NCBI RefSeq assembly: GCF_013149785.1
Contig: NZ_JABEZU010000001.1
Coordinates: forward strand, 620,001 to 684,000
DNA from: Isoptericola halotolerans
GTDB taxonomy: Bacteria > Actinomycetota > Actinomycetes > Actinomycetales > Cellulomonadaceae
DNA: 64,000 bases
Direction of reading: 5' to 3'
Shown: piece by piece, positions 1 to 64,000 of the stretch
Layout: each line of letters begins with the position of its first letter
Numbering within the stretch: the stretch's first letter is position 1
Made by a program: the position numbers and the translations under genes
Notes under the pieces: model-generated
Databases searched by the model: none
Told to the model about the DNA's origin: nothing
The model's input: only the letters and a program-made list of their open reading frames with translations

Positions 1-322
1 CGGCGTCGCCCGGGCCGGACGACGCGAACCAGCCGCCGTGCTCGTGGTCGTGCAGCGTGCCGGTCAGCCCGGCGAGCGCCCGGTCGACCCGCTCGCCGCA
101 GTGCGGCACGCCGAGCAGGTGACCGAGGGCGTAGGTGTGCGCCATGCGCGAGGTGATCCAGGTGTGGACGGGCTGACCCGTGTCCGGGCGACCGTCGTCG
201 TCGAGCCACGTGGCGCCGTCTGATCCCTCGACCGACGGCGCGCCGAACTCCAGGAGCTCTCGGACCTGCTCGGCACGCCAGGCGGCGTCGGGCTGGCGGG
301 GGGTGCTGGCCTCGTGAGGCAT
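1..322 (-). CDS. AGE-family sugar isomerase/epimerase, N-terminal fragment
   Basis: This gene runs off the left edge, leaving about 107 N-terminal codons. The ATG at 322-320 follows a GGAGAGGA ribosome-binding site. The translation contains TWITSRMAHTYALGHLLG (about residues 54-71) and, near the cut, HDHEHGGWF, both characteristic of the N-acylglucosamine 2-epimerase superfamily (YihS/sulfoquinovose isomerase, mannose isomerase, cellobiose epimerase). These are cytoplasmic alpha/alpha-barrel enzymes that interconvert aldoses and ketoses or epimerise C2. The substrate cannot be read from this fragment. It is divergent from the pectin-active enzyme that follows, which fits a sugar-catabolic role. 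Family call good, substrate unknown. Confidence 0.75.
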   Translation of the reverse strand, partial: MPHEASTPRQPDAAWRAEQVRELLEFGAPSVEGSDGATWLDDDGRPDTGQPVHTWITSRMAHTYALGHLLGVPHCGERVDRALAGLTGTLHDHEHGGWFASSGPGDA

Positions 323-630
323 CGGGGTCCTCTCCGGCGGGGCCGGTCGTCCCGGTGCCTCCGCTGTGGTGGTCCTGCTCCCTGACGGCGGTGCCAGGTG
401 CGCGGGGCCAATCTCTCATGCGGGCTGCCCGGCCTCAACCGTCGCCGGCGGGATCGACCGCGACGCGGTGCGCCGGGTGCTGACCTGGTGTGGACAACGC
501 CGTGACGAGCGGGCATGATGACGACGACGCGCGGATTGAATCCATTCATTAAATCCGTTGAACCAACCTCACCGACGAGGGCGCGTCACCGGCCGAGGCC
601 GGACTCAACGACGAGACGACGAGGTGAACC
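323..630. promoter_or_regulatory. Divergent intergenic control region with AT-rich operator-like element
   Basis: There is no gene in these 308 bases. A plausible plus-strand promoter is TGGACA (491-496), a 17-base spacer and CATGAT (514-519). Just downstream lies a conspicuously AT-rich island: TGAATCCATTCA (537-548) is a palindrome with arms TGAAT/ATTCA, and TTGAATCCATT (536-546) is imperfectly repeated as TTAAATCCGTT (549-559) with a 13-bp period. Its position shortly after the predicted transcription start suggests a regulator site for the rhamnogalacturonan enzyme gene. The regulator is not identified. Confidence 0.5.
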
Positions 631-3600
631 GTGCAGCAGCCCGACAGGCTCTCACGTGCCGAGCGTGAAAGCGCTTACCGGCACCGTTCGACCACACCAC
701 CCCCGAGCCGCCGCCCAGCCCGAGGCCTGGTGGCCGGCGCTGCCGCCGCGGCCCTCGTGCTGCCGCTCCTGCCCGCCACGGCGGTCGCGGCCGACGACGA
801 CGCCGTCTGGCTCTTCGACTTCGGCACCCCCGACAGCCCCGTCGCCGAGGGGTACGAGCGCGTGGACCCCACCACCGCCTACGACGAGGACGCAGGCTTC
901 GGCATCACCTCCGGTGACGTCGCCGCCCGCGACCGGTCGACGGACGTCGACCCGCTGACCGGCGACTTCGTGCTCGGTGCCGAGTGGGAGTTCGCCGTCG
1001 ACGTGCCGGACGGGACCTACGACGTCGAGGTGTGGGTCGGGGACACCCTCGCCGGCACCTCCAGCGTGCGCACCACCGTCGCCCCCGAGGGCGGGGCCGG
1101 CACCAACATCACCGCCGACGCCGAGCAGACGAGCAGCGGCACGCTGACGGCCGAGGTCTCCGACGGGCAGCTCAACCTCGGCATCACCGGCAAGGGGTAC
1201 GGCTACGTCAACGGCCTGCGGATCACCCAGGTCGCCGACGACTCCGAGGAACCGGGCGACGGCGGCGCTGAGCCCGGCGAGGAGCCCGACGACGGCGACG
1301 GCGCGCCCGGCCCGGCGAACCTGCGCGTCGCGGCAGCGAGCGACGGCGAGGTCGTCCTGCGCTGGAACGAGGTCTCCGGCGCCACCGGGTACACGCTGAC
1401 CCGCAGCGACGCCGTCGACGGCGACTACACCGAGATCGCCGCCACCGGCGCCCGCGAGGTCTTCTTCGCCGACACCGACGTCGACACCTCGGCGGTGAGC
1501 TACTACCGCGTGCACGCGGTCACCGGCGACGGCACCACGGCGGCCTCCGCGCCCGCGGTCGGCACCCTGTCGAGCGAGCCGAACTTCCCCGAGGGCGGCA
1601 CGCTGCACATCGACCTGGGCTCCGGCGCGGTCGACGGTGACGCCGTCGTCGTCGACGCCGACACCGCCTACGACGCCGAGAACCGTCTCGGGTTCGTCGA
1701 CATCTCCGTGGTGACGGCCACCGACCGCGGCGGGGACGACGCGCTGCGCGGCGACTTCGTGACCGCCGACGGCGCCGAGCTCGTCATCGACCTGCCGAAC
1801 GGTGACTACACGGTCGCCGTCGTCGCCGGCGATGCCGAGGCGGCCACCGACGTCGCGATCACCGCCGAGCAGATGGCCAAGGTGCAGCCCACCGAGAAGC
1901 CCGCGGGCGAGTTCCTGGAGATGGAGTTCGACCTCGCGCTCGTGGACGGCCAGCTCAACCTGCAGCTCGCCGGCAGCGCCGCGAACCTCAACGGTCTGAC
2001 GATCACCCGCCAGGACGACCGGGACGCCGCCGACCAGTCCACCGTGTACGTCACCGGCGACTCCACCGTGCAGACCTACGACCCCTACTGGGCCCCGCAG
2101 GCCGGCTGGGGGCAGATGATCGAGCGCTACCTGTCCGACGACGTCGTGGTCGACAACCACGCGATCGGCGGACGGTCCTCGAAGAACTTCATCAGCCAGG
2201 GCCGTCTCGACGAGGTCCTGACCCAGATCCGCCCGGGCGACCACCTCTACGTCCAGTTCGGGCACAACGACAACAGCTACGGCGTCGACGACCGCTGGGC
2301 GGGCCCGGGCGACTACTACTACTACCTGCGCACGTTCATCGACGGCGCCGTGCAGCGCGGTGCGCAGCCGATCGTCGTCACGCCGGTCTCGCGCCGGTCG
2401 TTCGATGCCGCCACTGGCCAGTTCAACGTGTCCTTCCCGGAGTACGTGGACGCCGCGACCCGGGCCGCGGCCGACACCGGCACCCCGCTGGTCGATCTCT
2501 CGGCCTCGTCGCGGGCCTTCCTCGACGAGATCGGCCCCGAGGAGGCCAAGAGCGTGTTCCTGCACGTGCCGGCCGGGGTCTATCCGAACCGGCCGCAGGG
2601 CACCACGGACGACACCCACTTCCAGGAGTACGGCGCCATCCAGATGGCCCGGCTCGTCGCCGTCGGCACCGCCGAGCTGGACGTCCCGCTCGCGGGCGAG
2701 GTCGTCGACGCAGAGCCGCCCGCCGAGGTGCCGGACGCACCTGCCGGGCTCGTGGCGGGCAACGTCTCGGCCACGAGCGTGACCCTGTCGTGGACCGAGT
2801 CCGAGGGTGCGGACATCTACCGCGTGCTGGCCCGGACCGGGGACGGCGACTTCGGCCTGGTCGCCAGCTCGACGGTCGGCGTCGCCGAGGTGACCGGCCT
2901 CGAGCAGGGCACCTCGTACGACCTGCGGGTCGTGGCGGTCAACGGCCGGGGCGAGTCCGCGCCGTCGGCCACCCTGTCGGTCACCACCAAGGCGCCCCTG
3001 TACAAGTTCGACGTGCAGGTCTCCGGCAACAGCACCCAGGACGGCTACACGGCCTTCGACGAGACGACGCTGTACACCGCCGAGCGCGGGTACGGGTTCA
3101 CCTCGGACTCCGGTCCGGGAGGCCGCGACCGCGGCACCGGCGACGGGGCGCTGAACGACCTGCAGCGGGACTTCCTGCTGCCTGGCACCGGCCACCCGAT
3201 GCGCTTCGACGTCCCCAACGGCACCTACGCCGTCGAGGTGATCTGGGGTGACCTCATCGGCACCGCACGCCTCGGCGTGACCGTGCAGGGTGTCGACCAC
3301 GGGTCGGCCAACGCAGGCCGGGGCAGCACCTCCAGCAAGATCGTCCAGCCCGTGGTCGTCACCGACGGCAAGATCGACGTCGTCGCCGACGGCTGGCTGA
3401 ACGGCCTGGAGATCACCTCGCTCCTCTACGCGCCGACCGAGCTCGTCGCCGGTGACGTCTCGATCGACGGGGCCGACGTCTCGGTGCCGCTGTCGTGGCA
3501 GCCGGCGCAGGACGTCGCCGGCTACCGGGTCTACCGGCAGGCGGAGGGCGCGAGCCGTCCGACGGCCCTGGCGGACGTGGACGCGACGGAGCTGGTCGAC

Positions 3601-6165
3601 ACCACGGCCGACGTCGGGCTGAGGTACACCTACACGGTCGTCGCGCTCGACGCGGCGGGCAACGAGTCGGTCGCGTCCAACGCGGTCGAGCTCACCACGG
3701 TGGATGCCGACGCCGAGCCTGCCGCGACCCCCACGGGCCTGGCCGTCACCGGCATCGAGAAGAACGCCGTGTCGCTCGCCTGGGAGCCGTCCGAGGGTGC
3801 GCTGTTCTACCACGTCTACCGTGCCGACAAGGCTGGTGACCTGGTGCTCGTGGACCGCACCGACGACCCGGAACACCGGGACACGGACGTCCTCACCACC
3901 ATCGGGTACACGTACGCGGTGGCCTCGGTGAACGCGGGTGGCGTCTCCGAGCTGTCGGGGACCGTCACCTCGGACGCCGTGACCGAGCTGGCCCGGCAGG
4001 CGGAGCGCACCGGCCGTCAGCCCGTCGCAGCAGTGTCCGACGACGGGGTGTACGTCGGCTGGCGCATGCTGGGCGACGACCCCGAGGAGATCGCCTTCCA
4101 CGTCTACCGCGACGGGGAGCGGATCACCGCCGAGCCGGTCACGGGATCGACGAACCACGTGGACGCGGAGGGCACGCAGGACGCGACCTACCGGATCTCC
4201 GCCGTCGTCGACGGGACCGAACGCTGGGCCACGGGGGACTTCGTGCCGTGGGACGGCCAGACCCTCGACATCCCGCTGAACACCCCGCAGGACGGCACCA
4301 CCCAGGACGGCCAGCCGTACTCCTACAGCGCGAACGACGTGTCCGTCGGCGACGTCACCGGCGACGGGCAGTACGAGTACATCGTCAAGTGGAACCCGTC
4401 CAACGCGAAGGACAACTCGCAGTCGGGCTACACCGGCAACGTCTACCTGGACGCCTACACCCTGTCCGGCGAGCAGCTGTGGCGCATCGACCTGGGCCAC
4501 AACATCCGTGCCGGGGCGCACTACACCCAGTTCCAGGTGTACGACTACGACGGCGACGGCAAGGCCGAGATGATCGTCAAGACCGCCGACGGCACCGTCG
4601 ACGGTCAGGGGACGGTCATCGGCGACGCCCGGGCCGACTTCCGCAGCTCGGCGGGCTACGTCCTGTCCGGGCCGGAGTTCCTCACCGTGTTCGACGGTGA
4701 GACCGGGGCCGCGATCGACACGATCGACTACGTGCCGCCGCGCGGCGACGTCGGCTCGTGGGGCGACGGGTACGGCAACCGCGTGGACCGTTTCCTGGCG
4801 GCCACGGCCTACCTGGACGGGGAGACCCCGACGGCGATCTTCTCGCGGGGCTACTACACCCGGGCCGTCATCGCGGCGTTCGACTTCGACGGGTCCGAGC
4901 TCACCGAGCGGTGGGTCTTCGACTCCGACGTCGAGGGCGACCAGTACCGCGGCCAGGGCAACCACGACATGCAGGTGGCCGACGTCGACGGGGACCAGAA
5001 GGACGAGATCGTCTTCGGGTCCATGACCGTCGACGACGACGGCACGGCGCTGTACAACACCCGTCTCGGGCACGGTGACGCCATGCACGTCGGCGACTTC
5101 GATCCCTCGCGTCCGGGCCTCGAGATGTTCGCGGCCCACGAGGACATGCGGGCGTCGGGCAACCGGGGCGGCACGTTCCGCGACGCCGCCACGGGGGAGG
5201 TCCTGTGGTCCGTCCCGGCGCAGGTCGACACCGGCCGGGCCGCGATGGGTGACATCGACCCCCGGTACGACGGCGCCGAGGGCTGGGCCATCGGCGGCGA
5301 CGGGGCGTGGAACTCGCCGGTCGGCTACCTGATGTCCGCCAGCGGGGAGCTCATCTCCGAGAACATCCCGGCGGCGAACTTCCTGACCTGGTGGGACGGC
5401 GACCTGCTGCGCGAGATCGGCGACCACGACTGGGACGCCGACTCCTCCACGGGTGTACCCACCATCGCCAAGTGGGACTGGGAGAACGAGACCGAGGTCG
5501 AGCTGTACCGGGCCGAGGGCACGCTGTCGAACAACAGCACCAAGGGCAACTTCTCGATCCAGGCCGACCTGTTCGGTGACTGGCGCGAGGAGATCGTCAC
5601 GCGCACCGAGGACTCGTCCGCGCTGCGCATCGCGACGACGGTGATCCCCACCGAGCACCGCCTGCGGACACTGATGTCGGACCCGCAGTATCGCCTCGCG
5701 GTGGCCTGGCAGAACACCGCCTACAACCAGCCGCCGCACACCTCCTACCACCTGGGTGAGGGCATGGAGGCCCCGGAGGCGCCGCGGCTGGCGTACACCT
5801 CCGAGGCGGAGCCGGGTGAGATCGTGCCGGGCGAGACCGACCCGGGCGAGACGCCCGCCGCCTGGTCGGCGGACACCGTCTACACGGGGGGCGACCGCGT
5901 GGAGCACGACGGCGTCGTCTTCGAGGCGCTGTGGTGGACGCGCGGCGAGGAGCCCGGGTCCTCGCCGTGGGGTGCCTGGCAGGAGATCGGCCCGGCCGGT
6001 GAGCCGGCGCCGGAGTGCGGGGCCCTGTGGACCGCCAGCCGCATCTTCGTCGCGGGCGACCAGGCCGTGCACGAGGGCGCCCTCTGGGAGGCCAAGTGGT
6101 GGACCCGCAACCAGGAGCCCGGCGCCAGCCCGTGGGGTCCCTGGGAGCAGGTCGGCGAGTGCTGA
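631..6165 (+). CDS. Secreted multidomain rhamnogalacturonan acetylesterase / rhamnogalacturonan lyase (PL11) with CBM5/12-like tail
   Basis: A 1844-residue exported enzyme for the rhamnogalacturonan I backbone of pectin. The GTG start is preceded by GAGGTG at good spacing. Reading along: Arg-rich n-region and signal peptide to about residue 53; malectin-like beta-sandwich (56-200); FN3 (225-313); second malectin-like domain (320-460); SGNH esterase (471-690) with GDS at 476-478, GHND at 544-547 and DDTH at 660-663, as in CE12 acetylesterases; FN3 (699-787); third malectin-like domain (789-930); two FN3 (932-1115); a PL11 lyase propeller (about 1118-1710) with repeated calcium-loop-like runs such as DYDGDGKAEM; and two C-terminal CBM5/12-like modules (1742-1790, 1797-1844) rich in Trp. 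The esterase would remove acetyl groups that block the lyase, so one polypeptide could do both steps. A LacI-type operator lies inside its first codons. Domain boundaries are approximate. Confidence 0.9.
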   Translation: MQQPDRLSRAERESAYRHRSTTPPPSRRPARGLVAGAAAAALVLPLLPATAVAADDDAVWLFDFGTPDSPVAEGYERVDPTTAYDEDAGFGITSGDVAARDRSTDVDPLTGDFVLGAEWEFAVDVPDGTYDVEVWVGDTLAGTSSVRTTVAPEGGAGTNITADAEQTSSGTLTAEVSDGQLNLGITGKGYGYVNGLRITQVADDSEEPGDGGAEPGEEPDDGDGAPGPANLRVAAASDGEVVLRWNEVSGATGYTLTRSDAVDGDYTEIAATGAREVFFADTDVDTSAVSYYRVHAVTGDGTTAASAPAVGTLSSEPNFPEGGTLHIDLGSGAVDGDAVVVDADTAYDAENRLGFVDISVVTATDRGGDDALRGDFVTADGAELVIDLPNGDYTVAVVAGDAEAATDVAITAEQMAKVQPTEKPAGEFLEMEFDLALVDGQLNLQLAGSAANLNGLTITRQDDRDAADQSTVYVTGDSTVQTYDPYWAPQAGWGQMIERYLSDDVVVDNHAIGGRSSKNFISQGRLDEVLTQIRPGDHLYVQFGHNDNSYGVDDRWAGPGDYYYYLRTFIDGAVQRGAQPIVVTPVSRRSFDAATGQFNVSFPEYVDAATRAAADTGTPLVDLSASSRAFLDEIGPEEAKSVFLHVPAGVYPNRPQGTTDDTHFQEYGAIQMARLVAVGTAELDVPLAGEVVDAEPPAEVPDAPAGLVAGNVSATSVTLSWTESEGADIYRVLARTGDGDFGLVASSTVGVAEVTGLEQGTSYDLRVVAVNGRGESAPSATLSVTTKAPLYKFDVQVSGNSTQDGYTAFDETTLYTAERGYGFTSDSGPGGRDRGTGDGALNDLQRDFLLPGTGHPMRFDVPNGTYAVEVIWGDLIGTARLGVTVQGVDHGSANAGRGSTSSKIVQPVVVTDGKIDVVADGWLNGLEITSLLYAPTELVAGDVSIDGADVSVPLSWQPAQDVAGYRVYRQAEGASRPTALADVDATELVDTTADVGLRYTYTVVALDAAGNESVASNAVELTTVDADAEPAATPTGLAVTGIEKNAVSLAWEPSEGALFYHVYRADKAGDLVLVDRTDDPEHRDTDVLTTIGYTYAVASVNAGGVSELSGTVTSDAVTELARQAERTGRQPVAAVSDDGVYVGWRMLGDDPEEIAFHVYRDGERITAEPVTGSTNHVDAEGTQDATYRISAVVDGTERWATGDFVPWDGQTLDIPLNTPQDGTTQDGQPYSYSANDVSVGDVTGDGQYEYIVKWNPSNAKDNSQSGYTGNVYLDAYTLSGEQLWRIDLGHNIRAGAHYTQFQVYDYDGDGKAEMIVKTADGTVDGQGTVIGDARADFRSSAGYVLSGPEFLTVFDGETGAAIDTIDYVPPRGDVGSWGDGYGNRVDRFLAATAYLDGETPTAIFSRGYYTRAVIAAFDFDGSELTERWVFDSDVEGDQYRGQGNHDMQVADVDGDQKDEIVFGSMTVDDDGTALYNTRLGHGDAMHVGDFDPSRPGLEMFAAHEDMRASGNRGGTFRDAATGEVLWSVPAQVDTGRAAMGDIDPRYDGAEGWAIGGDGAWNSPVGYLMSASGELISENIPAANFLTWWDGDLLREIGDHDWDADSSTGVPTIAKWDWENETEVELYRAEGTLSNNSTKGNFSIQADLFGDWREEIVTRTEDSSALRIATTVIPTEHRLRTLMSDPQYRLAVAWQNTAYNQPPHTSYHLGEGMEAPEAPRLAYTSEAEPGEIVPGETDPGETPAAWSADTVYTGGDRVEHDGVVFEALWWTRGEEPGSSPWGAWQEIGPAGEPAPECGALWTASRIFVAGDQAVHEGALWEAKWWTRNQEPGASPWGPWEQVGEC
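667..678. promoter_or_regulatory. LacI-type operator inside the start of the lyase gene
   Basis: GAAAGCGCTTAC differs by one base from a perfect palindrome and matches the operator core found at four other places in the window. It lies about 36 bases into the coding sequence, where a bound repressor could act as a roadblock. Confidence 0.55.
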
Positions 6166-6180
6166 GCTGACCTGAGCAAC

Positions 6181-6222
6181 GGCCGGGGGTCGTCGTCGCG
6201 TACGCGGCGGCGACCCCCGGCC
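6181..6222 (+). terminator. Hairpin terminator after the lyase gene
   Basis: Arms 6181-6199 and 6204-6222 pair over 19 positions, counting G-U pairs, around a GTAC loop, 15 bases after the stop codon. There is no long T tract, as is common in high-GC actinobacteria. Confidence 0.75.
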
Positions 6223-6233
6223 GTCCGCGTGGA

Positions 6234-7271
6234 ATGATCGGGAGCATGTTCACGCTGCCCGCCGGTGCTGCCGGCTCCCGCATCGTCGGCCTCGGGCACC
6301 ACCAGCCCGCCCGGGTCATGACGAACGACGACGTCGCCCGGTTCGTGGAGACGAACGACGAGTGGATCCGCTCGCGGACCGGGATCGTCACCCGGCACGT
6401 CGCCGCCGACGACGTCACGGTGGCCGACATGGCGACCGCCGCGGCGGAGCACGCGCTCGCCGACGCCGGGGTGGACCCTGGTGACGTCGACCTGGTGATC
6501 GTCGCGACGACGACGGCCGTGGACCGTTCGCCGAACACCGCCGGCCGGGTGGCGTACGCGCTGCGCACGGGGGTCCAGCCCGGCGCGAGCACGCCCGAGG
6601 GCGAGGAGGCCCCCGACCTGCGCGACGTCGTCGGCCCGGGGGTCGTGGACATCAACACCGCCTGCTCGGGCTTCGCCTATGCCATGGGTCTGGCGGACCA
6701 GGCGATCCGCACCGGGAGCGCGAGGACCGCCGTCGTCGTGGGCTCGGAGAAGCTCACGGCCGTCACCGACTGGAGCGACCGGTCCACGAGCATCCTCACC
6801 GCAGACGGCGCGGGAGCGGCCGTGCTGCAGGCGACCGACGAGCCCGCGGTGAGCCCCGTGGTGTGGGGCTCGGAGCCGGAGATCACGCCCGCGGTGGTCA
6901 TCGAGGCGCCGACCGAGAAGTTTGCCCAGGACGGCCGGACGGTCTTCAAGTGGGCCATCACGCGTGCCGCCGACCGCGCCCGGCGTGTCGTGGAGGCCTC
7001 GGGCCTCGGGCTCGACGAGATCGAGGTCCTGGTCGCCCACCAGGCGAACCTGCGGATCATCGAGCCGCTGGCGAAGTCGCTGGGGCTCGAGGACCGGGTG
7101 GTCGTCACCGACATCACCGAGTCGGGGAACACCTCGGCCGCGTCGATCCCGCTGGGGATGTCGAAGTGGTGGCACGCGGGCCGGCTGCCCGCCGACGCGC
7201 CGGCGCTGTTGTTCGGGTTCGGCGGCGGCTTCACGTGGGCCGGCCAGGTGGTGCTCACCCCGCGGCGGTAG
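6234..7271 (+). CDS. fabH: 3-oxoacyl-ACP synthase III (FabH-like)
   Basis: A 345-residue thiolase-fold ketosynthase III, which condenses an acyl-CoA starter with malonyl-ACP to begin fatty-acid synthesis. The catalytic triad is visible: Cys144 in NTACSGFAYAM, His269 in VAHQANLRI and Asn299 in SGNTSAASI (numbered from ATG 6234). Another ATG at 6246 gives four fewer residues and fits the usual N terminus about as well; neither has a strong ribosome-binding site. Length is normal for FabH. It stands alone, with no acpP, fabD or fabF beside it, and is flanked by a terminator on each side, so it is a single-gene unit unrelated to the surrounding sugar genes. A branched-chain acyl-CoA starter is likely in this group, which is an inference. 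Confidence 0.9.
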   Translation: MIGSMFTLPAGAAGSRIVGLGHHQPARVMTNDDVARFVETNDEWIRSRTGIVTRHVAADDVTVADMATAAAEHALADAGVDPGDVDLVIVATTTAVDRSPNTAGRVAYALRTGVQPGASTPEGEEAPDLRDVVGPGVVDINTACSGFAYAMGLADQAIRTGSARTAVVVGSEKLTAVTDWSDRSTSILTADGAGAAVLQATDEPAVSPVVWGSEPEITPAVVIEAPTEKFAQDGRTVFKWAITRAADRARRVVEASGLGLDEIEVLVAHQANLRIIEPLAKSLGLEDRVVVTDITESGNTSAASIPLGMSKWWHAGRLPADAPALLFGFGGGFTWAGQVVLTPRR

Positions 7272-7283
7272 CCGCTGATCCGG

Positions 7284-7341
7284 TCGGCACGATGCGGCCG
7301 GGTCGGTACGCATGTCTGCCGACCTGGCCGCATCGTGCCGA
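7284..7341. terminator. Long intergenic hairpin between fabH and the first oxidoreductase
   Basis: Arms 7284-7299 plus 7301-7306 pair with 7326-7341 plus 7319-7324 around a 12-base loop. It starts 12 bases after the fabH stop and ends before the promoter of the next gene. The left side carries an imperfect internal repeat of its own arm (GGTCGGCACGATG, then GGTCGGTACGCATG). Confidence 0.65.
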
Positions 7342-7364
7342 TGGGATGCCGTGACCCTCTCGGG

Positions 7365-7389
7365 TACAGTGGTGGGAAACCGCTTTCTG
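7365..7389 (+). promoter_or_regulatory. Minus-10 box and LacI-type operator of the first oxidoreductase
   Basis: TACAGT (7365-7370) is a plausible minus-10. GAAACCGCTTTC (7376-7387) directly follows, overlapping the predicted transcription start, and matches the shared operator core GAAASCGSTTTC except for one centre-flank base. No convincing minus-35 was seen. Confidence 0.6.
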
Positions 7390-7413
7390 ACCGCGAGACA
7401 CAGGAGTCCGACG

Positions 7414-8769
7414 TTGTCCTCCACCACCCCCAGCCGCCTCCGCTACGCCGTCGTCGGCACCGGCCATCGTGCCGGCATGTACGTCTCGGCCCTCGTCGAC
7501 GCCCACGCCGACGCCGGCGAGATCGTCGCGTGGGTCGAGCCCAACCCGGTCCGCGCCGCGGTCCACGAGGCCCGGGTCGCCGCGAAGGTCGGCGGCGAGC
7601 GTCCCGTGTACGCCCCGGCCGACCTCGAGAAGGCCGTCACGGAGCAGCGGGTCGACCGCGTCGTCGTCACCAGCATCGACAACACCCACGCCGACATGGT
7701 CTCCCGCGCGCTGCGCGCCGGCGTCGACGTCGTGGTGGAGAAGCCCATCGCCGCCACGGCGGAGGAGGCGCGGCAGATCACCGACGCCGTCGCCGAGACC
7801 GGGCGCGACCTGACCATGACCTTCAACTACCGCTACTCGCCGCGGAACTCGGCGCTGCGTGAGGTCATCGCGTCCGGCGAGATCGGGAAGGTGTTGTCCG
7901 TCCACTTCGACTGGTCGCTCGACACCGTGCACGGCGCGGACTACTTCCGCCGCTGGCACCGCGAGAAGGTGAACAACGGTGGCCTGCTCGTGCACAAGTC
8001 GAGCCACCACTTCGACCTGGTCAACTGGTGGATCGACGACGTGCCCGTACGGGTCTTCGCCTCCGGCGGACGGCGCTTCTACGGCGACGACGCTGCGCAC
8101 GCACAGGGCTACGAGCCGACGGGCGGCGAGCGGGCGCTCAACGCCGAGGGCGTCGACCCCTGGGCGCTGGACATGGCCAAGGACCCGTACCTCGGCGAGC
8201 TCTACGGACCCGAGGCGCAGGCGCACGACGGCTATGTCCGCAACAGGTCGGTGTTCGACGCCGGCATCACCACCGAGGACACCCTGGGCCTGGTCGTGGA
8301 GTACGCGGGCGGGCCGATGCTCACCTACTCGCTGACGGCGTCGGCCCCCTGGGAGGGCTACCGGGTCGTGGTCAACGGCTCGCGCGGGCAGGCGACCCTC
8401 GAGGTGACCGAACGCGGTTCGGTCGTGTTCGGCGAGGACGGGAAGGCGGTCCTGGACCCGAGCCTCACCGAGGCGTTCGCGCAGGACGAGGTGCGACCCA
8501 ACGGCGAGCGGCTGCTCGTGCAGCGGCACTGGGAGCGTGCGGAGGAGCGGCCGATCGTGGCCCTCGGTGCCGGTGGGCACGGCGGCGGCGACGCGCTGCT
8601 GCTGAACGACATCTTCGTGGGGCGCGACGAGTCGGACCCGCTGGGGCGGGCCGCCGGGTTCGTCGACGGGTTGCGGGCGTCGGGTGTCGGCTACGCGGGC
8701 AACCGCTCGCTCGAGACGGGCGAGCCGGTGCGCCTCGCGGACCTGGGTCTCGGCGTCGACCTGACCTGA
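7414..8769 (+). CDS. Gfo/Idh/MocA-family oxidoreductase
   Basis: A 451-residue NAD(P)-dependent sugar or polyol dehydrogenase-like protein. I chose TTG at 7414 because CAGGAG lies just upstream and the Rossmann sheet begins soon after (RYAVVGTGHRAGMY); an upstream in-frame start at 7312 would run back through the hairpin and the operator. EKP (in VVVEKPIAA) is the conserved catalytic-site motif, followed by the C-terminal alpha/beta domain with HKSSHHFDLVNWW, which contains the conserved His. It is longer than the usual 330-390 residues. It is a close paralogue of the next gene; both keep GADYFRRWHR and the HFDLV segment. Each has its own LacI-type operator. The substrate is unknown; context points to a pectin-derived sugar or uronate. 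Confidence 0.85.
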   Translation: MSSTTPSRLRYAVVGTGHRAGMYVSALVDAHADAGEIVAWVEPNPVRAAVHEARVAAKVGGERPVYAPADLEKAVTEQRVDRVVVTSIDNTHADMVSRALRAGVDVVVEKPIAATAEEARQITDAVAETGRDLTMTFNYRYSPRNSALREVIASGEIGKVLSVHFDWSLDTVHGADYFRRWHREKVNNGGLLVHKSSHHFDLVNWWIDDVPVRVFASGGRRFYGDDAAHAQGYEPTGGERALNAEGVDPWALDMAKDPYLGELYGPEAQAHDGYVRNRSVFDAGITTEDTLGLVVEYAGGPMLTYSLTASAPWEGYRVVVNGSRGQATLEVTERGSVVFGEDGKAVLDPSLTEAFAQDEVRPNGERLLVQRHWERAEERPIVALGAGGHGGGDALLLNDIFVGRDESDPLGRAAGFVDGLRASGVGYAGNRSLETGEPVRLADLGLGVDLT

Positions 8770-8791
8770 CCCGCGGCTCGCTGATCGCCAC

Positions 8792-8829
8792 CCGAGATCG
8801 ACCCACCCGTACGGGTGGGTCGATCTCGG
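8792..8829. terminator. Perfect 38-bp palindrome between the paired oxidoreductase genes
   Basis: The arms are perfectly complementary, 19 bases each. A partial extra copy of the arm (GATCGCCACCC at 8783-8793) precedes it. It is probably a rho-independent-type terminator without a T tract; it begins 22 bases after the stop codon. Confidence 0.65.
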
Positions 8830-8865
8830 CATGTGGAGCCCTCTGGCGGAGAGCCGGGGGCGAGG

Positions 8866-8889
8866 TAGTGTGGACTTGAAAGCGCTTTC
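8866..8889 (+). promoter_or_regulatory. Minus-10 box and perfect LacI-type operator of the second oxidoreductase
   Basis: TAGTGT (8866-8871) is the likely minus-10; GAAAGCGCTTTC (8878-8889) is a perfect 12-bp palindrome at the predicted transcription start. The arrangement is the same as upstream of the first oxidoreductase gene. Confidence 0.65.
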
Positions 8890-8924
8890 CCGCTGACCGA
8901 GCGTCCACCCCGAGGAGCCCGACG

Positions 8925-10268
8925 ATGACGTCTCCCCCCTTCGCCGCCCCGGCCACCGAGGCCGGTCCCACGCCGGCACCCCGCCGGACGCGCCGCCGGT
9001 ACGCCGTCGTCGGCACCGGGCACCGAGCCCGCCTCTACACCGACGCGATGACGGGCGAGCACGCCGACGTCGCTGACCTGGTCGCGCTGTGCGACACCAA
9101 CCCCGTCCGTCTCGCCTTCCACACCGAGCGGGCGCGGCGCGCCGGGGCGGACGTGCCGGCCGGCTATGACGCGCACGACGTCGGCCGCATGCTCGACGAG
9201 GTCCGGCCCGACGTCGTCGTGGTCTCCTCGCCCGACCGGATGCACGCCGAGCACGTGGCCGCCGCGCTGCACCACGGGGCGGACGTCGTCGTCGAGAAGC
9301 CGCTGACCATCGACGCCGCCGGGATGTACACGATCCTGGCCGCCGCCCGCACCAGCGGTCGCCAGGTCACGGTGGCGCACAACTACCGGTACGCGCCCCG
9401 GAACGCCGCGCTGCGCCAGGTCGTCGCCGACGGTCGCATCGGCGACGTCGTCTCGGTGCACTTCGAGTGGCTCCTCGACACCGCCCACGGCGCCGACTAC
9501 TTCCGTCGTTGGCACCGGGACAAGGCCACCTCCGGCGGGCTGCTGGTGCACAAGGCCAGCCACCACTTCGACCTGGTCGGCTGGTGGACGCAGGACGTCC
9601 CCGAGTCGGTCTACGCCCGGGGCGGGCTGCGGTTCTACGGCGAGGCCGCCGGCGACGGCGGGCCTCGCTACGCCCTCGACCTCGCCGCCGACCCGGAGCT
9701 GGCGTCCCTCTACGCAGGTGACGCGGCCACCGACGGGTACCGGCGCGACCGGGACCCCTTCAGCCCGGGGGCCACGATCGAGGACACCCTCAGCCTGCTG
9801 GTGGGCTACCGGTCGGGCGCGTCGATGACGTACTCGCTCACCGCGCACAGCCCGTGGGAGGGGTACCGGGTGGCGATCAACGGCACCCGCGGTCGGGCCG
9901 AGCTGGACGTCGTCGAACGGTGCCACACCACGGAGGGCCTGCCCGGAGCACGGCCCGACGACGGCGCCTCCGCCTGCTGCGAGGTGCGGCGCGGCGGCGG
10001 GCGGCTCGTGGTGCAGGAGCACTGGGGGCGTGCGGTCGAGGTGCCGCTGGTGGGGTCGGCCGGCCACGGTGAGGGGGACGCCGCGATGCTGCACGACGTG
10101 CTCCGTGACCACCTGCCGCCGTCGGAGGGTGGCCCCGTGGCCGACCCGCTCGGCCGCCGCGCCGGGGTGGTCGACGGGCTGCGCGCGGTGGCCGTCGGCG
10201 TGGCGGGCAACCGGTCGCTGGCGACCGGTCAGGTGGTACCGGTGGCCAGCCTCGGCATCCCTCTGTAG
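8925..10268 (+). CDS. Gfo/Idh/MocA-family oxidoreductase (paralogue of the preceding gene)
   Basis: A 447-residue protein with an N-terminal Rossmann fold (RYAVVGTGHRARLY, about residues 26-39), the catalytic-site EKP in VVVEKPLTI, and HKASHHFDLVGWW in the C-terminal domain. ATG 8925 follows GAGGAG. It aligns over its whole length with the previous gene, so the pair looks like a tandem duplication that kept separate promoters and operators. A likely role is oxidation or reduction of a sugar-acid intermediate in the pectin regulon. The substrate cannot be assigned from sequence alone. Confidence 0.85.
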   Translation: MTSPPFAAPATEAGPTPAPRRTRRRYAVVGTGHRARLYTDAMTGEHADVADLVALCDTNPVRLAFHTERARRAGADVPAGYDAHDVGRMLDEVRPDVVVVSSPDRMHAEHVAAALHHGADVVVEKPLTIDAAGMYTILAAARTSGRQVTVAHNYRYAPRNAALRQVVADGRIGDVVSVHFEWLLDTAHGADYFRRWHRDKATSGGLLVHKASHHFDLVGWWTQDVPESVYARGGLRFYGEAAGDGGPRYALDLAADPELASLYAGDAATDGYRRDRDPFSPGATIEDTLSLLVGYRSGASMTYSLTAHSPWEGYRVAINGTRGRAELDVVERCHTTEGLPGARPDDGASACCEVRRGGGRLVVQEHWGRAVEVPLVGSAGHGEGDAAMLHDVLRDHLPPSEGGPVADPLGRRAGVVDGLRAVAVGVAGNRSLATGQVVPVASLGIPL

Positions 10269-10295
10269 GCGCCGATCGCGTCCGGCGGGCCGGGG

Positions 10296-11027
10296 TCAGG
10301 TCCTGCCGCGGCTTCTGAGCAGCAACACAGCGGCGGCGGCGACGAGCAGAGCACCGCCGACGGCCAGGGCGAGGCCGGTCGACGCCCGCTCCGACACACC
10401 GGCAGCACCGTCGGCATCAGCGGGTTCGTCCTGATGGTCCGCCTCGAGCTCTGCCCACTGTGCGGTCTTGAGGTCGCGCAGGGTCTGGACGTCGATCTCC
10501 CCGGATCCGATGAGGTCCGCCGCCTCCTCGCTCAGCGCCCGGACGGTCGTCAGCTCGGCCGAGGCCGCGTAGGCCTCGCCGAACCTGCCGTCGGTGAGGA
10601 GCACCTGACCCGGCTCCATCGCGGCGATGGCGTCGACCTCCTCGGGGGCGAACCCCCCGTACCCGCCGAACGCGCCGTCTTCCTCGATGATGAGAGTCGA
10701 TTCCGGCGTCCCGTCGAGCAGGTCGACCGTGATGTAGAAGGGTGGGAGGTCGTCGAAGTCGCTCTCCGTCAGAGTGGCCCCTGCGGAGCCTGGCGCCAGG
10801 TCGAGGTAGGCGTACCGGTGCACGTCGTCGAAGGTGCGCACCGCCCCGTGCGCGGTACCTGACGGCAGCTCCTGATCGTGCTCCGCCAGCCACGCCAACC
10901 CCGCGCCGCCGGGCTGCAGGCTCTCGAGGACCGCGTCGGGCACGTCGCCCGTCGCCGCGAGCGACAGCGGCAGCGTGTGGAGATCGGCCGCGAGCACGAG
11001 CGCGCCGCCTGCGAGGACGTTCCCCAT
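10296..11027 (-). CDS. Unknown protein with C-terminal membrane anchor
   Basis: A 243-residue protein I do not recognise. ATG 11027 has GAGGAG upstream. The N-terminal 190 residues are acidic and look globular (for example FDDLPPFYITVDLLDGTPES); a low-complexity stretch follows, then one transmembrane segment at about 215-236 and a short Arg-rich tail (RSRGRT), the topology of a tail-anchored or surface protein with its positive end inside. A signal peptide is not obvious, although the first 20 residues are mildly hydrophobic. It has no LPXTG motif and no clear enzymatic motif. It lies 27 bases from the convergent oxidoreductase gene and may be a single-gene unit. Confidence 0.6.
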   Translation of the reverse strand: MGNVLAGGALVLAADLHTLPLSLAATGDVPDAVLESLQPGGAGLAWLAEHDQELPSGTAHGAVRTFDDVHRYAYLDLAPGSAGATLTESDFDDLPPFYITVDLLDGTPESTLIIEEDGAFGGYGGFAPEEVDAIAAMEPGQVLLTDGRFGEAYAASAELTTVRALSEEAADLIGSGEIDVQTLRDLKTAQWAELEADHQDEPADADGAAGVSERASTGLALAVGGALLVAAAAVLLLRSRGRT

Positions 11028-11117
11028 GCCACGAGCTCCTCGCCGGGTCGGTGGCCGGCACCGGTGCCGACCTGTGCCGGGAACCTAGCAGGGCCGGGCC
11101 CAGGGAAGGCTGCACGC

Positions 11118-12278
11118 TCAACGAGCCCAGGGTGCCCCGAGCTCCGAGAACGTCCGCTGGGTCCGTGCGACCTGCTCGCACCACGTCTCGACGTCCTGGA
11201 CGACGGGACGCCGCGTGTCGCCGTCGCCGGCCCAGGTGACGGCGTCGGCCGGGACGGGTCGTGGGTCAGGTCCCGTGCGCACGGCCTCGAGCACCCGCAT
11301 GAAGGCACCGGTGTCGCGGACGTCGCACAGCAGCGTGCGCCCCGTGTCACCGGTGGCCCGGGCGGTGCGCACGTCCAGCAGGTCCTCCAGCAGGGGCGTG
11401 CGGCCGTACGTCTTGTCCATCGTCACCTTCTCGGTGCGCAGCACGAGCCGGTCGTGCTCGTACTGCAGCTCGATCTCGCCCAGGGTGCCGAGCACGAGCA
11501 CGTGGGCGGTGCCCCGCTCGGCGGCGCACAGGGTCAGTCCGAACCCGTAGCGGGTCCCGTCGGTCGCCGTGACCCGGACCGACGAGGTGTCGTCCGCCTC
11601 GATAGGGTTCGCCCGGTACAGGTCCGTGTCCACCCAGGCCACGTCCTCGGCGCGGGTCGCACCACCGATCCGCAGCGTCGTCGCCACGGCGTGCGCGAGC
11701 GGGTTCGTCACGACGCCGTCGACGACGTCGCGCCCGTCGAGCCGCCGTCGTCCCGCCCAGGGGGCGCGCGCCCAGTACGCGGCGTCGCGCACCCAGGTGC
11801 CCACGGCGCCGTAGCCGATCACCTCGCCGATCTCGCCGCGGGCGACGAGCTCGGCGACGGCGTCGAGCGCGTGCGACCCGAACGTCTGGAAGCCGACCTG
11901 GCAGAGCCGGCCCGTCCGGTCGCTGATCGTCACCAGCTCGGTCAGCTCGGCGAGCGACGCCGTCGTGGGCTTCTCCAGCAGCACGTCCATCCCGGCCTCC
12001 ATCGCGGCCTTGGCCAGCGGCAGGTGCGTCGGGATCGGGGTGCAGAGCACGACGACGTCGGGGCGGACGTCCGGGTCGGGGGAGGACAGCAAGTCGCCGA
12101 GGGTCGGGAACCACGGGGTCCTCGTGCCGTACGCCGTGTGACCCTCGGCGGGCTCGCGCGGGTCGACGACGGCGCACAGGCGTGCCCGCCGGCCGTCCGT
12201 GCCGAGCTCCAGCGCGTGCTGCACGTGCTTCTCGCCGTGGCCGTGGATGCCGACGACGGCGATGCGGGCGTTCGTCAT
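11118..12278 (-). CDS. Gfo/Idh/MocA-family oxidoreductase, third copy
   Basis: A 386-residue dehydrogenase-like protein with RIAVVGIHGHGEKHVQHAL at the N terminus (a His-rich variant of the usual GxGxxG loop) and the EKP motif in VLLEKPTTASLA. ATG 12278 has CGGAGAG upstream. It is clearly more distant from the two tandem copies than they are from each other. It lies 58 bases downstream of the LacI-DUF6807 gene on the same strand, so the two are probably cotranscribed. DUF6807 proteins and Gfo/Idh enzymes are often neighbours, which supports a shared sugar pathway. Substrate unknown. Confidence 0.85.
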   Translation of the reverse strand: MTNARIAVVGIHGHGEKHVQHALELGTDGRRARLCAVVDPREPAEGHTAYGTRTPWFPTLGDLLSSPDPDVRPDVVVLCTPIPTHLPLAKAAMEAGMDVLLEKPTTASLAELTELVTISDRTGRLCQVGFQTFGSHALDAVAELVARGEIGEVIGYGAVGTWVRDAAYWARAPWAGRRRLDGRDVVDGVVTNPLAHAVATTLRIGGATRAEDVAWVDTDLYRANPIEADDTSSVRVTATDGTRYGFGLTLCAAERGTAHVLVLGTLGEIELQYEHDRLVLRTEKVTMDKTYGRTPLLEDLLDVRTARATGDTGRTLLCDVRDTGAFMRVLEAVRTGPDPRPVPADAVTWAGDGDTRRPVVQDVETWCEQVARTQRTFSELGAPWAR

Positions 12279-12336
12279 GGAGCTCTCCGTGAGTGAGGGG
12301 GGTCGTGCCGCCGGGGTCGTCAGCAGAGGCAGGTCG

Positions 12337-14304
12337 TCAGCGCAGACCGGTGGCGAGCGTGGCGGCCTCGGTGGCGTCGAGCTCGCGGTCGAACATCGCC
12401 GCGACGAGCCCCGTCTCGACCGTGCCGCCGGCGGGGACCGTCAGGGGCGAGTTCCACGCGAGCGCCGGGCAGGCGCCCGGGTACTCCTCGGAGCGCAGGA
12501 ACCAGTGGCGGGCGGGCGAGGTCTGGGCGAGCAGCGTCGTCGTCGACCGCTCGCCGCCCCGGGCGTCACGGTGGCGCTGGACGAACGCGACCCAGGGTGA
12601 CGTCGAACCATGGGCCAGGTCCTGCCCCTCGCCGTCGGCGGAGAGCACGCGGGTGGACGCCGCGATCGGCAGCCGCCAGAACACCCCGCCGTACCCGGCA
12701 CCCGGGCGGCCGTTGGTGGCGGGGGACCGGATCTCCAACGGGCCGTGCGCGGCGTGCAGCGTGGAGCGCCACTTGAGCGCCCAGCCGTCGTCGAGCAGGC
12801 GGGCGCCGATGCGGCGTCGTTCGTCGAGCTGGGGCGCGCCGTGCTCGTCGGTCCACAGCACGGTGTCCAGCAGCAGGTGCGGGGACAGGGGGTCGACGAG
12901 CGTGCCCGTCGACGTCTGCCGGCCGTGGTTCGGCAGGAGCGTCGGGCCGACGTCGGTCACGAACGTGCGCCCGCCCCAGTGGCTCGTGCCGTTGACGTCC
13001 GCGACGGCGATGCTCACGCCGTAGTGGTGGCGATGGTCGACGGGCCCCGACTCGGTCAGGGGCACCCCGGCCAGGGAGTGGACGGGGTGCAGGAACGGGC
13101 GCGGCGAGTGGATCGTGGGCAGGCCGACCCCCGACTCGTAGCGGGACAGCGCGACGCGGTCGGCCGCCCGGCGCAGGACCGGGACACCGTTCTCGACGGT
13201 CCAGGCCGGTGCCTGCTCCGTCTCCTCGTCCGGGGCGTCGTACGCCGTCGGGGCGGTCGACGCCTCCACCGAGGGCTCGGTGCGGACGGGGCTGCGAGGG
13301 ACGGGGCCGGTGCTGGCCCGGACCTCGAGCCGGACGCCGAACCGCGTGGTCTCGGCGGCGCTCGCGGTGTTGTCGATCACGGCGTGCAGTTCCCTCCAGG
13401 CATGCCGTCCCAGGTCCTCCTGGGGAACGGCGACGGTGGTCAGTCCCGGCGTGGCGTACCGGGCGAGCTCGATGTCGTCGAAGCCGCACACGGAGATGTC
13501 CGTGGGGACGGCCACGCCCGCCTCGTTGAGCGCTGCGAGCAGCCCGAACGAGACGAGGTCGTTGAAGGCGACCGCGGCGGTGACCCGGCTGGCCAGCACG
13601 GCGGGCGCGGCGGCGTGGCCGGCTGCGATGTCGGAACCGGCGGCGATGTCGACGATCTCCAGGTCGGTGTGCCGCTCGCCGCACAGAGTGAGCCCTCGCC
13701 GTCGCGCACCGTCCGAGACGGACGCCGCGGGGCCCGAGAGGTAGGCGATGCGGCGGTGCCCGAGCCCGACCAGGTGCTCGATGACCTGCACCGTGGCGTC
13801 GGCGTAGTCCACGACGAGGCTCGGCGTGCCGCCCGCGACCTCCCGGTTGATGACGACGGCGGGGGAGACCTCGGGCAGGAGTGCGTCGAGGGCGGCGTCG
13901 GGCATCCGCGGGGAGACGAGGATGAGGGCGTCGCAGCGGTGGCGGGCCTCGCGGGCGATGGCCGCCTCCGCGCTCGGGTCCTCCGCAGAGTCGGCCACCA
14001 GCACGCGGTACCCGTCCTCGCCGGCGGCCGAGGAGACGCCCCCGAGGATCTGCTGGAACACGGGGTTGCCGAGGTCGGGGACGACGAGGGCGACCGTCGT
14101 GGTCCGTCCCAGCGACAGGCTGCGGGCGACGTTGCTCGGCCGGTAGGACAGCTCGATGGCGACCTCCTGCACGCGGGCCGAGATCCCGGGGTCGACCGTG
14201 CTGCGACCGTTCATCACGCGGGAGACCGTCGCACGGGAGACGCCGGCCGCTCTCGCGACATCGGCGATCGTCACCGCGGGACGGCGTGTCTTCGCGTCGG
14301 GCAT
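12337..14304 (-). CDS. LacI-family repressor fused to a DUF6807/PmoA-like domain
   Basis: A 655-residue protein, about twice the usual LacI length. ATG 14304 is preceded by GGAGG. Residues 9-60 form a LacI helix-turn-helix and hinge (TIADVARAAGVSRATVSRVM), residues about 65-335 the sugar-binding periplasmic-protein-like domain. From about 370 to the end there is an extra beta-rich domain resembling DUF6807 (PmoA-like), with DHRHHYGVSIAV, SHWGG and a YGGVFWR segment. That domain normally occurs alone next to Gfo/Idh genes. The fusion could make the repressor sense or process its own ligand (inference). It is divergent from the ABC transporter, whose promoter carries two matching operators, so it is the best candidate regulator for all five operator copies. 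Confidence 0.8.
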   Translation of the reverse strand: MPDAKTRRPAVTIADVARAAGVSRATVSRVMNGRSTVDPGISARVQEVAIELSYRPSNVARSLSLGRTTTVALVVPDLGNPVFQQILGGVSSAAGEDGYRVLVADSAEDPSAEAAIAREARHRCDALILVSPRMPDAALDALLPEVSPAVVINREVAGGTPSLVVDYADATVQVIEHLVGLGHRRIAYLSGPAASVSDGARRRGLTLCGERHTDLEIVDIAAGSDIAAGHAAAPAVLASRVTAAVAFNDLVSFGLLAALNEAGVAVPTDISVCGFDDIELARYATPGLTTVAVPQEDLGRHAWRELHAVIDNTASAAETTRFGVRLEVRASTGPVPRSPVRTEPSVEASTAPTAYDAPDEETEQAPAWTVENGVPVLRRAADRVALSRYESGVGLPTIHSPRPFLHPVHSLAGVPLTESGPVDHRHHYGVSIAVADVNGTSHWGGRTFVTDVGPTLLPNHGRQTSTGTLVDPLSPHLLLDTVLWTDEHGAPQLDERRRIGARLLDDGWALKWRSTLHAAHGPLEIRSPATNGRPGAGYGGVFWRLPIAASTRVLSADGEGQDLAHGSTSPWVAFVQRHRDARGGERSTTTLLAQTSPARHWFLRSEEYPGACPALAWNSPLTVPAGGTVETGLVAAMFDRELDATEAATLATGLR

Positions 14305-14321
14305 CGTTGCCTCCGTCCTCG

Positions 14322-14360
14322 CGTCACGCGCAGATCACGCGTGGATCACGTTCTGATCAC
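14322..14360. repeat. Four 11-bp direct repeats upstream of the lacI-type gene
   Basis: CGTCAC (14322), then GATCAC at 14333, 14344 and 14355, are spaced exactly 11 bases apart, one helical turn. The block lies immediately upstream of the repressor gene start and could be a regulator-binding array or part of its promoter. Confidence 0.5.
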
Positions 14361-14408
14361 TGCCGGCGCCCTGACGGGGGGCCGGTCCAGAAGATGACGG
14401 TACACCAT

Positions 14409-14458
14409 GGGAAACCGGTTCCTACTGTGATACCTTCCTCAGCAGCAACCGGTTTCCC
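14409..14458 (+). promoter_or_regulatory. Promoter of the ABC transporter operon with two LacI-type operators
   Basis: GAAACCGGTTCC (14411-14422) and GCAACCGGTTTC (14445-14456) flank a likely minus-10, TACCTT (14431-14436). The two centres are 34 bases apart, close to three helical turns, so one tetramer or two dimers on the same DNA face could occlude the promoter. Confidence 0.65.
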
Positions 14459-14516
14459 GGCCTGGAGCACCCGCTCCGACCGGCAGCCGCGATCGACGAC
14501 GATCAGGAGGACGACG

Positions 14517-14564
14517 ATGGTGTCCACCCCTGCACGGCACGGGGAGGTGCGGTCATGGCGATGA
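14517..14564 (+). CDS. Possible 15-codon leader ORF before the permease
   Basis: ATG 14517 follows a strong CAGGAGG ribosome-binding site and encodes MVSTPARHGEVRSWR, ending in a TGA at 14562-14564, inside the start of the permease gene. The permease has its own GGGGAGGTG within this ORF. Translation of the short ORF could couple to, or modulate, the permease. No homology is claimed; the good ribosome-binding site is the only evidence. Confidence 0.35.
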   Translation: MVSTPARHGEVRSWR

Positions 14565-15478
14565 TTCAGGAGGTCGCCAAGACCCGGCACGCCAGCCGTG
14601 AGACCCGCAAGGGCGACGGCAAGGCAGCCGCCGTGTTCCTCGCGCCCTGGTTCATCGGGCTGGGCCTCATCACGGCCTTCCCGCTGCTGGCCTCGCTGTA
14701 CCTGTCCTTCACGGACTACAGCCTGCTCGAGCCCCCGAACTGGGTCGGCATCGAGAACTACCAGCGGATGTTCGAGGACGCCCGGTGGATCCAGTCCCTC
14801 GGGGTGACGTTCCGGTACGTGTTCTTCTCGGTGCCGCTGCAGCTCGCGATGGCCCTCATGCTCGCCATGGCGCTCGACAAGGGGCTGCGCGGGCTGGCGT
14901 TCTACCGGTCGATCTACTACCTGCCCTCCCTGCTGGGCGGCTCGGTGGCGATCGCGCTGCTGTGGCGCCAGGTGTTCGGCGCCGACGGCCTGGTGAACCA
15001 GTTCCTCGCGTACTTCGGGATCCAGGGCTACGGCTGGGTGTCCCACCCGGACTACGCCCTCGGCACCCTGATGATCCTCAACGTGTGGACCTTCGGCGCG
15101 CCGATGGTGATCTTCCTGGCCGGCCTGCGGCAGGTGCCGACCATGTACTACGAGGCGGCGTCCATCGACGGGGCCAGCAAGGTGCGCCAGTTCTTCAGCA
15201 TCACGATCCCGCTGCTGTCACCGATCATCTTCTTCAACCTGGTGCTGCAGCTCATCGGTGCCTTCCAGGCGTTCACCCAGGCGTTCGTCGTCTCCGGCGG
15301 GACCGGTGGCCCCATCGACTCCACGCTCTTCTACACGCTGTACCTCTACCAGCAGGGGTTCAAGTCCTTCGACATGGGGTACGCCTCCGCGATGGCCTGG
15401 TTCCTGCTCCTCATCGTCGCCTGCCTGACGGCGGTCAACTTCTTCGCCTCCAAGTACTGGGTCTTCTACGATGACTGA
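14555..15478 (+). CDS. Sugar ABC transporter permease (MalF/UgpA-like)
   Basis: A 307-residue inner-membrane permease of the carbohydrate uptake-1 family. It has six predicted transmembrane segments, starting with AAAVFLAPWFIGLGLITAFP, and the cytoplasmic EAA loop YYEAASIDGASKVRQFFSI that docks the ATPase. ATG 14555 follows GGGGAGGTG. It overlaps the next permease gene by 8 bases. With a second permease and a binding protein it forms an importer; no ATPase gene is present, as is normal for actinobacteria that share one MsiK-type ATPase. The LacI operators and nearby pectin enzymes suggest rhamnogalacturonan- or uronate-containing oligosaccharides as substrate (inference). Confidence 0.9.
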   Translation: MAMIQEVAKTRHASRETRKGDGKAAAVFLAPWFIGLGLITAFPLLASLYLSFTDYSLLEPPNWVGIENYQRMFEDARWIQSLGVTFRYVFFSVPLQLAMALMLAMALDKGLRGLAFYRSIYYLPSLLGGSVAIALLWRQVFGADGLVNQFLAYFGIQGYGWVSHPDYALGTLMILNVWTFGAPMVIFLAGLRQVPTMYYEAASIDGASKVRQFFSITIPLLSPIIFFNLVLQLIGAFQAFTQAFVVSGGTGGPIDSTLFYTLYLYQQGFKSFDMGYASAMAWFLLLIVACLTAVNFFASKYWVFYDD

Positions 15479-16430
15479 CACGCCGGTGCGCCCCGACGCA
15501 CACACCGAGACCACCACGACCACCGCGCAGCGCATCCGTCCCGAGCGCACGCTGTCCGAGGTCGCCGCCGAGGTCCCCGACGTCCGGCGCAAGCGCAGGG
15601 TCGGACCGCGCACGCGGCGCCTGATCAAGCACCTGCTGCTCATCGGGTTCGGGCTGATCATGCTCTACCCGCTGCTGTGGATGCTCTCCAGCTCGTTCAA
15701 GCCCAACGAGATCATCTTCCGCGAGCCGGGCCTGATCCCCAGCGAGATCGACCTCACGAACTACACCGCGGGCTGGAACGCGCTGCTGCACCCCTTCAGC
15801 CACTACCTGATGAACTCGGCGATCGTGGTGATGGGCAGCGTGCTGGGGAACCTGATCTCCTGCTCGATGGCGGCCTACGCGTTCGCGCGGCTCAAGTTCC
15901 GGGGCCGGCCGCTCTGGTTCGCCATCATGCTCATGACGATCATGCTGCCGATCCACGTCATCATCGTGCCGCAGTACATCCTGTTCTCCCAGCTCGAGTG
16001 GATCAACACGTTCCTGCCGCTGATCGTGCCCAAGCTGCTGGCCACGGACGCGTTCTTCATCTTCCTCATGGTCCAGTTCTTCCGGGGACTGCCCAAGGAG
16101 CTCGACGAGGCCGCGCGCCTGGACGGCTGCGGGCACGGGCGCATCTTCCTGCGGATCATGCTGCCGCTGTCCCTGCCGGCGCTCGCCACCACGGCGATCT
16201 TCACGTTCATCTGGACGTGGAACGACTTCTTCAGCCAGCTCATCTTCCTGACCCGGCCGGACATGTACACGGTCCCGATCGCGCTGCGGACGTTCCTGGA
16301 CGCCACGAGCAACAGCTCGTGGGGCCCGCTGTTCGCCATGTCGATCGTGTCCCTGATCCCCATCTTCTTCGTCTTCCTCTTCGGCCAGAAGTACCTGGTC
16401 AAGGGGATCGCGACGACCGGCATCAAGTAG
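15471..16430 (+). CDS. Sugar ABC transporter permease (MalG/UgpE-like)
   Basis: A 319-residue partner permease. The first 50 residues are a hydrophilic, Thr- and Arg-rich cytoplasmic extension; six transmembrane segments follow, beginning at LLLIGFGLIMLYPLLWML. The EAA loop ELDEAARLDGCGHGRIFLRI lies at about residues 208-227. ATG 15471 overlaps the end of the upstream permease gene, so the two are translationally coupled. A strong hairpin follows the stop codon before the binding-protein gene. Confidence 0.9.
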   Translation: MTDTPVRPDAHTETTTTTAQRIRPERTLSEVAAEVPDVRRKRRVGPRTRRLIKHLLLIGFGLIMLYPLLWMLSSSFKPNEIIFREPGLIPSEIDLTNYTAGWNALLHPFSHYLMNSAIVVMGSVLGNLISCSMAAYAFARLKFRGRPLWFAIMLMTIMLPIHVIIVPQYILFSQLEWINTFLPLIVPKLLATDAFFIFLMVQFFRGLPKELDEAARLDGCGHGRIFLRIMLPLSLPALATTAIFTFIWTWNDFFSQLIFLTRPDMYTVPIALRTFLDATSNSSWGPLFAMSIVSLIPIFFVFLFGQKYLVKGIATTGIK

Positions 16431-16442
16431 CCGCTCCACCAC

Positions 16443-16466
16443 CCGGACCCCGACGGCGGGGTCCGG
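16443..16466 (+). promoter_or_regulatory. Intercistronic hairpin between permease and binding protein
   Basis: CCGGACCCCG (16443-16452), loop ACGG, CGGGGTCCGG (16457-16466): a perfect 10-bp stem inside the operon. It could end some transcripts or protect the end of the downstream messenger, adjusting the ratio of permease to binding protein. Confidence 0.5.
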
Positions 16467-16515
16467 TGCTCGATGACAACGACGACGTTCTCGTCACGCA
16501 CACACAAGGAGAATC

Positions 16516-17853
16516 ATGCGAGCCACGACCACACGGCGGGGACGCTCCCGCGCCGCGTTCATCGCCTTCACCGCCGCCGGCGCCCTGGCGCTGGGTGCCT
16601 GCTCCGGGGACTCGGGCGTCCCCGGCGAGGCCGGTGAGACCGAGGCCTCCGAGGAGGGTGGCGACGGGGACGTCTCGATCCGCTTCTCCTGGTGGGGCTC
16701 GGACGACCGGCACCAGACCACCCAGGAGATCATCGACCTGTTCGAGGAGAAGAACCCGGGCATCACGGTGGTCCCGGACTTCACCGACTGGGGCGGCTAC
16801 TGGGACAAGCTGGCCACGACGGTGGCGGGCGGGGACACCCCCGACGTCATCACGCACGAGGAGCGGTTCATCGCCGACTACGCGAACCGCGGGGTGCTGG
16901 CGGACCTCGAGTCCCTGGACATCGACACCTCGGAGATCCCCGAGACCGTCCTCGACGGCGGGCGGGTCGACGGCGCCCTCTACGGCCTGGCCACCGGCGT
17001 CAACGCCTACGCGATGGTCGCGGACCCCGAGGTCTTCGCCGACGCGGGCGTCGACGTCCCCGACGACACGACGTGGACGTGGGAGGAGTTCGTCGAGGTC
17101 TCGGGCCAGATCTCGGAGGCCGCCGGTGACGGCGTCTGGGGCACCCAGGACCTCGGCTTCAACGAGGCCGGCCTGAGCATCCTCGCCCGGCAGAAGGGTC
17201 AGGCCCTCTTCAACGAGGACGGCACGCTCGGTGTCGACGCCGAGACGGTCTCGCAGTTCTTCCAGATCGGCCTGGACCTGCAGGAGAACGGCGGCTCCCC
17301 GGACGGCTCGCGCACCACGGAGATCCAGGCGGCCGGCCCCGAGGGCTCGCTGCTGGGCACCAACTCCGGCGCCATGGGCGTCTGGTGGTCGAACCAGCTC
17401 GGCGCGCTGAGCTCGGCCTCGGGCCACGACCTCGAGCTGCTGCGCATCCCCGGCGAGACCGAGTTCGACCGCACCGGGATGTACTTCAAGCCCGCGATGT
17501 TCTACTCGGTCTCGGCGACCACCGAGCACCCGGAGGAGTCGGCGCTGTTCGTGGACTTCCTGCTCAACGACCCCGAGGCCGCCGCGCTGCAGCTCACCGA
17601 CCGCGGCCTGCCGTCGAACCTGTCGGTCCGCGAGTCGATCCTGGGTGACCTCGAGGCCGCCGACGCCAAGGTCGCGGAGTTCATGGCCGCGCTCGACGAG
17701 GAGATCGTGGACGCCCCGCCGGTGCCGCCGAACGGTGCCGGTGACGTCCAGGACATCATCACCCGCATCAACTCCGAGGTGCTCTTCGGCTCCATGACCC
17801 CGGACGAGGCCGCCGAGGCGTTCCTCTCCGAGGTCGAGGCAGCCACCTCCTGA
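16516..17853 (+). CDS. Extracellular sugar-binding lipoprotein of the ABC transporter
   Basis: A 445-residue family-1 solute-binding protein anchored by lipid. The signal peptide ends in the lipobox LGAC with lipidated Cys29, followed by an acidic linker. VSIRFSWWGSDDRHQTTQEI and the later aromatic-rich segments are typical of oligosaccharide binders. ATG 16516 follows AAGGAG. In most such operons the binding protein comes first; here it is third, behind a hairpin. Together with the two permeases it should deliver its sugar to the cytoplasm using an ATPase encoded elsewhere. Confidence 0.9.
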   Translation: MRATTTRRGRSRAAFIAFTAAGALALGACSGDSGVPGEAGETEASEEGGDGDVSIRFSWWGSDDRHQTTQEIIDLFEEKNPGITVVPDFTDWGGYWDKLATTVAGGDTPDVITHEERFIADYANRGVLADLESLDIDTSEIPETVLDGGRVDGALYGLATGVNAYAMVADPEVFADAGVDVPDDTTWTWEEFVEVSGQISEAAGDGVWGTQDLGFNEAGLSILARQKGQALFNEDGTLGVDAETVSQFFQIGLDLQENGGSPDGSRTTEIQAAGPEGSLLGTNSGAMGVWWSNQLGALSSASGHDLELLRIPGETEFDRTGMYFKPAMFYSVSATTEHPEESALFVDFLLNDPEAAALQLTDRGLPSNLSVRESILGDLEAADAKVAEFMAALDEEIVDAPPVPPNGAGDVQDIITRINSEVLFGSMTPDEAAEAFLSEVEAATS

Positions 17854-17903
17854 GCCGCCTCGGTCCCGAGCCGATGCCACGGCTCACCTGACCCGAAGGG
17901 TGC

Positions 17904-17969
17904 GGGGCCGCCGACCGGAACCTCCGGCGGCCCCGTGCCCGACGGTCCCCGCCCCGTCGGCCGACGGGG
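17904..17969 (+). terminator. Two consecutive hairpins after the binding-protein gene
   Basis: The first stem pairs GGGGCCGCCG (17904-17913) with CGGCGGCCCC (17925-17934). The second is the perfect palindrome at 17952-17969. They may terminate or attenuate transcription from the transporter genes into uxaA. Confidence 0.6.
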
Positions 17970-17999
17970 CCTTCGCCCTGTGGAGGACGGAAGAACCCG

Positions 18000-19595
18000 A
18001 TGAACGACCTGCTGGTGCTCCGCGAGGGCGACGACGTCGCCGTCGCCACGCGCGACCTCGCCCCCGACGACCGCGCGGTCGCACCCGACGGGACCGCCGT
18101 CGTCGTCCTCGACGCGGTCCCTCGCGGGCACAAGATCGCGCTGCGGCAGGTCGCCGTCGGAGCTCCGGTGCGCAAGTACGGCCAGGTCATCGGCGTCGCG
18201 ACGGCGGACGTCGCGCCGGGCGCCCACGTGCACTCCCACAACCTGGGGTTCGACCAGGGCGAGCGGCGGGCGCCGCTCGGTGGTGTCCACACCGAGCTCC
18301 CCGTGCCGGCCGGGCCACGTCCCACCTTCCGCGGCTACCGTCGCGCCGACGGGCGCGTGGGCACCCGCAACTACGTCGCGATCCTCACGAGCGTGAACTG
18401 CTCGGCCTCGACGGCGAAGATGATCGCCGAGCAGTTCCGTGGTTCGGCGCTGGACGAGTTCGGAGGCGTCGACGGCGTCATCGCCCTGACGCACACCAGC
18501 GGGTGCGGCCTGGTGCCGGACTCCGAGGGCGGACAGCTGCTGCTGCGCACGCTGCGTGGGTACGCCGCCCACCCGAACGTCGCCGGCCTGCTCGTGCTGG
18601 GACTGGGGTGCGAGATGGTGCCGGGCGCCGCGCTGTCGGCGCGCTCGGGCGCCGTCGCCGACCTGGGGATGCCCGGCGTCGGGGCTCCGGGGCCGACCGA
18701 GAGCGCCGGGCTGCTCGCCGCGATCCCGGGCGACACCGTGGTGCGGTCGATGACCATCCAGGAGACCGGGGGCGTGCGTGCTTCGGTGCGCGCCGGCGTC
18801 GAGGCCGTGCGGTCGATGCTGCCGGAGGTGAACGCCCGGCAGCGCGTCGAGTGCGACGTCTCCGAGCTGGTGCTGGGGCTCAACTGCGGCGGCTCGGACG
18901 GGTACTCGGGCATCACGGCGAACCCGGCCCTCGGCTGGGCCTCGGACCGCATCGTGAGCTACGGCGGCACGTCGGTGCTGGCCGAGACGCCCGAGGTCTA
19001 CGGCGCCGAGCACCTGCTGACGGCCCGCGCCACCGAACCCGGCGTCGCGAAGAGGCTGCTCGACCGGATCGACTGGTGGCAGGAGTACGTCGCGGCCGGC
19101 GGCGGGACCCTCGACAACAACCCCTCGCCGGGCAACAAGGCGGGGGGCCTGACCACGATCCTGGAGAAGTCGCTCGGTGCCGTGGCCAAGGGCGGCCAGG
19201 CCGACCTGACGGCCGTCTACGAGTACGCCGAGCCGATCACCGACCGGGGCTTCACCTTCATGGACACCCCGGGGTACGACCCCGTGTCCGTAACGGGTCT
19301 GGTCGCGGGCGGAGCGAACGTGGTCGTGTTCACCACCGGGCGCGGGTCGGTGTTCGGCTGCCAGCCCACGCCGTCGATCAAGGTCGCCACGAACACCCCG
19401 ATGTACGACCGGATGAGTGAGGACATGGACCTCAACGCCGGCACGATCGTGGACGGGACCGCCACGTTGGACGAGGTCGGCGCGGAGATCCTGGCGAAGA
19501 TCCTCGCGGTGGCGTCCGGCGAGCAGTCCGTGAGCGAGGAGCTCGGCATCGGCGCCGAGGAGTTCATCCCCTGGCACCTCGGCGCCGTCACCTGA
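18000..19595 (+). CDS. uxaA: Altronate dehydratase family protein (UxaA)
   Basis: A 531-residue cytoplasmic dehydratase. Residues 1-95 are the N-terminal SAF-type domain (RGHKIALRQV, with HVHSHNLGF nearby); the rest is the large catalytic region beginning at FRGYRRADGRVGTRNYVAI, with conserved Cys in TSVNCSAS, HTSGCGL and LGLNCGGSDGYSGI. UxaA converts D-altronate to 2-keto-3-deoxygluconate in D-galacturonate breakdown; GarD-type galactarate dehydratases share the fold, so galactarate is the main alternative. Full length is kept. It sits downstream of the transporter in the same orientation, consistent with catabolism of imported galacturonate-containing products. Confidence 0.85.
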   Translation: MNDLLVLREGDDVAVATRDLAPDDRAVAPDGTAVVVLDAVPRGHKIALRQVAVGAPVRKYGQVIGVATADVAPGAHVHSHNLGFDQGERRAPLGGVHTELPVPAGPRPTFRGYRRADGRVGTRNYVAILTSVNCSASTAKMIAEQFRGSALDEFGGVDGVIALTHTSGCGLVPDSEGGQLLLRTLRGYAAHPNVAGLLVLGLGCEMVPGAALSARSGAVADLGMPGVGAPGPTESAGLLAAIPGDTVVRSMTIQETGGVRASVRAGVEAVRSMLPEVNARQRVECDVSELVLGLNCGGSDGYSGITANPALGWASDRIVSYGGTSVLAETPEVYGAEHLLTARATEPGVAKRLLDRIDWWQEYVAAGGGTLDNNPSPGNKAGGLTTILEKSLGAVAKGGQADLTAVYEYAEPITDRGFTFMDTPGYDPVSVTGLVAGGANVVVFTTGRGSVFGCQPTPSIKVATNTPMYDRMSEDMDLNAGTIVDGTATLDEVGAEILAKILAVASGEQSVSEELGIGAEEFIPWHLGAVT

Positions 19596-19599
19596 TCGT

Positions 19600-19667
19600 T
19601 GTGGGCGCGATCTCTGGCCCGATATGTTTGTTTTGCCCAGGCTGGAAGCCCAGAAATCGCGCCCACA
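19600..19667. terminator. Bidirectional hairpin between uxaA and the MerR gene
   Basis: TGTGGGCGCGAT (19600-19611) pairs perfectly with ATCGCGCCCACA (19656-19667); the loop region contains a run of Ts and a smaller inverted repeat. It lies between two convergent genes, so it can serve both. Confidence 0.7.
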
Positions 19668-19690
19668 GCTCTTCGGTGGGGTGGTCGGAG

Positions 19691-20497
19691 TCAGGCGGTG
19701 GTGACCGGCTGCTGCAGCTCGGTCACCCAGTCGCTCTGGTCCTCGTCCGGCTCCGCGCGGACGTAGAGCTCCCGGCACGGTCCGGACGGTACGAGCCCTC
19801 GCGCCGTCATCTCGGTGTGCAGCGCCTGCCAGGACTCGCCGATCCGGTCCATCGAGCCGTGGTGCACCGCGCACACGGCGATGTCCACCGCCGGCAGGTC
19901 GACGACCTCGAACCCGGGCCGCGCCTCGCCGGCGTAGGCGTACCCGACCACGACGCGTAGACCGTCCTCGCCGGCGTCGTACTGAGCGATCGGCGTCTCC
20001 AGCAGCCCCTGGTTCGGCTCGAGCGCCCGGGCCACGGCGTCGAAGGACGGCCCGACGACGGCGGCCACCTCCGGCTGGGCGGCCACCACGGTGGTGCGCG
20101 CCGCGAGCCGGACGGCGGGCAGGGACTTCTTGACGATCTCGATGCTGGTCATGGCCTTCTCCTTCTCGATGAGCCGGAGCCTGCGCTCCACGTCGACGAG
20201 CCGCGCCGTCGCCTCCTCGTGCTCCCTGGCCACCTCGGCCCTCCGGACCTGCAGCAGGCCGGTGAGCTGCTCGGCGTCCACGCCGTCGGCGAGGACGAGC
20301 GCGACGTCGTCGAGGCCGAAGCCGAGCTGGCGCAGGGCGACGATGCGATGGAGCCGGTCGAGCTGGGACGGGTCGTACGAGCGGTACCCGGTGAACTCGT
20401 CGACGTGGGCGGGAACGAGCAGGCCGGCGGAGTCCCAGTGCCGCAGCATGCGGTGGGTCACCTGACCGATCTGCGCGAACGCCCCGATGGACAACAT
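19691..20497 (-). CDS. MerR-family regulator with GyrI-like effector domain
   Basis: A 268-residue transcription factor. Residues 1-70 form the MerR winged helix (LSIGAFAQIGQVTHRMLRHW, then YRSYDPSQLDRLHRIVALR), residues about 75-118 a dimerisation coiled coil, and 120-268 a GyrI-like/AraC-effector-binding domain (for example EELYVRAEPDEDQSDWVTEL-like end segment), as in BmrR-type drug sensors. ATG 20497 follows GGGAGA. The MarR gene upstream is on the same strand 65 bases away. Target and ligand are unknown; a small hydrophobic compound is typical. Confidence 0.85.
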   Translation of the reverse strand: MLSIGAFAQIGQVTHRMLRHWDSAGLLVPAHVDEFTGYRSYDPSQLDRLHRIVALRQLGFGLDDVALVLADGVDAEQLTGLLQVRRAEVAREHEEATARLVDVERRLRLIEKEKAMTSIEIVKKSLPAVRLAARTTVVAAQPEVAAVVGPSFDAVARALEPNQGLLETPIAQYDAGEDGLRVVVGYAYAGEARPGFEVVDLPAVDIAVCAVHHGSMDRIGESWQALHTEMTARGLVPSGPCRELYVRAEPDEDQSDWVTELQQPVTTA

Positions 20498-20562
20498 GGC
20501 ACCGTTCTCCCGTCTGTCACCGTGTCAGGGTCAAGCGCCTCCGAGGGGCAAGGTCTTGCCGG

Positions 20563-21042
20563 TCAGGTCCCGGGTGCGATGGTGTCGCCGACGACGGCGC
20601 ACCGGTCGTCGTGCGGTGCGGCCCCGCCGGCCGCCCGCTCGAGCAGGGTGCGCAGCGTCGCGCGCTCGGCGGGGTCGAGGGTCGACAACAGCTCGTCCTC
20701 GGCACGGGCGACCGCGCCGTCGAGCCCGGTGACGATCTCGCGTCCGCGCGCGGTGGCGACGATCCGACGCGCCCGCCGGTCGCTGGGGTCGGGCTGCCGC
20801 CGGGCGAGGCCCGCCGCGTCGAGCTCGTCGAGCAGGTAGGTCATGACCGTGCGGTCGATCCCGAGGCGGGCGGCGAGCGCTGCCTGGGTGGGGGGCTCGT
20901 CGTGCACGACGGCGGAGAGCACCTCGTAGCCCCGGGATCCCTGCGGCAGCTCGCTGCATGTCGCGGCAACCCGCTGTTTCCACTCGCGCAGGAGCGCGGC
21001 GAGGGACCAGCCGAAGGGCGAGGGCGCGTCGGGTGAGGGCAT
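20563..21042 (-). CDS. MarR-family regulator
   Basis: A 159-residue winged-helix protein (TQAALAARLGIDRTVMTYLL as recognition region, DPSDRRARRIVATARG as the wing). It is transcribed divergently from the flavoenzyme fusion, 94 bases away, and a palindrome in that gap (21098-21110) is a candidate binding site. MarR proteins usually repress a neighbouring gene and release it on binding a small phenolic or oxidant, so the fusion gene is the likely target. Length and motif order are normal. Confidence 0.88.
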   Translation of the reverse strand: MPSPDAPSPFGWSLAALLREWKQRVAATCSELPQGSRGYEVLSAVVHDEPPTQAALAARLGIDRTVMTYLLDELDAAGLARRQPDPSDRRARRIVATARGREIVTGLDGAVARAEDELLSTLDPAERATLRTLLERAAGGAAPHDDRCAVVGDTIAPGT

Positions 21043-21097
21043 GCGGCGATCCTACCGCGGAATGCGATGTCGTCGAGATGAGTTGTTTCGACTATCG

Positions 21098-21110
21098 TCT
21101 GTTCAACAGA
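21098..21110. promoter_or_regulatory. Candidate MarR operator
   Basis: TCTGTTCAACAGA is a perfect palindrome with a single-base centre in the short region between the marR-type gene and the flavoenzyme fusion. Confidence 0.5.
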
Positions 21111-21136
21111 TTAATCTCGTCCTCAGGAGCAGCCCC

Positions 21137-23404
21137 ATGACCGACTACGGCCACGACCTGGTCTTCGGTACGTTCGTCACCCCGTCGAACCGTGACCCTC
21201 AGCAGCCCGTCCGGCTCGCCCAGGCCGCCGAGACCGCCGGCCTGGACCTCGTGACCTTCCAGGACCACCCGTACCAGCCCGGGTTCCTGGACACGTGGAC
21301 GCTCATCTCCTACGTGGCGGCCGCCACCGAGCGGGTGCACCTGGCCGGCAACGTCCTCAACCTGCCACTGCGCCAGCCGGCCGTGCTGGCGCGGTCGGTC
21401 GCCAGCCTCGACCTGCTCAGCGGCGGGCGCATCGACCTCGGCCTCGGTGCGGGCGGGTTCTGGGACGCCATCGAGTCCATGGGCGCCGAGCGGCTGACCC
21501 CGGCGCAGTCCGTCACGGCCCTCGAGGAAGCCCTCGAGATCATCCGTGGCATCTGGGACCCCGGTGAGCGTCGCGGCCTGCGCACCAGCGGCGAGCACCA
21601 CCGCGTCACCGGGGCGAAGCGAGGGCCCGCCCCGGCGCACGACGTGCCCGTCTGGCTCGGCGCGTACAAGCCCCGCATGCTGCGACTCGTCGCGCGCAAG
21701 GCCGACGGCTGGCTGCCCTCCCTCGCCTACCTGAAGGACGGTGACCTGGCCCGGGGCAACAAGGTCATCGACGAGGCCGCCGAGGAGGCCGGCCGCCACC
21801 CCGCGGAGATCCGCCGCCTGCTCAACGTGCAGGGCGCTGTCGCACCCGCACGCCAGGGGTTCCTGCAGGGGCCCGTCGAGCAGTGGGTCGACGAGCTCGC
21901 CACCCTCGCCCTGTCCGACGGCATCGGGACGTTCGTCGTCGCCACCGACGACCCGACCCAGACGGCGGTGCTCGGCCACGAGATCGCCCCGGCGGTGCGC
22001 GAGCTGGTCGCCCGCGAGCGCGCAGCCGCCGGGACCGCCCCGGCCGCCACCCGCCGGGGCAGAGCCGCGATCGAGCTGCGCCGGGACGGGATCGACTACG
22101 GCGCCGTGCCGGCCGCGCTGGCGAGCACCGCCGTCGAACCGGGCGACCGCGCCTACGACACCGTGCGCCACAACTACCTGCGCTCCGGCGCCCCGGGCCT
22201 CGTGCTCCGTCCCCGCGACGCCACCGAGGTCGCCGAAGCCGTCGCCTATGCCCGGGCGCAGGACGTCCCGCTGGGCATCCGCTCCGGCGGGCACGGCATC
22301 AGCGGGCGGTCCACGAACGACGGCGGGATCGTCGTCGACCTCGGGTCGCTGAATGCCATCGAGGTGGTCGACGACGCCACCCGCCGCGTGCGGATCGGTG
22401 CCGGCGCCACCTGGAGTCAGGTCGCCGAAGCGCTGGCACCGCGCGGCTGGGCGATCAGCTCGGGTGACTACGGCGGTGTCGGTGTCGGCGGGCTCGCCAC
22501 CGCCGGCGGGGTCGGGTTCCTCGGGCGCACGTACGGGCTGACCATCGACCACCTCGTGGCGGCGGAGGTCGTGACGGCGGACGGGCGCGTCGTACGAGCC
22601 TCCGCCACGGAGCACCCCGACCTGTTCTGGGGGCTGCGCGGTGCCGGCGGGAACCTGGGCGCCGTCACCTGGGTCGAGATCGAGGCGCAGGAGGTCGGCG
22701 ACGTTGTCTTCTCCCAGATGACCCTCGACGCCACCGACACCGCCGGGCTGCTCGAGCGCTGGGGGAAGGCGGTCGAGACCGCTCCCCGCGAGCTCACGAG
22801 CTTCCTCATCCTGTCGCCAGGCCGGCGTGGGAACGGGCCGGTCGCCCAGCTCATGACCGTCTGGGCCGGTGACGACACCGTCGCGGCCGTCACCCAGCTC
22901 GAACGGTTGGCCGACGCCGGACCGCTCCTGGGGCACGAGGCGTACCTGCTGCCCTACTCCGGCGTCGTGCAGGCGGCGGCGAAGCAGCACCAGGGCGGCG
23001 GCGACCCGGCGGTCCGTTCCGCTCTGGTGACCCACCTCGACACGGCGACCGCCCGCGCCTTCGAGCGGGTGGCGGCGTCGGGCGCCGCCTACTTCCTGCA
23101 GGTCCGCGCGACCGGCGGGGCGACCCACGACGTCCCGGTGGAGGCCACGGCCTACGCGCACCGGCGGCAGAACTTCGTGCTCTCGGCGATGGGGAGCTCG
23201 CAGGAGCAGCTCGACATGCTCTGGGACGCCGAGATGGCGTCGCACACGGACGGGCTCTACCTGTCCTTCGACACCGACACGCGACCCGAGCGGCTCGACG
23301 AGGCGTTCCCCGGGCCGACCCTGGCGCGGCTGCGCCAGGTCAAGCGGGACTGGGACCCGACGAACCTCTTCAGCGCCAACTTCCCCGTGCCGCCGGCGGA
23401 GTAG
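21137..23404 (+). CDS. Fusion of an LLM-class flavin oxidoreductase and a berberine-bridge-type FAD oxidase
   Basis: A 755-residue protein. ATG 21137 follows CAGGAG. Residues 1 to about 290 form a luciferase-like (LLM, F420/FMN-type) TIM barrel: FGTFVTPSNRDP, then ATERVHLAGNVLNLPLRQPA and LGLGAGGFWDAI. After a linker, residues about 330-510 form a PCMH-type FAD-binding domain with RSGGHGISGR, where His is the usual flavin attachment residue; the Cys partner of bicovalent enzymes is absent from the GDYGGVGVGG segment. The C terminus ends in the BBE-like NLFSANFPVP. No signal peptide, so cytoplasmic. The reading frame runs through the joint without a stop. The neighbouring MarR gene suggests induction by an aromatic or reactive compound. 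Substrate unknown. Confidence 0.85.
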   Translation: MTDYGHDLVFGTFVTPSNRDPQQPVRLAQAAETAGLDLVTFQDHPYQPGFLDTWTLISYVAAATERVHLAGNVLNLPLRQPAVLARSVASLDLLSGGRIDLGLGAGGFWDAIESMGAERLTPAQSVTALEEALEIIRGIWDPGERRGLRTSGEHHRVTGAKRGPAPAHDVPVWLGAYKPRMLRLVARKADGWLPSLAYLKDGDLARGNKVIDEAAEEAGRHPAEIRRLLNVQGAVAPARQGFLQGPVEQWVDELATLALSDGIGTFVVATDDPTQTAVLGHEIAPAVRELVARERAAAGTAPAATRRGRAAIELRRDGIDYGAVPAALASTAVEPGDRAYDTVRHNYLRSGAPGLVLRPRDATEVAEAVAYARAQDVPLGIRSGGHGISGRSTNDGGIVVDLGSLNAIEVVDDATRRVRIGAGATWSQVAEALAPRGWAISSGDYGGVGVGGLATAGGVGFLGRTYGLTIDHLVAAEVVTADGRVVRASATEHPDLFWGLRGAGGNLGAVTWVEIEAQEVGDVVFSQMTLDATDTAGLLERWGKAVETAPRELTSFLILSPGRRGNGPVAQLMTVWAGDDTVAAVTQLERLADAGPLLGHEAYLLPYSGVVQAAAKQHQGGGDPAVRSALVTHLDTATARAFERVAASGAAYFLQVRATGGATHDVPVEATAYAHRRQNFVLSAMGSSQEQLDMLWDAEMASHTDGLYLSFDTDTRPERLDEAFPGPTLARLRQVKRDWDPTNLFSANFPVPPAE

Positions 23405-23413
23405 CTCGCCGGT

Positions 23414-23695
23414 TCAGCCGTGGCCGATGCTCGCGGCGAGCGAGAACAGCACGACACCCAGCGTCACGACGCCCGTCATCGCCCCCACGAGCCCCCGGGC
23501 GGTGCCGGGGCGCGCGTCGCGCTCGGCGACGTGGATGGCGAACGATCCCAGGCCGATGGAGGCGAGAGCGAGAGGGGCGGCCACCCAGTCGCCGACCACG
23601 GGGACGACGGCGCAGGCCAGCCCCGCCACCCCGAGTGCCACCGACCACTCGGCCGAGCGCGGCACGCCGGGCCCCGAGGTGTCGCCGTCGTCCAT
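23414..23695 (-). CDS. Small two-helix membrane protein (DUF4190-like)
   Basis: I place the start at ATG 23695, giving 93 residues; the upstream in-frame ATGs read through the 33-bp repeats. After an acidic N terminus it has a hydrophobic stretch (SVALGVAGLACAVVPVVGDW continuing into a second half) and a C-terminal helix (MTGVVTLGVVLFSLAASIGH), joined by a basic loop. This resembles DUF4190-type small membrane proteins. Function unknown. It converges on the flavoenzyme gene with only 9 bases between. Confidence 0.6.
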   Translation of the reverse strand: MDDGDTSGPGVPRSAEWSVALGVAGLACAVVPVVGDWVAAPLALASIGLGSFAIHVAERDARPGTARGLVGAMTGVVTLGVVLFSLAASIGHG

Positions 23696-23776
23696 GTGTC
23701 GCTCCGTCTCGCCGGTCCCGTCCTCGTCCGGGTCAAGTGTGACGGGTGTCAGATGAATCCTGCTCTGCTCATCGTG

Positions 23777-23869
23777 TCGACCCTCCCCCTCGAGTGGAGT
23801 CAGGTTCACTCGACCCTCCCCCTTGAGTGGAGTCATGTTTACTCAACCCTCCCCCTCGAGTGAGTATGG
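23777..23869. repeat. 33-bp tandem repeats with covarying hairpins
   Basis: Two full 33-bp units (23777-23809, 23810-23842) and a partial third (23843-23869). Each unit junction forms a hairpin with a 10-base loop: TCGAGTG/CACTCGA (23790-23796 with 23807-23813) and TTGAGTG/TACTCAA (23823-23829 with 23840-23846). The C-to-T change in one arm is matched by G-to-A in the other, so pairing is conserved. No spacers of CRISPR type. Confidence 0.75.
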
Positions 23870-23944
23870 TGCTACCTTCATTGCCTGCGCGATGACTCCA
23901 TCCGGCACCACCTCAGCGAGCGAAACCCCTGGTGGAAGGCGCAG

Positions 23945-25231
23945 GTGCTCGGCGAAGAGACTACCGCTTGGACGCGGCGGCATCCTGTGCTGCAGGGGTT
24001 GGCCACGTACGACATCGGATATCGGGCGGAAGCGCTCGACGACGTCGCGACGGATCCGCTCGGCGATCGGTTGATCGTCCTGTCGGGGCCGCGGCGCATC
24101 GGCAAGTCGGTCGTGATGCTGCAGCTCGCCGCGACGCTCTGCGAACGGAGCGATATCGATCCCCGGCAGATCATCCACGTCCCGTGCGACACGTTGGCAC
24201 TGCAAGACGTCCGCCGCGTTCTCACGCTCGCGCGCAGCATGACGGAGTCGGTCGACCTCGACGGGGCGCGGCCTCGAGTGTGGCTCTTCGACGAGATCAC
24301 CTCGGTGCGTGGTTGGTCGTCCGTGTTCAAGGACGCCCGGGACAACACGGCGTTCGCGCACGACACCGTCATCGCCGCGGGGTCCCGATGGGACCCGGAC
24401 GAGGACATCGAGGGCAACCTCATGGCAGGTCGGGCAGGTTCTGAGACACGTCGCCGCCGAACACTCCTGCCGATGAGCTTCCGCGAGTTCCTCATCACCA
24501 CGCGTGAGAACCTCCCCGTGCTGTCACGTCTTCATCCAGGTCACTTGCAGAGTCGCGAGGCGCGTGCCCAGCTCGCCGAGACGGAACTGTTCGTCGACGA
24601 GTTCGATCTGGCTTGGCAGCAGTTCCTGAGTGTGGGTGGGTTTCCGCGCGCCGTGGCCGAGTACGTCCGGAACGGTGCCGTCTCGGATGCGTATCTGCAG
24701 GATCTCCAGGCGTGGACTCGGGCGGCCTTGGAGACCCGGCTGACGCGGATGGTGTCGTCGCACGCTGTGCTGCGCTGTCCTCAGCGAGACGACTTCGGAG
24801 CGCTGGTGCCTCGAACGCAGTCCAAGCACTACCTCACCGATCCGGTCCTCTCGTGGTTGCCGTCACGCCTACGTGGTGGGGCGAAGGCGCCCGACATGAC
24901 GTCCCTGACCGAACAGGCCATCGGTGTGCACCTCGCGCGTGCGGTGGACGCCCACTCCGAGGGGCGATGGCTGGCTGGTGACACCATCGGATACGCACGG
25001 ACGAGCAACGACCGGGAGATCGACCTGGCGCCGGTCTCGTTGCCGTCCGCTGCGGGGACCGTCATGAGCGTGCCGATCGAGTCGAAGTGGGTCTCGCGTG
25101 GCTGGAAGAGCGAGGCCCGCGTGATCATGGGGAAGTACCAGCGGGGAATCCTCGCGACGAAGTCGATCTTGGACACGAGCGGAGAGGTGTGGGCCGTCCC
25201 GGCGCCGCTGCTGGCGTTGACGCTGCTCTGA
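23945..25231 (+). CDS. AAA ATPase with DUF4143-type C terminus, probably decaying
   Basis: The open frame gives 428 residues from GTG 23945. It has a Walker A loop (LSGPRRIGKSVVML) and a Walker B (VWLFDEITS), and the C-terminal part contains EIDLAPV and PIESKWV, the nuclease-like DUF4143 signature of archaeal-type ATPases often linked to toxin-like or mobile systems. Family-like sequence in the same frame continues upstream (SIRHHLSERNPWWKAQV) to about 23888, but there is no ATG or GTG there; the ATG at 23892 is in another frame. The middle also looks short: the winged-helix part expected before RMVSSHAVLRCPQR seems missing. Codon use is visibly less GC-rich than in neighbours, a sign of transfer. 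Likely inactive or degenerating. Confidence 0.65.
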   Translation: MLGEETTAWTRRHPVLQGLATYDIGYRAEALDDVATDPLGDRLIVLSGPRRIGKSVVMLQLAATLCERSDIDPRQIIHVPCDTLALQDVRRVLTLARSMTESVDLDGARPRVWLFDEITSVRGWSSVFKDARDNTAFAHDTVIAAGSRWDPDEDIEGNLMAGRAGSETRRRRTLLPMSFREFLITTRENLPVLSRLHPGHLQSREARAQLAETELFVDEFDLAWQQFLSVGGFPRAVAEYVRNGAVSDAYLQDLQAWTRAALETRLTRMVSSHAVLRCPQRDDFGALVPRTQSKHYLTDPVLSWLPSRLRGGAKAPDMTSLTEQAIGVHLARAVDAHSEGRWLAGDTIGYARTSNDREIDLAPVSLPSAAGTVMSVPIESKWVSRGWKSEARVIMGKYQRGILATKSILDTSGEVWAVPAPLLALTLL

Positions 25232-25243
25232 CAGGATGCTCCT

Positions 25244-26305
25244 ATGCCTCTCGCACCTCGCTACCTGGCCGCCGACACCCGTTACGACACGATGACCTAT
25301 CGCCGGACGGGTCGTTCCGGGCTGGACCTGCCGGCGCTGTCGCTGGGCCTGTGGCACAACTTCGGCCACGTGAACCCGCTGGAGACGCAGCGTGCGATCC
25401 TGTGCCGCGCGTTCGACCTCGGCGTGACGCACTTCGACCTGGCGAACAACTACGGCCCGCCGTACGGCTCGGCGGAGGAGAACTTCGGCCGCCACCTGGC
25501 CACCGACCTGCGGCCGTACCGCGACGAGCTCGTCATCTCCACCAAGGCGGGCTACGACATGTGGCCGGGCCCGTACGGCGACCACGGCTCGCGCAAGTAC
25601 CTGCTGTCCTCGCTCGACCAGTCCCTGCACCGCATGGGTCTCGACCACGTCGACATCTTCTACCACCACCGCCCGGACCCCTCGACGCCGCTGGAAGAGA
25701 CCATGGGTGCCCTCGCCTCCGCCGTCGCGCAGGGCAAGGCGCTGTACGTCGGGGTCTCGAACTACTCGCCGTCGCGCACCCGGGAGGCGGCCCAGATCCT
25801 GGCGGAGCTGGGTACCCCGATGCTCATCCACCAGCCCAGCTACTCGATGTTCAACCGGCACATCGAAGACGCCGAGCGCGAGGACCCCTACGACGGTCAG
25901 CAGAGCGAGTCCCTGCTCGACGCCGTCGAGGACCTGGGAGTGGGCACCATCGTCTTCTCCCCGCTGCAGCAGGGACTGCTGACCGGCCGCTACCTGGGCG
26001 GTTCGGCACCGGAGGGGTCGCGCGCGGCGCGGTCGGACTCGCCGTTCCTCTCCAGCGACGCCCTCAGCGAGACCTACCTCGAACGGGCGCGCGCCCTGCA
26101 CGAGATCGCCGCCGGGCGCGGGCAGAGCCTCGCCCAGCTCGCGCTGTCGTGGGTGCTGCGGGACTCGCGCGTGACGTCGGCGCTGATCGGGGCGTCCTCG
26201 GTGGCGCAGCTCGAGGACAACGTCGCGGCGCTCGCGGCCGGGCCCTTGACCGAGGACGAGGTCGCCGCGATCGAGCCGTACGCCGTCGACGGCACCGGCC
26301 GCTGA
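25244..26305 (+). CDS. Aldo-keto reductase, YghZ-like (L-glyceraldehyde 3-phosphate reductase group)
   Basis: A 353-residue NADPH-dependent (beta/alpha)8-barrel reductase. The catalytic tetrad is visible: Asp in HFDLANNYG, Tyr in the same segment, Lys in ISTKAGYDMW, His in DIFYHHRPD. The RYDTMTYRRTGRSGLDLPAL N terminus and PYGSAEENFG are typical of the YghZ/AKR14 group, which reduces L-glyceraldehyde 3-phosphate and methylglyoxal. ATG 25244 is six bases after CAGGAT, a possible leaderless promoter. It heads a set of same-strand genes with a PfkB kinase and a P-loop kinase, suggesting a small carbohydrate operon. Confidence 0.88.
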   Translation: MPLAPRYLAADTRYDTMTYRRTGRSGLDLPALSLGLWHNFGHVNPLETQRAILCRAFDLGVTHFDLANNYGPPYGSAEENFGRHLATDLRPYRDELVISTKAGYDMWPGPYGDHGSRKYLLSSLDQSLHRMGLDHVDIFYHHRPDPSTPLEETMGALASAVAQGKALYVGVSNYSPSRTREAAQILAELGTPMLIHQPSYSMFNRHIEDAEREDPYDGQQSESLLDAVEDLGVGTIVFSPLQQGLLTGRYLGGSAPEGSRAARSDSPFLSSDALSETYLERARALHEIAAGRGQSLAQLALSWVLRDSRVTSALIGASSVAQLEDNVAALAAGPLTEDEVAAIEPYAVDGTGR

Positions 26306-26322
26306 CCGGGAAGGGGACTCGG

Positions 26323-27183
26323 ATGAGCACCTGCTGGTTCGTGGGCCTGACCACGCTCGACGTCGTGCACCGGGCCACCGCGCGGCCGGGCAGCGACGAG
26401 AAGGTCACGGCCGTCCGCCAGGACGTCGCCGCGGGCGGTCCGGCTGCCAACGCCGCCGTGACGGCCGCCGCGCTCGGGGTCCGGGCCGTGCTGATCACGG
26501 CGCTGGGTGACGGGCCGGTCGCGATGGCGGCGCGCAGCGACCTGGCCGCCCACGGCGTCGAGGTCCAGGACGTGGCCGCCGGGTCGGACTTCCCGCTCGC
26601 CGTCTCCGCGGTGCTGGTCGACGACGCGACCGGGGAACGGTCGGTCGTCTCGGCGGACGCGGCGCTCGCCGACGCCCCGGCGCCGTCGAACCTGCCGCAG
26701 CTGCCCACCCCGGACCTCGTGCTGCTGGACGGGCACCACCCGGCGATCGCCCGCGCCGTCGTGGAGCACGTCGGGACCCTCGACCGCCGCCCACCCGTGC
26801 TGCTGGACGCCGGGCGGTGGCGGGAGGTGTTCGCCGAGCTGATCCCTGCCGCCGACGTCGCCGCGCTCTCGGCGGACTTCTCGGTCCCCGGGCACGACGA
26901 CGGCGCTTCGGGCGCCCGGGCGCTCGGGGCCGGCGCCGTGGTGGTCACCCACGGCGGCGACCCGGTCGAGTGGTTCGGCGCGGACGGGTCCGGGACGGTC
27001 GACGTGCCGGAGGTCGAGGTCCGCGACACGCTCGGCGCGGGCGACGCCTTCCACGGGGCGCTCGCCGCCGCCCTGGCCGGCGGGGCCGCACTGTCCGAGG
27101 CCTGCGCGCAGGCGGCACGGGTCGCGAGCACCCGGGTGGCTCACGACGGACCACGTGCCTGGCTCGCGGAGCTGCGCGGGTGA
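26323..27183 (+). CDS. PfkB-family carbohydrate kinase
   Basis: A 286-residue ribokinase-like kinase, phosphorylating a sugar or nucleoside hydroxyl with ATP. It has the N-terminal glycine motif (VAAGGPAANAAVTAAALG) and the C-terminal signature with catalytic Asp (DTLGAGDAFHGALAAALAGG). ATG 26323 follows AAGGGGA. It lies 17 bases after the aldo-keto reductase and overlaps the next gene by GTGA, so the three genes form one operon. The substrate cannot be named; fructose-type or sulfo-sugar kinases would fit the context. Confidence 0.88.
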   Translation: MSTCWFVGLTTLDVVHRATARPGSDEKVTAVRQDVAAGGPAANAAVTAAALGVRAVLITALGDGPVAMAARSDLAAHGVEVQDVAAGSDFPLAVSAVLVDDATGERSVVSADAALADAPAPSNLPQLPTPDLVLLDGHHPAIARAVVEHVGTLDRRPPVLLDAGRWREVFAELIPAADVAALSADFSVPGHDDGASGARALGAGAVVVTHGGDPVEWFGADGSGTVDVPEVEVRDTLGAGDAFHGALAAALAGGAALSEACAQAARVASTRVAHDGPRAWLAELRG

Positions 27184-27806
27184 GCACGACGGCGGAGCTC
27201 GCCGCCCGGGCGCGCGGGCTCGTCGCGTCAGGGGAGCGCGCGATCCTCGGGATCGTCGGGGCACCCGGCTCGGGCAAGTCGACGGTGGCGGCGGCGCTGG
27301 TCGAGGAGCTCGGGCCGGAGCTGGCCGTCTGCGTCGGGATGGACGGCTTCCACCTGTCGGACGCGGTGCTGGCCGCGCACGGGTCCCGGCACCGCAAGGG
27401 CGCGATCGACACGTTCGACGACGCCGGGTACGCGGCGCTGATCGCGCGGCTCGCCGACGCCCGCCCCGGTGACCCTCCGGTCTACGCCCCGGTGTTCCGG
27501 CGGGAGATCGAGGAACCGGTCGCCGCCGGTGTCGAGGTGCCGGCCGAGGTGCCGCTGGTCGTCACCGAGGGGAACTATCTGCTCGCGGCGTCGGGCGCCT
27601 GGCCCGCCGCACGGGCCCGGATGGCCGAGGTCTGGTACGTCGAGCTGCCCGACGACGTCCGCCTGGCCCGCCTCGAGGCGCGGCACCGGGCGTTCGGCAA
27701 GAGCGCCGAGGACGCGCGGCGCTGGGCGCGCGGCTCGGACCAGGTCAACACGGAGCTCATCGAGGCGACGCAGGGTGCGGCCGACCTGGTGGTCGGGCTC
27801 TCCTGA
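27180..27806 (+). CDS. P-loop nucleoside/sugar kinase (PanK/uridine-kinase-like fold)
   Basis: A 208-residue kinase starting at GTG 27180, which overlaps the stop of the PfkB gene. The Walker A is GIVGAPGSGKSTVA; GMDGFHLSD is the substrate-site motif shared by FrcK-type 'fructose transport kinase' and pantothenate/uridine kinases; the LID segment is RLEARHRAFGKSAEDARRW. Proteins with this exact layout are annotated as nucleoside/nucleotide kinase family in actinobacteria and are often beside PfkB kinases. The phosphate acceptor is unknown. Confidence 0.8.
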   Translation: MSTTAELAARARGLVASGERAILGIVGAPGSGKSTVAAALVEELGPELAVCVGMDGFHLSDAVLAAHGSRHRKGAIDTFDDAGYAALIARLADARPGDPPVYAPVFRREIEEPVAAGVEVPAEVPLVVTEGNYLLAASGAWPAARARMAEVWYVELPDDVRLARLEARHRAFGKSAEDARRWARGSDQVNTELIEATQGAADLVVGLS

Positions 27807-27906
27807 CGCGACGGCTCCGGTGCGCGCGGACCTTCCCGGCGCGTGCCGGTGCTGACATCATGGCGCCGGGCCGCGGCTGCGTCCCCGCAGAACGAGGGGA
27901 GACGCG

Positions 27907-28350
27907 GTGCGTGGCGGGACGGTGGTGGCCGGAGCAGTGCTCGCGCTCATGGTGCTGGGCGGTTGCAGCGGCAACATGTGGATCGGGTACGGGCGGGAGT
28001 GCGAGGAGTCCGTCGAGGCGTACGGGGAGGCCCTGAGCGCGGAGGCGGAGCGCCTGGCCGCGGAGCTCGGGGGTGGTGCACCGCACGAGGTGACCTGTGA
28101 CACCGATGGCGGTCCGACGGCGTGGGTGGGCTTCGACCTCGACGCGCCGGGGGCCGTCGACGTCGAGACCGCTGATGCCCGGTTGACGGAGCTGGGGTGG
28201 GTCCCCGAGAGCTCCGAGGAGGAGGCCGGCGGATACCGAGAGCTGTGGTACGCCGCCGGCGACGGAAGCGGCATGGGCCTGATCCTCACGCGGTTCACGA
28301 CCGGCGACGTCCGCGTGAGCGTCCACCGCGGGCCACCGGGCGACGACTGA
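27907..28350 (+). CDS. Small putative lipoprotein
   Basis: A 147-residue protein from GTG 27907, preceded by GAGGGGAGA. The signal peptide ends in LGGC with Cys20 as lipidation site. The mature part is acidic, has two further Cys (in RECEES and EVTCDTDG) that could form a disulfide, and a C-terminal beta-rich half (WVGFDLDAP, LTRFTTGDVRVSVH). I recognise no family. It is probably exported and anchored at the cell surface. Confidence 0.7.
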   Translation: MRGGTVVAGAVLALMVLGGCSGNMWIGYGRECEESVEAYGEALSAEAERLAAELGGGAPHEVTCDTDGGPTAWVGFDLDAPGAVDVETADARLTELGWVPESSEEEAGGYRELWYAAGDGSGMGLILTRFTTGDVRVSVHRGPPGDD

Positions 28351-28354
28351 CGGC

Positions 28355-28828
28355 TCACAGCCCGCGGCGCAGCTTCTCCACGAGCGGCTGGATGCGGAAC
28401 GGCACCAGCTCGCCCATCGAGAGGGACGTCTCGGTGCGCTGCACGCCGTCGATGCGCAGGATCGCGGCGTCGATGCGGAACAGGTGATCGGTGTCCCGGC
28501 AGACGACGTGGACGCGCAGGTCCGCTGCTCCGCTGTGCCCGAACGCCTGGATCACCTCGGGGATCTCGGCGAGCTCGGTGACGATCCGGGCGAGCTCCTG
28601 CTGGTGCACGGTGACCTCGATGAAGGCGGTCAGCGGGTGACCGAGCACGGCAGGGTCGATGCACCGGTCGAACTCCCGGAAGGCGCCGGCGTCCTCCAGG
28701 CGGGTCAGCCGGGCGGCCACGGTGTTGCGCGAGATGCCCAGCCGCTGGGCGAGGGCGACCGTCGTGGCGCGCGGGTCCTGCGAGAGGGCCCTCAGCAGTG
28801 CGAGGTCCACGGCGTCGATGCTGTGCAC
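28355..28828 (-). CDS. Lrp/AsnC-family regulator, likely of the bkd operon
   Basis: A 157-residue protein with an N-terminal helix-turn-helix (LAQRLGISRNTVAARLTRLE, about residues 26-45) and a C-terminal RAM ligand-binding domain (HSGAADLRVHVVCRDTDHLF). ATG 28828 lies 15 bases after TAGGCT (minus-strand minus-10). It is divergent from bkdA, and Lrp-type BkdR proteins commonly control branched-chain keto-acid dehydrogenase genes in response to leucine, isoleucine or valine. The palindrome at 28980-29000 near the bkdA promoter is a candidate target. Confidence 0.85.
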   Translation of the reverse strand: MHSIDAVDLALLRALSQDPRATTVALAQRLGISRNTVAARLTRLEDAGAFREFDRCIDPAVLGHPLTAFIEVTVHQQELARIVTELAEIPEVIQAFGHSGAADLRVHVVCRDTDHLFRIDAAILRIDGVQRTETSLSMGELVPFRIQPLVEKLRRGL

Positions 28829-28858
28829 CCGATCAGCCTATCCGTGATGCGCACCACG

Positions 28859-28927
28859 TTCCGGTCGGCACGTTCGGCTCCGGTCGGCAGCCGCAGTGAC
28901 CGATCGGAGCCGGAGGTGCCGACCGGA
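28859..28927. repeat. Long inverted repeat in the divergent lrp-bkdA region
   Basis: CCGGTCGGCAC and CGGCTCCGGTCGG on the left pair with CCGATCGGAGCCG and GTGCCGACCGG on the right. The motif TCCGGTCGGCA occurs twice on the left side. Because both flanking genes point away from it, a simple terminator role is not expected. Confidence 0.6.
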
Positions 28928-28979
28928 GCGCTGAGGTCACGAACCGCGCCGGGCTGTGCACTCTGCTCAGCCCGACACC

Positions 28980-29005
28980 ACGCACCAGAGCACTGTGCGT
29001 AGCGT
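28980..29005 (+). promoter_or_regulatory. bkdA promoter region with candidate Lrp site
   Basis: ACGCAC (28980-28985) and GTGCGT (28995-29000) form an inverted repeat around nine bases, immediately overlapping TAGCGT (29000-29005), a likely minus-10. Binding here would block transcription of the bkd operon. Confidence 0.45.
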
Positions 29006-29102
29006 GCCCGACGGCGGTGGTGCGGTGTGACCCAGCCGCGTTACGTTCGCCACATCGGCGCTCGACGAGGAGCGCCGTCTCCGATGCGAGGTGAGGCCAC
29101 CC

Positions 29103-30383
29103 ATGCCCAGCACCACGGATCCGAGGACGCGGCGCCTGTCACGAGCAGGCCACGACTCCTCGGTGGACAGCGCCCACGGCGGCGCGCGCGACCATGCGCC
29201 CGCCACCGCCCGCCCGGCCTCCGCGCGCGAGGGCGTCGACCCCGGGGACGGCACCGTCCGGCTGGTCGACGCCGACGGCGTGCGCCACCCGGACGCGACG
29301 TACGACGCCTGGGTCGAGGACGTCGACCACGCCGCCCTGCTGCGCCTCTACGAGGACATGGTGGTCGTGCGTCGCATCGACACCGAGGCCACCGCCCTGC
29401 AGCGCCAGGGCCACCTCGCGCTGTGGCCCCCGCTGCTCGGCCAGGAGGCCGCCCAGATCGGCTCGGCCCGTGCCCTGGACGTCGACGACTTCGTGTTCTC
29501 CAGCTACCGCGAGCACGGCGTCGCCCACGTGCGTGGCATCGCCGGGGCGGACCTGCTGCGCGTGTGGCGCGGCGTCACCGGCGCCGGGTGGGACCCGCAC
29601 GAGGCCCGGATGGCGCCCATGCAGGTGATCATCGGTGCCCAGGCCCTGCACGCCGTGGGCTACGCCGTCGGGATCCTCGCCGACCAGGAGACCGACGAAC
29701 GGGGCGAGGCCCCGGGCTCCGGTGCCACCGCCGGGGCCGCACCCACCGAGGCCGTCATCTCCTACTTCGGTGACGGCGCGACGAGCCAGGGCGACGTCGC
29801 CGAGGCGTTCACGTTCGCCTCGACCTGGACGGCGCCCGTGGTCTTCTTCTGCCAGAACAACCAGTGGGCGATCTCCGAGCCGGTGTCGCTGCAGTCCAAG
29901 GTGCCGCTCGTCGAGCGTGCCCGGGGCTTCGGCATGCCGGGCGTCCGGGTGGACGGCAACGACGTGCTGGCCGTGCTCGCGGTGACGCGCCAGGCGCTGC
30001 ACCGGGCGCGCACCGGCGGCGGCCCCACCTTCATCGAGGCCGTCACCTACCGCCGCGGGCCGCACACCACGGCCGACGACCCCACCCGTTACCGCACCTC
30101 CGCCGAGATCGAGCACTGGGAGGCGCGCGACCCGGTCGACCGCATCGCCGCCCACCTGCGTGCCGAGGGTGCGCTCGACGACGACGGCGAGGCCCGGGTG
30201 CAGGCCGCTGCCGACGCCGTCGCGGCCGAGCTGCGCGCCGGCGTCACCTCCATCGCGGACCCGTCGTGGCCCGACGTCTTCGCGGACGTCTACGCCGAGC
30301 CGCACGCCGAGCTCGACGCCGAGCGGGACGCCTACGCCCGCTACCTCGACGGCTTCGAGACCTCCGAAGGAGGCGGACGATGA
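29103..30383 (+). CDS. bkdA: Branched-chain 2-oxoacid dehydrogenase E1 alpha subunit
   Basis: A 426-residue thiamine-diphosphate subunit. I start it at ATG 29103, which has GGTGAGG upstream, rather than GTG 29091. It carries the ThDP motif GDGATSQGDVAEAF (from residue 223) ending in NNQWAISEP, and the phosphorylation-loop-like RRGPHTTADDPTRYR. With E1 beta it decarboxylates the 2-keto acids of Leu, Ile and Val and loads the acyl group on E2. The N-terminal 50 residues are a low-complexity extension. It opens an eight-gene operon in the order seen in Mycobacterium tuberculosis around Rv2497c-Rv2502c. Confidence 0.92.
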   Translation: MPSTTDPRTRRLSRAGHDSSVDSAHGGARDHAPATARPASAREGVDPGDGTVRLVDADGVRHPDATYDAWVEDVDHAALLRLYEDMVVVRRIDTEATALQRQGHLALWPPLLGQEAAQIGSARALDVDDFVFSSYREHGVAHVRGIAGADLLRVWRGVTGAGWDPHEARMAPMQVIIGAQALHAVGYAVGILADQETDERGEAPGSGATAGAAPTEAVISYFGDGATSQGDVAEAFTFASTWTAPVVFFCQNNQWAISEPVSLQSKVPLVERARGFGMPGVRVDGNDVLAVLAVTRQALHRARTGGGPTFIEAVTYRRGPHTTADDPTRYRTSAEIEHWEARDPVDRIAAHLRAEGALDDDGEARVQAAADAVAAELRAGVTSIADPSWPDVFADVYAEPHAELDAERDAYARYLDGFETSEGGGR

Positions 30384-31423
30384 CGACGCAGACGATGACG
30401 CTGGCCCAGGGCCTCAACGCCGGCCTGCGGCAGGCGCTGCGCGACGACGACCACGTGGTGCTGCTCGGTGAGGACATCGGCGCCCTCGGCGGGGTCTTCC
30501 GGGTCACGGACGGGCTGCAGCGCGAGTTCGGGCCGCGCCGGGTGGTGGACACGCCGCTGGCGGAGTCGGGGATCCTCGGCACCGCCATCGGGATGGCGTA
30601 CCGCGGGTACCGCTCGGTGGTGGAGATCCAGTTCGACGGGTTCGTCTACGTCGCGTTCGACCAGATCGTCAGCCAGGTCGCCAAGATGCACGCCCGCACG
30701 AGGGGCAAGGTGCCGATGCCGCTGACGATCCGCATCCCCGTCGCCGGCGGAATCGGCGCGGCGGAGCACCACAGCGAGTCCCCGGAGGCGTACTTCGTGC
30801 ACACCGCGGGGCTGCGCGTGGTGTCGGTGTCGAACCCGCAGGACGCCAGCACCGTGCTGCGCCAGGCGATCGCCTGCGACGACCCGGTGATCTTCTTCGA
30901 GCCCAAGCGGCTCTACCACGTCAAGGGCGAGGTCGACCCCGCCGTCGACCTCGCCGACGCCCCGCCCATGAGCGCAGCCCACGTGGTGCGCCCCGGCCGT
31001 GACGTCACCGTCGCCACGTGGGGCTCGCACGTCGCCACCGGCATCGACGCGGCCGAGGCGTACGACGGCGCGTCGATCGAGGTCATCGACCTGCGGTCGC
31101 TCTCGCCGTGGGACGCCGACGCCGTCACCGAGTCCGTGCGCCGCACGGGGCGGCTCGTCGTGGTCCACGAGGGACCACGTCAGGCGGGCGTCGGTGCCGA
31201 GATCTGCGCGACGGTCACCGAGCGGTGCTTCGAGCACCTCGAGGCCCCGCCCGTACGCATCACGGGCCACGACGTGCCCTACCCGCCGGCCAAGCTCGAG
31301 GGACACCACGTGCCCGACCTGGACCGGGTGTGCTTCGCCGTCGACCAGGTGCTGGGCAGGGTGCCGCTCGACGTCCCGACGGTCAGCGCGGCCGTCCGGT
31401 CCGGCGGGGAGATGGCGGCATGA
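30380..31423 (+). CDS. bkdB: Branched-chain 2-oxoacid dehydrogenase E1 beta subunit
   Basis: A 347-residue partner of E1 alpha. It has LLGEDIGALGGVFRVTDGL at the N terminus and the ThDP-pyrimidine region (VEIQFDGFVYVAFDQIVSQ), with GGIGAAEHHSESPEA in the active site. ATG 30380 overlaps the stop of bkdA (ATGA). The C-terminal transketolase-like domain is complete. A 17-codon ORF overlaps its stop codon and links it to the E2 gene. Confidence 0.92.
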   Translation: MTTQTMTLAQGLNAGLRQALRDDDHVVLLGEDIGALGGVFRVTDGLQREFGPRRVVDTPLAESGILGTAIGMAYRGYRSVVEIQFDGFVYVAFDQIVSQVAKMHARTRGKVPMPLTIRIPVAGGIGAAEHHSESPEAYFVHTAGLRVVSVSNPQDASTVLRQAIACDDPVIFFEPKRLYHVKGEVDPAVDLADAPPMSAAHVVRPGRDVTVATWGSHVATGIDAAEAYDGASIEVIDLRSLSPWDADAVTESVRRTGRLVVVHEGPRQAGVGAEICATVTERCFEHLEAPPVRITGHDVPYPPAKLEGHHVPDLDRVCFAVDQVLGRVPLDVPTVSAAVRSGGEMAA

Positions 31424-31473
31424 GCGCGAGCAGCGAGGCGCGGCAGCGTTCAGGCAAGGAGGACGACTCATGA
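31420..31473 (+). CDS. 17-codon bridging ORF between bkdB and bkdC
   Basis: It encodes [17 protein letters not shown]. Its ATG overlaps the bkdB stop as ATGA and its own TGA overlaps the bkdC ATG in the same way. AAGGAGG inside it is the ribosome-binding site of bkdC. It probably serves to carry ribosomes across the gap; no peptide function is claimed. Confidence 0.4.
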
Positions 31474-32914
31474 GCACCCAGGAGTTCCTGCTCCCGGACC
31501 TCGGCGAAGGACTGACCGAGTCCGAGGTGGTCGAGTGGCGCGTGACGCCGGGCGACACGGTGACGCTGAACCAGGTGATCGCCGAGGTCGAGACCGCCAA
31601 GGCGCTCGTCGAGATCCCCTCGCCGTACGCGGGCGTCGTCGCGGTCCTCCACGCGGAGGAGGGGCAGATCGTCGAGGTCGGCGAGCCGCTGGTCACCTTC
31701 GAGCTCGAGACGGCGACCGGCTCGCCTGCCGCCCACGACGGCCCGGCACCTGCGACGGAGGAGCCGGCCGCGTCGCACGAGCTGTCGGCCCCGTCCGGGA
31801 CGCCGACGTCGTCGGCCTCGTCGGAACCGGCGGACGAGGAGGAGTCCCGGCCCAACCTCGTGGGCTACGGGGCCCGCGCGGCCCGTCGCGGCCGCGCGAC
31901 CCGCCGTCCGCGCAAGCCGGTCGCCGTGCCCGGGCCGGCGCCGTCGGACGGGGTGGCCCCGCGGGCCACGGCCACCCGCCGCGCCACCCCGGGGGTCCGC
32001 GCGATGGCCAAGCGGCTCGGTGTCGACCTCACGCAGGTCACCGGCACCGGCACCGACGGGCGCATCTCGCGCGACGACGTGGAGACCGCTGCGCACGGCG
32101 CACCGGGCGCCGGTCCCCGCCGCGTGGAAGCTGCCGAGCACCGCGAGCCGGTGCGCGGCGTGCGCAAGCACACCGCCGCCGCGATGGTCGCCAGCGCCGC
32201 GATCCCGCAGGCCACCGTGCACCTCACCTGCGACGTGACGGCGCTGACCGAGCTGCTGGCGCGCCTGCGCGAGCACCCGCGCACCGCAGGGACCCGCCTG
32301 ACCGTCCTCGCCCTCGTGGCCCGCGCGGTGTGCGCGCTGCTGCCCGACCACCCGGCGCTCGTCACGCGGTGGGAGGAGTCCGACGAGGGCCCGCAGCTCG
32401 TGCGCCCGGCGCACGTGCACCTGGGGATCGCCGTGGCCACGGACCGCGGGCTCGTGGTGCCGCACGTGCCGCACGCCGACGAGCTGTCCCTGGTCGGCCT
32501 GGCCCGGGAGCTCGGCGAGCTCGTCGCGGTCGCCCGCGCCGGACGGACCCGGCCCGAGCGGCTCACCGGCGGCACCCTGACGCTCACCAACGTCGGGGTG
32601 TTCGGGGTCGACGCGGGCACGCCGCTGCTCAACCCCGGCGAGTCGGCCATCCTCGGGATCGGGCGGCTCGCGCGGCGGCCCTGGGAGCACGCGGGCGAGA
32701 TCGCGCTGCGCGAGACGTTGACGCTCAGCCTGACCTTCGACCACCGGGTGGTCGACGGCGAGCAGGGCGCCCGGTTCCTCGCCGACCTCGGGGCGGTGCT
32801 CACCGACCCTGCGCTCGTGCTGCTGCTCGGCGGTTCCGACCGCGCGGACGGCCTGGGCGCCGTCCACGGCTCTGCAGCGACCGGCGACTCCCCAGGACCC
32901 GAGGGGCGGGTCGC

Positions 32915-32918
<4 letters not shown>
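31470..32918 (+). CDS. bkdC: Dihydrolipoamide acyltransferase E2 of the branched-chain complex
   Basis: A 482-residue core subunit. Domains: lipoyl (1-78) with lipoyl-Lys44 in [12 protein letters not shown]; Ala/Pro/Ser-rich linker (80-165); peripheral-subunit-binding domain (about 170-205, [16 protein letters not shown]); catalytic acyltransferase (about 225-465) with His425 in [11 protein letters not shown]. One lipoyl domain only. ATG 31470 follows AAGGAGG. It transfers the acyl group from lipoyl to CoA, giving isovaleryl-, isobutyryl- and 2-methylbutyryl-CoA. No E3 gene follows; the housekeeping lipoamide dehydrogenase must serve. Confidence 0.92.
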
Positions 32919-34542
<1,624 letters not shown>

Positions 34543-34546
<4 letters not shown>

Positions 34547-36690
34547 GGCACGTGTTCCCGTCGGTCCTGGTCGCCAACCGCGGCGAGATCGCCTGCCGCG
34601 TGATCGGCACGCTGCGCCGCCTCGGCATCCGCTCCGTGGCCGTGCACGCGGGACCGGCCGGAGGGATCGACGCGCGATCTCGCCACGTGCGCGAGGCCGA
34701 CGTCGCGGTGTCGCTCGGCGGTGAGGTCGGTGCCCGCGCCTACCTGGACGTCGAGGCCGTCGTGGCGGCCGCCGTCGCCACCGGGGCGGAGGCGATCCAC
34801 CCCGGGTACGGCTTCCTGTCGGAGAACCCGGAGCTCGCCCGTGCCTGCGAGCGGGCCGGGATCGTCTTCGTCGGACCGCCGGTCGGCGCGATCGAGGCGA
34901 TGGCCGACAAGGTCGCCGGCAAGCGGATCGTCGCCGAGCGCGGCGTGCCCGTGCTGCCCGGCACGCTCGACGCCTCGCTCGACGACGACGCTCTCGTCGC
35001 CGCCGCGGACGAGGTCGGCTTCCCGCTGCTGGTCAAGCCGGTCGCCGGGGGCGGCGGCAAGGGGATGGTGGTCGTCCGGGCCGCCGCAGCGCTGCCGGAC
35101 GCGCTGGCCTCGGCCCGCCGCGTGGCGACGTCGGCGTTCGGCGACGACGGGCTGCTGCTCGAACGGCTCGTGGACACCCCCCGGCACATCGAGGTGCAGG
35201 TCCTGGCCGACATCCGCGGCGCCGTCGTGCACCTGGGCGAGCGGGAGTGCACGCTGCAGCGCCGCCACCAGAAGATCATCGAGGAGGCGCCGTCGCCCGT
35301 GGTCGACGAGACCACCCGGGACCGCCTCGGCGCGGCCGCCTGCGAGGTGGCCCGCTCGGTGGGGTACGTCGGTGTCGGCACGGTGGAGTTCCTCGTGCCC
35401 GCGGACGCCCCGGACGACTTCGCGTTCATCGAGATGAACACGCGCCTGCAGGTGGAGCACCCGGTCACCGAGATGGTCACCGGCCTGGACCTGGTGGAGG
35501 CGCAGCTGCGGGTCGCCGCCGGCGAGCCGTTGTGGTTCGGCCAGCAGGACGTGCGGATCACGGGCCACGCGATCGAGGCCCGGGTGTACGCCGAGTCGCC
35601 CGCCCGCGGGTTCCTGCCGTCGGTGGGGCGCGTCGAGGTGTTCGACGACGCCGGGGTGGGCGCCGGGCCGCAGGCCTTCCCGCTGCGCCTGGATGCCGGG
35701 ATCCGTGCCGGGGACGAGGTGAGCGGGGACTACGACCCGATGCTCGCCAAGGCCGTCGCCCACGGCGTGGACCGGGACCAGGCGCTGGCCCGGCTCGACG
35801 GGCTCCTGGCCCGCACGGCGGTGCTCGGCGTCGAGACCAACACCGCGTTCCTGCGCGACCTGCTCGCCGACCCGGACGTCCGGGCCGGCAAGCTCGACAC
35901 CGGGCTGGTGGACCGGCTGGTCGTCCCCGCGGAGCCTCCGGGGCCGGCGCGGGACGGGCAGGACGCCGACCTCGACGATGCGGTGGTGGCTGCGGCGATG
36001 CTCGTCGGCACCACCTCGGCCGGCGACGACGGTGGCGCTGGTGACGGCGTCGCGAGCCCCTGGATCCGCGACGGCTGGCGCCTCAACGCCGCACCCGCCA
36101 CCCGTCGGGTCGCCCTGCGCGACGCCGCCGGGACGATCCACGACCTCGAGGCCACCGGGACGCGGGACGCCGCCACGGTGGCGCGCGCACCCGGGGGCCC
36201 CCAGGGGCCGCGGCGTGGCGGGGACGCCTCACGGGCCGACGGCGGCACCCCGGTGCGCGCGTCCCTGCGCCCGGCCGGTGGCGCCCCGCACCGCCGCCTG
36301 CTCACGCTCGACCGACGCACGACGCCGGTCCACGTGCTGCGGCAGGGCGACCTCGTGTGGGTCGCCGCCGCGGGCCGCACCACCGTGCTCACCGTCCTGG
36401 ACCGTGCCGCCCGCGCGGCGCTGCGCCGCAGCGGACGGGTAGCCACGGGCGGACCGGGATCACCGACCGGTCCCACCGAGGTCCGGGCCCAGATGCCCGG
36501 CACGGTGACCGCCACCCATGCCGAAGGACCCGTCCTCGCCGGTGCCGCCGTCGTCGTCGTCGAGGCCATGAAGATGGAGCACCCCCTGCCCGCACCCGCC
36601 GCAGGGACCCTGCGCGTCGTGGTGCACCCGGGCGACCAGGTCCGCCTCGACCAGGTGGTCGCCGTCGTCGAACCCGAAGGAGCGTCATGA
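34543..36690 (+). CDS. accA1: Biotin-dependent acyl-CoA carboxylase alpha subunit
   Basis: About 715 residues if started at GTG 34543 (GTGA overlap with accD1); GTG 34552 gives the usual [11 protein letters not shown] beginning and is equally possible. Domains: biotin carboxylase (about 1-450) with [15 protein letters not shown] as ATP-grasp glycine loop and [15 protein letters not shown]; a middle BT-like domain; and a C-terminal biotin carrier with biotinyl-Lys677 in [10 protein letters not shown] low-complexity Arg/Pro stretch (about 540-590) joins the last two. It carboxylates its own biotin with bicarbonate and ATP and hands it to AccD1. Confidence 0.9.
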
Positions 36691-37880
36691 TCCCCGACAC
36701 CGCCGCCACCGCCCTGACCGACGAGCAGCGCAAGCTGAGCCAGACGGTGCGCGAGTTCGCCGACGAGGTCGTCGCGCCGGCCGCCTACCGGTACGACACC
36801 GAGCGCCGGCTGCCGATGGAGATCATCGCGCAGATGGGAGAGCTCGGGCTGTTCGGGCTGCCGTTCCCGCGCGACGTGGGCGGGCAGGGCGACGACTACG
36901 TGTCGCTGTGCCTCGCCGTCGAGGCGCTCGCCCGGGTGGACCAGTCGATCGCCGTGACGCTGGAGGCCGGCGTCGGGCTCGGCATCATGCCGATCTTCCG
37001 GCACGGCACCGCCGAGCAGAAGGAACGCTGGCTGCCGGACCTCGTGGCCGGCCGGGCGCTCGCGGCGTTCGGGCTCACCGAGGCCGGCGCCGGCTCGGAC
37101 GCGGGGGCGACGCAGACGACGGCGCGGCTCACCTCGGGCCCGGCCGGGGACGAGTGGGTCATCGACGGCACCAAGCAGTTCATCACCAACTCCGGCACTC
37201 CGATCACCAGCGTCATCACCATCACGGCCGTCACGGGCGAGCGGACCGGTGGCGACGGCGTCGTGCGCCCCGAGCTGTCGTCCATCCTGGTGCCCGCGGG
37301 CACCCCGGGCCTGACGGTCGGCGAGCCCTACGACAAGGTCGGCTGGCACACCTCGGACACCCACCCCTTGCGGCTCGACGGGGTCCGGGTGCCGGCGGCG
37401 AACCTGCTCGGCGAGCGGGGCCGCGGGTACGCGAACTTCCTCCACGTCCTCGACGAGGGTCGCGTCGCGTTCGCCGCTCTGGCCACCGGCGCCGCGCAGG
37501 GGTGCCTGGAGGAGGCGCTGCGGTACGCGAAGGAGCGCACCGTGTTCGGGCGCTCCATCGGGAGCAACCAGCACGTCGCCTTCACCCTCGCGCGGATGCA
37601 GGCGCGCGTGCACGCGGCCCGGCTGTGCTGGTTGGACGCGGCGCTCAAGCTCACCCACGGCAAGCCGTTCAAGGCCGAGGCGTCGGTCGCCAAGCTCACC
37701 GGTGGGGAGGCGGCGATGGCGAACGCCCGGGACGCCTCGCAGATCTTCGGCGGGTACGGGTTCCTCAACGAGAACCCCGTCGCCCGGCACTACCGCGACT
37801 CGAAGATCCTCGAGGTCGGCGAGGGCACCACGGAGGTCCAGCTCATGATCATCGCCCGCGACCTGGGGCTGGCTTCATGA
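36687..37880 (+). CDS. Acyl-CoA dehydrogenase (isovaleryl-CoA dehydrogenase-like)
   Basis: A 397-residue FAD flavoenzyme, ATG 36687 overlapping the accA1 stop. It has AFGLTEAGAGSDAGA (FAD/substrate loop), the C-terminal QIFGGYGFLNENPVARHYRD and GEGTTEVQ, which contains a conserved Glu. It corresponds by position to FadE19 of mycobacteria. In leucine breakdown it would oxidise isovaleryl-CoA to 3-methylcrotonyl-CoA, the substrate of the neighbouring carboxylase; other short branched acyl-CoAs are also possible. Electrons go to ETF, encoded elsewhere. Confidence 0.88.
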   Translation: MIPDTAATALTDEQRKLSQTVREFADEVVAPAAYRYDTERRLPMEIIAQMGELGLFGLPFPRDVGGQGDDYVSLCLAVEALARVDQSIAVTLEAGVGLGIMPIFRHGTAEQKERWLPDLVAGRALAAFGLTEAGAGSDAGATQTTARLTSGPAGDEWVIDGTKQFITNSGTPITSVITITAVTGERTGGDGVVRPELSSILVPAGTPGLTVGEPYDKVGWHTSDTHPLRLDGVRVPAANLLGERGRGYANFLHVLDEGRVAFAALATGAAQGCLEEALRYAKERTVFGRSIGSNQHVAFTLARMQARVHAARLCWLDAALKLTHGKPFKAEASVAKLTGGEAAMANARDASQIFGGYGFLNENPVARHYRDSKILEVGEGTTEVQLMIIARDLGLAS

Positions 37881-37981
37881 GCGCAACCATGAGTGCCGAA
37901 CAGGACCTTGCGCCCGCTATGGGCCCGTACAGCGGGCCCAGGTTCCTGCTCGGCACCGGGGGGTGGAGGGGCGATGCGTGA
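37877..37981 (+). CDS. 34-codon bridging ORF before the MaoC gene, with internal hairpin
   Basis: ATG 37877 overlaps the dehydrogenase stop (ATGA), and its stop at 37979-37981 lies inside the start of the MaoC gene (ATG 37974). The peptide has no recognisable family. TGGGCCCG (37920-37927) and CGGGCCCA (37933-37940) form a perfect 8-bp stem around TACAG within it. Like the ORF before bkdC, it may keep ribosomes moving across a gap. Coding function doubtful. Confidence 0.35.
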   Translation: MSATMSAEQDLAPAMGPYSGPRFLLGTGGWRGDA

Positions 37982-38468
37982 CGAGATCCAGCGCGGCCTC
38001 TACTACGACGAGCTCGACGACGGCGTGCGGTACGTGCACCGGCCCGGCCGCACCCTCACCGAGGCCGACAACACGCTGTTCACGTCGGTGACGATGAACC
38101 CGCAGGGCCTGCACCTGGACGCCGCATGGGCGGCCACCCAGCCGTTCGGGCGGCCGCTGATGAACTCCATGCTCACGCTCGCCACCCTGGTCGGGCTCAG
38201 CGTCGCCCACCTCACCAGAGGCACCATCGTGGCGAACCTCGGGTTCACCGAGGTGCGGTTCCCGGCCCCGATGTTCCCCGGCGACACCCTCTACGGGTCG
38301 ACGACGGTGCGCGACCGCCGGCTCTCGGCCTCCCGGCCGGGCACGGGGATCGTCACGCTCGAGCACGTCGGCACCAACCAGGACGACGTCGAGGTCGCCC
38401 GGGCCGTGCGCACCGTCCTGATGTGGACCCGCGCCGGGCACGAGCAGGCCGGGAAGGACGAGCCGTGA
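37974..38468 (+). CDS. MaoC-family hydratase/dehydratase
   Basis: A 164-residue hot-dog-fold protein. ATG 37974 follows GGTGGAGGGG. It carries NPQGLHLDAAWAAT, the region of the catalytic Asp/His in R-specific hydratases, and FPAPMFPGDTLYGSTTV. The mycobacterial equivalent at this position is Rv2499c. With the CitE-like lyase next door it should hydrate an unsaturated C5-C6 acyl-CoA, such as 3-methylglutaconyl-CoA or itaconyl-CoA, giving the R-isomer used by the lyase (inference from the conserved cluster). Confidence 0.85.
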   Translation: MRDEIQRGLYYDELDDGVRYVHRPGRTLTEADNTLFTSVTMNPQGLHLDAAWAATQPFGRPLMNSMLTLATLVGLSVAHLTRGTIVANLGFTEVRFPAPMFPGDTLYGSTTVRDRRLSASRPGTGIVTLEHVGTNQDDVEVARAVRTVLMWTRAGHEQAGKDEP

Positions 38469-39334
38469 CCCCGGAGCCCTTCACCCTCGGACCGGCCCTG
38501 CTGTTCTGCCCGGCCGACCGCCCCGACCGGTTCGCCAAGGCGGCCGAGAGGGCCGACGGCGTGATCCTCGACCTGGAGGACGGCGTCGGACCGGCGTCGC
38601 GGGAGGCCGCCCGCCGGGCACTGCAAGAGCACCCCCTGGACCCCGCGCGGACCATCGTGCGGGTCAACGCCGTCGGCACCCCCGACCACGAGGCGGACCT
38701 GGCGGCGCTCGCCGGCACCGCCTACACGACCGTCATGCTGCCCAAGGCCGACGGCCGGTTCGTCGGTCCGCTGCTGCGGGCCGACGGCGCCCCCTACGCG
38801 GTGGTGGCCCTGTGCGAGACGGCCGCGGGGGTGCTCGCCGCCCCGGCGCTCGCCATGCGGCCCGACGTCGTCGCGCTGGCCTGGGGTGCCGAGGACCTGG
38901 TCGCCTCCCTCGGCGGCACGTCCAGCCGGCGAGCGGACGGCACCTACCGCGACGTCGCCCGGCACGCCCGGTCCGCCGTGCTGCTGGCCGCGGGGGCGGC
39001 GGGCAAGGCCGCCGTCGACGCCGTGCACGTGGACCTGGACGACCTCGACGGGGTGCGCGCCGAGGCCGAGGACGCCGCCGCGTGCGGGTTCACCGCCACG
39101 ATGTGCGTCCACCCGCGGCACGCCGAGGCGGTCCGCGCGGCGTACGCACCCAGCGGCGAGGAGGTGGAGCGGGCCCGGCGCCTGCTCGACGGCGCCGGGG
39201 TGCCGCCCTCGGGCGGTGCGGTACCGGGCGGGGCGGCGCGCGTCGATGGGCAGATGGTCGACGAACCGCTGCTGCGGCACGCGCGCACGGTGCTCGAGCG
39301 GGCCGTGGCAGGAGGGGCCGTCGGCGAGCACTAA
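38465..39334 (+). CDS. CitE-like beta-hydroxyacyl-CoA lyase (HpcH/HpaI family)
   Basis: A 289-residue (beta/alpha)8-barrel, GTG 38465 overlapping the MaoC stop (GTGA). LFCPADRPDRFAKAAERAD and VILDLEDGVGPASREAA hold the CoA- and metal-binding residues; ALCETAAGVLAAP and CVHPRHAEAV follow. It is not citrate lyase: no CitD or CitF is present. The mycobacterial counterpart Rv2498c has been described as a stereospecific lyase for (R)-3-hydroxy-3-methylglutaryl-CoA and citramalyl-CoA, which would finish leucine breakdown to acetyl-CoA and acetoacetate. It ends the operon. Confidence 0.85.
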   Translation: MTPEPFTLGPALLFCPADRPDRFAKAAERADGVILDLEDGVGPASREAARRALQEHPLDPARTIVRVNAVGTPDHEADLAALAGTAYTTVMLPKADGRFVGPLLRADGAPYAVVALCETAAGVLAAPALAMRPDVVALAWGAEDLVASLGGTSSRRADGTYRDVARHARSAVLLAAGAAGKAAVDAVHVDLDDLDGVRAEAEDAAACGFTATMCVHPRHAEAVRAAYAPSGEEVERARRLLDGAGVPPSGGAVPGGAARVDGQMVDEPLLRHARTVLERAVAGGAVGEH

Positions 39335-39385
39335 GGTGCTGTGCGGCGGGCGCCCGGTCCGCCGCGGACGGCAGGGAGGTGCCCG

Positions 39386-39991
39386 GTGGAGCTGTCGCTG
39401 GTGCTCGGCCCGATGAAGTCCGGCAAGTCGCTCGACCTCATCGCGCAGGTCGCCCCGCTGGCGTACTCGCGGCTGAGCTGCGCCGTCGTGCAGTCCGCCC
39501 GGCACGTGCGCGACGCGCAGATCGTCTCGCGCACGGGGGCCTCGCTGCCCACGATCAAGCTGGAGACGCTCGAACCGCTGCTGCACACGGACGAGGACGT
39601 CGTCGCGATCGACGAGGTCCACATGTTCACCCCCGCCGACGTCCGCGTCGTCGAGGAGCTGGTGCTGCGCGGCACCCGGGTCATCGCCTGCGGCATCGAC
39701 CTCGACCATCGGGGCGAGCTGTTCGCGACGATCCGCGCCCTGCTGGAGCTCGGCCCCACGGATGTCCGGTACCGCCGAGCGGTGTGCGACCGGTGCCAGG
39801 ACCTGCACGCGGCGTTCACGCAGGTGCTCAGCGGCGGGGTGCCGTTCCTCGAACCGCTCGGGGCCTCCGAGCCGTTGCCCGACGACGGCACCTTCACCTA
39901 CGAGGCGCTGTGCCGCCGCTGCTTCGTGCTGCCGGAGACGGCGATCGTCACCGGCTCGCCCGGCGTGCCGCGGGCCACCGCGCAGCCGTAG
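39386..39991 (+). CDS. tdk: Thymidine kinase (type II)
   Basis: A 201-residue salvage kinase, transferring phosphate from ATP to thymidine. P-loop GPMKSGKS at residues 8-15, catalytic-site IDEVHMF with Glu77, and structural zinc ligands Cys134, Cys137, Cys176 and Cys179. GTG 39386 follows AGGGAGGT. Length is typical. It sits 51 bases after the leucine operon and is not functionally linked to it. The LID region between the P-loop and IDEVH is somewhat unlike enteric TdK (SARHVRDAQIVSRTG). Confidence 0.88.
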   Translation: MELSLVLGPMKSGKSLDLIAQVAPLAYSRLSCAVVQSARHVRDAQIVSRTGASLPTIKLETLEPLLHTDEDVVAIDEVHMFTPADVRVVEELVLRGTRVIACGIDLDHRGELFATIRALLELGPTDVRYRRAVCDRCQDLHAAFTQVLSGGVPFLEPLGASEPLPDDGTFTYEALCRRCFVLPETAIVTGSPGVPRATAQP

Positions 39992-40079
39992 CGGCTCCGC
40001 GGCACGGCCGCGAGAACGCCGCCGGCCCGGACCCGACCGCACCTCGGCCGACATCCTCACGACGTGGCACCATCGTGCC

Positions 40080-40805
40080 GTGACGACGACGCCTGAGCCC
40101 TCCGAGAACCCGTACCGCGTCCTGGTGCTCGCCGGTCGTGGCCGCTACGAGGACCCGTGGCACGACCACGCCGCGACGAGCCACCGCCTCGCCCTGGCGC
40201 TGGACGAGCTGGAGCTCGGGGGCAGGACCACCGACGTCGTCGTGCGATCCACCTTCCCCGACGCGCTCGACGACCTCGACGACGTCGACCTGCTGGTGGT
40301 CAACGCCGGCACCTCCTGGCCGGGTTTCCGCGAGGCGGGCATCGGGCCCGACGACGACGCGTGGGCGCCGTTCCACGCCCGGCTCGACGCCTGGGCACGG
40401 GACGACGGGCGGGTCCTCGCGGTGCACCAGTCGGCCAACACGTTCGACGACGCCCCGGGCTGGGAGGAGATCCTCGGGGGCCGTTGGGTGCCGGACACCT
40501 CGTACCACCCGCCGTTCCGCCGGACCGAGGTCACCCTGGCCACCGGCGGGCACCCGATCATCGCCGGGTCGCCCGGCTCGGTCGACCTCGACGACGAGCG
40601 GTACTGCGCGCTGCGGGTCGCGGCGTCGTCCGAGGTGCTCGGCTGGGTCCCTGACGACGACGGCGGGCGGCAGCCGGTCGTGTGGGCGACGGAGGAGCAC
40701 GGGGGCCGCACGGTGTACAGCGGTCTCGGGCACGACGTGCGGGCCTACGACTCCCCGGGCTACCGGAACCTGCTGCTGCGCGCCGCCACCTGGTTGCTGG
40801 CGTGA
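40080..40805 (+). CDS. ThuA-domain protein
   Basis: A 241-residue protein with a class-I glutamine-amidotransferase-like fold (YRVLVLAGRGRYEDPWHDHA; LLVVNAGTSWPG; VYSGLGHDVRAYDSPGYRNL). ThuA proteins occur near sugar-utilisation genes, such as trehalose/maltitol oxidation in rhizobia, but their reaction is poorly defined. GTG 40080 is chosen because the fold begins right after it; no clear ribosome-binding site is visible, so it may be leaderless. It overlaps the copC-like gene (GTGA), so the two are translated together, an unusual pairing. Confidence 0.8.
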   Translation: MTTTPEPSENPYRVLVLAGRGRYEDPWHDHAATSHRLALALDELELGGRTTDVVVRSTFPDALDDLDDVDLLVVNAGTSWPGFREAGIGPDDDAWAPFHARLDAWARDDGRVLAVHQSANTFDDAPGWEEILGGRWVPDTSYHPPFRRTEVTLATGGHPIIAGSPGSVDLDDERYCALRVAASSEVLGWVPDDDGGRQPVVWATEEHGGRTVYSGLGHDVRAYDSPGYRNLLLRAATWLLA

Positions 40806-41407
40806 GGGTTCGTGCCCTGATCTCCGGCGCCGTCGGCGTGGTCCTGGTCCTCGGGGTCGCGCCTCCTGCGTCGGCGCACAACTACGTGGTGAGCACGGAC
40901 CCGGCCGAGGACGAGGACGCCACCACGGCCGTCGAGGAGGTCTCTGTCACGTTCAACGACGTGGTGCTCGACCTGGGCCGCGACGCCACCACGGTCGATG
41001 TCACGGGACCCGACGGCAGGCACCACGCCGTCGCCTGCCCCGAGCTGTCCGACGAGACGGTGTCCGTCCCGGTCGAGCTGGGCGGGCCGGGGGAGTACCG
41101 GGTCGCCTGGCGGATCGTCTCGGCCGACGGTCACCCGGTCTCGGGCGACTTCACCTTCACCTACACCCCTCCGTCGGGCACCGACGAGGCCGCGGGCGCC
41201 GCTGGACCCGTGTGCGCGCCGGCCGGAGCCGGCACGGGGGAGGCGGAGGACGCGCAGGGCGACCAGAGCACCTCCGGCTCCACCCCGCCGGCCGGCGTGC
41301 TGATCGCCGTCGCGGGCGGCACGGTCCTGCTGGGCGTCGCGGTCGTGCTCGCCCTCGTCGTGGCGGGCCGCCAGCACCGACGCCGACAGGACGGCGCCTC
41401 GGACTGA
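40802..41407 (+). CDS. CopC-domain membrane-anchored protein
   Basis: A 201-residue exported protein. Signal peptide to about residue 25 (VLVLGVAPPASAHNYVVSTD), with mature N-terminal His, the usual copper ligand of CopC; the second conserved part is VSADGHPVSGDFTF. A Gly/Ala/Ser-rich linker and one transmembrane helix (about 165-190) with a basic tail follow. This matches the actinobacterial YcnJ/CopC layout without the CopD membrane domain. Copper binding outside the membrane is likely. Confidence 0.85.
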   Translation: MRVRALISGAVGVVLVLGVAPPASAHNYVVSTDPAEDEDATTAVEEVSVTFNDVVLDLGRDATTVDVTGPDGRHHAVACPELSDETVSVPVELGGPGEYRVAWRIVSADGHPVSGDFTFTYTPPSGTDEAAGAAGPVCAPAGAGTGEAEDAQGDQSTSGSTPPAGVLIAVAGGTVLLGVAVVLALVVAGRQHRRRQDGASD

Positions 41408-41482
41408 CGGGTCCGGCATCCTGGTCAACTGGTCCCGGTGGACGATCAACTCCGTGGGACGGCGGCGGCACAGCATGGTCGG

Positions 41483-42646
41483 GTGACCACCTCGACACGT
41501 CCCCCGACCGCGCCGACGGCGAGAGCGACCTGGACCCCCGTCCTCTCCCTGACCTTCGGCATCACCATGCTGGTCTCCAGCGAGTTCCTGCCCGCCGGGG
41601 TGCTGCCCGGGCTGGCCGCCGACCTCGGCGTCACCGAGGGCACCGCCGGCCTGGCCGTCGCCGCGACCGCCGTGGCCGGGCTGCTCACCGCCCCCACCAT
41701 CGCCGTGGTGGTGCCCCGTGCCGACCGCAGGACCGTGCTGTCCGCCCTGCTGGCGGTCGGCGCCGTGGCCAACCTCGTCGTCGCCGTCGCGCCGTCGTTC
41801 GGCGTGCTGCTGGCCGGCCGGCTCCTGCTGGGCGTCGCCGTCGCCGGCTACTGGGCCTTCGCGTTCGCGGCGGGCATCCGGGCCGTGCCGGGCCGCGCCG
41901 CCACCGTCTCGACCACCCTCGCCCTCGGCGTCAGCATCGCCACCATCGCCGGGGTGCCGCTGGGGTCGCTCCTGGGCGACGTGTTCGGCTGGCGGCTCGT
42001 GTTCGCCCTGGCCGCGCTGCTCACGGCCGCCAGCGCCGTCGCCGTGTGGATCTCGATGCCGAGCGTGCCCGCGCAGCCGGGTGCCGGCCTGGCGATGCTG
42101 CGCCAGGCCCTGGCGCACCGGCGGCTCATGCTCGGGATCGGGTTCCTCTTCGTGGCGGTGCTGGGCAACTTCGCGGCCTACCCGTTCATCCGCCTCGCCA
42201 TCGAGAGGGTGGATGTCTCGGCGGTCGCGCTGCTGCTGCTCCTGTGGGGCCTCGGTGGCCTGGGCGGCAACCTCGCCGCGGGGGCTCTGTCCCGTCGGTT
42301 GCGGCTGGCCACGACGGCCGGACCGGCGCTGTTCGCGCTCGCGCTGGCCGTGCTGGCCGGGGCGGACACGTTGTGGGTGGCGGTGCCGGCGGTGATCCTG
42401 TGGGGCTTCGGGATGAACATGGTCCCGGTGTCGACCCAGCTCTGGGTGACGACGGCGGAGCCGCGGCGCACCGAGTCGGCGCTCGCGCTGCAGGTGACCG
42501 CGTTCCAGGCCGCGATCATGCTGGGGTCGGTCCTAGGGGGCCGGCTGCTCGACGGGTCAGGTCTGACGCCGGTGCTCCTGACCGGTGCGGTCCTCGCCCT
42601 CGTGGGTGCTGCGGGCTTCGCGAGCCTGCGCGGGCGGACGGGATGA
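41483..42646 (+). CDS. MFS transporter (drug/sugar efflux type)
   Basis: A 387-residue protein from GTG 41483 (GTG 41438 is an alternative). Twelve hydrophobic segments; the motif between helices 2 and 3 is VVPRADRRTVL, as in DHA1 efflux pumps of the AraJ/YdhP type. SSEFLPAGVLPGLAADLGVT at the N terminus fits the same group. Its substrate is unknown. Its last 90 bases overlap, tail to tail, the end of the AraC gene. Confidence 0.85.
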   Translation: MTTSTRPPTAPTARATWTPVLSLTFGITMLVSSEFLPAGVLPGLAADLGVTEGTAGLAVAATAVAGLLTAPTIAVVVPRADRRTVLSALLAVGAVANLVVAVAPSFGVLLAGRLLLGVAVAGYWAFAFAAGIRAVPGRAATVSTTLALGVSIATIAGVPLGSLLGDVFGWRLVFALAALLTAASAVAVWISMPSVPAQPGAGLAMLRQALAHRRLMLGIGFLFVAVLGNFAAYPFIRLAIERVDVSAVALLLLLWGLGGLGGNLAAGALSRRLRLATTAGPALFALALAVLAGADTLWVAVPAVILWGFGMNMVPVSTQLWVTTAEPRRTESALALQVTAFQAAIMLGSVLGGRLLDGSGLTPVLLTGAVLALVGAAGFASLRGRTG

Positions 42647-43462
42647 GTGCGCACGCCAGCAGCGCGGCGTCATCCCGTGCACGCTCGTGAAGGCGCGGCT
42701 GAACGCGGCGACCGACCCGTAGCCGACGGCGAACGCGACGTGGGTGACCGAGCGGTCGTCGTCGGCGAGCAGCTGGCGGGAGCGGTGCATCCGTACCTGG
42801 CGGACGAACTGCAGGGGGCTGGTCCCCAGCGCCACCCGGAATCGCTCGCCGAGGCTGGAGCGGCTCAGGTGCGCGATCCGGGCGAGCTCCTCGAGCGTCC
42901 AGGAGCGGGCGGGGTCGTGGGAGACGGCGGCCACGACCCGTCCGAGCTCGGGGGCGAGGCTCTCGGGGGCGGGCGGGTCGTCGGCCAGCTCGCGGTGGTG
43001 CTTGCGCATGGCCGCGGCGATCAGCTCGCCGTAGCTCGTGGCGAAGTAGCTCAGGTGGTGGGCGGTGGACATCGGGCACATCTCGACCAGGGCGGTGATG
43101 CCGCGGTGCGTGGTGCCGAAGTCGCGCGCGACGAAGTGCTCGGGCAACGGTGGCTCGCCGCCCGACTGGCGGACGGACGCCAGGACGAGTCGCGTGGCTT
43201 CCGTGGTCCGCACCCGGTACGCGTGCGCCCGGCCGAGGAAGGCCGCGTCGCTCGCCGTGAGGACCTCGGTGGCCTGCCACGACTCGACGGCGAGCTCGCC
43301 GTCCAGGACCAGGAGCCAGGCGGACGGGCCGGGAAGGTGGACGGTGGTGCCCGCTCCGAGGTGCTCGACGCTCGACCCGGTCAGCTCCCAGCGGGCGGTA
43401 CGCGGGTCGACGGCGGACGACGTGCCGCTCGGCGCGACGCGTGGGGGCTCCAGGACGACCAT
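42557..43462 (-). CDS. AraC-family regulator with cupin-like N-terminal domain
   Basis: About 301 residues from ATG 43462 (GTG 43471 is an alternative). The N-terminal half looks like a cupin sensor (LPGPSAWLLVLDGELAV); the C-terminal half has two helix-turn-helix units (WTLEELARIAHLSRSSLGER and VTHVAFAVGYGSVAAFSRAF). The last 30 residues, after MTPRCWRAH, are a poorly ordered extension translated from DNA that on the other strand encodes the end of the MFS pump. Such AraC proteins often control the neighbouring MFS gene, which is the likely target. Confidence 0.85.
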   Translation of the reverse strand: MVVLEPPRVAPSGTSSAVDPRTARWELTGSSVEHLGAGTTVHLPGPSAWLLVLDGELAVESWQATEVLTASDAAFLGRAHAYRVRTTEATRLVLASVRQSGGEPPLPEHFVARDFGTTHRGITALVEMCPMSTAHHLSYFATSYGELIAAAMRKHHRELADDPPAPESLAPELGRVVAAVSHDPARSWTLEELARIAHLSRSSLGERFRVALGTSPLQFVRQVRMHRSRQLLADDDRSVTHVAFAVGYGSVAAFSRAFTSVHGMTPRCWRAHSSRPPAQAREARSTHEGEDRTGQEHRRQT

Positions 43463-43498
43463 GACCGGCACAGCGCGACCCGGGCCGGGACTATTCCC

Positions 43499-43978
43499 TC
43501 AGGCTCCGGCGAACCCGGTCTGGCGCCAGGCCTCGTAGACGGCGATCGAGGCCGCGTTGGTCAGGTTCAGGGAGCGGCGTCCGGCCAGCATGGGGATCCG
43601 CAGCTGGTCGGTCACCCGCGGGTGCGCCAGGACGTCGTCGGGCAGGCCGGTGGGCTCCGGCCCGAAGAGCAGCACGTCGCCCGGCGTGTAGGTGACGGAG
43701 GTGTACGACGTCGTCGCCTGCGTGGTGAAGGCGAAGACGCGGGCGTCCGGCAGGGCATCGAGCACGGCGTCCAGCGACGTGTGCACGTCCATGAACGCCA
43801 GGTCGTGGTAGTCCAGCCCGGCCCGCTTGAGCTTGGCCTCGGACAGGTCGAAGCCGAGCGGCTCCACGAGGTGCAGGCGCGCGCCGGTCACCGCGGCGAG
43901 GCGGATCGCCGACCCGGTGTTCCCGGGGATGCGCGGCTCGAAGTACACGACGTGGACGAACGGGTCTGGCTGGGGCAC
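43499..43978 (-). CDS. trmL: tRNA (cytidine/uridine-34 2'-O)-methyltransferase
   Basis: A 159-residue SPOUT methyltransferase from GTG 43978 (GTG 43984 also possible). Motifs: PGNTGSAIRLAA (motif 1, Asn and Arg), LLFGPEPTGLPDD (motif 2) and RIPMLAGRRSLNLTNAASIA (motif 3, knot and SAM site). TrmL methylates the wobble ribose of tRNA-Leu isoacceptors using SAM. Complete and typical in length. Confidence 0.9.
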   Translation of the reverse strand: MPQPDPFVHVVYFEPRIPGNTGSAIRLAAVTGARLHLVEPLGFDLSEAKLKRAGLDYHDLAFMDVHTSLDAVLDALPDARVFAFTTQATTSYTSVTYTPGDVLLFGPEPTGLPDDVLAHPRVTDQLRIPMLAGRRSLNLTNAASIAVYEAWRQTGFAGA

Positions 43979-44059
43979 GCCCACGATTCTCGCACCCGCG
44001 CCCGGGGGCTCCTGCGGCCGGACGGCGCGCCTCGTGCAGCAGGCGCGCTGCGCAGCCCC

Positions 44060-44065
44060 TAGCCT
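44060..44065 (+). promoter_or_regulatory. Likely minus-10 of a leaderless dehydrogenase transcript
   Basis: TAGCCT ends six bases before ATG 44072, so the transcript may begin at the start codon or one base before it. No ribosome-binding site is visible, consistent with leaderless translation. Confidence 0.45.
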
Positions 44066-44071
44066 CGATGG

Positions 44072-45178
44072 ATGGAACCCGTACCTGCACAGATGAAGGC
44101 GGTCCAGCTCGTCGGGCACGGCGGTCTGGAACAGCTGGTCTACCGGGAGATCCCCACCCCTGCCCCGGCTCGGGGGGAGGTGCTGATCGACGTGCACGCC
44201 TGCGGCATGAACAACACGGACGTCTGGGTGCGCGAGGGCGCCTACGGCACGGAGACCGACGCCGCGGAGGTGTCGACCTGGCGGCGCGGCCGCTCCACCC
44301 TGGAGTTCCCCCGCATCCAGGGGACCGACACCGTCGGGGTGATCGCCGCGGTCGGCGACGGCGTGCCGGCCGAGCGTGTCGGCGAGCGCGTCATGGTCGA
44401 CTTCAGCATCTACAACAGGCCCGAGGGCGACGAGTCCCTGGCCGACATCGACTACATCGGCCACGGACGCGACGGCGGGTACGCCGAGTACGCCACGGTG
44501 CCCGCCGAGAACGCCTACGAGATCACGTCCGACATCAGCGACGCCGAGCTCGCCACGTTCTGCTGCGCCTACCTCACCGCGGAGCAGATGCTCGACCGCG
44601 CACGGCTGGCTTCCGGCGAGAACATCCTGGTCACGGGGGCCTCCGGCGGGGTGGGCTCGGCGATCGTGCAGCTCGCCCGGGTCCGCGGGGCGATCCCGTA
44701 CGCGGTGACGAGCGCCGGCAAGGAGGACGCGCTGCGCGAGATCGGTGCCGAGGGTGTGATCCTGCGGGACACCGACGACCTCGTGGCCGCGACCGAACGC
44801 GTCGTCGACGGACCGGTCGACGTCGTGGCGGACCTGGTGGCCGGGCCGATGTTCAACGACCTGCTGCGGATCCTGCGACCCGAGGGCCGGTACACCACCG
44901 CCGGGGCGATCGGGGGCCCGGTGGTCGACCTCGACCTGCGCACCATGTACCTCAAGCAGCTCGAGCTGCACGGTTCCTCGCAAGGGACACGGACGGCCTT
45001 CCGCCGGCTGGTGCGCTACATCGAGAGCGGTGAGATCAAGCCGCTGCTGGACCGTGCCTTCCGGTTGTCCGAGTTCCACGAGGCGCAGCGCACCTTCATG
45101 GCCAAGACCTATGTCGGCAAGCTGGTCGTCGTCCCCGACCGGCACTGGGAGACGGTGGGAGCCGATCATGCATCGTGA
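44072..45178 (+). CDS. Zinc-type medium-chain alcohol dehydrogenase / quinone oxidoreductase
   Basis: A 368-residue MDR protein. The GroES-like N-terminal half has DVHACGMNNTDVWVREG; the Rossmann half has LVTGASGGVGSAIVQLARVR at about residue 188. It lacks the GHE-type catalytic zinc triad of true alcohol dehydrogenases, so it may be a zinc-free reductase such as a quinone or crotonyl-type oxidoreductase. It overlaps the proline-racemase-family gene by 11 bases, so both act in one unit, perhaps in hydroxyproline or related imino-acid metabolism (inference). Confidence 0.8.
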   Translation: MEPVPAQMKAVQLVGHGGLEQLVYREIPTPAPARGEVLIDVHACGMNNTDVWVREGAYGTETDAAEVSTWRRGRSTLEFPRIQGTDTVGVIAAVGDGVPAERVGERVMVDFSIYNRPEGDESLADIDYIGHGRDGGYAEYATVPAENAYEITSDISDAELATFCCAYLTAEQMLDRARLASGENILVTGASGGVGSAIVQLARVRGAIPYAVTSAGKEDALREIGAEGVILRDTDDLVAATERVVDGPVDVVADLVAGPMFNDLLRILRPEGRYTTAGAIGGPVVDLDLRTMYLKQLELHGSSQGTRTAFRRLVRYIESGEIKPLLDRAFRLSEFHEAQRTFMAKTYVGKLVVVPDRHWETVGADHAS

Positions 45179-46217
45179 GCGGACGCTGCACCTCATCGAC
45201 ACCCAGTCCGGCGGGGACGTCAGCCGGATCGTCACGGCCGGCGTCGAGCTCATCCCCGGGACGACCGTGCTGGAGAAGGCTCGATACCTGGAGCGCGAGG
45301 GTGACGGCCTGCGCCGCCTGCTGCTCTCGGAGCCCTACGGCGACCCCGCGATGTCGGTGGACCTCGTCGTGGAGCCGAGCCACCCCGAGGCACAGGCCGG
45401 CTACATCATCATGGAGGCGATGGGATACCCCCTGTACTCGGGGTCCAACACCATCTGCACCGCCACAGCCCTGCTGACCAGCGGCATGATCCCGATGCGC
45501 CCCGACGACGGGCTGCAGGCCGTGGTGCTGGAGTCCCCGGCCGGGCTGGCGCGCATCACCGCACAGATCGCCGGCGGCCGTGTCGAGTCGATCACCACCC
45601 AGGGCGAGCCGGCCTACGTGGCCGACGAAGGGCTCGTCGTCGACGTCCCGCACTACGGCGAGGTGCGGTTCGACCTGGTGTGGAGCGGTGCCTACTACGC
45701 GATGATCGAGGCTGCCGCCCACGGGTTCACCATCAACGCCGAGGAGCAGATCGCGCTGACGGCCTTCGGCGACGCCTTCGTCCGGGCCGCCCGCCCGGGG
45801 CTGCTGGAGGAGCACCCCGAGCTCGGTCACGTCGGCCCGCTGCCGTTCGCGCACTTCATGGGCCCGGTCCGCGGCGTGGGACCCGGCCACCTGGAGTCGC
45901 CGTCGGCGACCTACGTCCACCCCGGCGTGATCTGCCGCAGCCCCACGGGGACCGGCACCTCGGCACGGCTGGCGCTGATGGCTCAGCGCGGCGAGATCGC
46001 CGAGGGCGACGCGCTGGAGACGATCTCCCCGCGCGGCAGCCGGTTCGTCGGCACCGTGCTGGGGGAGGCGCACGTGGGCGCCTACCGGGCGCTGCACTCG
46101 ACCATCACCGGGTCGGCCCGGCTGCTCGCGCACTCGCAGATCACGGTCGACCTGGACGACCCGCTCGTCGACGCCTCCGACCTGGAGCACGTGCTCGCGG
46201 TGCAGGAACCTGCCTGA
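45168..46217 (+). CDS. Proline racemase family protein with Ser/Thr in place of both catalytic Cys
   Basis: A 349-residue homologue of proline racemase, 4-hydroxyproline 2-epimerase and trans-3-hydroxyproline dehydratase. These use two acid-base residues, usually a Cys pair. Here the first site reads YSGSNTIC with Ser91 where Cys is expected, and the second reads RSPTGTGTSARL with Thr260. Thr at the second site is typical of 3-hydroxyproline dehydratases; Ser at the first is seen in some epimerases, but the combination is unusual. Racemase activity is therefore unlikely and dehydration more plausible. ATG 45168 overlaps the dehydrogenase gene. Confidence 0.85.
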   Translation: MHRERTLHLIDTQSGGDVSRIVTAGVELIPGTTVLEKARYLEREGDGLRRLLLSEPYGDPAMSVDLVVEPSHPEAQAGYIIMEAMGYPLYSGSNTICTATALLTSGMIPMRPDDGLQAVVLESPAGLARITAQIAGGRVESITTQGEPAYVADEGLVVDVPHYGEVRFDLVWSGAYYAMIEAAAHGFTINAEEQIALTAFGDAFVRAARPGLLEEHPELGHVGPLPFAHFMGPVRGVGPGHLESPSATYVHPGVICRSPTGTGTSARLALMAQRGEIAEGDALETISPRGSRFVGTVLGEAHVGAYRALHSTITGSARLLAHSQITVDLDDPLVDASDLEHVLAVQEPA

Positions 46218-46270
46218 CGGCAGGTGCAACCCCCGCCTTCCCGTCCAGGGACGTGACAACATGCGGTGTG

Positions 46271-47485
46271 ATGACCCGCACGGACCCCGGTGACGCCGCC
46301 CTGCACGACCTCACCGGCCGCGCCTCCACGATGCTCGGCGTCTCGTTGAGCCTGGTCGGTTCGCTCGGCGGCTCGCGGCGGTCCACCGTCGTGCGATACA
46401 CCCGGCCCGGCGGCGACGCCGTCGTCGTCAAGCAGGTGCACGACGACGGCACGGAGGCCCGGGAGAGGTTCGTGCGGGAGGTCGTGGGGCTGAGGGTGCT
46501 CGACGGCGTCCCGCGGGCGCTGGCTCGCGACGACGACGCGATGGTCGTCGTCATGGATGACCTGGGTGACGGGCCGACGCTCGCCGACCTGCTGCTCGCC
46601 GACGATCGCGACACGGCCTGGGAGGGCACACGCGCATGGGCCCGCGCGCTCGGTGTGATGCTGGGACGGTCAGCTGGTCGACTCGGGGAAGCGCGGGAGC
46701 AGTTCGCGGCCGTGGGTGTGGACGCCCGCTGGTCGGCTCGCCACGTCGTGATCCGTGGCCTGTGCGTACTCACCGGGCGTGATCCGGACGATGTCCGCGC
46801 CGGTGACGCCGGCCTTGCCGACGAGCTGGCCCGCGTCGAGGCAGTCCTGCGGCCCAGTGCCTCCGACGTGCTCTCGCCGACCGACACCTGCCCCGACAAC
46901 GCGATCCTGACGAGGGTCGGCTGGCGGTTCCTCGACCTCGAGGGCACCTCTGTCCAGCACGTGGCGCTCGACGCCGCGTACACACTGCTGCCCTTCGCGA
47001 CCTGCTGGTGCGTCTACGACCCGCCCCCCGGCCTCACCGACGATCTGATCGGCACGTTCCGTGCCGGGCTCGGCGAGGCGGCCCCGGCACTGGCGGACTC
47101 ACCCACCTGGGACGACGACGTCGACGCGGCCTGTGCAGGGTGGATCCTGGCTGCGACCGGCTGGATGGAACGCGGCGCGCAGGCGGGAGATCCGCACGTC
47201 GGATTCACCGACCAGGCGCCGCCGTACCGTGAGCTGCTGGTGAACCGCTGGCGCTGGGGCGCGGCCCACCTGGGGTACACGTTCCCGCGGCTGGCCGAGA
47301 TGTTCGCCGACGCCGCCGAGCGCGCCGACGCCGCATGGGACGCACCACGCCTGGCCGGATACCCAGCGTTCGCCTCGTCACGGGTCGTCGGAGAGTCGTT
47401 CCGTCGTGCGTCGGGGCCAGGCTCCGATGTCGTGCGCGCCGACCTCGACGCCTACGTCGACCAGGGGATCGACCCTCGGACCTGA
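46271..47485 (+). CDS. Phosphotransferase-like protein (APH/kinase-like fold)
   Basis: A 404-residue protein with an N-terminal lobe containing a probable ATP-lysine (DAVVVKQVHDD) and a C-terminal lobe with DTCPDNAIL in place of the HGDxxxxN catalytic loop and FLDLEGTS in place of the DFG-type metal loop. His is replaced, so activity may be altered. These proteins resemble aminoglycoside phosphotransferases in fold only; no resistance role is implied. ATG 46271 is chosen from the ORF start. Its stop lies in the minus-35 region of the trpS promoter. Confidence 0.65.
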   Translation: MTRTDPGDAALHDLTGRASTMLGVSLSLVGSLGGSRRSTVVRYTRPGGDAVVVKQVHDDGTEARERFVREVVGLRVLDGVPRALARDDDAMVVVMDDLGDGPTLADLLLADDRDTAWEGTRAWARALGVMLGRSAGRLGEAREQFAAVGVDARWSARHVVIRGLCVLTGRDPDDVRAGDAGLADELARVEAVLRPSASDVLSPTDTCPDNAILTRVGWRFLDLEGTSVQHVALDAAYTLLPFATCWCVYDPPPGLTDDLIGTFRAGLGEAAPALADSPTWDDDVDAACAGWILAATGWMERGAQAGDPHVGFTDQAPPYRELLVNRWRWGAAHLGYTFPRLAEMFADAAERADAAWDAPRLAGYPAFASSRVVGESFRRASGPGSDVVRADLDAYVDQGIDPRT

Positions 47486-47496
47486 TCCGCTAGCCT
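47469..47496 (+). promoter_or_regulatory. Promoter of the trpS leader
   Basis: TCGACC (47469-47474), a 16-base spacer and TAGCCT (47491-47496). The predicted start is close to A47503, the first base of the leader-peptide ATG, so the leader would be translated without an untranslated region. Confidence 0.6.
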
Positions 47497-47502
47497 GGTC
47501 GC

Positions 47503-47547
47503 ATGACGGGGCGTACCGACTGGTGGCGGCTGCAGCAGCAGTCGTGA
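47503..47547 (+). CDS. trpS leader peptide with tandem Trp codons
   Basis: It encodes MTGRTDWWRLQQQS, 14 codons with two adjacent Trp codons at positions 7-8. Trp is the rarest amino acid, so a WW pair in a short ORF before a tryptophanyl-tRNA synthetase gene is the signature of ribosome-mediated attenuation. When Trp-tRNA is scarce the ribosome should stall here and prevent the downstream terminator from forming. Confidence 0.8.
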   Translation: MTGRTDWWRLQQQS

Positions 47548-47566
47548 CCTGACGCGCCCCGAGCCC

Positions 47567-47603
47567 ACGAGTCCCGAGCTGCCCGCCGCAGCCCGGGACT
47601 CGT
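47567..47603 (+). terminator. Attenuator hairpin of trpS
   Basis: ACGAGTCCCG (47567-47576) pairs perfectly with CGGGACTCGT (47594-47603), 20 bases after the leader stop. GGCTGC in the leader (47528-47533) can pair with GCAGCC in the loop (47588-47593), a possible competing structure. A second small palindrome lies at 47611-47627. Confidence 0.65.
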
Positions 47604-47658
47604 CGCGTTGGTGCCGACGTCGGGCACCGGTGGCCGGCACCCACCGAAGGAGCCGACC

Positions 47659-48798
47659 ATGAGCACCACCACGACCACCAGCCCCAGCCCCGTCGCTGCG
47701 CCAGCACCGGTGCCCGAGACCGACACCGAGACCGCCTCCGTCCGGGCGGCCCGCACCCGCAGCGCCGAGATCGAGCGGCGCATCGCACGCGACCCGAGCA
47801 TGTTCCGGGTGCTCACCGGAGACCGCCCCACGGGCGCGCTGCACCTGGGCCACTACCTCGGCACGCTGGCCAACCGGGTGCGGCTGCAGGACGCCGGCGT
47901 GGACGTCGTCCTCGTCGTCGCCGACTACCAGGTCATCACCGACCGCGACGAGACCGGCAACCTGCCCGCCGTCGTGCGCGAGGTGGTGCTCGACTACCTC
48001 GCGGCCGGCATCGACCCGGGCCGGTCCACGGTGTTCGCCCACTCCTCGGTGGCGGCCCTGCACCAGCTCATGCTGCCGTTCCTGTCGCTGGTGACGGTGG
48101 CCGAGCTGGAGCGCAACCCGACGGTGAAGGCGGAGGCGGTGGATGCTGCCGGCCGGCAGGGGCGCGGCATGTCCGGGCTGCTGCTCACCTACCCGGTCCA
48201 CCAGGCTGCCGACATCCTGGCGGTGCACGGCAACCTGGTGCCGGTGGGCGCCGACCAGCTGCCGCACCTGGAGACCTCGCGGACGGTCGCGCGGCGGTTC
48301 AACCAGCGGTTCAGCGCGGCGCAGCCGTACTTCGCCGAGCCGGAGCCGCTGCTCGCCGACACCCCGACGGTGCTGGGGAACGACGGCGCCAAGATGTCGA
48401 AGTCGCGGGGCAACGTGCTCGAGCTGCGGGCCGACGAGGACGAGACGGCCGCCTACCTGCGGCGGGCCCGGACCGACTCGCAGCGGCACATCACCTTTGA
48501 GCCGGACACCCGCCCGGAGGTGGCGAGCCTGCTGCGGCTGGGCGCGCACTTCGTCGGGACGACGCCGGAGGCCCTGGCGGACACGATCGGTGCGGCCGGC
48601 GCCGGGCGGCTCAAGGAGGTCGTCACCGAGGCGGTCGTCGAGGGGCTCCGCCCGCTCCGTGCCCGACGGCGGTCCCTGGCAGCGGACGGGCCCGCCGTCG
48701 TCGGCGAGGTGCTCGCGCGCGGGGCGCAGCGCGCGACGGTGCTCGCGGAGGGCACGCTCACCGACGTCCGCGAGCTCATGGGGATGACGTACCTCTGA
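47659..48798 (+). CDS. trpS: Tryptophanyl-tRNA synthetase
   Basis: A 379-residue class-I synthetase that charges tRNA-Trp. HLGH at residues 62-65 is the HIGH motif and KMSKS at 245-249 the second signature. The first 45 residues are a disordered Thr/Pro/Ala extension before RVLTGDRPTGALHLGHYLG. ATG 47659 follows AAGGAG. The attenuator upstream and the VVADYQVITDRD segment resemble the auxiliary, indolmycin-resistant TrpRS of Streptomyces (trpRS1), whose expression is known to be controlled by attenuation. Whether this genome has a second trpS is not visible here. Confidence 0.92.
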   Translation: MSTTTTTSPSPVAAPAPVPETDTETASVRAARTRSAEIERRIARDPSMFRVLTGDRPTGALHLGHYLGTLANRVRLQDAGVDVVLVVADYQVITDRDETGNLPAVVREVVLDYLAAGIDPGRSTVFAHSSVAALHQLMLPFLSLVTVAELERNPTVKAEAVDAAGRQGRGMSGLLLTYPVHQAADILAVHGNLVPVGADQLPHLETSRTVARRFNQRFSAAQPYFAEPEPLLADTPTVLGNDGAKMSKSRGNVLELRADEDETAAYLRRARTDSQRHITFEPDTRPEVASLLRLGAHFVGTTPEALADTIGAAGAGRLKEVVTEAVVEGLRPLRARRRSLAADGPAVVGEVLARGAQRATVLAEGTLTDVRELMGMTYL

Positions 48799-48806
48799 GC
48801 CTTAGG

Positions 48807-48892
48807 TCGCCGAACATGCCCTGACGACGGCCGAACATGTGATGGCGGCCCGTCCCGGACTCGGGACGGGCCGCCATCACATGTTCGGCGAC
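48807..48892. terminator. Very long hairpin between convergent trpS and pckG
   Basis: Left arm 48830-48856 and right arm 48863-48889 are perfectly complementary over 27 bases with a 6-base loop. A further copy of the arm end, GTCGCCGAACATG (48807-48819), could pair with CATGTTCGGCGAC (48880-48892) instead. Serves both converging genes. Confidence 0.75.
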
Positions 48893-48903
48893 GGGGGGAG
48901 GGG

Positions 48904-50832
48904 TCAGCGGAGGCGGTCGGCGAGCCGGTCGAGCTGGTCACGCAGAGCCTGCGGGACACGGTCGCCGAAGGTGTCGAAGAACTCCTCCGTCAGCCGGGTC
49001 TCGGCCAGCCAAGCGTCGCCGGGCACGTCGAACAGGGCGGCCAGGTCCTCGTCGGCCAGGTCGAGCCCGCTGACGTCCAGCGCTCCCGGAGCCGGGAGGA
49101 GCCCGACGGGGGACGGGACGGCACCGGAGTCGGTGCGCACGCCCCGGGACCGGTCGATCTGCTCGGTGATCCACTTGACCACGCGGGAGTTCTCCCCGAA
49201 CCCGGGCCAGATGAACGAACCCTCGGCGTCCTTGCGGAACCAGTTGACCTGGAAGACCTTCGGCCGGTGCTCGGAGGACAGCCCGCTGCCCACCCGCAGC
49301 CAGTGCGACCAGTGGTCGGCCATGTTGTAGCCGCAGAACGGCAGCATGGCGAAGGGGTCGCGACGCAGCTCGCCGACGGCACCCTCGGCCGCCGCCGTGC
49401 GCTCGGAGCTGATGGTCGCACCCATGAAGACGCCGTGCTCCCAGCTCGTCGCCTGGGCGACCAGCGGAACGTTCGACGCCCGGCGCCCACCGAAGACGAT
49501 CGCGTCCACCGGCACGCCCGCCGGGTCCTCCCACCCGTCCGCGATGGACGGGCACTGTGCGGCGGCCACCGTGAACCGGGAGTTCGGGTGCGCGGCGGGC
49601 TTGTCGGAGGACGGCGTCCAGTCGTTGCCCTGCCAGTCGATCAGGTGCTCCGGCGGCTCCGCGGTGAGGCCCTCCCACCACACGTCGCCGTCGTCCGTCA
49701 GCGCGACGTTGGTGAAGATGACGTCGTGGGTGAGCGTCTCGATGGCGGTCGGGTTGGTCTCGACGCCCGTGCCCGGCGCGACGCCGAAGAACCCGGCCTC
49801 CGGGTTGATGGCGCGCAGCGAGCCGTCCTGGCCGGGGCGCATCCAGACGATGTCGTCGCCGATGGTCTCGACCGTCCACCCCGGCACGGTCGGCTGCAGC
49901 ATGGCGAGGTTCGTCTTGCCGCACGCGCTGGGGAACGCGGCCGCCAGGTGGTACTGGCGCTGCTCGGGCGAGGTGACCCGGATGAGCAGCATGTGCTCGG
50001 CCAGCCAGCCCTCGTCGCGGGCCATCGCCGAGGCGATGCGCAGCGCGAAGCACTTCTTGCCGAGCAGCGCGTTGCCGCCGTACCCGGAGCCGTAGGACCA
50101 GATCTCCCGGCTCTCGGGGTAGTGGACGATGTACTTCTCGTCGTTGCACGGCCACGCGACGTCCTCGTGCCGCGTGCCGTCGTCCTCGACGAGCGGTGCG
50201 CCCACCGAGTGCACCGCGGGCACCCACTGCCGGCCACCGTCGATGAGGTCGAGCACCTCGCTCGAGACCCGCGTCATGACGTGCATGGAGACGACGACGT
50301 AGGGCGAGTCGGTGACCTCGATGCCGACCTGGGAGATCGGACCCCCGACGGGACCCATGGAGAACGGCACCACGTACATCGTGCGGCCCCGCATCGAGCC
50401 CTCGAAGACGCCGTCCAGCTCGGCACGCATCTCGGCCGGGTCCCGCCAGTTGTTCGTGGGGCCGGCGTCGCCCTCGCGCTCGGAGCAGATGAACGTGCGG
50501 GACTCGACGCGGGCGACGTCCGACGGGTTCGACCGGGCGAGGTAGGAGTTCGGTCGCCTCTCCTCGTTCAGCCTGGTCAGCGTGCCGGCCTCGACCATGC
50601 CGTCGATCAGCCGCTGCTTCTCCTCGGCGGACCCGTCGCACCACACGACGTCGTCCGGCTGGGTCAGCTCGGCGATCTCGGCGACCCAGGCGTGGGGGTC
50701 GCGGGTCGGCACGCTGCCCGACGGCGTCGCCGCGGTCGTGGGGTACCCGGCGGCGTCGGTGCGGTCCAGCAGGTCGGGGACGATCTCGGCGAGCGCGAGG
50801 CGGGTCCGGCGGGGATTGGCGGTGAAGGTCAT
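48904..50832 (-). CDS. pckG: Phosphoenolpyruvate carboxykinase (GTP)
   Basis: A 642-residue enzyme that makes PEP from oxaloacetate and GTP, the first gluconeogenic step. It has the kinase-1a P-loop [13 protein letters not shown] with the reactive Cys, and the substrate-binding [18 protein letters not shown] and [12 protein letters not shown] regions. It is about 30 residues longer than most at the N terminus because of a weakly conserved leader segment. ATG 50832 has a GGAG element upstream. It is divergent from a RamB-like regulator, which fits control by acetate or other gluconeogenic carbon sources. Confidence 0.93.
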
Positions 50833-50926
50833 CGGTGCTCCTGGATCGACGCGGGTCCCGCCCGGGGGGCGAGGTCTCTGTTCTCACCCTGGACCCGAAC
50901 AGGCGGCCCTTTCCACCAAGTCGGCC

Positions 50927-50959
50927 GTGAAGATTCGCAGATCTTCACGTAACGTGAAG
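50927..50959. promoter_or_regulatory. Operator-like GTGAAG sites between pckG and the RamB-like gene
   Basis: GTGAAGAT (50927-50934) and ATCTTCAC (50941-50948) form an inverted repeat around six bases, and a third GTGAAG (50954-50959) ends two bases before the regulator start codon. Placement suits autoregulation and control of pckG. Confidence 0.5.
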
Positions 50960-50961
50960 CC

Positions 50962-52443
50962 ATGACCGTAGCAACGCCGTCGGACACCCCGGACCTCATC
51001 ACCCTGGGCCGGCGCATCCGGCACGCCCGCACCTCCCGCGGGCTCACGTTGGACGGCCTGGGCCGGTCGGTGGACTGCGCACCCAGCCTGCTCTCGCTGA
51101 TCGAGAACGGGCGCCGTGAGCCACGGCTCTCGCTGCTGCGTGCGCTCGCCGAGGCGCTCGGCGTGACCCTGGCCGACCTGCTCGCCGACGAGCCGCCGTC
51201 GCGTCGCGCCGAGCTCGAGATCGCCCTGGAGCGGGCTCAGCGCGGTCCCCTCTTCGGTGCGCTCGGGCTGCCGGCGGTCCGGCCGAGCCAGAAGCTGCCC
51301 GTCCCGGTGCTCGAGCAGCTCGTCGGCCTGCACGTCGAGCTCGCCCGGCGGGAGGAGGAGGCCATCGCCACGCCCGAGGAGGCCCGGCGCGCCAACACCG
51401 TGCTGCGCACGGAGCGCCAGGAGCGTGACAACCACATGCCGCAGATCGAGGCGGTGGCCCACGACATGACGCGCCGCGCCGGCTACACCGGGGGAGCGCT
51501 GACCCACCGGACCGTGGCCCGCATCGCCGAGGACCTGGGGCTGACGATCCTGCACGTGGACGACCTGCCGCGCTCCGCGCGCTCGGTGACCGACTGGAAG
51601 AACGGCCGCATCTACCTTCCGCCGGCCTCGATCCCCGGGGGTCACGGGCTGCGATCTCTCGCGCTGCAGGCGATCGGGCACCGCGTGCTCGGCCACGAGC
51701 GTCCCCGGTCCTACGGCGAGTTCCTGCGTCAGCGCGTCGAGATCACCTACTTCGCCGCGGCCTGCCTGATCCCGGAACCCGCTGCGGTGGAGTTCCTGAC
51801 CCAGCGCAAGCGCCAGAAGGACCTCGCGGTGGAGGACTTCCGGGACGCGTTCGGCGTCACCCACGAGGCCGCCGCGATGCGCCTGACGAACCTCGCCACG
51901 GTGCACCTGGGCATCCCCCTGCACTTCCTGCGGGTGGGCGACGACGGCGCCCTGTTCCGCGGGTACGCCAACGACGGCATCCCGTTGCCCCAGGACGTCA
52001 CCGGCGCCATCGAGGGGCAGCTGGTGTGCCGGTGGTGGCCGGCGCGCGAGGCGTTCCGCCGACGGGACCGCGCCACGGAGTCCTACCAGTACACCGACAC
52101 GCCGGCGGGGACCTTCTGGGACTCGGTGCAGACGGGGACGGCGGCGGACGGCCGGCAGTTCTCCATCACGGTCGGCGTGCCGTACGTGCACGCGAAGTGG
52201 TTCCGGGGCCGCGACACGCAGGTGCGCCACACCTCGACGTGCCCGGACCCCGCCTGCTGCCAGCGGCCGCCGTCGGACCTCACCGAACGCTGGCAGGCGC
52301 ACTCCTGGCCGAGCGCCCGCATGCACCAGCAGGTGCTCGCGGCCCTGCCGCGCGGGGTGTTCCCCGGGGTGGACGACACGGACGTCTACCGTTTCCTGGA
52401 GCGGCACGCCCCGGCGGACGACGACGGGCGACCGGCGGGATGA
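50962..52443 (+). CDS. XRE-family regulator of the RamB/ScfR type
   Basis: A 493-residue regulator. Residues 12-70 form the XRE helix-turn-helix (LDGLGRSVDCAPSLLSLIE). The middle (about 160-290) is an ImmA/IrrE-like domain with a degenerate metal motif (GHRVLGHERP), and the C terminus is a Cys-containing short-chain fatty-acyl sensor region (CPDPACCQRP). In Corynebacterium, RamB controls acetate and gluconeogenic genes; the divergent pckG fits this. ATG 50962 follows CGTGAAG, which is also an operator-like site. Confidence 0.85.
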   Translation: MTVATPSDTPDLITLGRRIRHARTSRGLTLDGLGRSVDCAPSLLSLIENGRREPRLSLLRALAEALGVTLADLLADEPPSRRAELEIALERAQRGPLFGALGLPAVRPSQKLPVPVLEQLVGLHVELARREEEAIATPEEARRANTVLRTERQERDNHMPQIEAVAHDMTRRAGYTGGALTHRTVARIAEDLGLTILHVDDLPRSARSVTDWKNGRIYLPPASIPGGHGLRSLALQAIGHRVLGHERPRSYGEFLRQRVEITYFAAACLIPEPAAVEFLTQRKRQKDLAVEDFRDAFGVTHEAAAMRLTNLATVHLGIPLHFLRVGDDGALFRGYANDGIPLPQDVTGAIEGQLVCRWWPAREAFRRRDRATESYQYTDTPAGTFWDSVQTGTAADGRQFSITVGVPYVHAKWFRGRDTQVRHTSTCPDPACCQRPPSDLTERWQAHSWPSARMHQQVLAALPRGVFPGVDDTDVYRFLERHAPADDDGRPAG

Positions 52444-53051
52444 GCACGCTGCTCGTCCGGGTCGCGGCCCTGCCGGGAGGGCGGACCTCGCCGGCCTACC
52501 GGGACGTCCGCACGGCGCTGCTGGACAGCGTCCTCACCGCGGCCGGCCTCGACCTCGGTGGGGCGGTCGCCGTCCTGCGGCGTCGCTGCCTCACGTGCGG
52601 CGGGACCGATCACGGCAAGCCCGAGGTCCCGGCGGCGCTGGCGGCGGGCTGGCACATCGGCGTGGCGCACACCGCGACCCGGGTGGTCGTGGCGGCGTCC
52701 GGTGCCGGTCCGTGCGGTGTCGACGTCGAGGACGTCGACGCGGTCGCCCGGGCGCCCGTGGCGCCGGTGCTGCTCGCGCCCGAGGAGCGGGCGGACGCCG
52801 GTGCGGAGTCGGTAGAACGGCTCGCGCGGACCTGGGTCCGCAAGGAGGCGCTCCTGAAGGCCGTGGGCCACGGGCTGGCCGTGGACCCCGCGTCGGTGGT
52901 CCTCGACGGCGAGCAGCGTGCTCCGCGGGTCGTGCGCTGGGCGGGTCCCGGTCGTGCGCCGGTGCCGGCGGCCTGGGTGGAGGACGACCTGCCCGCGACC
53001 CTGGGCGTGCCGCGCGCGCTGGTCAGCGCCGTCGCGCTGCGCGCGCCCTGA
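52440..53051 (+). CDS. 4'-phosphopantetheinyl transferase superfamily protein
   Basis: A 203-residue transferase that activates carrier proteins by moving the phosphopantetheine arm of CoA to a serine. Motifs: GVDVED with Asp95 and Glu97 (metal) and TWVRKEALLKA with Trp132, Lys135, Glu136 and Lys140. It is of the Sfp-like half-repeat type. ATG 52440 overlaps the regulator gene (ATGA). The nearest carrier domain is in the Pls-like synthetase about 4 kb away, the likely client. Its end overlaps the M1 peptidase gene by 29 bases, tail to tail. Confidence 0.88.
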   Translation: MSTLLVRVAALPGGRTSPAYRDVRTALLDSVLTAAGLDLGGAVAVLRRRCLTCGGTDHGKPEVPAALAAGWHIGVAHTATRVVVAASGAGPCGVDVEDVDAVARAPVAPVLLAPEERADAGAESVERLARTWVRKEALLKAVGHGLAVDPASVVLDGEQRAPRVVRWAGPGRAPVPAAWVEDDLPATLGVPRALVSAVALRAP

Positions 53052-54387
53052 GACCGGCGCCGCGGGAGCCGGGTTCCCCGCCCGACGGCAGGTCCGGCAG
53101 CTCGGCGTCGTCGAGCCAGCGGTCCAGCAGCTCGTCGAGGCCGTCCGGGGCCGCCGCCACCTCGAGCACCAGCGACCGCAGGTCCGCCGTCGTGGCGTGG
53201 CCGTGCCGGTGCCGACCGGTCCAGGTCTGCAGGAGCTCGAAGAAGGCGTCGTCGCCGAGCGTCAGGCGCAGCGCGTGCAGCGTGAGCGCCCCGCGCTTGT
53301 ACAGCCGGTCGTCGAACATGAGGTCGGGCCCCGGGTCGGCGATGACCAGGTCCTGCTCGAGCACGGCGAGCCGGCCGTGGTGCTCGCGGGCGACCTGGTC
53401 CGCCGTCGGGCCTCCCGACCCCTCCGACCACAGCCACTCCGCGTAGCAGGCGAACCCCTCGTTGAGCCAGATGTCGCGCCACGCCCGCACCGAGACGCTG
53501 TTGCCGAACCACTGGTGGGCGAGCTCGTGGGCGACGAGGCGGTCGGAGCCCTTGCTCCCGTCCAGGTGGTTCGCGCCGAACACCGAGACCCCGTGCGCCT
53601 CGAGCGGGATCTCGAGCGGGTCGGACGTGACCACGACCGTGTACTCGGCGAACGGGTACGGCCCGAAGAGGCCCTCGAACAGGGAGAAGAGCTCGTCGTG
53701 CCGATCCAGGTCGTGCGCGACGTCGGCGGCCTGGCCCGCAGGCCGGGCCACGCGGGCACGGTCGCCCAGGGCCGCGACGTCGTACGGGCCCACCTGCACC
53801 GTGGCGAGGTAGGAGCACATCGGCTCGGTGCGCTCGAACGTCCAGGTGCGGGTCCCGGCCCGGCGGGTGACCGTGCGGAGGGGCGCGTTGGCGACCACGG
53901 TGTACGGGGCGTCGGTCGTGACCGACAGGTCGTACGTCGCCTTGTACCCGGGGTGGTCGTTGCAGGGGAACCAGGTGGGCGCACCCGTGGGCTGCCCGGC
54001 GACGAGCGCTCCCTCGGTCAGCTCCTCCCAGCCGACGTCGCCCCAGGGACCCGTGGCCGGTGCCGGGTTCCCGGCGTAGGCGACGGACACCGCTGCGGTG
54101 CCTCCGGCCTCCAGGGCGTCGGCGAGGCGGACCCGGACGGAGCCCTTGCGCTGGGAGTGGCGGACGCGGACCCCGTCGACCTCGACGCGGGAGACGCGCA
54201 GGCCCACGAGGTCGAGCTGCAGCTCGTCGAGCGCGCCGAGTGCGCGCACGGCCAGGCGGGCGCGGCCCTCGAGCCGGTTCGGTTCCACGCGGTAGCGCAG
54301 ATCCAGGTCGTAGTGGTCGACGACGTAGTCGCGCGACCCGTGGTGCGGCACGTAGGGGTCGGGGTCGCTCGCGCGGCTGTGCAGCAT
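53023..54387 (-). CDS. M1-family zinc aminopeptidase
   Basis: A 454-residue metallopeptidase, shorter than the 850-residue aminopeptidase N because it lacks the C-terminal superhelix. HELAH at residues 287-291 and Glu310 in NEGFACYAE are the zinc ligands and catalytic Glu. No signal peptide, so cytoplasmic. ATG 54387 lies 11 bases after the stop of the Pls-like gene, so they are cotranscribed. In Streptomyces albulus an M1-type zinc aminopeptidase degrades epsilon-poly-lysine, making this a candidate trimming or self-protection enzyme for the synthetase product (inference). Confidence 0.88.
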   Translation of the reverse strand: MLHSRASDPDPYVPHHGSRDYVVDHYDLDLRYRVEPNRLEGRARLAVRALGALDELQLDLVGLRVSRVEVDGVRVRHSQRKGSVRVRLADALEAGGTAAVSVAYAGNPAPATGPWGDVGWEELTEGALVAGQPTGAPTWFPCNDHPGYKATYDLSVTTDAPYTVVANAPLRTVTRRAGTRTWTFERTEPMCSYLATVQVGPYDVAALGDRARVARPAGQAADVAHDLDRHDELFSLFEGLFGPYPFAEYTVVVTSDPLEIPLEAHGVSVFGANHLDGSKGSDRLVAHELAHQWFGNSVSVRAWRDIWLNEGFACYAEWLWSEGSGGPTADQVAREHHGRLAVLEQDLVIADPGPDLMFDDRLYKRGALTLHALRLTLGDDAFFELLQTWTGRHRHGHATTADLRSLVLEVAAAPDGLDELLDRWLDDAELPDLPSGGEPGSRGAGLRARAARRR

Positions 54388-54398
54388 GGTCGGTGAGC

Positions 54399-57300
54399 CT
54401 ATCCGTCCTGGGTCGCCGGCCACGGCGAGACCGGGTTGCCGTGCCAGCGCGAGCCCGCGGGAAGCACCTCGCCCCGCATCACCAGGGATGCGGGGCCCGC
54501 CACGGCCGTGCGTCCCAGGCGGGTGGCGGGCAGCACCACCGAGTGCGGCCCGACGGTCGCGCCGGGCAGGAGCTCGACCGTGTCCAGGCTCATCACCCGG
54601 TCGTGGAACAGGTGGGTCTGCAGCACGGTGCCGCGGCCGACGACGGAGCCGTCGCCGAGGCGTACCAGGTCGCCCTCGGGCAGCCAGTACGTCTCGCACC
54701 ACACGCCGCGGCCCACCTGCACGCCCATGGTGCGCAGCCAGCCGGTGAGCAGCGAGGTACCCGTGACGTGGTTCGCGAACCACGGGGCGGCCACCACCTC
54801 GGTGAAGGTGTCGGCGAGCTCGTTGCGCCACACGAAGCTGCTCCACAGCGGATGGTCGCCGGCCCGGAACCGGCCGACCAGCAGCCACTTGGCGGCCGAC
54901 GTCAGGAGGGCGGCGAGGAGGCCCCCGGCGAGCAGCGCCGGCCCGGCCAGAAGGCCCGCCGCCCCCCAGCCCGCGGCGCGGGCCGCCTCGAGCACGACGG
55001 TCACGACCGCGGCGGCGAGCCCGGCCGAGACGACCACGGCCGACAGCCGGAGCACCTCGACGGCACCGCGAGCCCACAGCAGCCGTCGGTTCGGGTTGAA
55101 GGTCAGCCCTTCGTCGGACTCGTCGGCCGTCGCGCGGCGCAGCAGGACCGGGGGGCTGCCGATCCAGGAAGAGCCCTTGCGCGCCTTGTGCGGTGCAGCG
55201 GACAGGACGGCGACGAGCCCGTTCTTGGGCACGCTGCGGCCGGGCGCGGTGATGCCGGAGTTGCCGAGGAACGCTCTGCGCCCGACCTTGGCACGGGCCA
55301 CGCGCATCCATCCGCCACCCAGCTCGTAGGGCGCCACCATGGTGTCGTCGGCGAGGAAGGCGCCGTCGGAGGCCTCCATCATCGACGGGATCCCCACGAC
55401 GGTCGACGCCTCGACGTGCTTGCCCATCCGGGCGCCGAGCAGGCGCAACCACCCCGGTGTGAACACGCTCGAGTAGAGCGGGAAGAGCGCGGTGCGGGCC
55501 GAGTCCATGACGCGCTCGGTGGACCACGCCTGCCAGCCGACGCGGCTGCGCACGGGATGGTATCCCGCGGTCATGCCCAGGCTGAGGACGCGGACGAGCG
55601 CGAGCGTGAGCAGCGCGTAGGTCGCGAACGCCGCGAGAGCTGCGGCCGGGAGCCGGGCGGCGGCGGCCACCATCACGTCCGCCGGCGTGGGCGTACCGGC
55701 CGGCGGGGGGCCCGCGAGCAGCACGAGCGCCCCGACGGTGACGGCGGCCACGGGCAGCAGGGACAGCAGGACACCGCCCACGCCGTAGAGGACCACCCAG
55801 GCCGGGCCCCGGTCCGGGCGCCCGTCCGGCCACGGGTGCTTGACCTGGCTGCGGCGGCGGGTCGCGGGCGATCCCTCCCAGTACTCGTTGCGGCCCGTGG
55901 AGCCGACGACGGCGGACCCGGCCGCCACGTCGGTGCCACGGCGGACACGTGCCCCCGGCAGCAGGACGCTGCGCGCGCCGATGGTGGCGCCGCGGCCGAT
56001 GGTGATCGGGCCGAGGTGGAGCACGTCGCCCTCGATCCAGTGCCCGGAGAGGTCGACCTCCGGCTCGACGGCGGCGCCGTCACCGATCCGCAGCATGCCG
56101 GTGACCGGCGGCAGGGTGTGCAGGTCGACACCGCGGCCGATGCGCGCGCCCAGGGCCCGGGCGTAGAGACCCACGAGCGGGGCGGCCGAGACCGTGATGC
56201 CGCCGAGGGCGTCGACGAGCCGTTCGGCCAGCCAGAGTCGTCGGTGCACCGAGCCCCCTCGGGGGTGGTCCCCGGCACGCACGCCACGCAGCAGGACCCG
56301 GGCCCCGAGGGCGGCGAGGGCCAACCGGCCCAGCGGCGTCACGAGCAGCAACCAGGCGAGGATCACGCCGGCCGCGGGCACAGCCGGGACACCGTCCACC
56401 ATCCGCGCGGTACCGGACCCGGGATCGAGGACCCCGACGTCGACGGCGCCCCGGGTGGCGACCACGGCCAGCGCGGTCCAGGTGGCCCAGCGCAGGCCCG
56501 AGACCACTCGGAGCGCCACGAGCATCACCTGCTGGAAAAGGTGCGTGCCGGGCGCCGTCAAGGGGACCGGCGCGGTGGGGTCCGCGGCCGGTTCGAGGTC
56601 GGCGAGCCCGTACGTCGCCTCGAGATGCTCGGCGAGCTCGGCGACGGTGGGGTGGGCGTAGAGGTCGGCGACCGTGGCGGCGGGGTAGCGCTCGCGGACG
56701 GACGAGACGACCTGGGCGGCCGTGAGGCTTCCACCACCGAGGTCGAAGAAGTCGTCGTCGGGGTTCGCGGGAGCGACGCCGAGCACCGCCGACCAGCGAT
56801 CGGCGAGCCAGACGGCGGTCGGCCCGCCGAGGTCGGAGCCGCTGTCGGGTGGCGTTCCCCCGCCTGGTTCGACGAGCGGCCAGGGCAGTGCGTCGCGGTC
56901 GACCTTGCCGCTGGTGCGGGTCGGGATCTCGTCGACGACGCCGAGCAGCGGAACGAGCGCCGCGGGGAGCACGTCGCGCAGGTGGGCGGTCAGGGCGTGG
57001 GCGTCGAAGGTGGCCGGGTCGGTCGGCACGACGTAGCCCACGATCACCTGGTTGCCGGCACCGGACCGGCGGACGGCGGCGGCCGCGGCCGAGACCTGCG
57101 GGTCGGCGAGCAGGGCGGCGTCGATCTCTCCCAGCTCGATGCGCCGGCCGCCGACCTTGACCTGGTCGTCGGCGCGTCCCACGAACAGCAGCCCGGCCGG
57201 GTCGTTGACCACCAGGTCGCCCGACCGGTACGCGCGCTCCCAGCCGAGCGAGGGCAGCGGGGCGTACTTCTCGGCGTCCTTGACGGGGTCGAGGTAGCGG

Positions 57301-58385
57301 CCGAGCCCGACGCCGCCGATCACGAGCTCACCGGTCGCGCCCGCGGGGACGGGCTCCCCGGCGTCGTCCACCACGACGAGGTCCCAGCCCTCGAGCGGGA
57401 GGCCGATCCGGATCTCGCCCGTCCCGTCGAGCGGCGCCGCGCAGGCCACGACGGTCGCCTCGGTGGGGCCGTAGGTGTTCCACACCTCGCGGTCCGGCCC
57501 GACGAGCCGTGCCGCCAGCTCGGGCGGCACGGCCTCGCCGCCGAAGATGAGCAGCCGGACCCGTTCCAGGTCGGAGGCGGGCAGCAGCCCGGCGAGCGTG
57601 GGGACGGTCGAGATCACGGTGATGCCCCGGTCGGCGACCCACGGACCCAGGTCGAGCCCGGTGCGCACCAGCGCGCGGTCGGCCGGGACGAGGCAGGCGC
57701 CGTGGCGCCATGCCAGCCACATCTCCTCGCAGCTCGCGTCGAACGCCACGGACAGGCCCGCCAGCACGCGGTCGCCCGGGCCCAGCGGTGCCTGCTGCAG
57801 GAAGAGGCGGGCCTCGGCGTCGACGAAGGCGGCCGCGCTGCGGTGGGTGACGGCCACGCCCTTCGGGACGCCGGTCGACCCGGAGGTGAAGATGATCCAG
57901 GCGTCGTCCTCGGGTCGGGGCGGTGCAGGGGCGTCGGTGCTCGCGAGGTCGTCGGGGTCGACGACGGCGGCAGCGCCGTCCGGGAGGGCATGGCCCGGCC
58001 CGGGGACGACCTCGCCGTCGTCGCCCACCACGGCGACGACCCCGGCCTCGCCGAAGACGAGCTCGGCTCGTTCGGCCGGGTCGTCGCGGTCGACGGGCAC
58101 GTAGGCGGCACCGGCGTGCAGGACCGCGAGGATCGACAGGTAGAGGTCCGCACGGCCGGACGTGGCACGCACGCCGACGCGATCTCCGCGCCGGACGCCG
58201 TGACGGGCCAGCGCCGTCGCCCGCGACCGCACCTCCGCGTGGAGGTCGGTGTAGCTCCAGGTCCTGGCGTCGTCCTCGATGGCCGGGGCGTCCGGGTAGG
58301 TGGCGGCGGTGCTCGCCAGGACGTCGACGAGGGTACGGACGGAGGGTGTGCGGTCGCTCGCGAGCAGGGACGAGGTCGGGGACAC
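54399..58385 (-). CDS. Pls/PosA-type membrane non-ribosomal peptide synthetase
   Basis: About 1328 residues from GTG 58385, which has GAGAGGA five bases upstream; GTG 58424 would add 13 residues. Domains: adenylation (about 15-480: TSGSTGVPKGVAVTHRS, NTYGPTEATVV, TSGKVDRDAL); thiolation with Ser553 in DLGGGSLTAAQ; then six transmembrane helices in three pairs separating three cytoplasmic-type left-handed beta-helix-like modules. This is exactly the layout and nearly the length (1319) of epsilon-poly-lysine synthetase. The ten specificity residues, aligned by eye to GrsA, read D-A-E-S-I-G-T-V-V-K, close to known lysine codes and containing Glu at position 239, expected for a basic side chain. 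It needs the neighbouring phosphopantetheinyl transferase. Confidence 0.88.
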   Translation of the reverse strand: MSPTSSLLASDRTPSVRTLVDVLASTAATYPDAPAIEDDARTWSYTDLHAEVRSRATALARHGVRRGDRVGVRATSGRADLYLSILAVLHAGAAYVPVDRDDPAERAELVFGEAGVVAVVGDDGEVVPGPGHALPDGAAAVVDPDDLASTDAPAPPRPEDDAWIIFTSGSTGVPKGVAVTHRSAAAFVDAEARLFLQQAPLGPGDRVLAGLSVAFDASCEEMWLAWRHGACLVPADRALVRTGLDLGPWVADRGITVISTVPTLAGLLPASDLERVRLLIFGGEAVPPELAARLVGPDREVWNTYGPTEATVVACAAPLDGTGEIRIGLPLEGWDLVVVDDAGEPVPAGATGELVIGGVGLGRYLDPVKDAEKYAPLPSLGWERAYRSGDLVVNDPAGLLFVGRADDQVKVGGRRIELGEIDAALLADPQVSAAAAAVRRSGAGNQVIVGYVVPTDPATFDAHALTAHLRDVLPAALVPLLGVVDEIPTRTSGKVDRDALPWPLVEPGGGTPPDSGSDLGGPTAVWLADRWSAVLGVAPANPDDDFFDLGGGSLTAAQVVSSVRERYPAATVADLYAHPTVAELAEHLEATYGLADLEPAADPTAPVPLTAPGTHLFQQVMLVALRVVSGLRWATWTALAVVATRGAVDVGVLDPGSGTARMVDGVPAVPAAGVILAWLLLVTPLGRLALAALGARVLLRGVRAGDHPRGGSVHRRLWLAERLVDALGGITVSAAPLVGLYARALGARIGRGVDLHTLPPVTGMLRIGDGAAVEPEVDLSGHWIEGDVLHLGPITIGRGATIGARSVLLPGARVRRGTDVAAGSAVVGSTGRNEYWEGSPATRRRSQVKHPWPDGRPDRGPAWVVLYGVGGVLLSLLPVAAVTVGALVLLAGPPPAGTPTPADVMVAAAARLPAAALAAFATYALLTLALVRVLSLGMTAGYHPVRSRVGWQAWSTERVMDSARTALFPLYSSVFTPGWLRLLGARMGKHVEASTVVGIPSMMEASDGAFLADDTMVAPYELGGGWMRVARAKVGRRAFLGNSGITAPGRSVPKNGLVAVLSAAPHKARKGSSWIGSPPVLLRRATADESDEGLTFNPNRRLLWARGAVEVLRLSAVVVSAGLAAAVVTVVLEAARAAGWGAAGLLAGPALLAGGLLAALLTSAAKWLLVGRFRAGDHPLWSSFVWRNELADTFTEVVAAPWFANHVTGTSLLTGWLRTMGVQVGRGVWCETYWLPEGDLVRLGDGSVVGRGTVLQTHLFHDRVMSLDTVELLPGATVGPHSVVLPATRLGRTAVAGPASLVMRGEVLPAGSRWHGNPVSPWPATQDG

Positions 58386-58509
58386 ACGGGTCCTCTCGAG
58401 GTGGCCGAACGGGTGCGCCTTCACCCGGATCGTATGTTCCGGCGTCGCGCACCGCTCGTCGTGTCCGCGGGCGCCGTGCGTCGAGCCTCGGCCCTCGTGC
58501 GGCGCGTGC

Positions 58510-60303
58510 TCAGTCGTCCGTGCGGTGCTCCCACGCGTCGAGGCGCACCGTCCAGGGCCAGGGCAGGGCCGCCTGGAGCGCGTCGCGCAGCCGCTCGCCC
58601 TCGGCCCGGTGCTCGCCTGCCACGGCGGCGTCGTCCCAGCCGTCGAACGGGCCGAAGTGCTCCTGGAACGTCTCCGCCCAGGCGCGGAGCCGGGAGCGCA
58701 GCGTGTCGTCGATGCCGTCCTCGATGCGCGCCGGGAGGCTCGACCACAGCGGCCACTCGGCGGAGTAGTCGTTCATCAGTCGGACCTCGTACGCCGCGTG
58801 CGGCGACGGAGGCTCCGCGGGGCTCTCGGCAGAGAGGTCGGTGCCGACGCCCGGGCTGTCGCCGACGGGGTCCGCGCTGTCCGCGGACGACTCGTCGGCG
58901 GACCCCACGCCGTCGGGGGCGAACACCTCGCCCGACTGCGGTGCGTAGGCGAACCACCCGAAGGACGCGCTTCCGGCACCTGGCTCGGCGAGCGGCCCGC
59001 CGCGCGCGTCGAGCCGCTCCAGCAGGCGGGCGAAGACGTCGCCGGCGCGCAGGCCGTCGTGCTCGAACTCGTTGGTCACCCAGGCGCGGGCGTTGCCCAC
59101 CCGGGCCGTGGTGTCCAGGGAGAGGCCGGCGTCGACGAACATGTCGTCGTGGTAGACCGCCGCCTCGAGCGGCACCTCGTTCGCGGCGAGCACGTCGAGG
59201 TCGTACAGGTCGCGCCAGCCGTCGCGGGCGGCCAGCGCCTCCGCGGCCGCGCGGAACGGCCGCAGGGCGGCGACCTGCTCGAACATCCAGGGGTAGATCA
59301 TCTCGCCGGTGAGGAGCAGCGGCCGGGCGCCGGTGGCGAAGGAGGGGTCGGCGTCGCGCACCCGCTGCGCCGCCCACGCCGTCGGCCCGGTGCTGGACTG
59401 GGCGTAGATGGACTCGTGCAGCACGGCGTACAGCGGGTTGGTGGCGAAGCCGGTGGCGGCCTCGACCTCGGCGAGGAAGGTGTCGGTGAGGGTGTCGGCG
59501 GCGCCTGCTCCAGGCAGGTCGTCGAACGCCTCGTCGATGATCCAGTGCACCCGTTCGAACCCAGGCCCCATGCCGAACGCCATGCCGAGGCTCTGGAAGC
59601 GCTCGACGGTGAGCAGGTCGCCACCGGGCAGGTGCACGTCGCCGACGGCGATCCGGTCGGCGATCCGGGCGATGCGGTCGGCGTCCTGCGGGTACCGCGC
59701 CCGGTACAGCGCGTTCTTCGCGACGACGCGCGGCTGCGTGCGCCCGTAGACGTCGTCGGCGCTCGCGGTCAGGCCGGCCAGCCCGCCGGTGACGTACGAC
59801 GCCGCCACGCCCTCGGGGGCGAGCGACAGGTAGGTGAGCGTGAGGAACCCGCCGTACGACTGGCCGAGCGTGGACCAGCGCCGGTCGTCGTACAGGGTCC
59901 TGCGCACGTGCTCGGCGTCGAGCACGATCGAGTCGGCGCGGAAGTGCGACAGGTGCTCGGCCTGGGCCTCGGCGGTGCCGAGCGCGGCGAGCGTGCCTGC
60001 CCGGACCGCTGTCGACCGCCCCGTGCCGCGCTGGTCGAGAAGCACCACGCGGAACCGTTCGAGCGCCTTGCCGAGCCAACCCTCGGGTCCGGTGGGGCGC
60101 GGCCCCTTCCCGCCGGGGCCGCCCTGGAGGAAGACCAGCAGGGGTAGGTCGTCGTGACGGCGCTGCGGGGCGACGACCTCGCGGACGAACAGCGAGAGCG
60201 TACGGTCGTCGCCGGGCGTCGCCCAGTCGAGGGGGACCGTGAGGGTGCGGTCGGTGACGTGGGCGCCGGGGATCGTGTACCCGGCGGTCGAGGTGATGGT
60301 CAC
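58510..60303 (-). CDS. Prolyl-aminopeptidase-like alpha/beta hydrolase with fused C-terminal domain
   Basis: A 597-residue protein. Residues 1 to about 430 are the peptidase S33 core: FLQGGPGGKG (oxyanion hole), LLDQRGTGRS and the nucleophile elbow LGQSYGGF. HDDMFVDA near 380 may hold the acid; the His is near the end of the core. After an acidic low-complexity linker (SADESSADSADPVGDSPGVG) comes a 110-residue domain (YEVRLMNDYSAEWPLWSS, ending LDAWEHRTDD) that I recognise only as a separate small actinobacterial protein type. The gene lies upstream of the Pls gene on the same strand. Confidence 0.8.
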   Translation of the reverse strand: MTITSTAGYTIPGAHVTDRTLTVPLDWATPGDDRTLSLFVREVVAPQRRHDDLPLLVFLQGGPGGKGPRPTGPEGWLGKALERFRVVLLDQRGTGRSTAVRAGTLAALGTAEAQAEHLSHFRADSIVLDAEHVRRTLYDDRRWSTLGQSYGGFLTLTYLSLAPEGVAASYVTGGLAGLTASADDVYGRTQPRVVAKNALYRARYPQDADRIARIADRIAVGDVHLPGGDLLTVERFQSLGMAFGMGPGFERVHWIIDEAFDDLPGAGAADTLTDTFLAEVEAATGFATNPLYAVLHESIYAQSSTGPTAWAAQRVRDADPSFATGARPLLLTGEMIYPWMFEQVAALRPFRAAAEALAARDGWRDLYDLDVLAANEVPLEAAVYHDDMFVDAGLSLDTTARVGNARAWVTNEFEHDGLRAGDVFARLLERLDARGGPLAEPGAGSASFGWFAYAPQSGEVFAPDGVGSADESSADSADPVGDSPGVGTDLSAESPAEPPSPHAAYEVRLMNDYSAEWPLWSSLPARIEDGIDDTLRSRLRAWAETFQEHFGPFDGWDDAAVAGEHRAEGERLRDALQAALPWPWTVRLDAWEHRTDD

Positions 60304-60323
60304 GGAAGCAGCCTAAGCCCGGC

Positions 60324-60353
60324 TTGAGTTCTTGGAGCGGTTGCTCGGATAAT
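60324..60353 (+). promoter_or_regulatory. Promoter of the YqeB-like gene
   Basis: TTGAGT (60324-60329), 18-base spacer, GATAAT (60348-60353). The predicted start coincides with GTG 60360, so the transcript is probably leaderless. Confidence 0.6.
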
Positions 60354-60359
60354 GGTCCG

Positions 60360-61073
60360 GTGACCCCGACGGAACTGCGCCCCTCCCACGCCGCCGCGGT
60401 GGCCCTCGGCGTCGGCACGCTCGTGCTGGGCGTGGTGCTCGGCCTCGTCCTGTCGCCCGTCGCCCGCTGGTTGCAGGACGTGCTCGAGGGCACCCCGCTG
60501 CCCGTGCACGGTGCCGTCGGGGTCGTCGCCGACCTGCCTCTGACCTGGTCGCTGCCGATCCTGTCCGGCGCGGGCCTCGTCGGGGGAGTCCTGCTCGCGC
60601 TCGTCGCCGAGTCCGAGATGCTGCGCCTCACCGTGGCCGACGACCACCTCGAGCACCGCACCGACGACCGCGAGGGCTGGATCGAACGCAGCGACGTCGC
60701 GGCCGTGCACCGTGACGGCAAGGACCTCGTCCTCCTCGGTGACGGCGGGCGACCCCGCGCCCGGATGGCGGCGGACGACCTGAACGGCTCGGCGATCGCG
60801 AGCACGCTGCGGGCGCACGGGTGGCCCTGGCTCGACGAGGACCCGTACGACGCCGACTTCGAGCCGTGGATCCACGGCCGGCCCGGGTTCAGCGACGTCG
60901 AGCAGAACCTGCTGCGGGACCGGCTCGACCAGCGCAAGGACGCCGCCGCCGTCGTCCGGCTGGACGACGAGCTCGCCGCCTGCGGGCTGGCCGTCCGCGA
61001 GCGCGACGGACGGCTCCAGGTCCGGCGCTGCGGTGGAGATGGGGAAGGCCGTGGCACGGCCCGTCGACCTTGA
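60360..61073 (+). CDS. YqeB-like membrane protein with PH-like domain
   Basis: A 237-residue protein from GTG 60360. Two N-terminal transmembrane helices (ALGVGTLVLGVVLGLVL; LPILSGAGLVGGVLLALV) are followed by a cytoplasmic region with PH-like beta strands (LRLTVADDHLEHRTDD; DLVLLGDGGRPRARM) and a charged C terminus. This matches actinobacterial YqeB proteins of unknown role. The end overlaps the TetR gene by about 35 bases. Confidence 0.7.
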   Translation: MTPTELRPSHAAAVALGVGTLVLGVVLGLVLSPVARWLQDVLEGTPLPVHGAVGVVADLPLTWSLPILSGAGLVGGVLLALVAESEMLRLTVADDHLEHRTDDREGWIERSDVAAVHRDGKDLVLLGDGGRPRARMAADDLNGSAIASTLRAHGWPWLDEDPYDADFEPWIHGRPGFSDVEQNLLRDRLDQRKDAAAVVRLDDELAACGLAVRERDGRLQVRRCGGDGEGRGTARRP

Positions 61074-61647
61074 GCGCCACGCGGCCCGGCGTCTGCAGAT
61101 CATCGACGCGGGGCTGACCGTCTTCTCCGAGCGAGGGTACGACGGCGCCACGACGGCCCGGATCTGTCAGCAGGCCGGGATCGGGTCGGGCACGTTCTTC
61201 CACTACTTCGCGACGAAGGCCGACCTGCTGGTGGCGATCCTGGAGCTGGGCACGGACGAGGTCCGCGAACGGGCGGCCGGGCTCGCGGACCGCACGGACC
61301 CGGTGGGTGTCCTGCTCGAGCTGGTGGGGTCGACGGCGGAAGATGCCGCCGACCCGAGGATCCCCGGCTTCGTCCGGGCGGTGGCCGGGGTGATGGACGA
61401 ACCGCGGATCGCCGAGGCGCTCGCCGTCGACGACGCTGCGCAGCGCGACGTCCTGCGGCAGTGGGTGGAGCGCGGCCAGTCGGCCGGTGAGGTCCGCACG
61501 GACGTGCCGGCGGAACGGATCGTGTCGTGGCTGCTGCTCCTCACCGGGGGCTTCCTCGAGAGGGTCGCCGTCGACGAACGCTTCGACCCGACGGTGGAGA
61601 ACGGGCTCCTCGTCGCCACGGCGCGGAACCTCCTGCGCGGTGGGTGA
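61039..61647 (+). CDS. TetR-family regulator
   Basis: About 202 residues from ATG 61039; GTG 61033 or GTG 61051 are alternatives. The N-terminal helix-turn-helix is ATTARICQQAGIGSGTFFHYF. The C-terminal ligand domain is all-helical and of normal length. It overlaps the YqeB-like gene, so it is probably translated from the same transcript. Target and ligand unknown. Confidence 0.85.
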   Translation: MGKAVARPVDLERHAARRLQIIDAGLTVFSERGYDGATTARICQQAGIGSGTFFHYFATKADLLVAILELGTDEVRERAAGLADRTDPVGVLLELVGSTAEDAADPRIPGFVRAVAGVMDEPRIAEALAVDDAAQRDVLRQWVERGQSAGEVRTDVPAERIVSWLLLLTGGFLERVAVDERFDPTVENGLLVATARNLLRGG

Positions 61648-61697
61648 GGTGGGGCGCCCGGCTCTCGACGGGTGCCCTCGCGTGCGACCATCAGACC

Positions 61698-62138
61698 GTG
61701 AGCCAGTCAGAGGCGGCGTCCCCGCACCGACGCGCCAGCCGTGACGAGCTCGTCCGTGTCGTCGGTCGGCTGCTGTGGGTGGGTGCCTGTGCCGGCCTGG
61801 GCGTGGGCGCGGCGGTGGGACTGGTGCTGCTCTTCGACACCCCTGACTACGTCCAGCCCGGCCTGCTGCTCGGCGGGCTGCTGGGGGCTGCCGTCGCGGT
61901 CCCCGTCCAGGCCGTCACCGGCGTGATCGTCTGGAACCTGCTCGCGTCGGTGCACCCGCGGCGCCGACGGGCGGTCGCCGCGGCCGTCGCGACGCCGACG
62001 CTCGCTGCCGCGCTGGTCACCGGCGTCCTGCTGGTGTGGTTGGACGCGCCCTCGAACTGGCTGCTCCCCGCCGTCGCCGTGGTGGTGCTCCTCGTGAGCG
62101 GGGCGACGGCGCGGTGGTGCTTGAGCCCGGCGGGGTGA
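61698..62138 (+). CDS. Small four-helix membrane protein
   Basis: A 146-residue protein from GTG 61698. After a basic N terminus it has four hydrophobic segments (for example LLWVGACAGLGVGAAVGLVL and WLLPAVAVVVLLVSGATARW) with Arg-rich cytoplasmic loops (HPRRRRAV). I recognise no family. It lies 50 bases after the TetR gene and may share its transcript. Confidence 0.6.
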   Translation: MSQSEAASPHRRASRDELVRVVGRLLWVGACAGLGVGAAVGLVLLFDTPDYVQPGLLLGGLLGAAVAVPVQAVTGVIVWNLLASVHPRRRRAVAAAVATPTLAAALVTGVLLVWLDAPSNWLLPAVAVVVLLVSGATARWCLSPAG

Positions 62139-62144
62139 CGTCGC

Positions 62145-62202
62145 GTGCCGGAGGACGTCGGAGGCCGCCGCCCCTGAGGGACAGCGGCCTCCGACGCGGC
62201 AC
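62145..62202. terminator. Hairpin between the membrane protein gene and glpK
   Basis: GTCGGAGGCCGC (62157-62168) pairs with GCGGCCTCCGAC (62184-62195), extended by GTGCCG/CGGCAC at the base. It lies between convergent genes. Confidence 0.7.
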
Positions 62203-62208
62203 CGGGGG

Positions 62209-63729
62209 TCAGCGGGCCTCGGCGTCGTCGTCCACCCAGTCGAAGGTCTTGGTCACGGCCTTCTTCCACTGCCGGTAGAGGCGCTCGCGCTCCTCCTCCG
62301 CGACCGACGGCGTCCAGCGCTTGCCCTCGGCCCAGTTGTCGGTGACGTCCTGCTCGCCCTGCCAGAACCCCACGGCGATGCCCGCGGCGTAGGCGGCGCC
62401 CAGCGCCGTCGTCTCGGCGACCTCCGGGCGGACGACGTCGACCCCGAGCTGGTCGGCCTGGAACTGCATGAGCAGCTCGTTGGCGACCATGCCGCCGTCG
62501 ACCTTCAGCTCGGTGAGCTCCACCCCGGAGTCCGCCCGCATGGCGTCCACGACCTCGCGGGTCTGGAAGGCGGTGGCCTCCAGCGCGGCACGGGCGATGT
62601 GGTTGCGGTCCACGTACCGCGTGAGACCGACGAGCGCCCCGCGGGCGTCCGGACGCCAGTACGGGGCGAACAGGCCGGAGAACGCCGGGACGAAGTAGGC
62701 CCCGCCGTTGTCGTCGACCTTGCGCGCCATGTACTCGATGTCCGGTGCGTCGGCGAACAGCCCGAGGTTGTCCCGCAACCATTGCACCAGCGACCCGGTG
62801 ACGGCGATCGAGCCTTCCAGGGCGTAGACGGCGTCGGCGTCGCCGATCTTGTAGCAGACCGTCGTGAGCAGGCCGTTCTCGGACGGGACCTTCTCCGTGC
62901 CGGTGTTGAGCAGCATGAAGTTGCCCGTGCCGTAGGTGTTCTTCGCCGTGCCGACCTCGAAGCAGGCCTGCCCGAAGGTCGCGGCCTGCTGGTCACCGAG
63001 GATCCCGGCGATCGGCACGCCCGGCACCATGCCGCGCGGACGGCCCCGGCCGTACACCTCGGACGAGGAACGGATCTCGGGCAGCATCGACAGCGGGATC
63101 CCCATGTCGGCGGCGATGTCCTCGCGCCAGCTCAGGGTGTCGAGGTCCATGAGCATGGTGCGCGAGGCGTTGGTGACGTCCGTGACGTGCACGCCCCCCT
63201 CGGTCCCGCCGGTCATGTTCCACAGCACCCACGTGTCGGTGTTGCCGAACAGGAGGTCGCCGCGCTCGGCGGCCTCGCGGGCGCCGTCGACGTTGTCGAG
63301 GATCCACTTGATCTTCGGCCCCGAGAAGTAGGTGGCCAGCGGCAGACCGACGACCGACTTGTACTTGTCGGCCCCCTCGTCGCCCCCGAGCTCGTCGACG
63401 ATCGCCTGTGTGCGGGTGTCCTGCCACACGATGGCGTTGTAGACGGGCTTGCCGGTGTTCTTGTCCCAGACGACGGCGGTCTCGCGCTGGTTGGTGATGC
63501 CGACGGCGGCGAGATCCTCGTGCGAGATGTTGCCGCGGGTCAGCGCCAGGCCGACGACCTCACGGACGTTGTTCCAGATCTGCTCGGCGTTGTGCTCGAC
63601 CCAGCCGGCCTTGGGGAAGATCTGGTCGTGCTCGAGCTGGCCCGTCGCGACGCTGCGACCCGAGTGGTCGAAGACGATGGCACGCGAGCTCGTGGTGCCC
63701 TGGTCGATGGCGAGGACGTAGTCGGCCAT
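62209..63729 (-). CDS. glpK: Glycerol kinase
   Basis: A 506-residue FGGY kinase, phosphorylating glycerol to sn-glycerol 3-phosphate. ATG 63729 follows [26 protein letters not shown] is the ATP-phosphate motif; [33 protein letters not shown] and [20 protein letters not shown] are family signatures. Complete and typical in length. The gene for the glycerol channel lies 49 bases upstream on the same strand, giving the usual glpF-glpK operon. Confidence 0.95.
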
Positions 63730-63778
63730 GCTGTGCTCCTTTGCTTGAGGGTGTTTCGATGCGATGGAAGGGCGCGGG

Positions 63779-64000
63779 TCAGCCGAAGGCGACCGCGGGG
63801 GCGAGCAGACCGGCGAGGATCCCACCGGTGACGGGGCCCGCGACGGGCACCCAGGAGTACGCCCAGTCGCTGGATCCCTTGCCCTTGATGGGCAGCAGGG
63901 CGTGCGCGATGCGCGGTCCGAGGTCACGGGCCGGGTTGATGGCGTAGCCGGTGGGGCCACCGAGGCTGGCACCGATGCCGACCACGAGCAGGGCGACGGC
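63779..64000 (-). CDS. glpF: Glycerol uptake facilitator (MIP/aquaporin family), C-terminal fragment
   Basis: The last 73 codons of a membrane channel cut by the right edge. The second NPA motif is present in [16 protein letters not shown], with the Asp after NPAR that marks glycerol-conducting aquaglyceroporins, and the last helix ([20 protein letters not shown]) is complete. It provides glycerol to GlpK. Confidence 0.9.

Follow-up and report, generated by a model that had tools for sequence, protein, structure and literature searches.

Does the candidate synthetase locus in the window, the 64,000-nt stretch of Isoptericola halotolerans DNA analysed here, encode enzymes for a possibly undescribed polymer, as the original prediction had it, or for a familiar one? 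The synthetase, M1 peptidase, and phosphopantetheinyl transferase genes in Table 1 very probably constitute an ε-poly-L-lysine (ε-PL) biosynthesis locus, and ε-PL would be by far the likeliest product. Judged from its sequence, the locus is a further copy of the familiar ε-poly-lysine system.

Table 1. Features of the predicted ε-PL locus and its flanks; positions are those of the window.
Feature	Position	Strand	Remarks
Regulator: HTH, weak IrrE-like, distantly RamB-like	50962..52443	+	flanks one side of the cassette site
Phosphopantetheinyl transferase (PPTase)	52440..53051	+	convergent with M1; PF01648
M1 zinc peptidase, PldII-like	53023..54387	-	signal peptide absent; begins 11 nt past the pls stop
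Pls-type ε-poly-L-lysine synthetase, predicted	54399..58385	-	A, carrier, and membrane-embedded C1/C2/C3; code DAESIGTVVK
Alpha/beta hydrolase, weakly matching proline iminopeptidase	58510..60303	-	flanks the cassette site opposite the regulator

The synthetase belongs to the Pls/PosA family: its match to TIGR02353 scored 656.2 bits, above the cut-off of 423.1. A Pfam scan listed one adenylation (A) domain (AMP-binding, 6e-67, with AMP-binding_C), a single carrier domain (PP-binding, 1e-14) whose GGGS serine is residue 554, and hexapeptide repeats. It listed neither a condensation nor a thioesterase domain. The claim of a Pls-type synthetase is borne out by these matches. In all 175 aligned rows, the carrier serine was conserved. 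A simple hydropathy scan yielded five segments scoring at least 1.6, none of them at the expected place of the first of the six helices that surround the three soluble C domains in this layout; the figure of six is therefore taken from the family match. The stop codon of the gene occupies 54399-54401 (- strand). The GTG at 58385, which has GAGAGG six bases before it, is the preferred start; an alternative in-frame GTG at 58424 is possible, with no ribosome-binding site visible there.

To derive the specificity code afresh, we relied on alignment and residue spacing and not on a structure-based superposition with GrsA. Residues 217, 218, 221, 260, 281, 283, 305, 313, 314, and 495 read D-A-E-S-I-G-T-V-V-K, exactly as originally proposed. 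This code matches those of the crystallised ε-poly-lysine synthase 7WEW and the Corynebacterium variabile enzyme at 10/10 positions, which bears out the basic, lysine-type reading of the original prediction. The A domain is 65% identical to that of 7WEW (309/477 aligned). According to the available text of PMC10522769, Ala at code position 2, the residue found in the window, is linked to lysine, while PosA has Met and the PDAP/PDAB enzymes have Phe at this position. The same text describes PosA as the δ-poly-L-ornithine synthetase of Acinetobacter baumannii. Set beside the window by this published description, PosA shares the family name, the domain layout, and code positions 1 (Asp) and 3 (Glu), but differs in its code, DMEHNGTVSK, and its substrate, ornithine. 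A Dap polymer enzyme is the subject of PMC4668381, which, as far as its available text goes, has no bearing on the PPTase.

A tree of A domains was based on 61 chosen rows, comprising 55 with the lysine code (the window and 7WEW among them) and six with a DFE code. A single branch with support of 100/100 split the two sets. The comparison group in the Pls trees consisted only of actinobacterial DFE-type rows of unproven product, PosA being outside the trees. The window and C. variabile synthetases fell in the same 43-row group (SH-aLRT 100), and the S. albulus-type Pls proteins, approximately 52% identical to the window protein, formed its sister group. By this placement, the window synthetase is a sister-group member and not a strict orthologue of S. 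albulus Pls. Based on the code, which equals that of 7WEW, and on the grouping with the C. variabile enzyme, which yielded ε-PL in a heterologous host, we reject the suggestion of an undescribed polymer.

Nor is the system itself undescribed, as a synthetase with a peptidase is the arrangement of pls-pldII in the available texts of PMC4361855 and PMC9223678. The window shares its domain layout and all ten code residues with the S. albulus pair. Among 14 fetched S. albulus-type loci, an M1 gene lay nearby in 11, downstream on the same strand as in the window; in the fetched stretch of the other three, M1 was not found. The window differs from these loci in its sequence (see above), in the PPTase alongside, in an M1 without a twin-arginine-like signal, and in the junction of the two genes: M1 begins at ATG 54387, on the same strand and 11 nt downstream of pls, whereas a 4-bp overlap is given for pls-pldII in PMC4361855 and occurs in S. 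albulus-type loci L281, L283, L285, and L290. At L277, the upstream region resembles the published promoter of S. albulus pls (85%). The Streptomyces-type pls-M1 loci found first (L114, L117, L118, L120, and L123) had been considered S. albulus-type and were set aside, having neither the promoter match nor the 4-bp overlap; a targeted search then located the S. albulus-type group.

The claimed tandem M1 peptidase was confirmed by PF01433 and PF17900, each above its cut-off, and by the zinc motif HELAH-18-E. It is not a chance neighbour, a possibility ruled out by the 161 distinct lysine-code loci, of which 155 have an M1 gene directly downstream of pls. The window M1 has no hydrophobic N-terminus. 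Moreover, none of the 170 loci of the window's kind showed a signal on M1, so the window enzyme looks cytoplasmic; we predict that it most likely acts there. In contrast, PldII carried a twin-arginine-like signal in each of the 11 S. albulus-type loci that have an M1. The original prediction was that the three proteins could make, trim, and activate a cationic homopolymer. Trimming as stated is doubtful because the window M1 lacks the export signal that S. albulus-type PldII carries.

The C. variabile locus bears on whether free polymer is made. Its pls gene was located using both published primers, the forward one with a single mismatch, in the start codon. The encoded protein is 54.8% identical to the window protein, and the locus resembles that of the window in tree group, code, and a downstream M1 that leaves no room for a signal peptide. 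It differs in that no PPTase was hit among ORFs of at least 100 aa in the 8.8 kb fetched. In the available text of PMC8117764, S. coelicolor with this pls made ε-PL 26-35 residues long; ε-PL was undetectable in cultures of C. variabile itself and in C. glutamicum carrying the gene. Loci of this kind may thus be silent. It is accordingly conceivable, if unlikely, that the window encodes a paralogue that loads lysine and gives no free antimicrobial polymer, as with short oligomers retained in or on the cell or with a silent locus. The separate sister group, the absence of a signal peptide from M1, the C. variabile cultures, and the finding that 7 of the 166 Streptomyces-type genomes with a match hold pls twice are in keeping with such a paralogue. 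Production of ε-PL in S. coelicolor by an enzyme of the same group and the invariant carrier serine argue against it.

The PPTase matched PF01648 at 39.6 bits (cut-off, 25) and fell below the cut-off of NCBIfam TIGR00556 (20.7 versus 45.35). Its 3' end shares 29 nt with that of M1, and at its ATG there is a 4-nt overlap with the end of the regulator gene upstream; it is presumably co-expressed with that gene and not with pls. This overlap would suit an unrelated, convergent neighbour, as would the count of lysine-code loci with a PPTase nearby, only 52 of 161; nevertheless, we consider that reading improbable. Within the genus, only the two genomes with pls (G000 and G148) have the close PPTase, and in both of them the same flanks enclose PPTase, M1, and Pls; all three were absent from that site in the 15 Pls-less genomes examined, although the flanking regulator occurs in 17 of 18 genomes. 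Across the family, 40 of 72 genomes with Pls had a PPTase match scoring at least 45 bits, versus 11 of 149 without Pls (Fisher p about 1e-14, phylogeny not corrected). The PPTase, earlier described as converging on the pls-M1 pair, thus behaves as, and seems to be, a member of the locus. Inheritance of the three genes as one cassette is the best explanation for the distribution in the genus. The PPTase is not essential to the system, being near a minority of the lysine-code loci and missing from the neighbourhood of another 21 (20 Streptomyces-type loci plus that of C. variabile). The genome carries two other PPTase matches.

Polymerisation of a basic monomer other than L-lysine (ornithine, Dab, Dap, β-lysine, or arginine) is very improbable: the available text of PMC10522769 places enzymes acting on monomers of these kinds in the family and mentions one homologue modestly active with arginine, and a code alone predicts imperfectly, but Ala at position 2, the full code identity with two ε-PL enzymes, and the 100/100 branch setting apart the DFE-code rows all speak for lysine.

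For ε-PL, the PPTase would convert the Pls carrier domain to its holo form, and the A domain, judging from code and phylogeny, would adenylate L-lysine and load the carrier. As reported for S. albulus Pls, the membrane-embedded C1-C3 would link lysines by isopeptide bonds between ε-amino and α-carboxyl groups, and the product would exit the cell. By analogy with PldII, M1 may degrade ε-PL from the N-terminus; with no export signal, it would most likely do so in the cytoplasm, for self-protection or lysine recycling.

The locus adds the Cellulomonadaceae and relatives to the likely makers of ε-PL, which is used commercially to preserve food. Of greater use is the contrast of two lysine-type Pls groups whose peptidases would act in different places. 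Both copies were fetched for five of the two-copy genomes: three pairs split across the two groups in the tree, and the remaining two were split by identity only. Copies of one genome falling in different groups hint at separate roles. Tentatively, and with considerable doubt, the window may represent a widespread actinobacterial ε-PL lineage functionally unlike that of S. albulus, in which a cytoplasmic M1 polices polymer in the cell, the synthetase travels with a dedicated PPTase in many family relatives, and some Streptomyces keep both lineages for different jobs. With the PPTase seemingly part of the locus, a matched PPTase might aid heterologous ε-PL production where it fails.

Candidate lysine-type Pls homologues without an A domain at L113, L115, L119, and L130 were discarded, the ORFs being neighbouring NRPS genes with their own A domain. 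L131 and L132, for which no A domain was listed, do encode carrier and hexapeptide proteins.

The host genome is 3.97 Mb and contains a single place scoring above the cut-off for TIGR02353, the 'Pls/PosA family non-ribosomal peptide synthetase' model. This is the synthetase of the window, which scores 656 bits (cut-off 423); the Pls-type locus proposed in the original prediction is real and was read correctly. A Pfam scan revealed one adenylation (A) domain, one carrier domain and hexapeptide-type C-terminal repeats. The scan found neither a condensation nor a thioesterase domain, in agreement with the predicted lack of the former. The gene for the M1 zinc peptidase was confirmed at the predicted distance behind the synthetase gene, pls, as was a phosphopantetheinyl transferase (PPTase) gene convergent on the pair. 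Among the best 80 homologous loci, the closest named relatives of the synthetase were those of Cellulomonas sp. PhB143 (81%), Xylanimonas oleitrophica (77%) and Cellulosimicrobium cellulans (67%).

Genes at the locus, in window positions, and two TIGR02353 proteins of the homologous loci L131 and L132
Feature	Position	Strand	Remarks
PEP carboxykinase gene	48904-50832	(-)	Recognised by eye from the translation; divergent from the HTH/IrrE-like gene
HTH/IrrE-like gene	50962-52443	(+)	Weak match to acetate regulator RamB (39 bits, cut-off 700)
PPTase gene	52440-53051	(+)	Convergent with the M1 gene; the two 3′ ends share 29 nt
M1 peptidase gene	ATG at 54387		11 nt after pls; zinc motif HELAH-18-E
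pls synthetase gene	GTG at 58385, stop at 54399	(-)	Domain scan and TIGR02353
L131 TIGR02353 protein	2224-5463	(+)	Carrier domains, hexapeptide repeats, no A domain
L132 TIGR02353 protein	3326-6898	(-)	Carrier domains, hexapeptide repeats, no A domain

The code originally read from the A domain, DAESIGTVVK, was upheld by alignment to 7WEW, the crystallised ε-poly-lysine (ε-PL) synthase, at all ten positions. The two A domains share 65% identity (309/477), rising to 75% (91/121) over the 121-residue pocket stretch. Position 2 of the code is described as Ala in Pls, Met in PosA and Phe in the Dap/Dab enzymes, and Glu at position 3 as conserved in all of them (PMC10522769). The exact code occurred in 168 of 176 alignment rows, counting the window and 7WEW and keeping duplicate loci; the others were DAESIGTVIK (one), codes starting D-F-E (six) and a fragment (one). 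Of the 181 loci, 6 without a Pls-like A domain were omitted from this alignment. The locus sample is biased to close relatives, being made up of the 80 loci that best match the window, 60 of the window's family and 40 of the class. We chose 61 of the aligned rows for an A-domain tree, which separated the 55 lysine-code rows from the six DFE rows with support of 100/100. One locus, L203, is without most of the A domain and looks like a decaying or misassembled copy.

The window locus is another example of a known pls/M1 kind. In the published operon, pldII adjoins pls with a 4-bp overlap (PMC4361855), and PldII is described as the main ε-PL-degrading enzyme, coupled translationally to pls and located outside the membrane (PMC9223678). 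Pls homologues are reported from several coryneform genera (PMC8117764). Among 161 distinct lysine-code loci, the M1 gene was directly downstream in 155, farther off in one and absent from the stretch in five; it was encoded in 79 of the 80 named loci. L125 and L126, two loci with DFE-type synthetases, also have an M1 gene downstream, whose product carries a Sec-like signal; lysine-type enzymes are therefore not alone in having an M1 partner. TIGR02353 was above cut-off in 104 of the 394 class genomes sampled, and in the family the count was 69 of 221. In two genomes (G072 and G176) the pls match was broken in two, and these look like decaying or misassembled copies.

Strong matches to the 7WEW chain were found in 166 of 392 Streptomyces-type genomes (one genus, taken to be Streptomyces), and seven such genomes held two 7WEW-like matches each. 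Among the matches listed, identity to 7WEW was 74-93% in at least 23 places and 65-71% in a larger set. Twenty of these loci were fetched, of which 14 made up the high-identity, S. albulus-type set. Within it, L277 has an upstream region that matches the published S. albulus promoter at 85% identity, while pls and M1 overlapped by 4 bp in L281, L283, L285 and L290; M1 was not seen in the fetched stretch of L286, L292 or L294. Both published primers place the pls of Corynebacterium variabile, which yields ε-PL in S. coelicolor (PMC8117764). The C. variabile Pls was 50.5% identical to that of L277, against a reported 51% to Streptomyces Pls (PMC8117764). We built a full-length tree of 59 rows by a quick method with SH-aLRT support only, leaving out the three loci without M1 and the long or incomplete rows L122, L124 and L127. 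The 11 S. albulus-type rows formed a group (SH-aLRT 99). Another group, of 43 rows (SH-aLRT 100), held both the window and C. variabile; adding the divergent L121 to it lowered support to 78. From this common group, the window sequence is placed closer by descent to the C. variabile enzyme, the S. albulus type being the other characterised branch.

The two branches differ at the peptidase N-terminus. All 11 S. albulus-type M1s examined start with a twin-arginine-like signal, in which S or T precedes RR and a hydrophobic stretch follows, whereas a hydropathy scan found no N-terminal signal in the window M1. Nine of the 11 passed the hydropathy cut of 1.6, the other two reaching 1.54-1.55. Outside this set, L125 and L126 alone of 172 loci passed, and none of the 170 loci of the window's kind (163 distinct M1 sequences) had a signal in the scan. 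The C. variabile M1 has no room for one. The window M1 is ~51% identical to those of second-group Streptomyces-type loci and ~43% to the S. albulus type. With the start codons taken as predicted, the M1 of this widespread group is predicted to be cytoplasmic. Among the listed open-licence matches naming pldII, we found no mention of a signal peptide, which may nevertheless be in print.

A convergent PPTase gene lay within 3.5 kb in 52 of the 161 distinct lysine-code loci; 107 had none despite room and two were cut short. None was near pls in 21 further loci (20 Streptomyces-type and C. variabile). In the family, a PPTase match of at least 45 bits occurred in 40 of 72 genomes with pls (whole, partial or broken) versus 11 of 149 lacking it; with the threshold at 80 bits, the counts were 10 and 1. 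In the genus, pls was present in two of 18 genomes, the window's own and G148, and the close PPTase in the same two; G145 and G146 gave weak PPTase matches only. The upstream regulator was present in 17 of the 18, the exception (G149) being 74% complete. No PPTase, M1 or pls hit was found in the ~9 kb beside the regulator in any of the 15 Pls-less genomes examined, and in ten of them this stretch contained the hydrolase gene found next to pls in the window. Only 80 nt separated the regulator and hydrolase match edges in G145; all five genes are close together in X. oleitrophica (L034). Based on the genus pattern of presence and absence, PPTase, M1 and pls come and go as a unit. In-cluster PPTases are known from other pathways, namely granaticin and rishirilide. 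Among the listed titles and opening lines of open-licence full texts we found no description of one beside pls, although it may be in print.

Alongside the observed domain content, code, gene order, kinship and cassette behaviour, we propose how the locus may work. The PPTase would convert the carrier to its holo form, the A domain would activate lysine, and the membrane part would grow an ε-linked chain for export from the cell; the M1 enzyme would degrade the polymer, probably within the cell. The locus offers two modest, testable additions: the cytoplasmic-looking M1 and the PPTase co-inheritance.

The regulator-hydrolase interval, where the pls cassette sits in the window, was compared across relatives (L253-L267). 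It ranged from 80 nt to ~5 kb in the ten Pls-less genus genomes with both flanks seen; given this variable length, the site is a possible gene-exchange hot spot. Elsewhere in the window's genome (C4:347010-371523), long frames encode several adenylation domains and apparently make up an NRPS cluster; a PPTase match lies ~14 kb away. Finally, a polymerising part split from its own A domain, as in L131 and L132, would be unusual. In L113, L115, L119 and L130, the TIGR02353 match has as its neighbour an NRPS gene that encodes a separate A domain.
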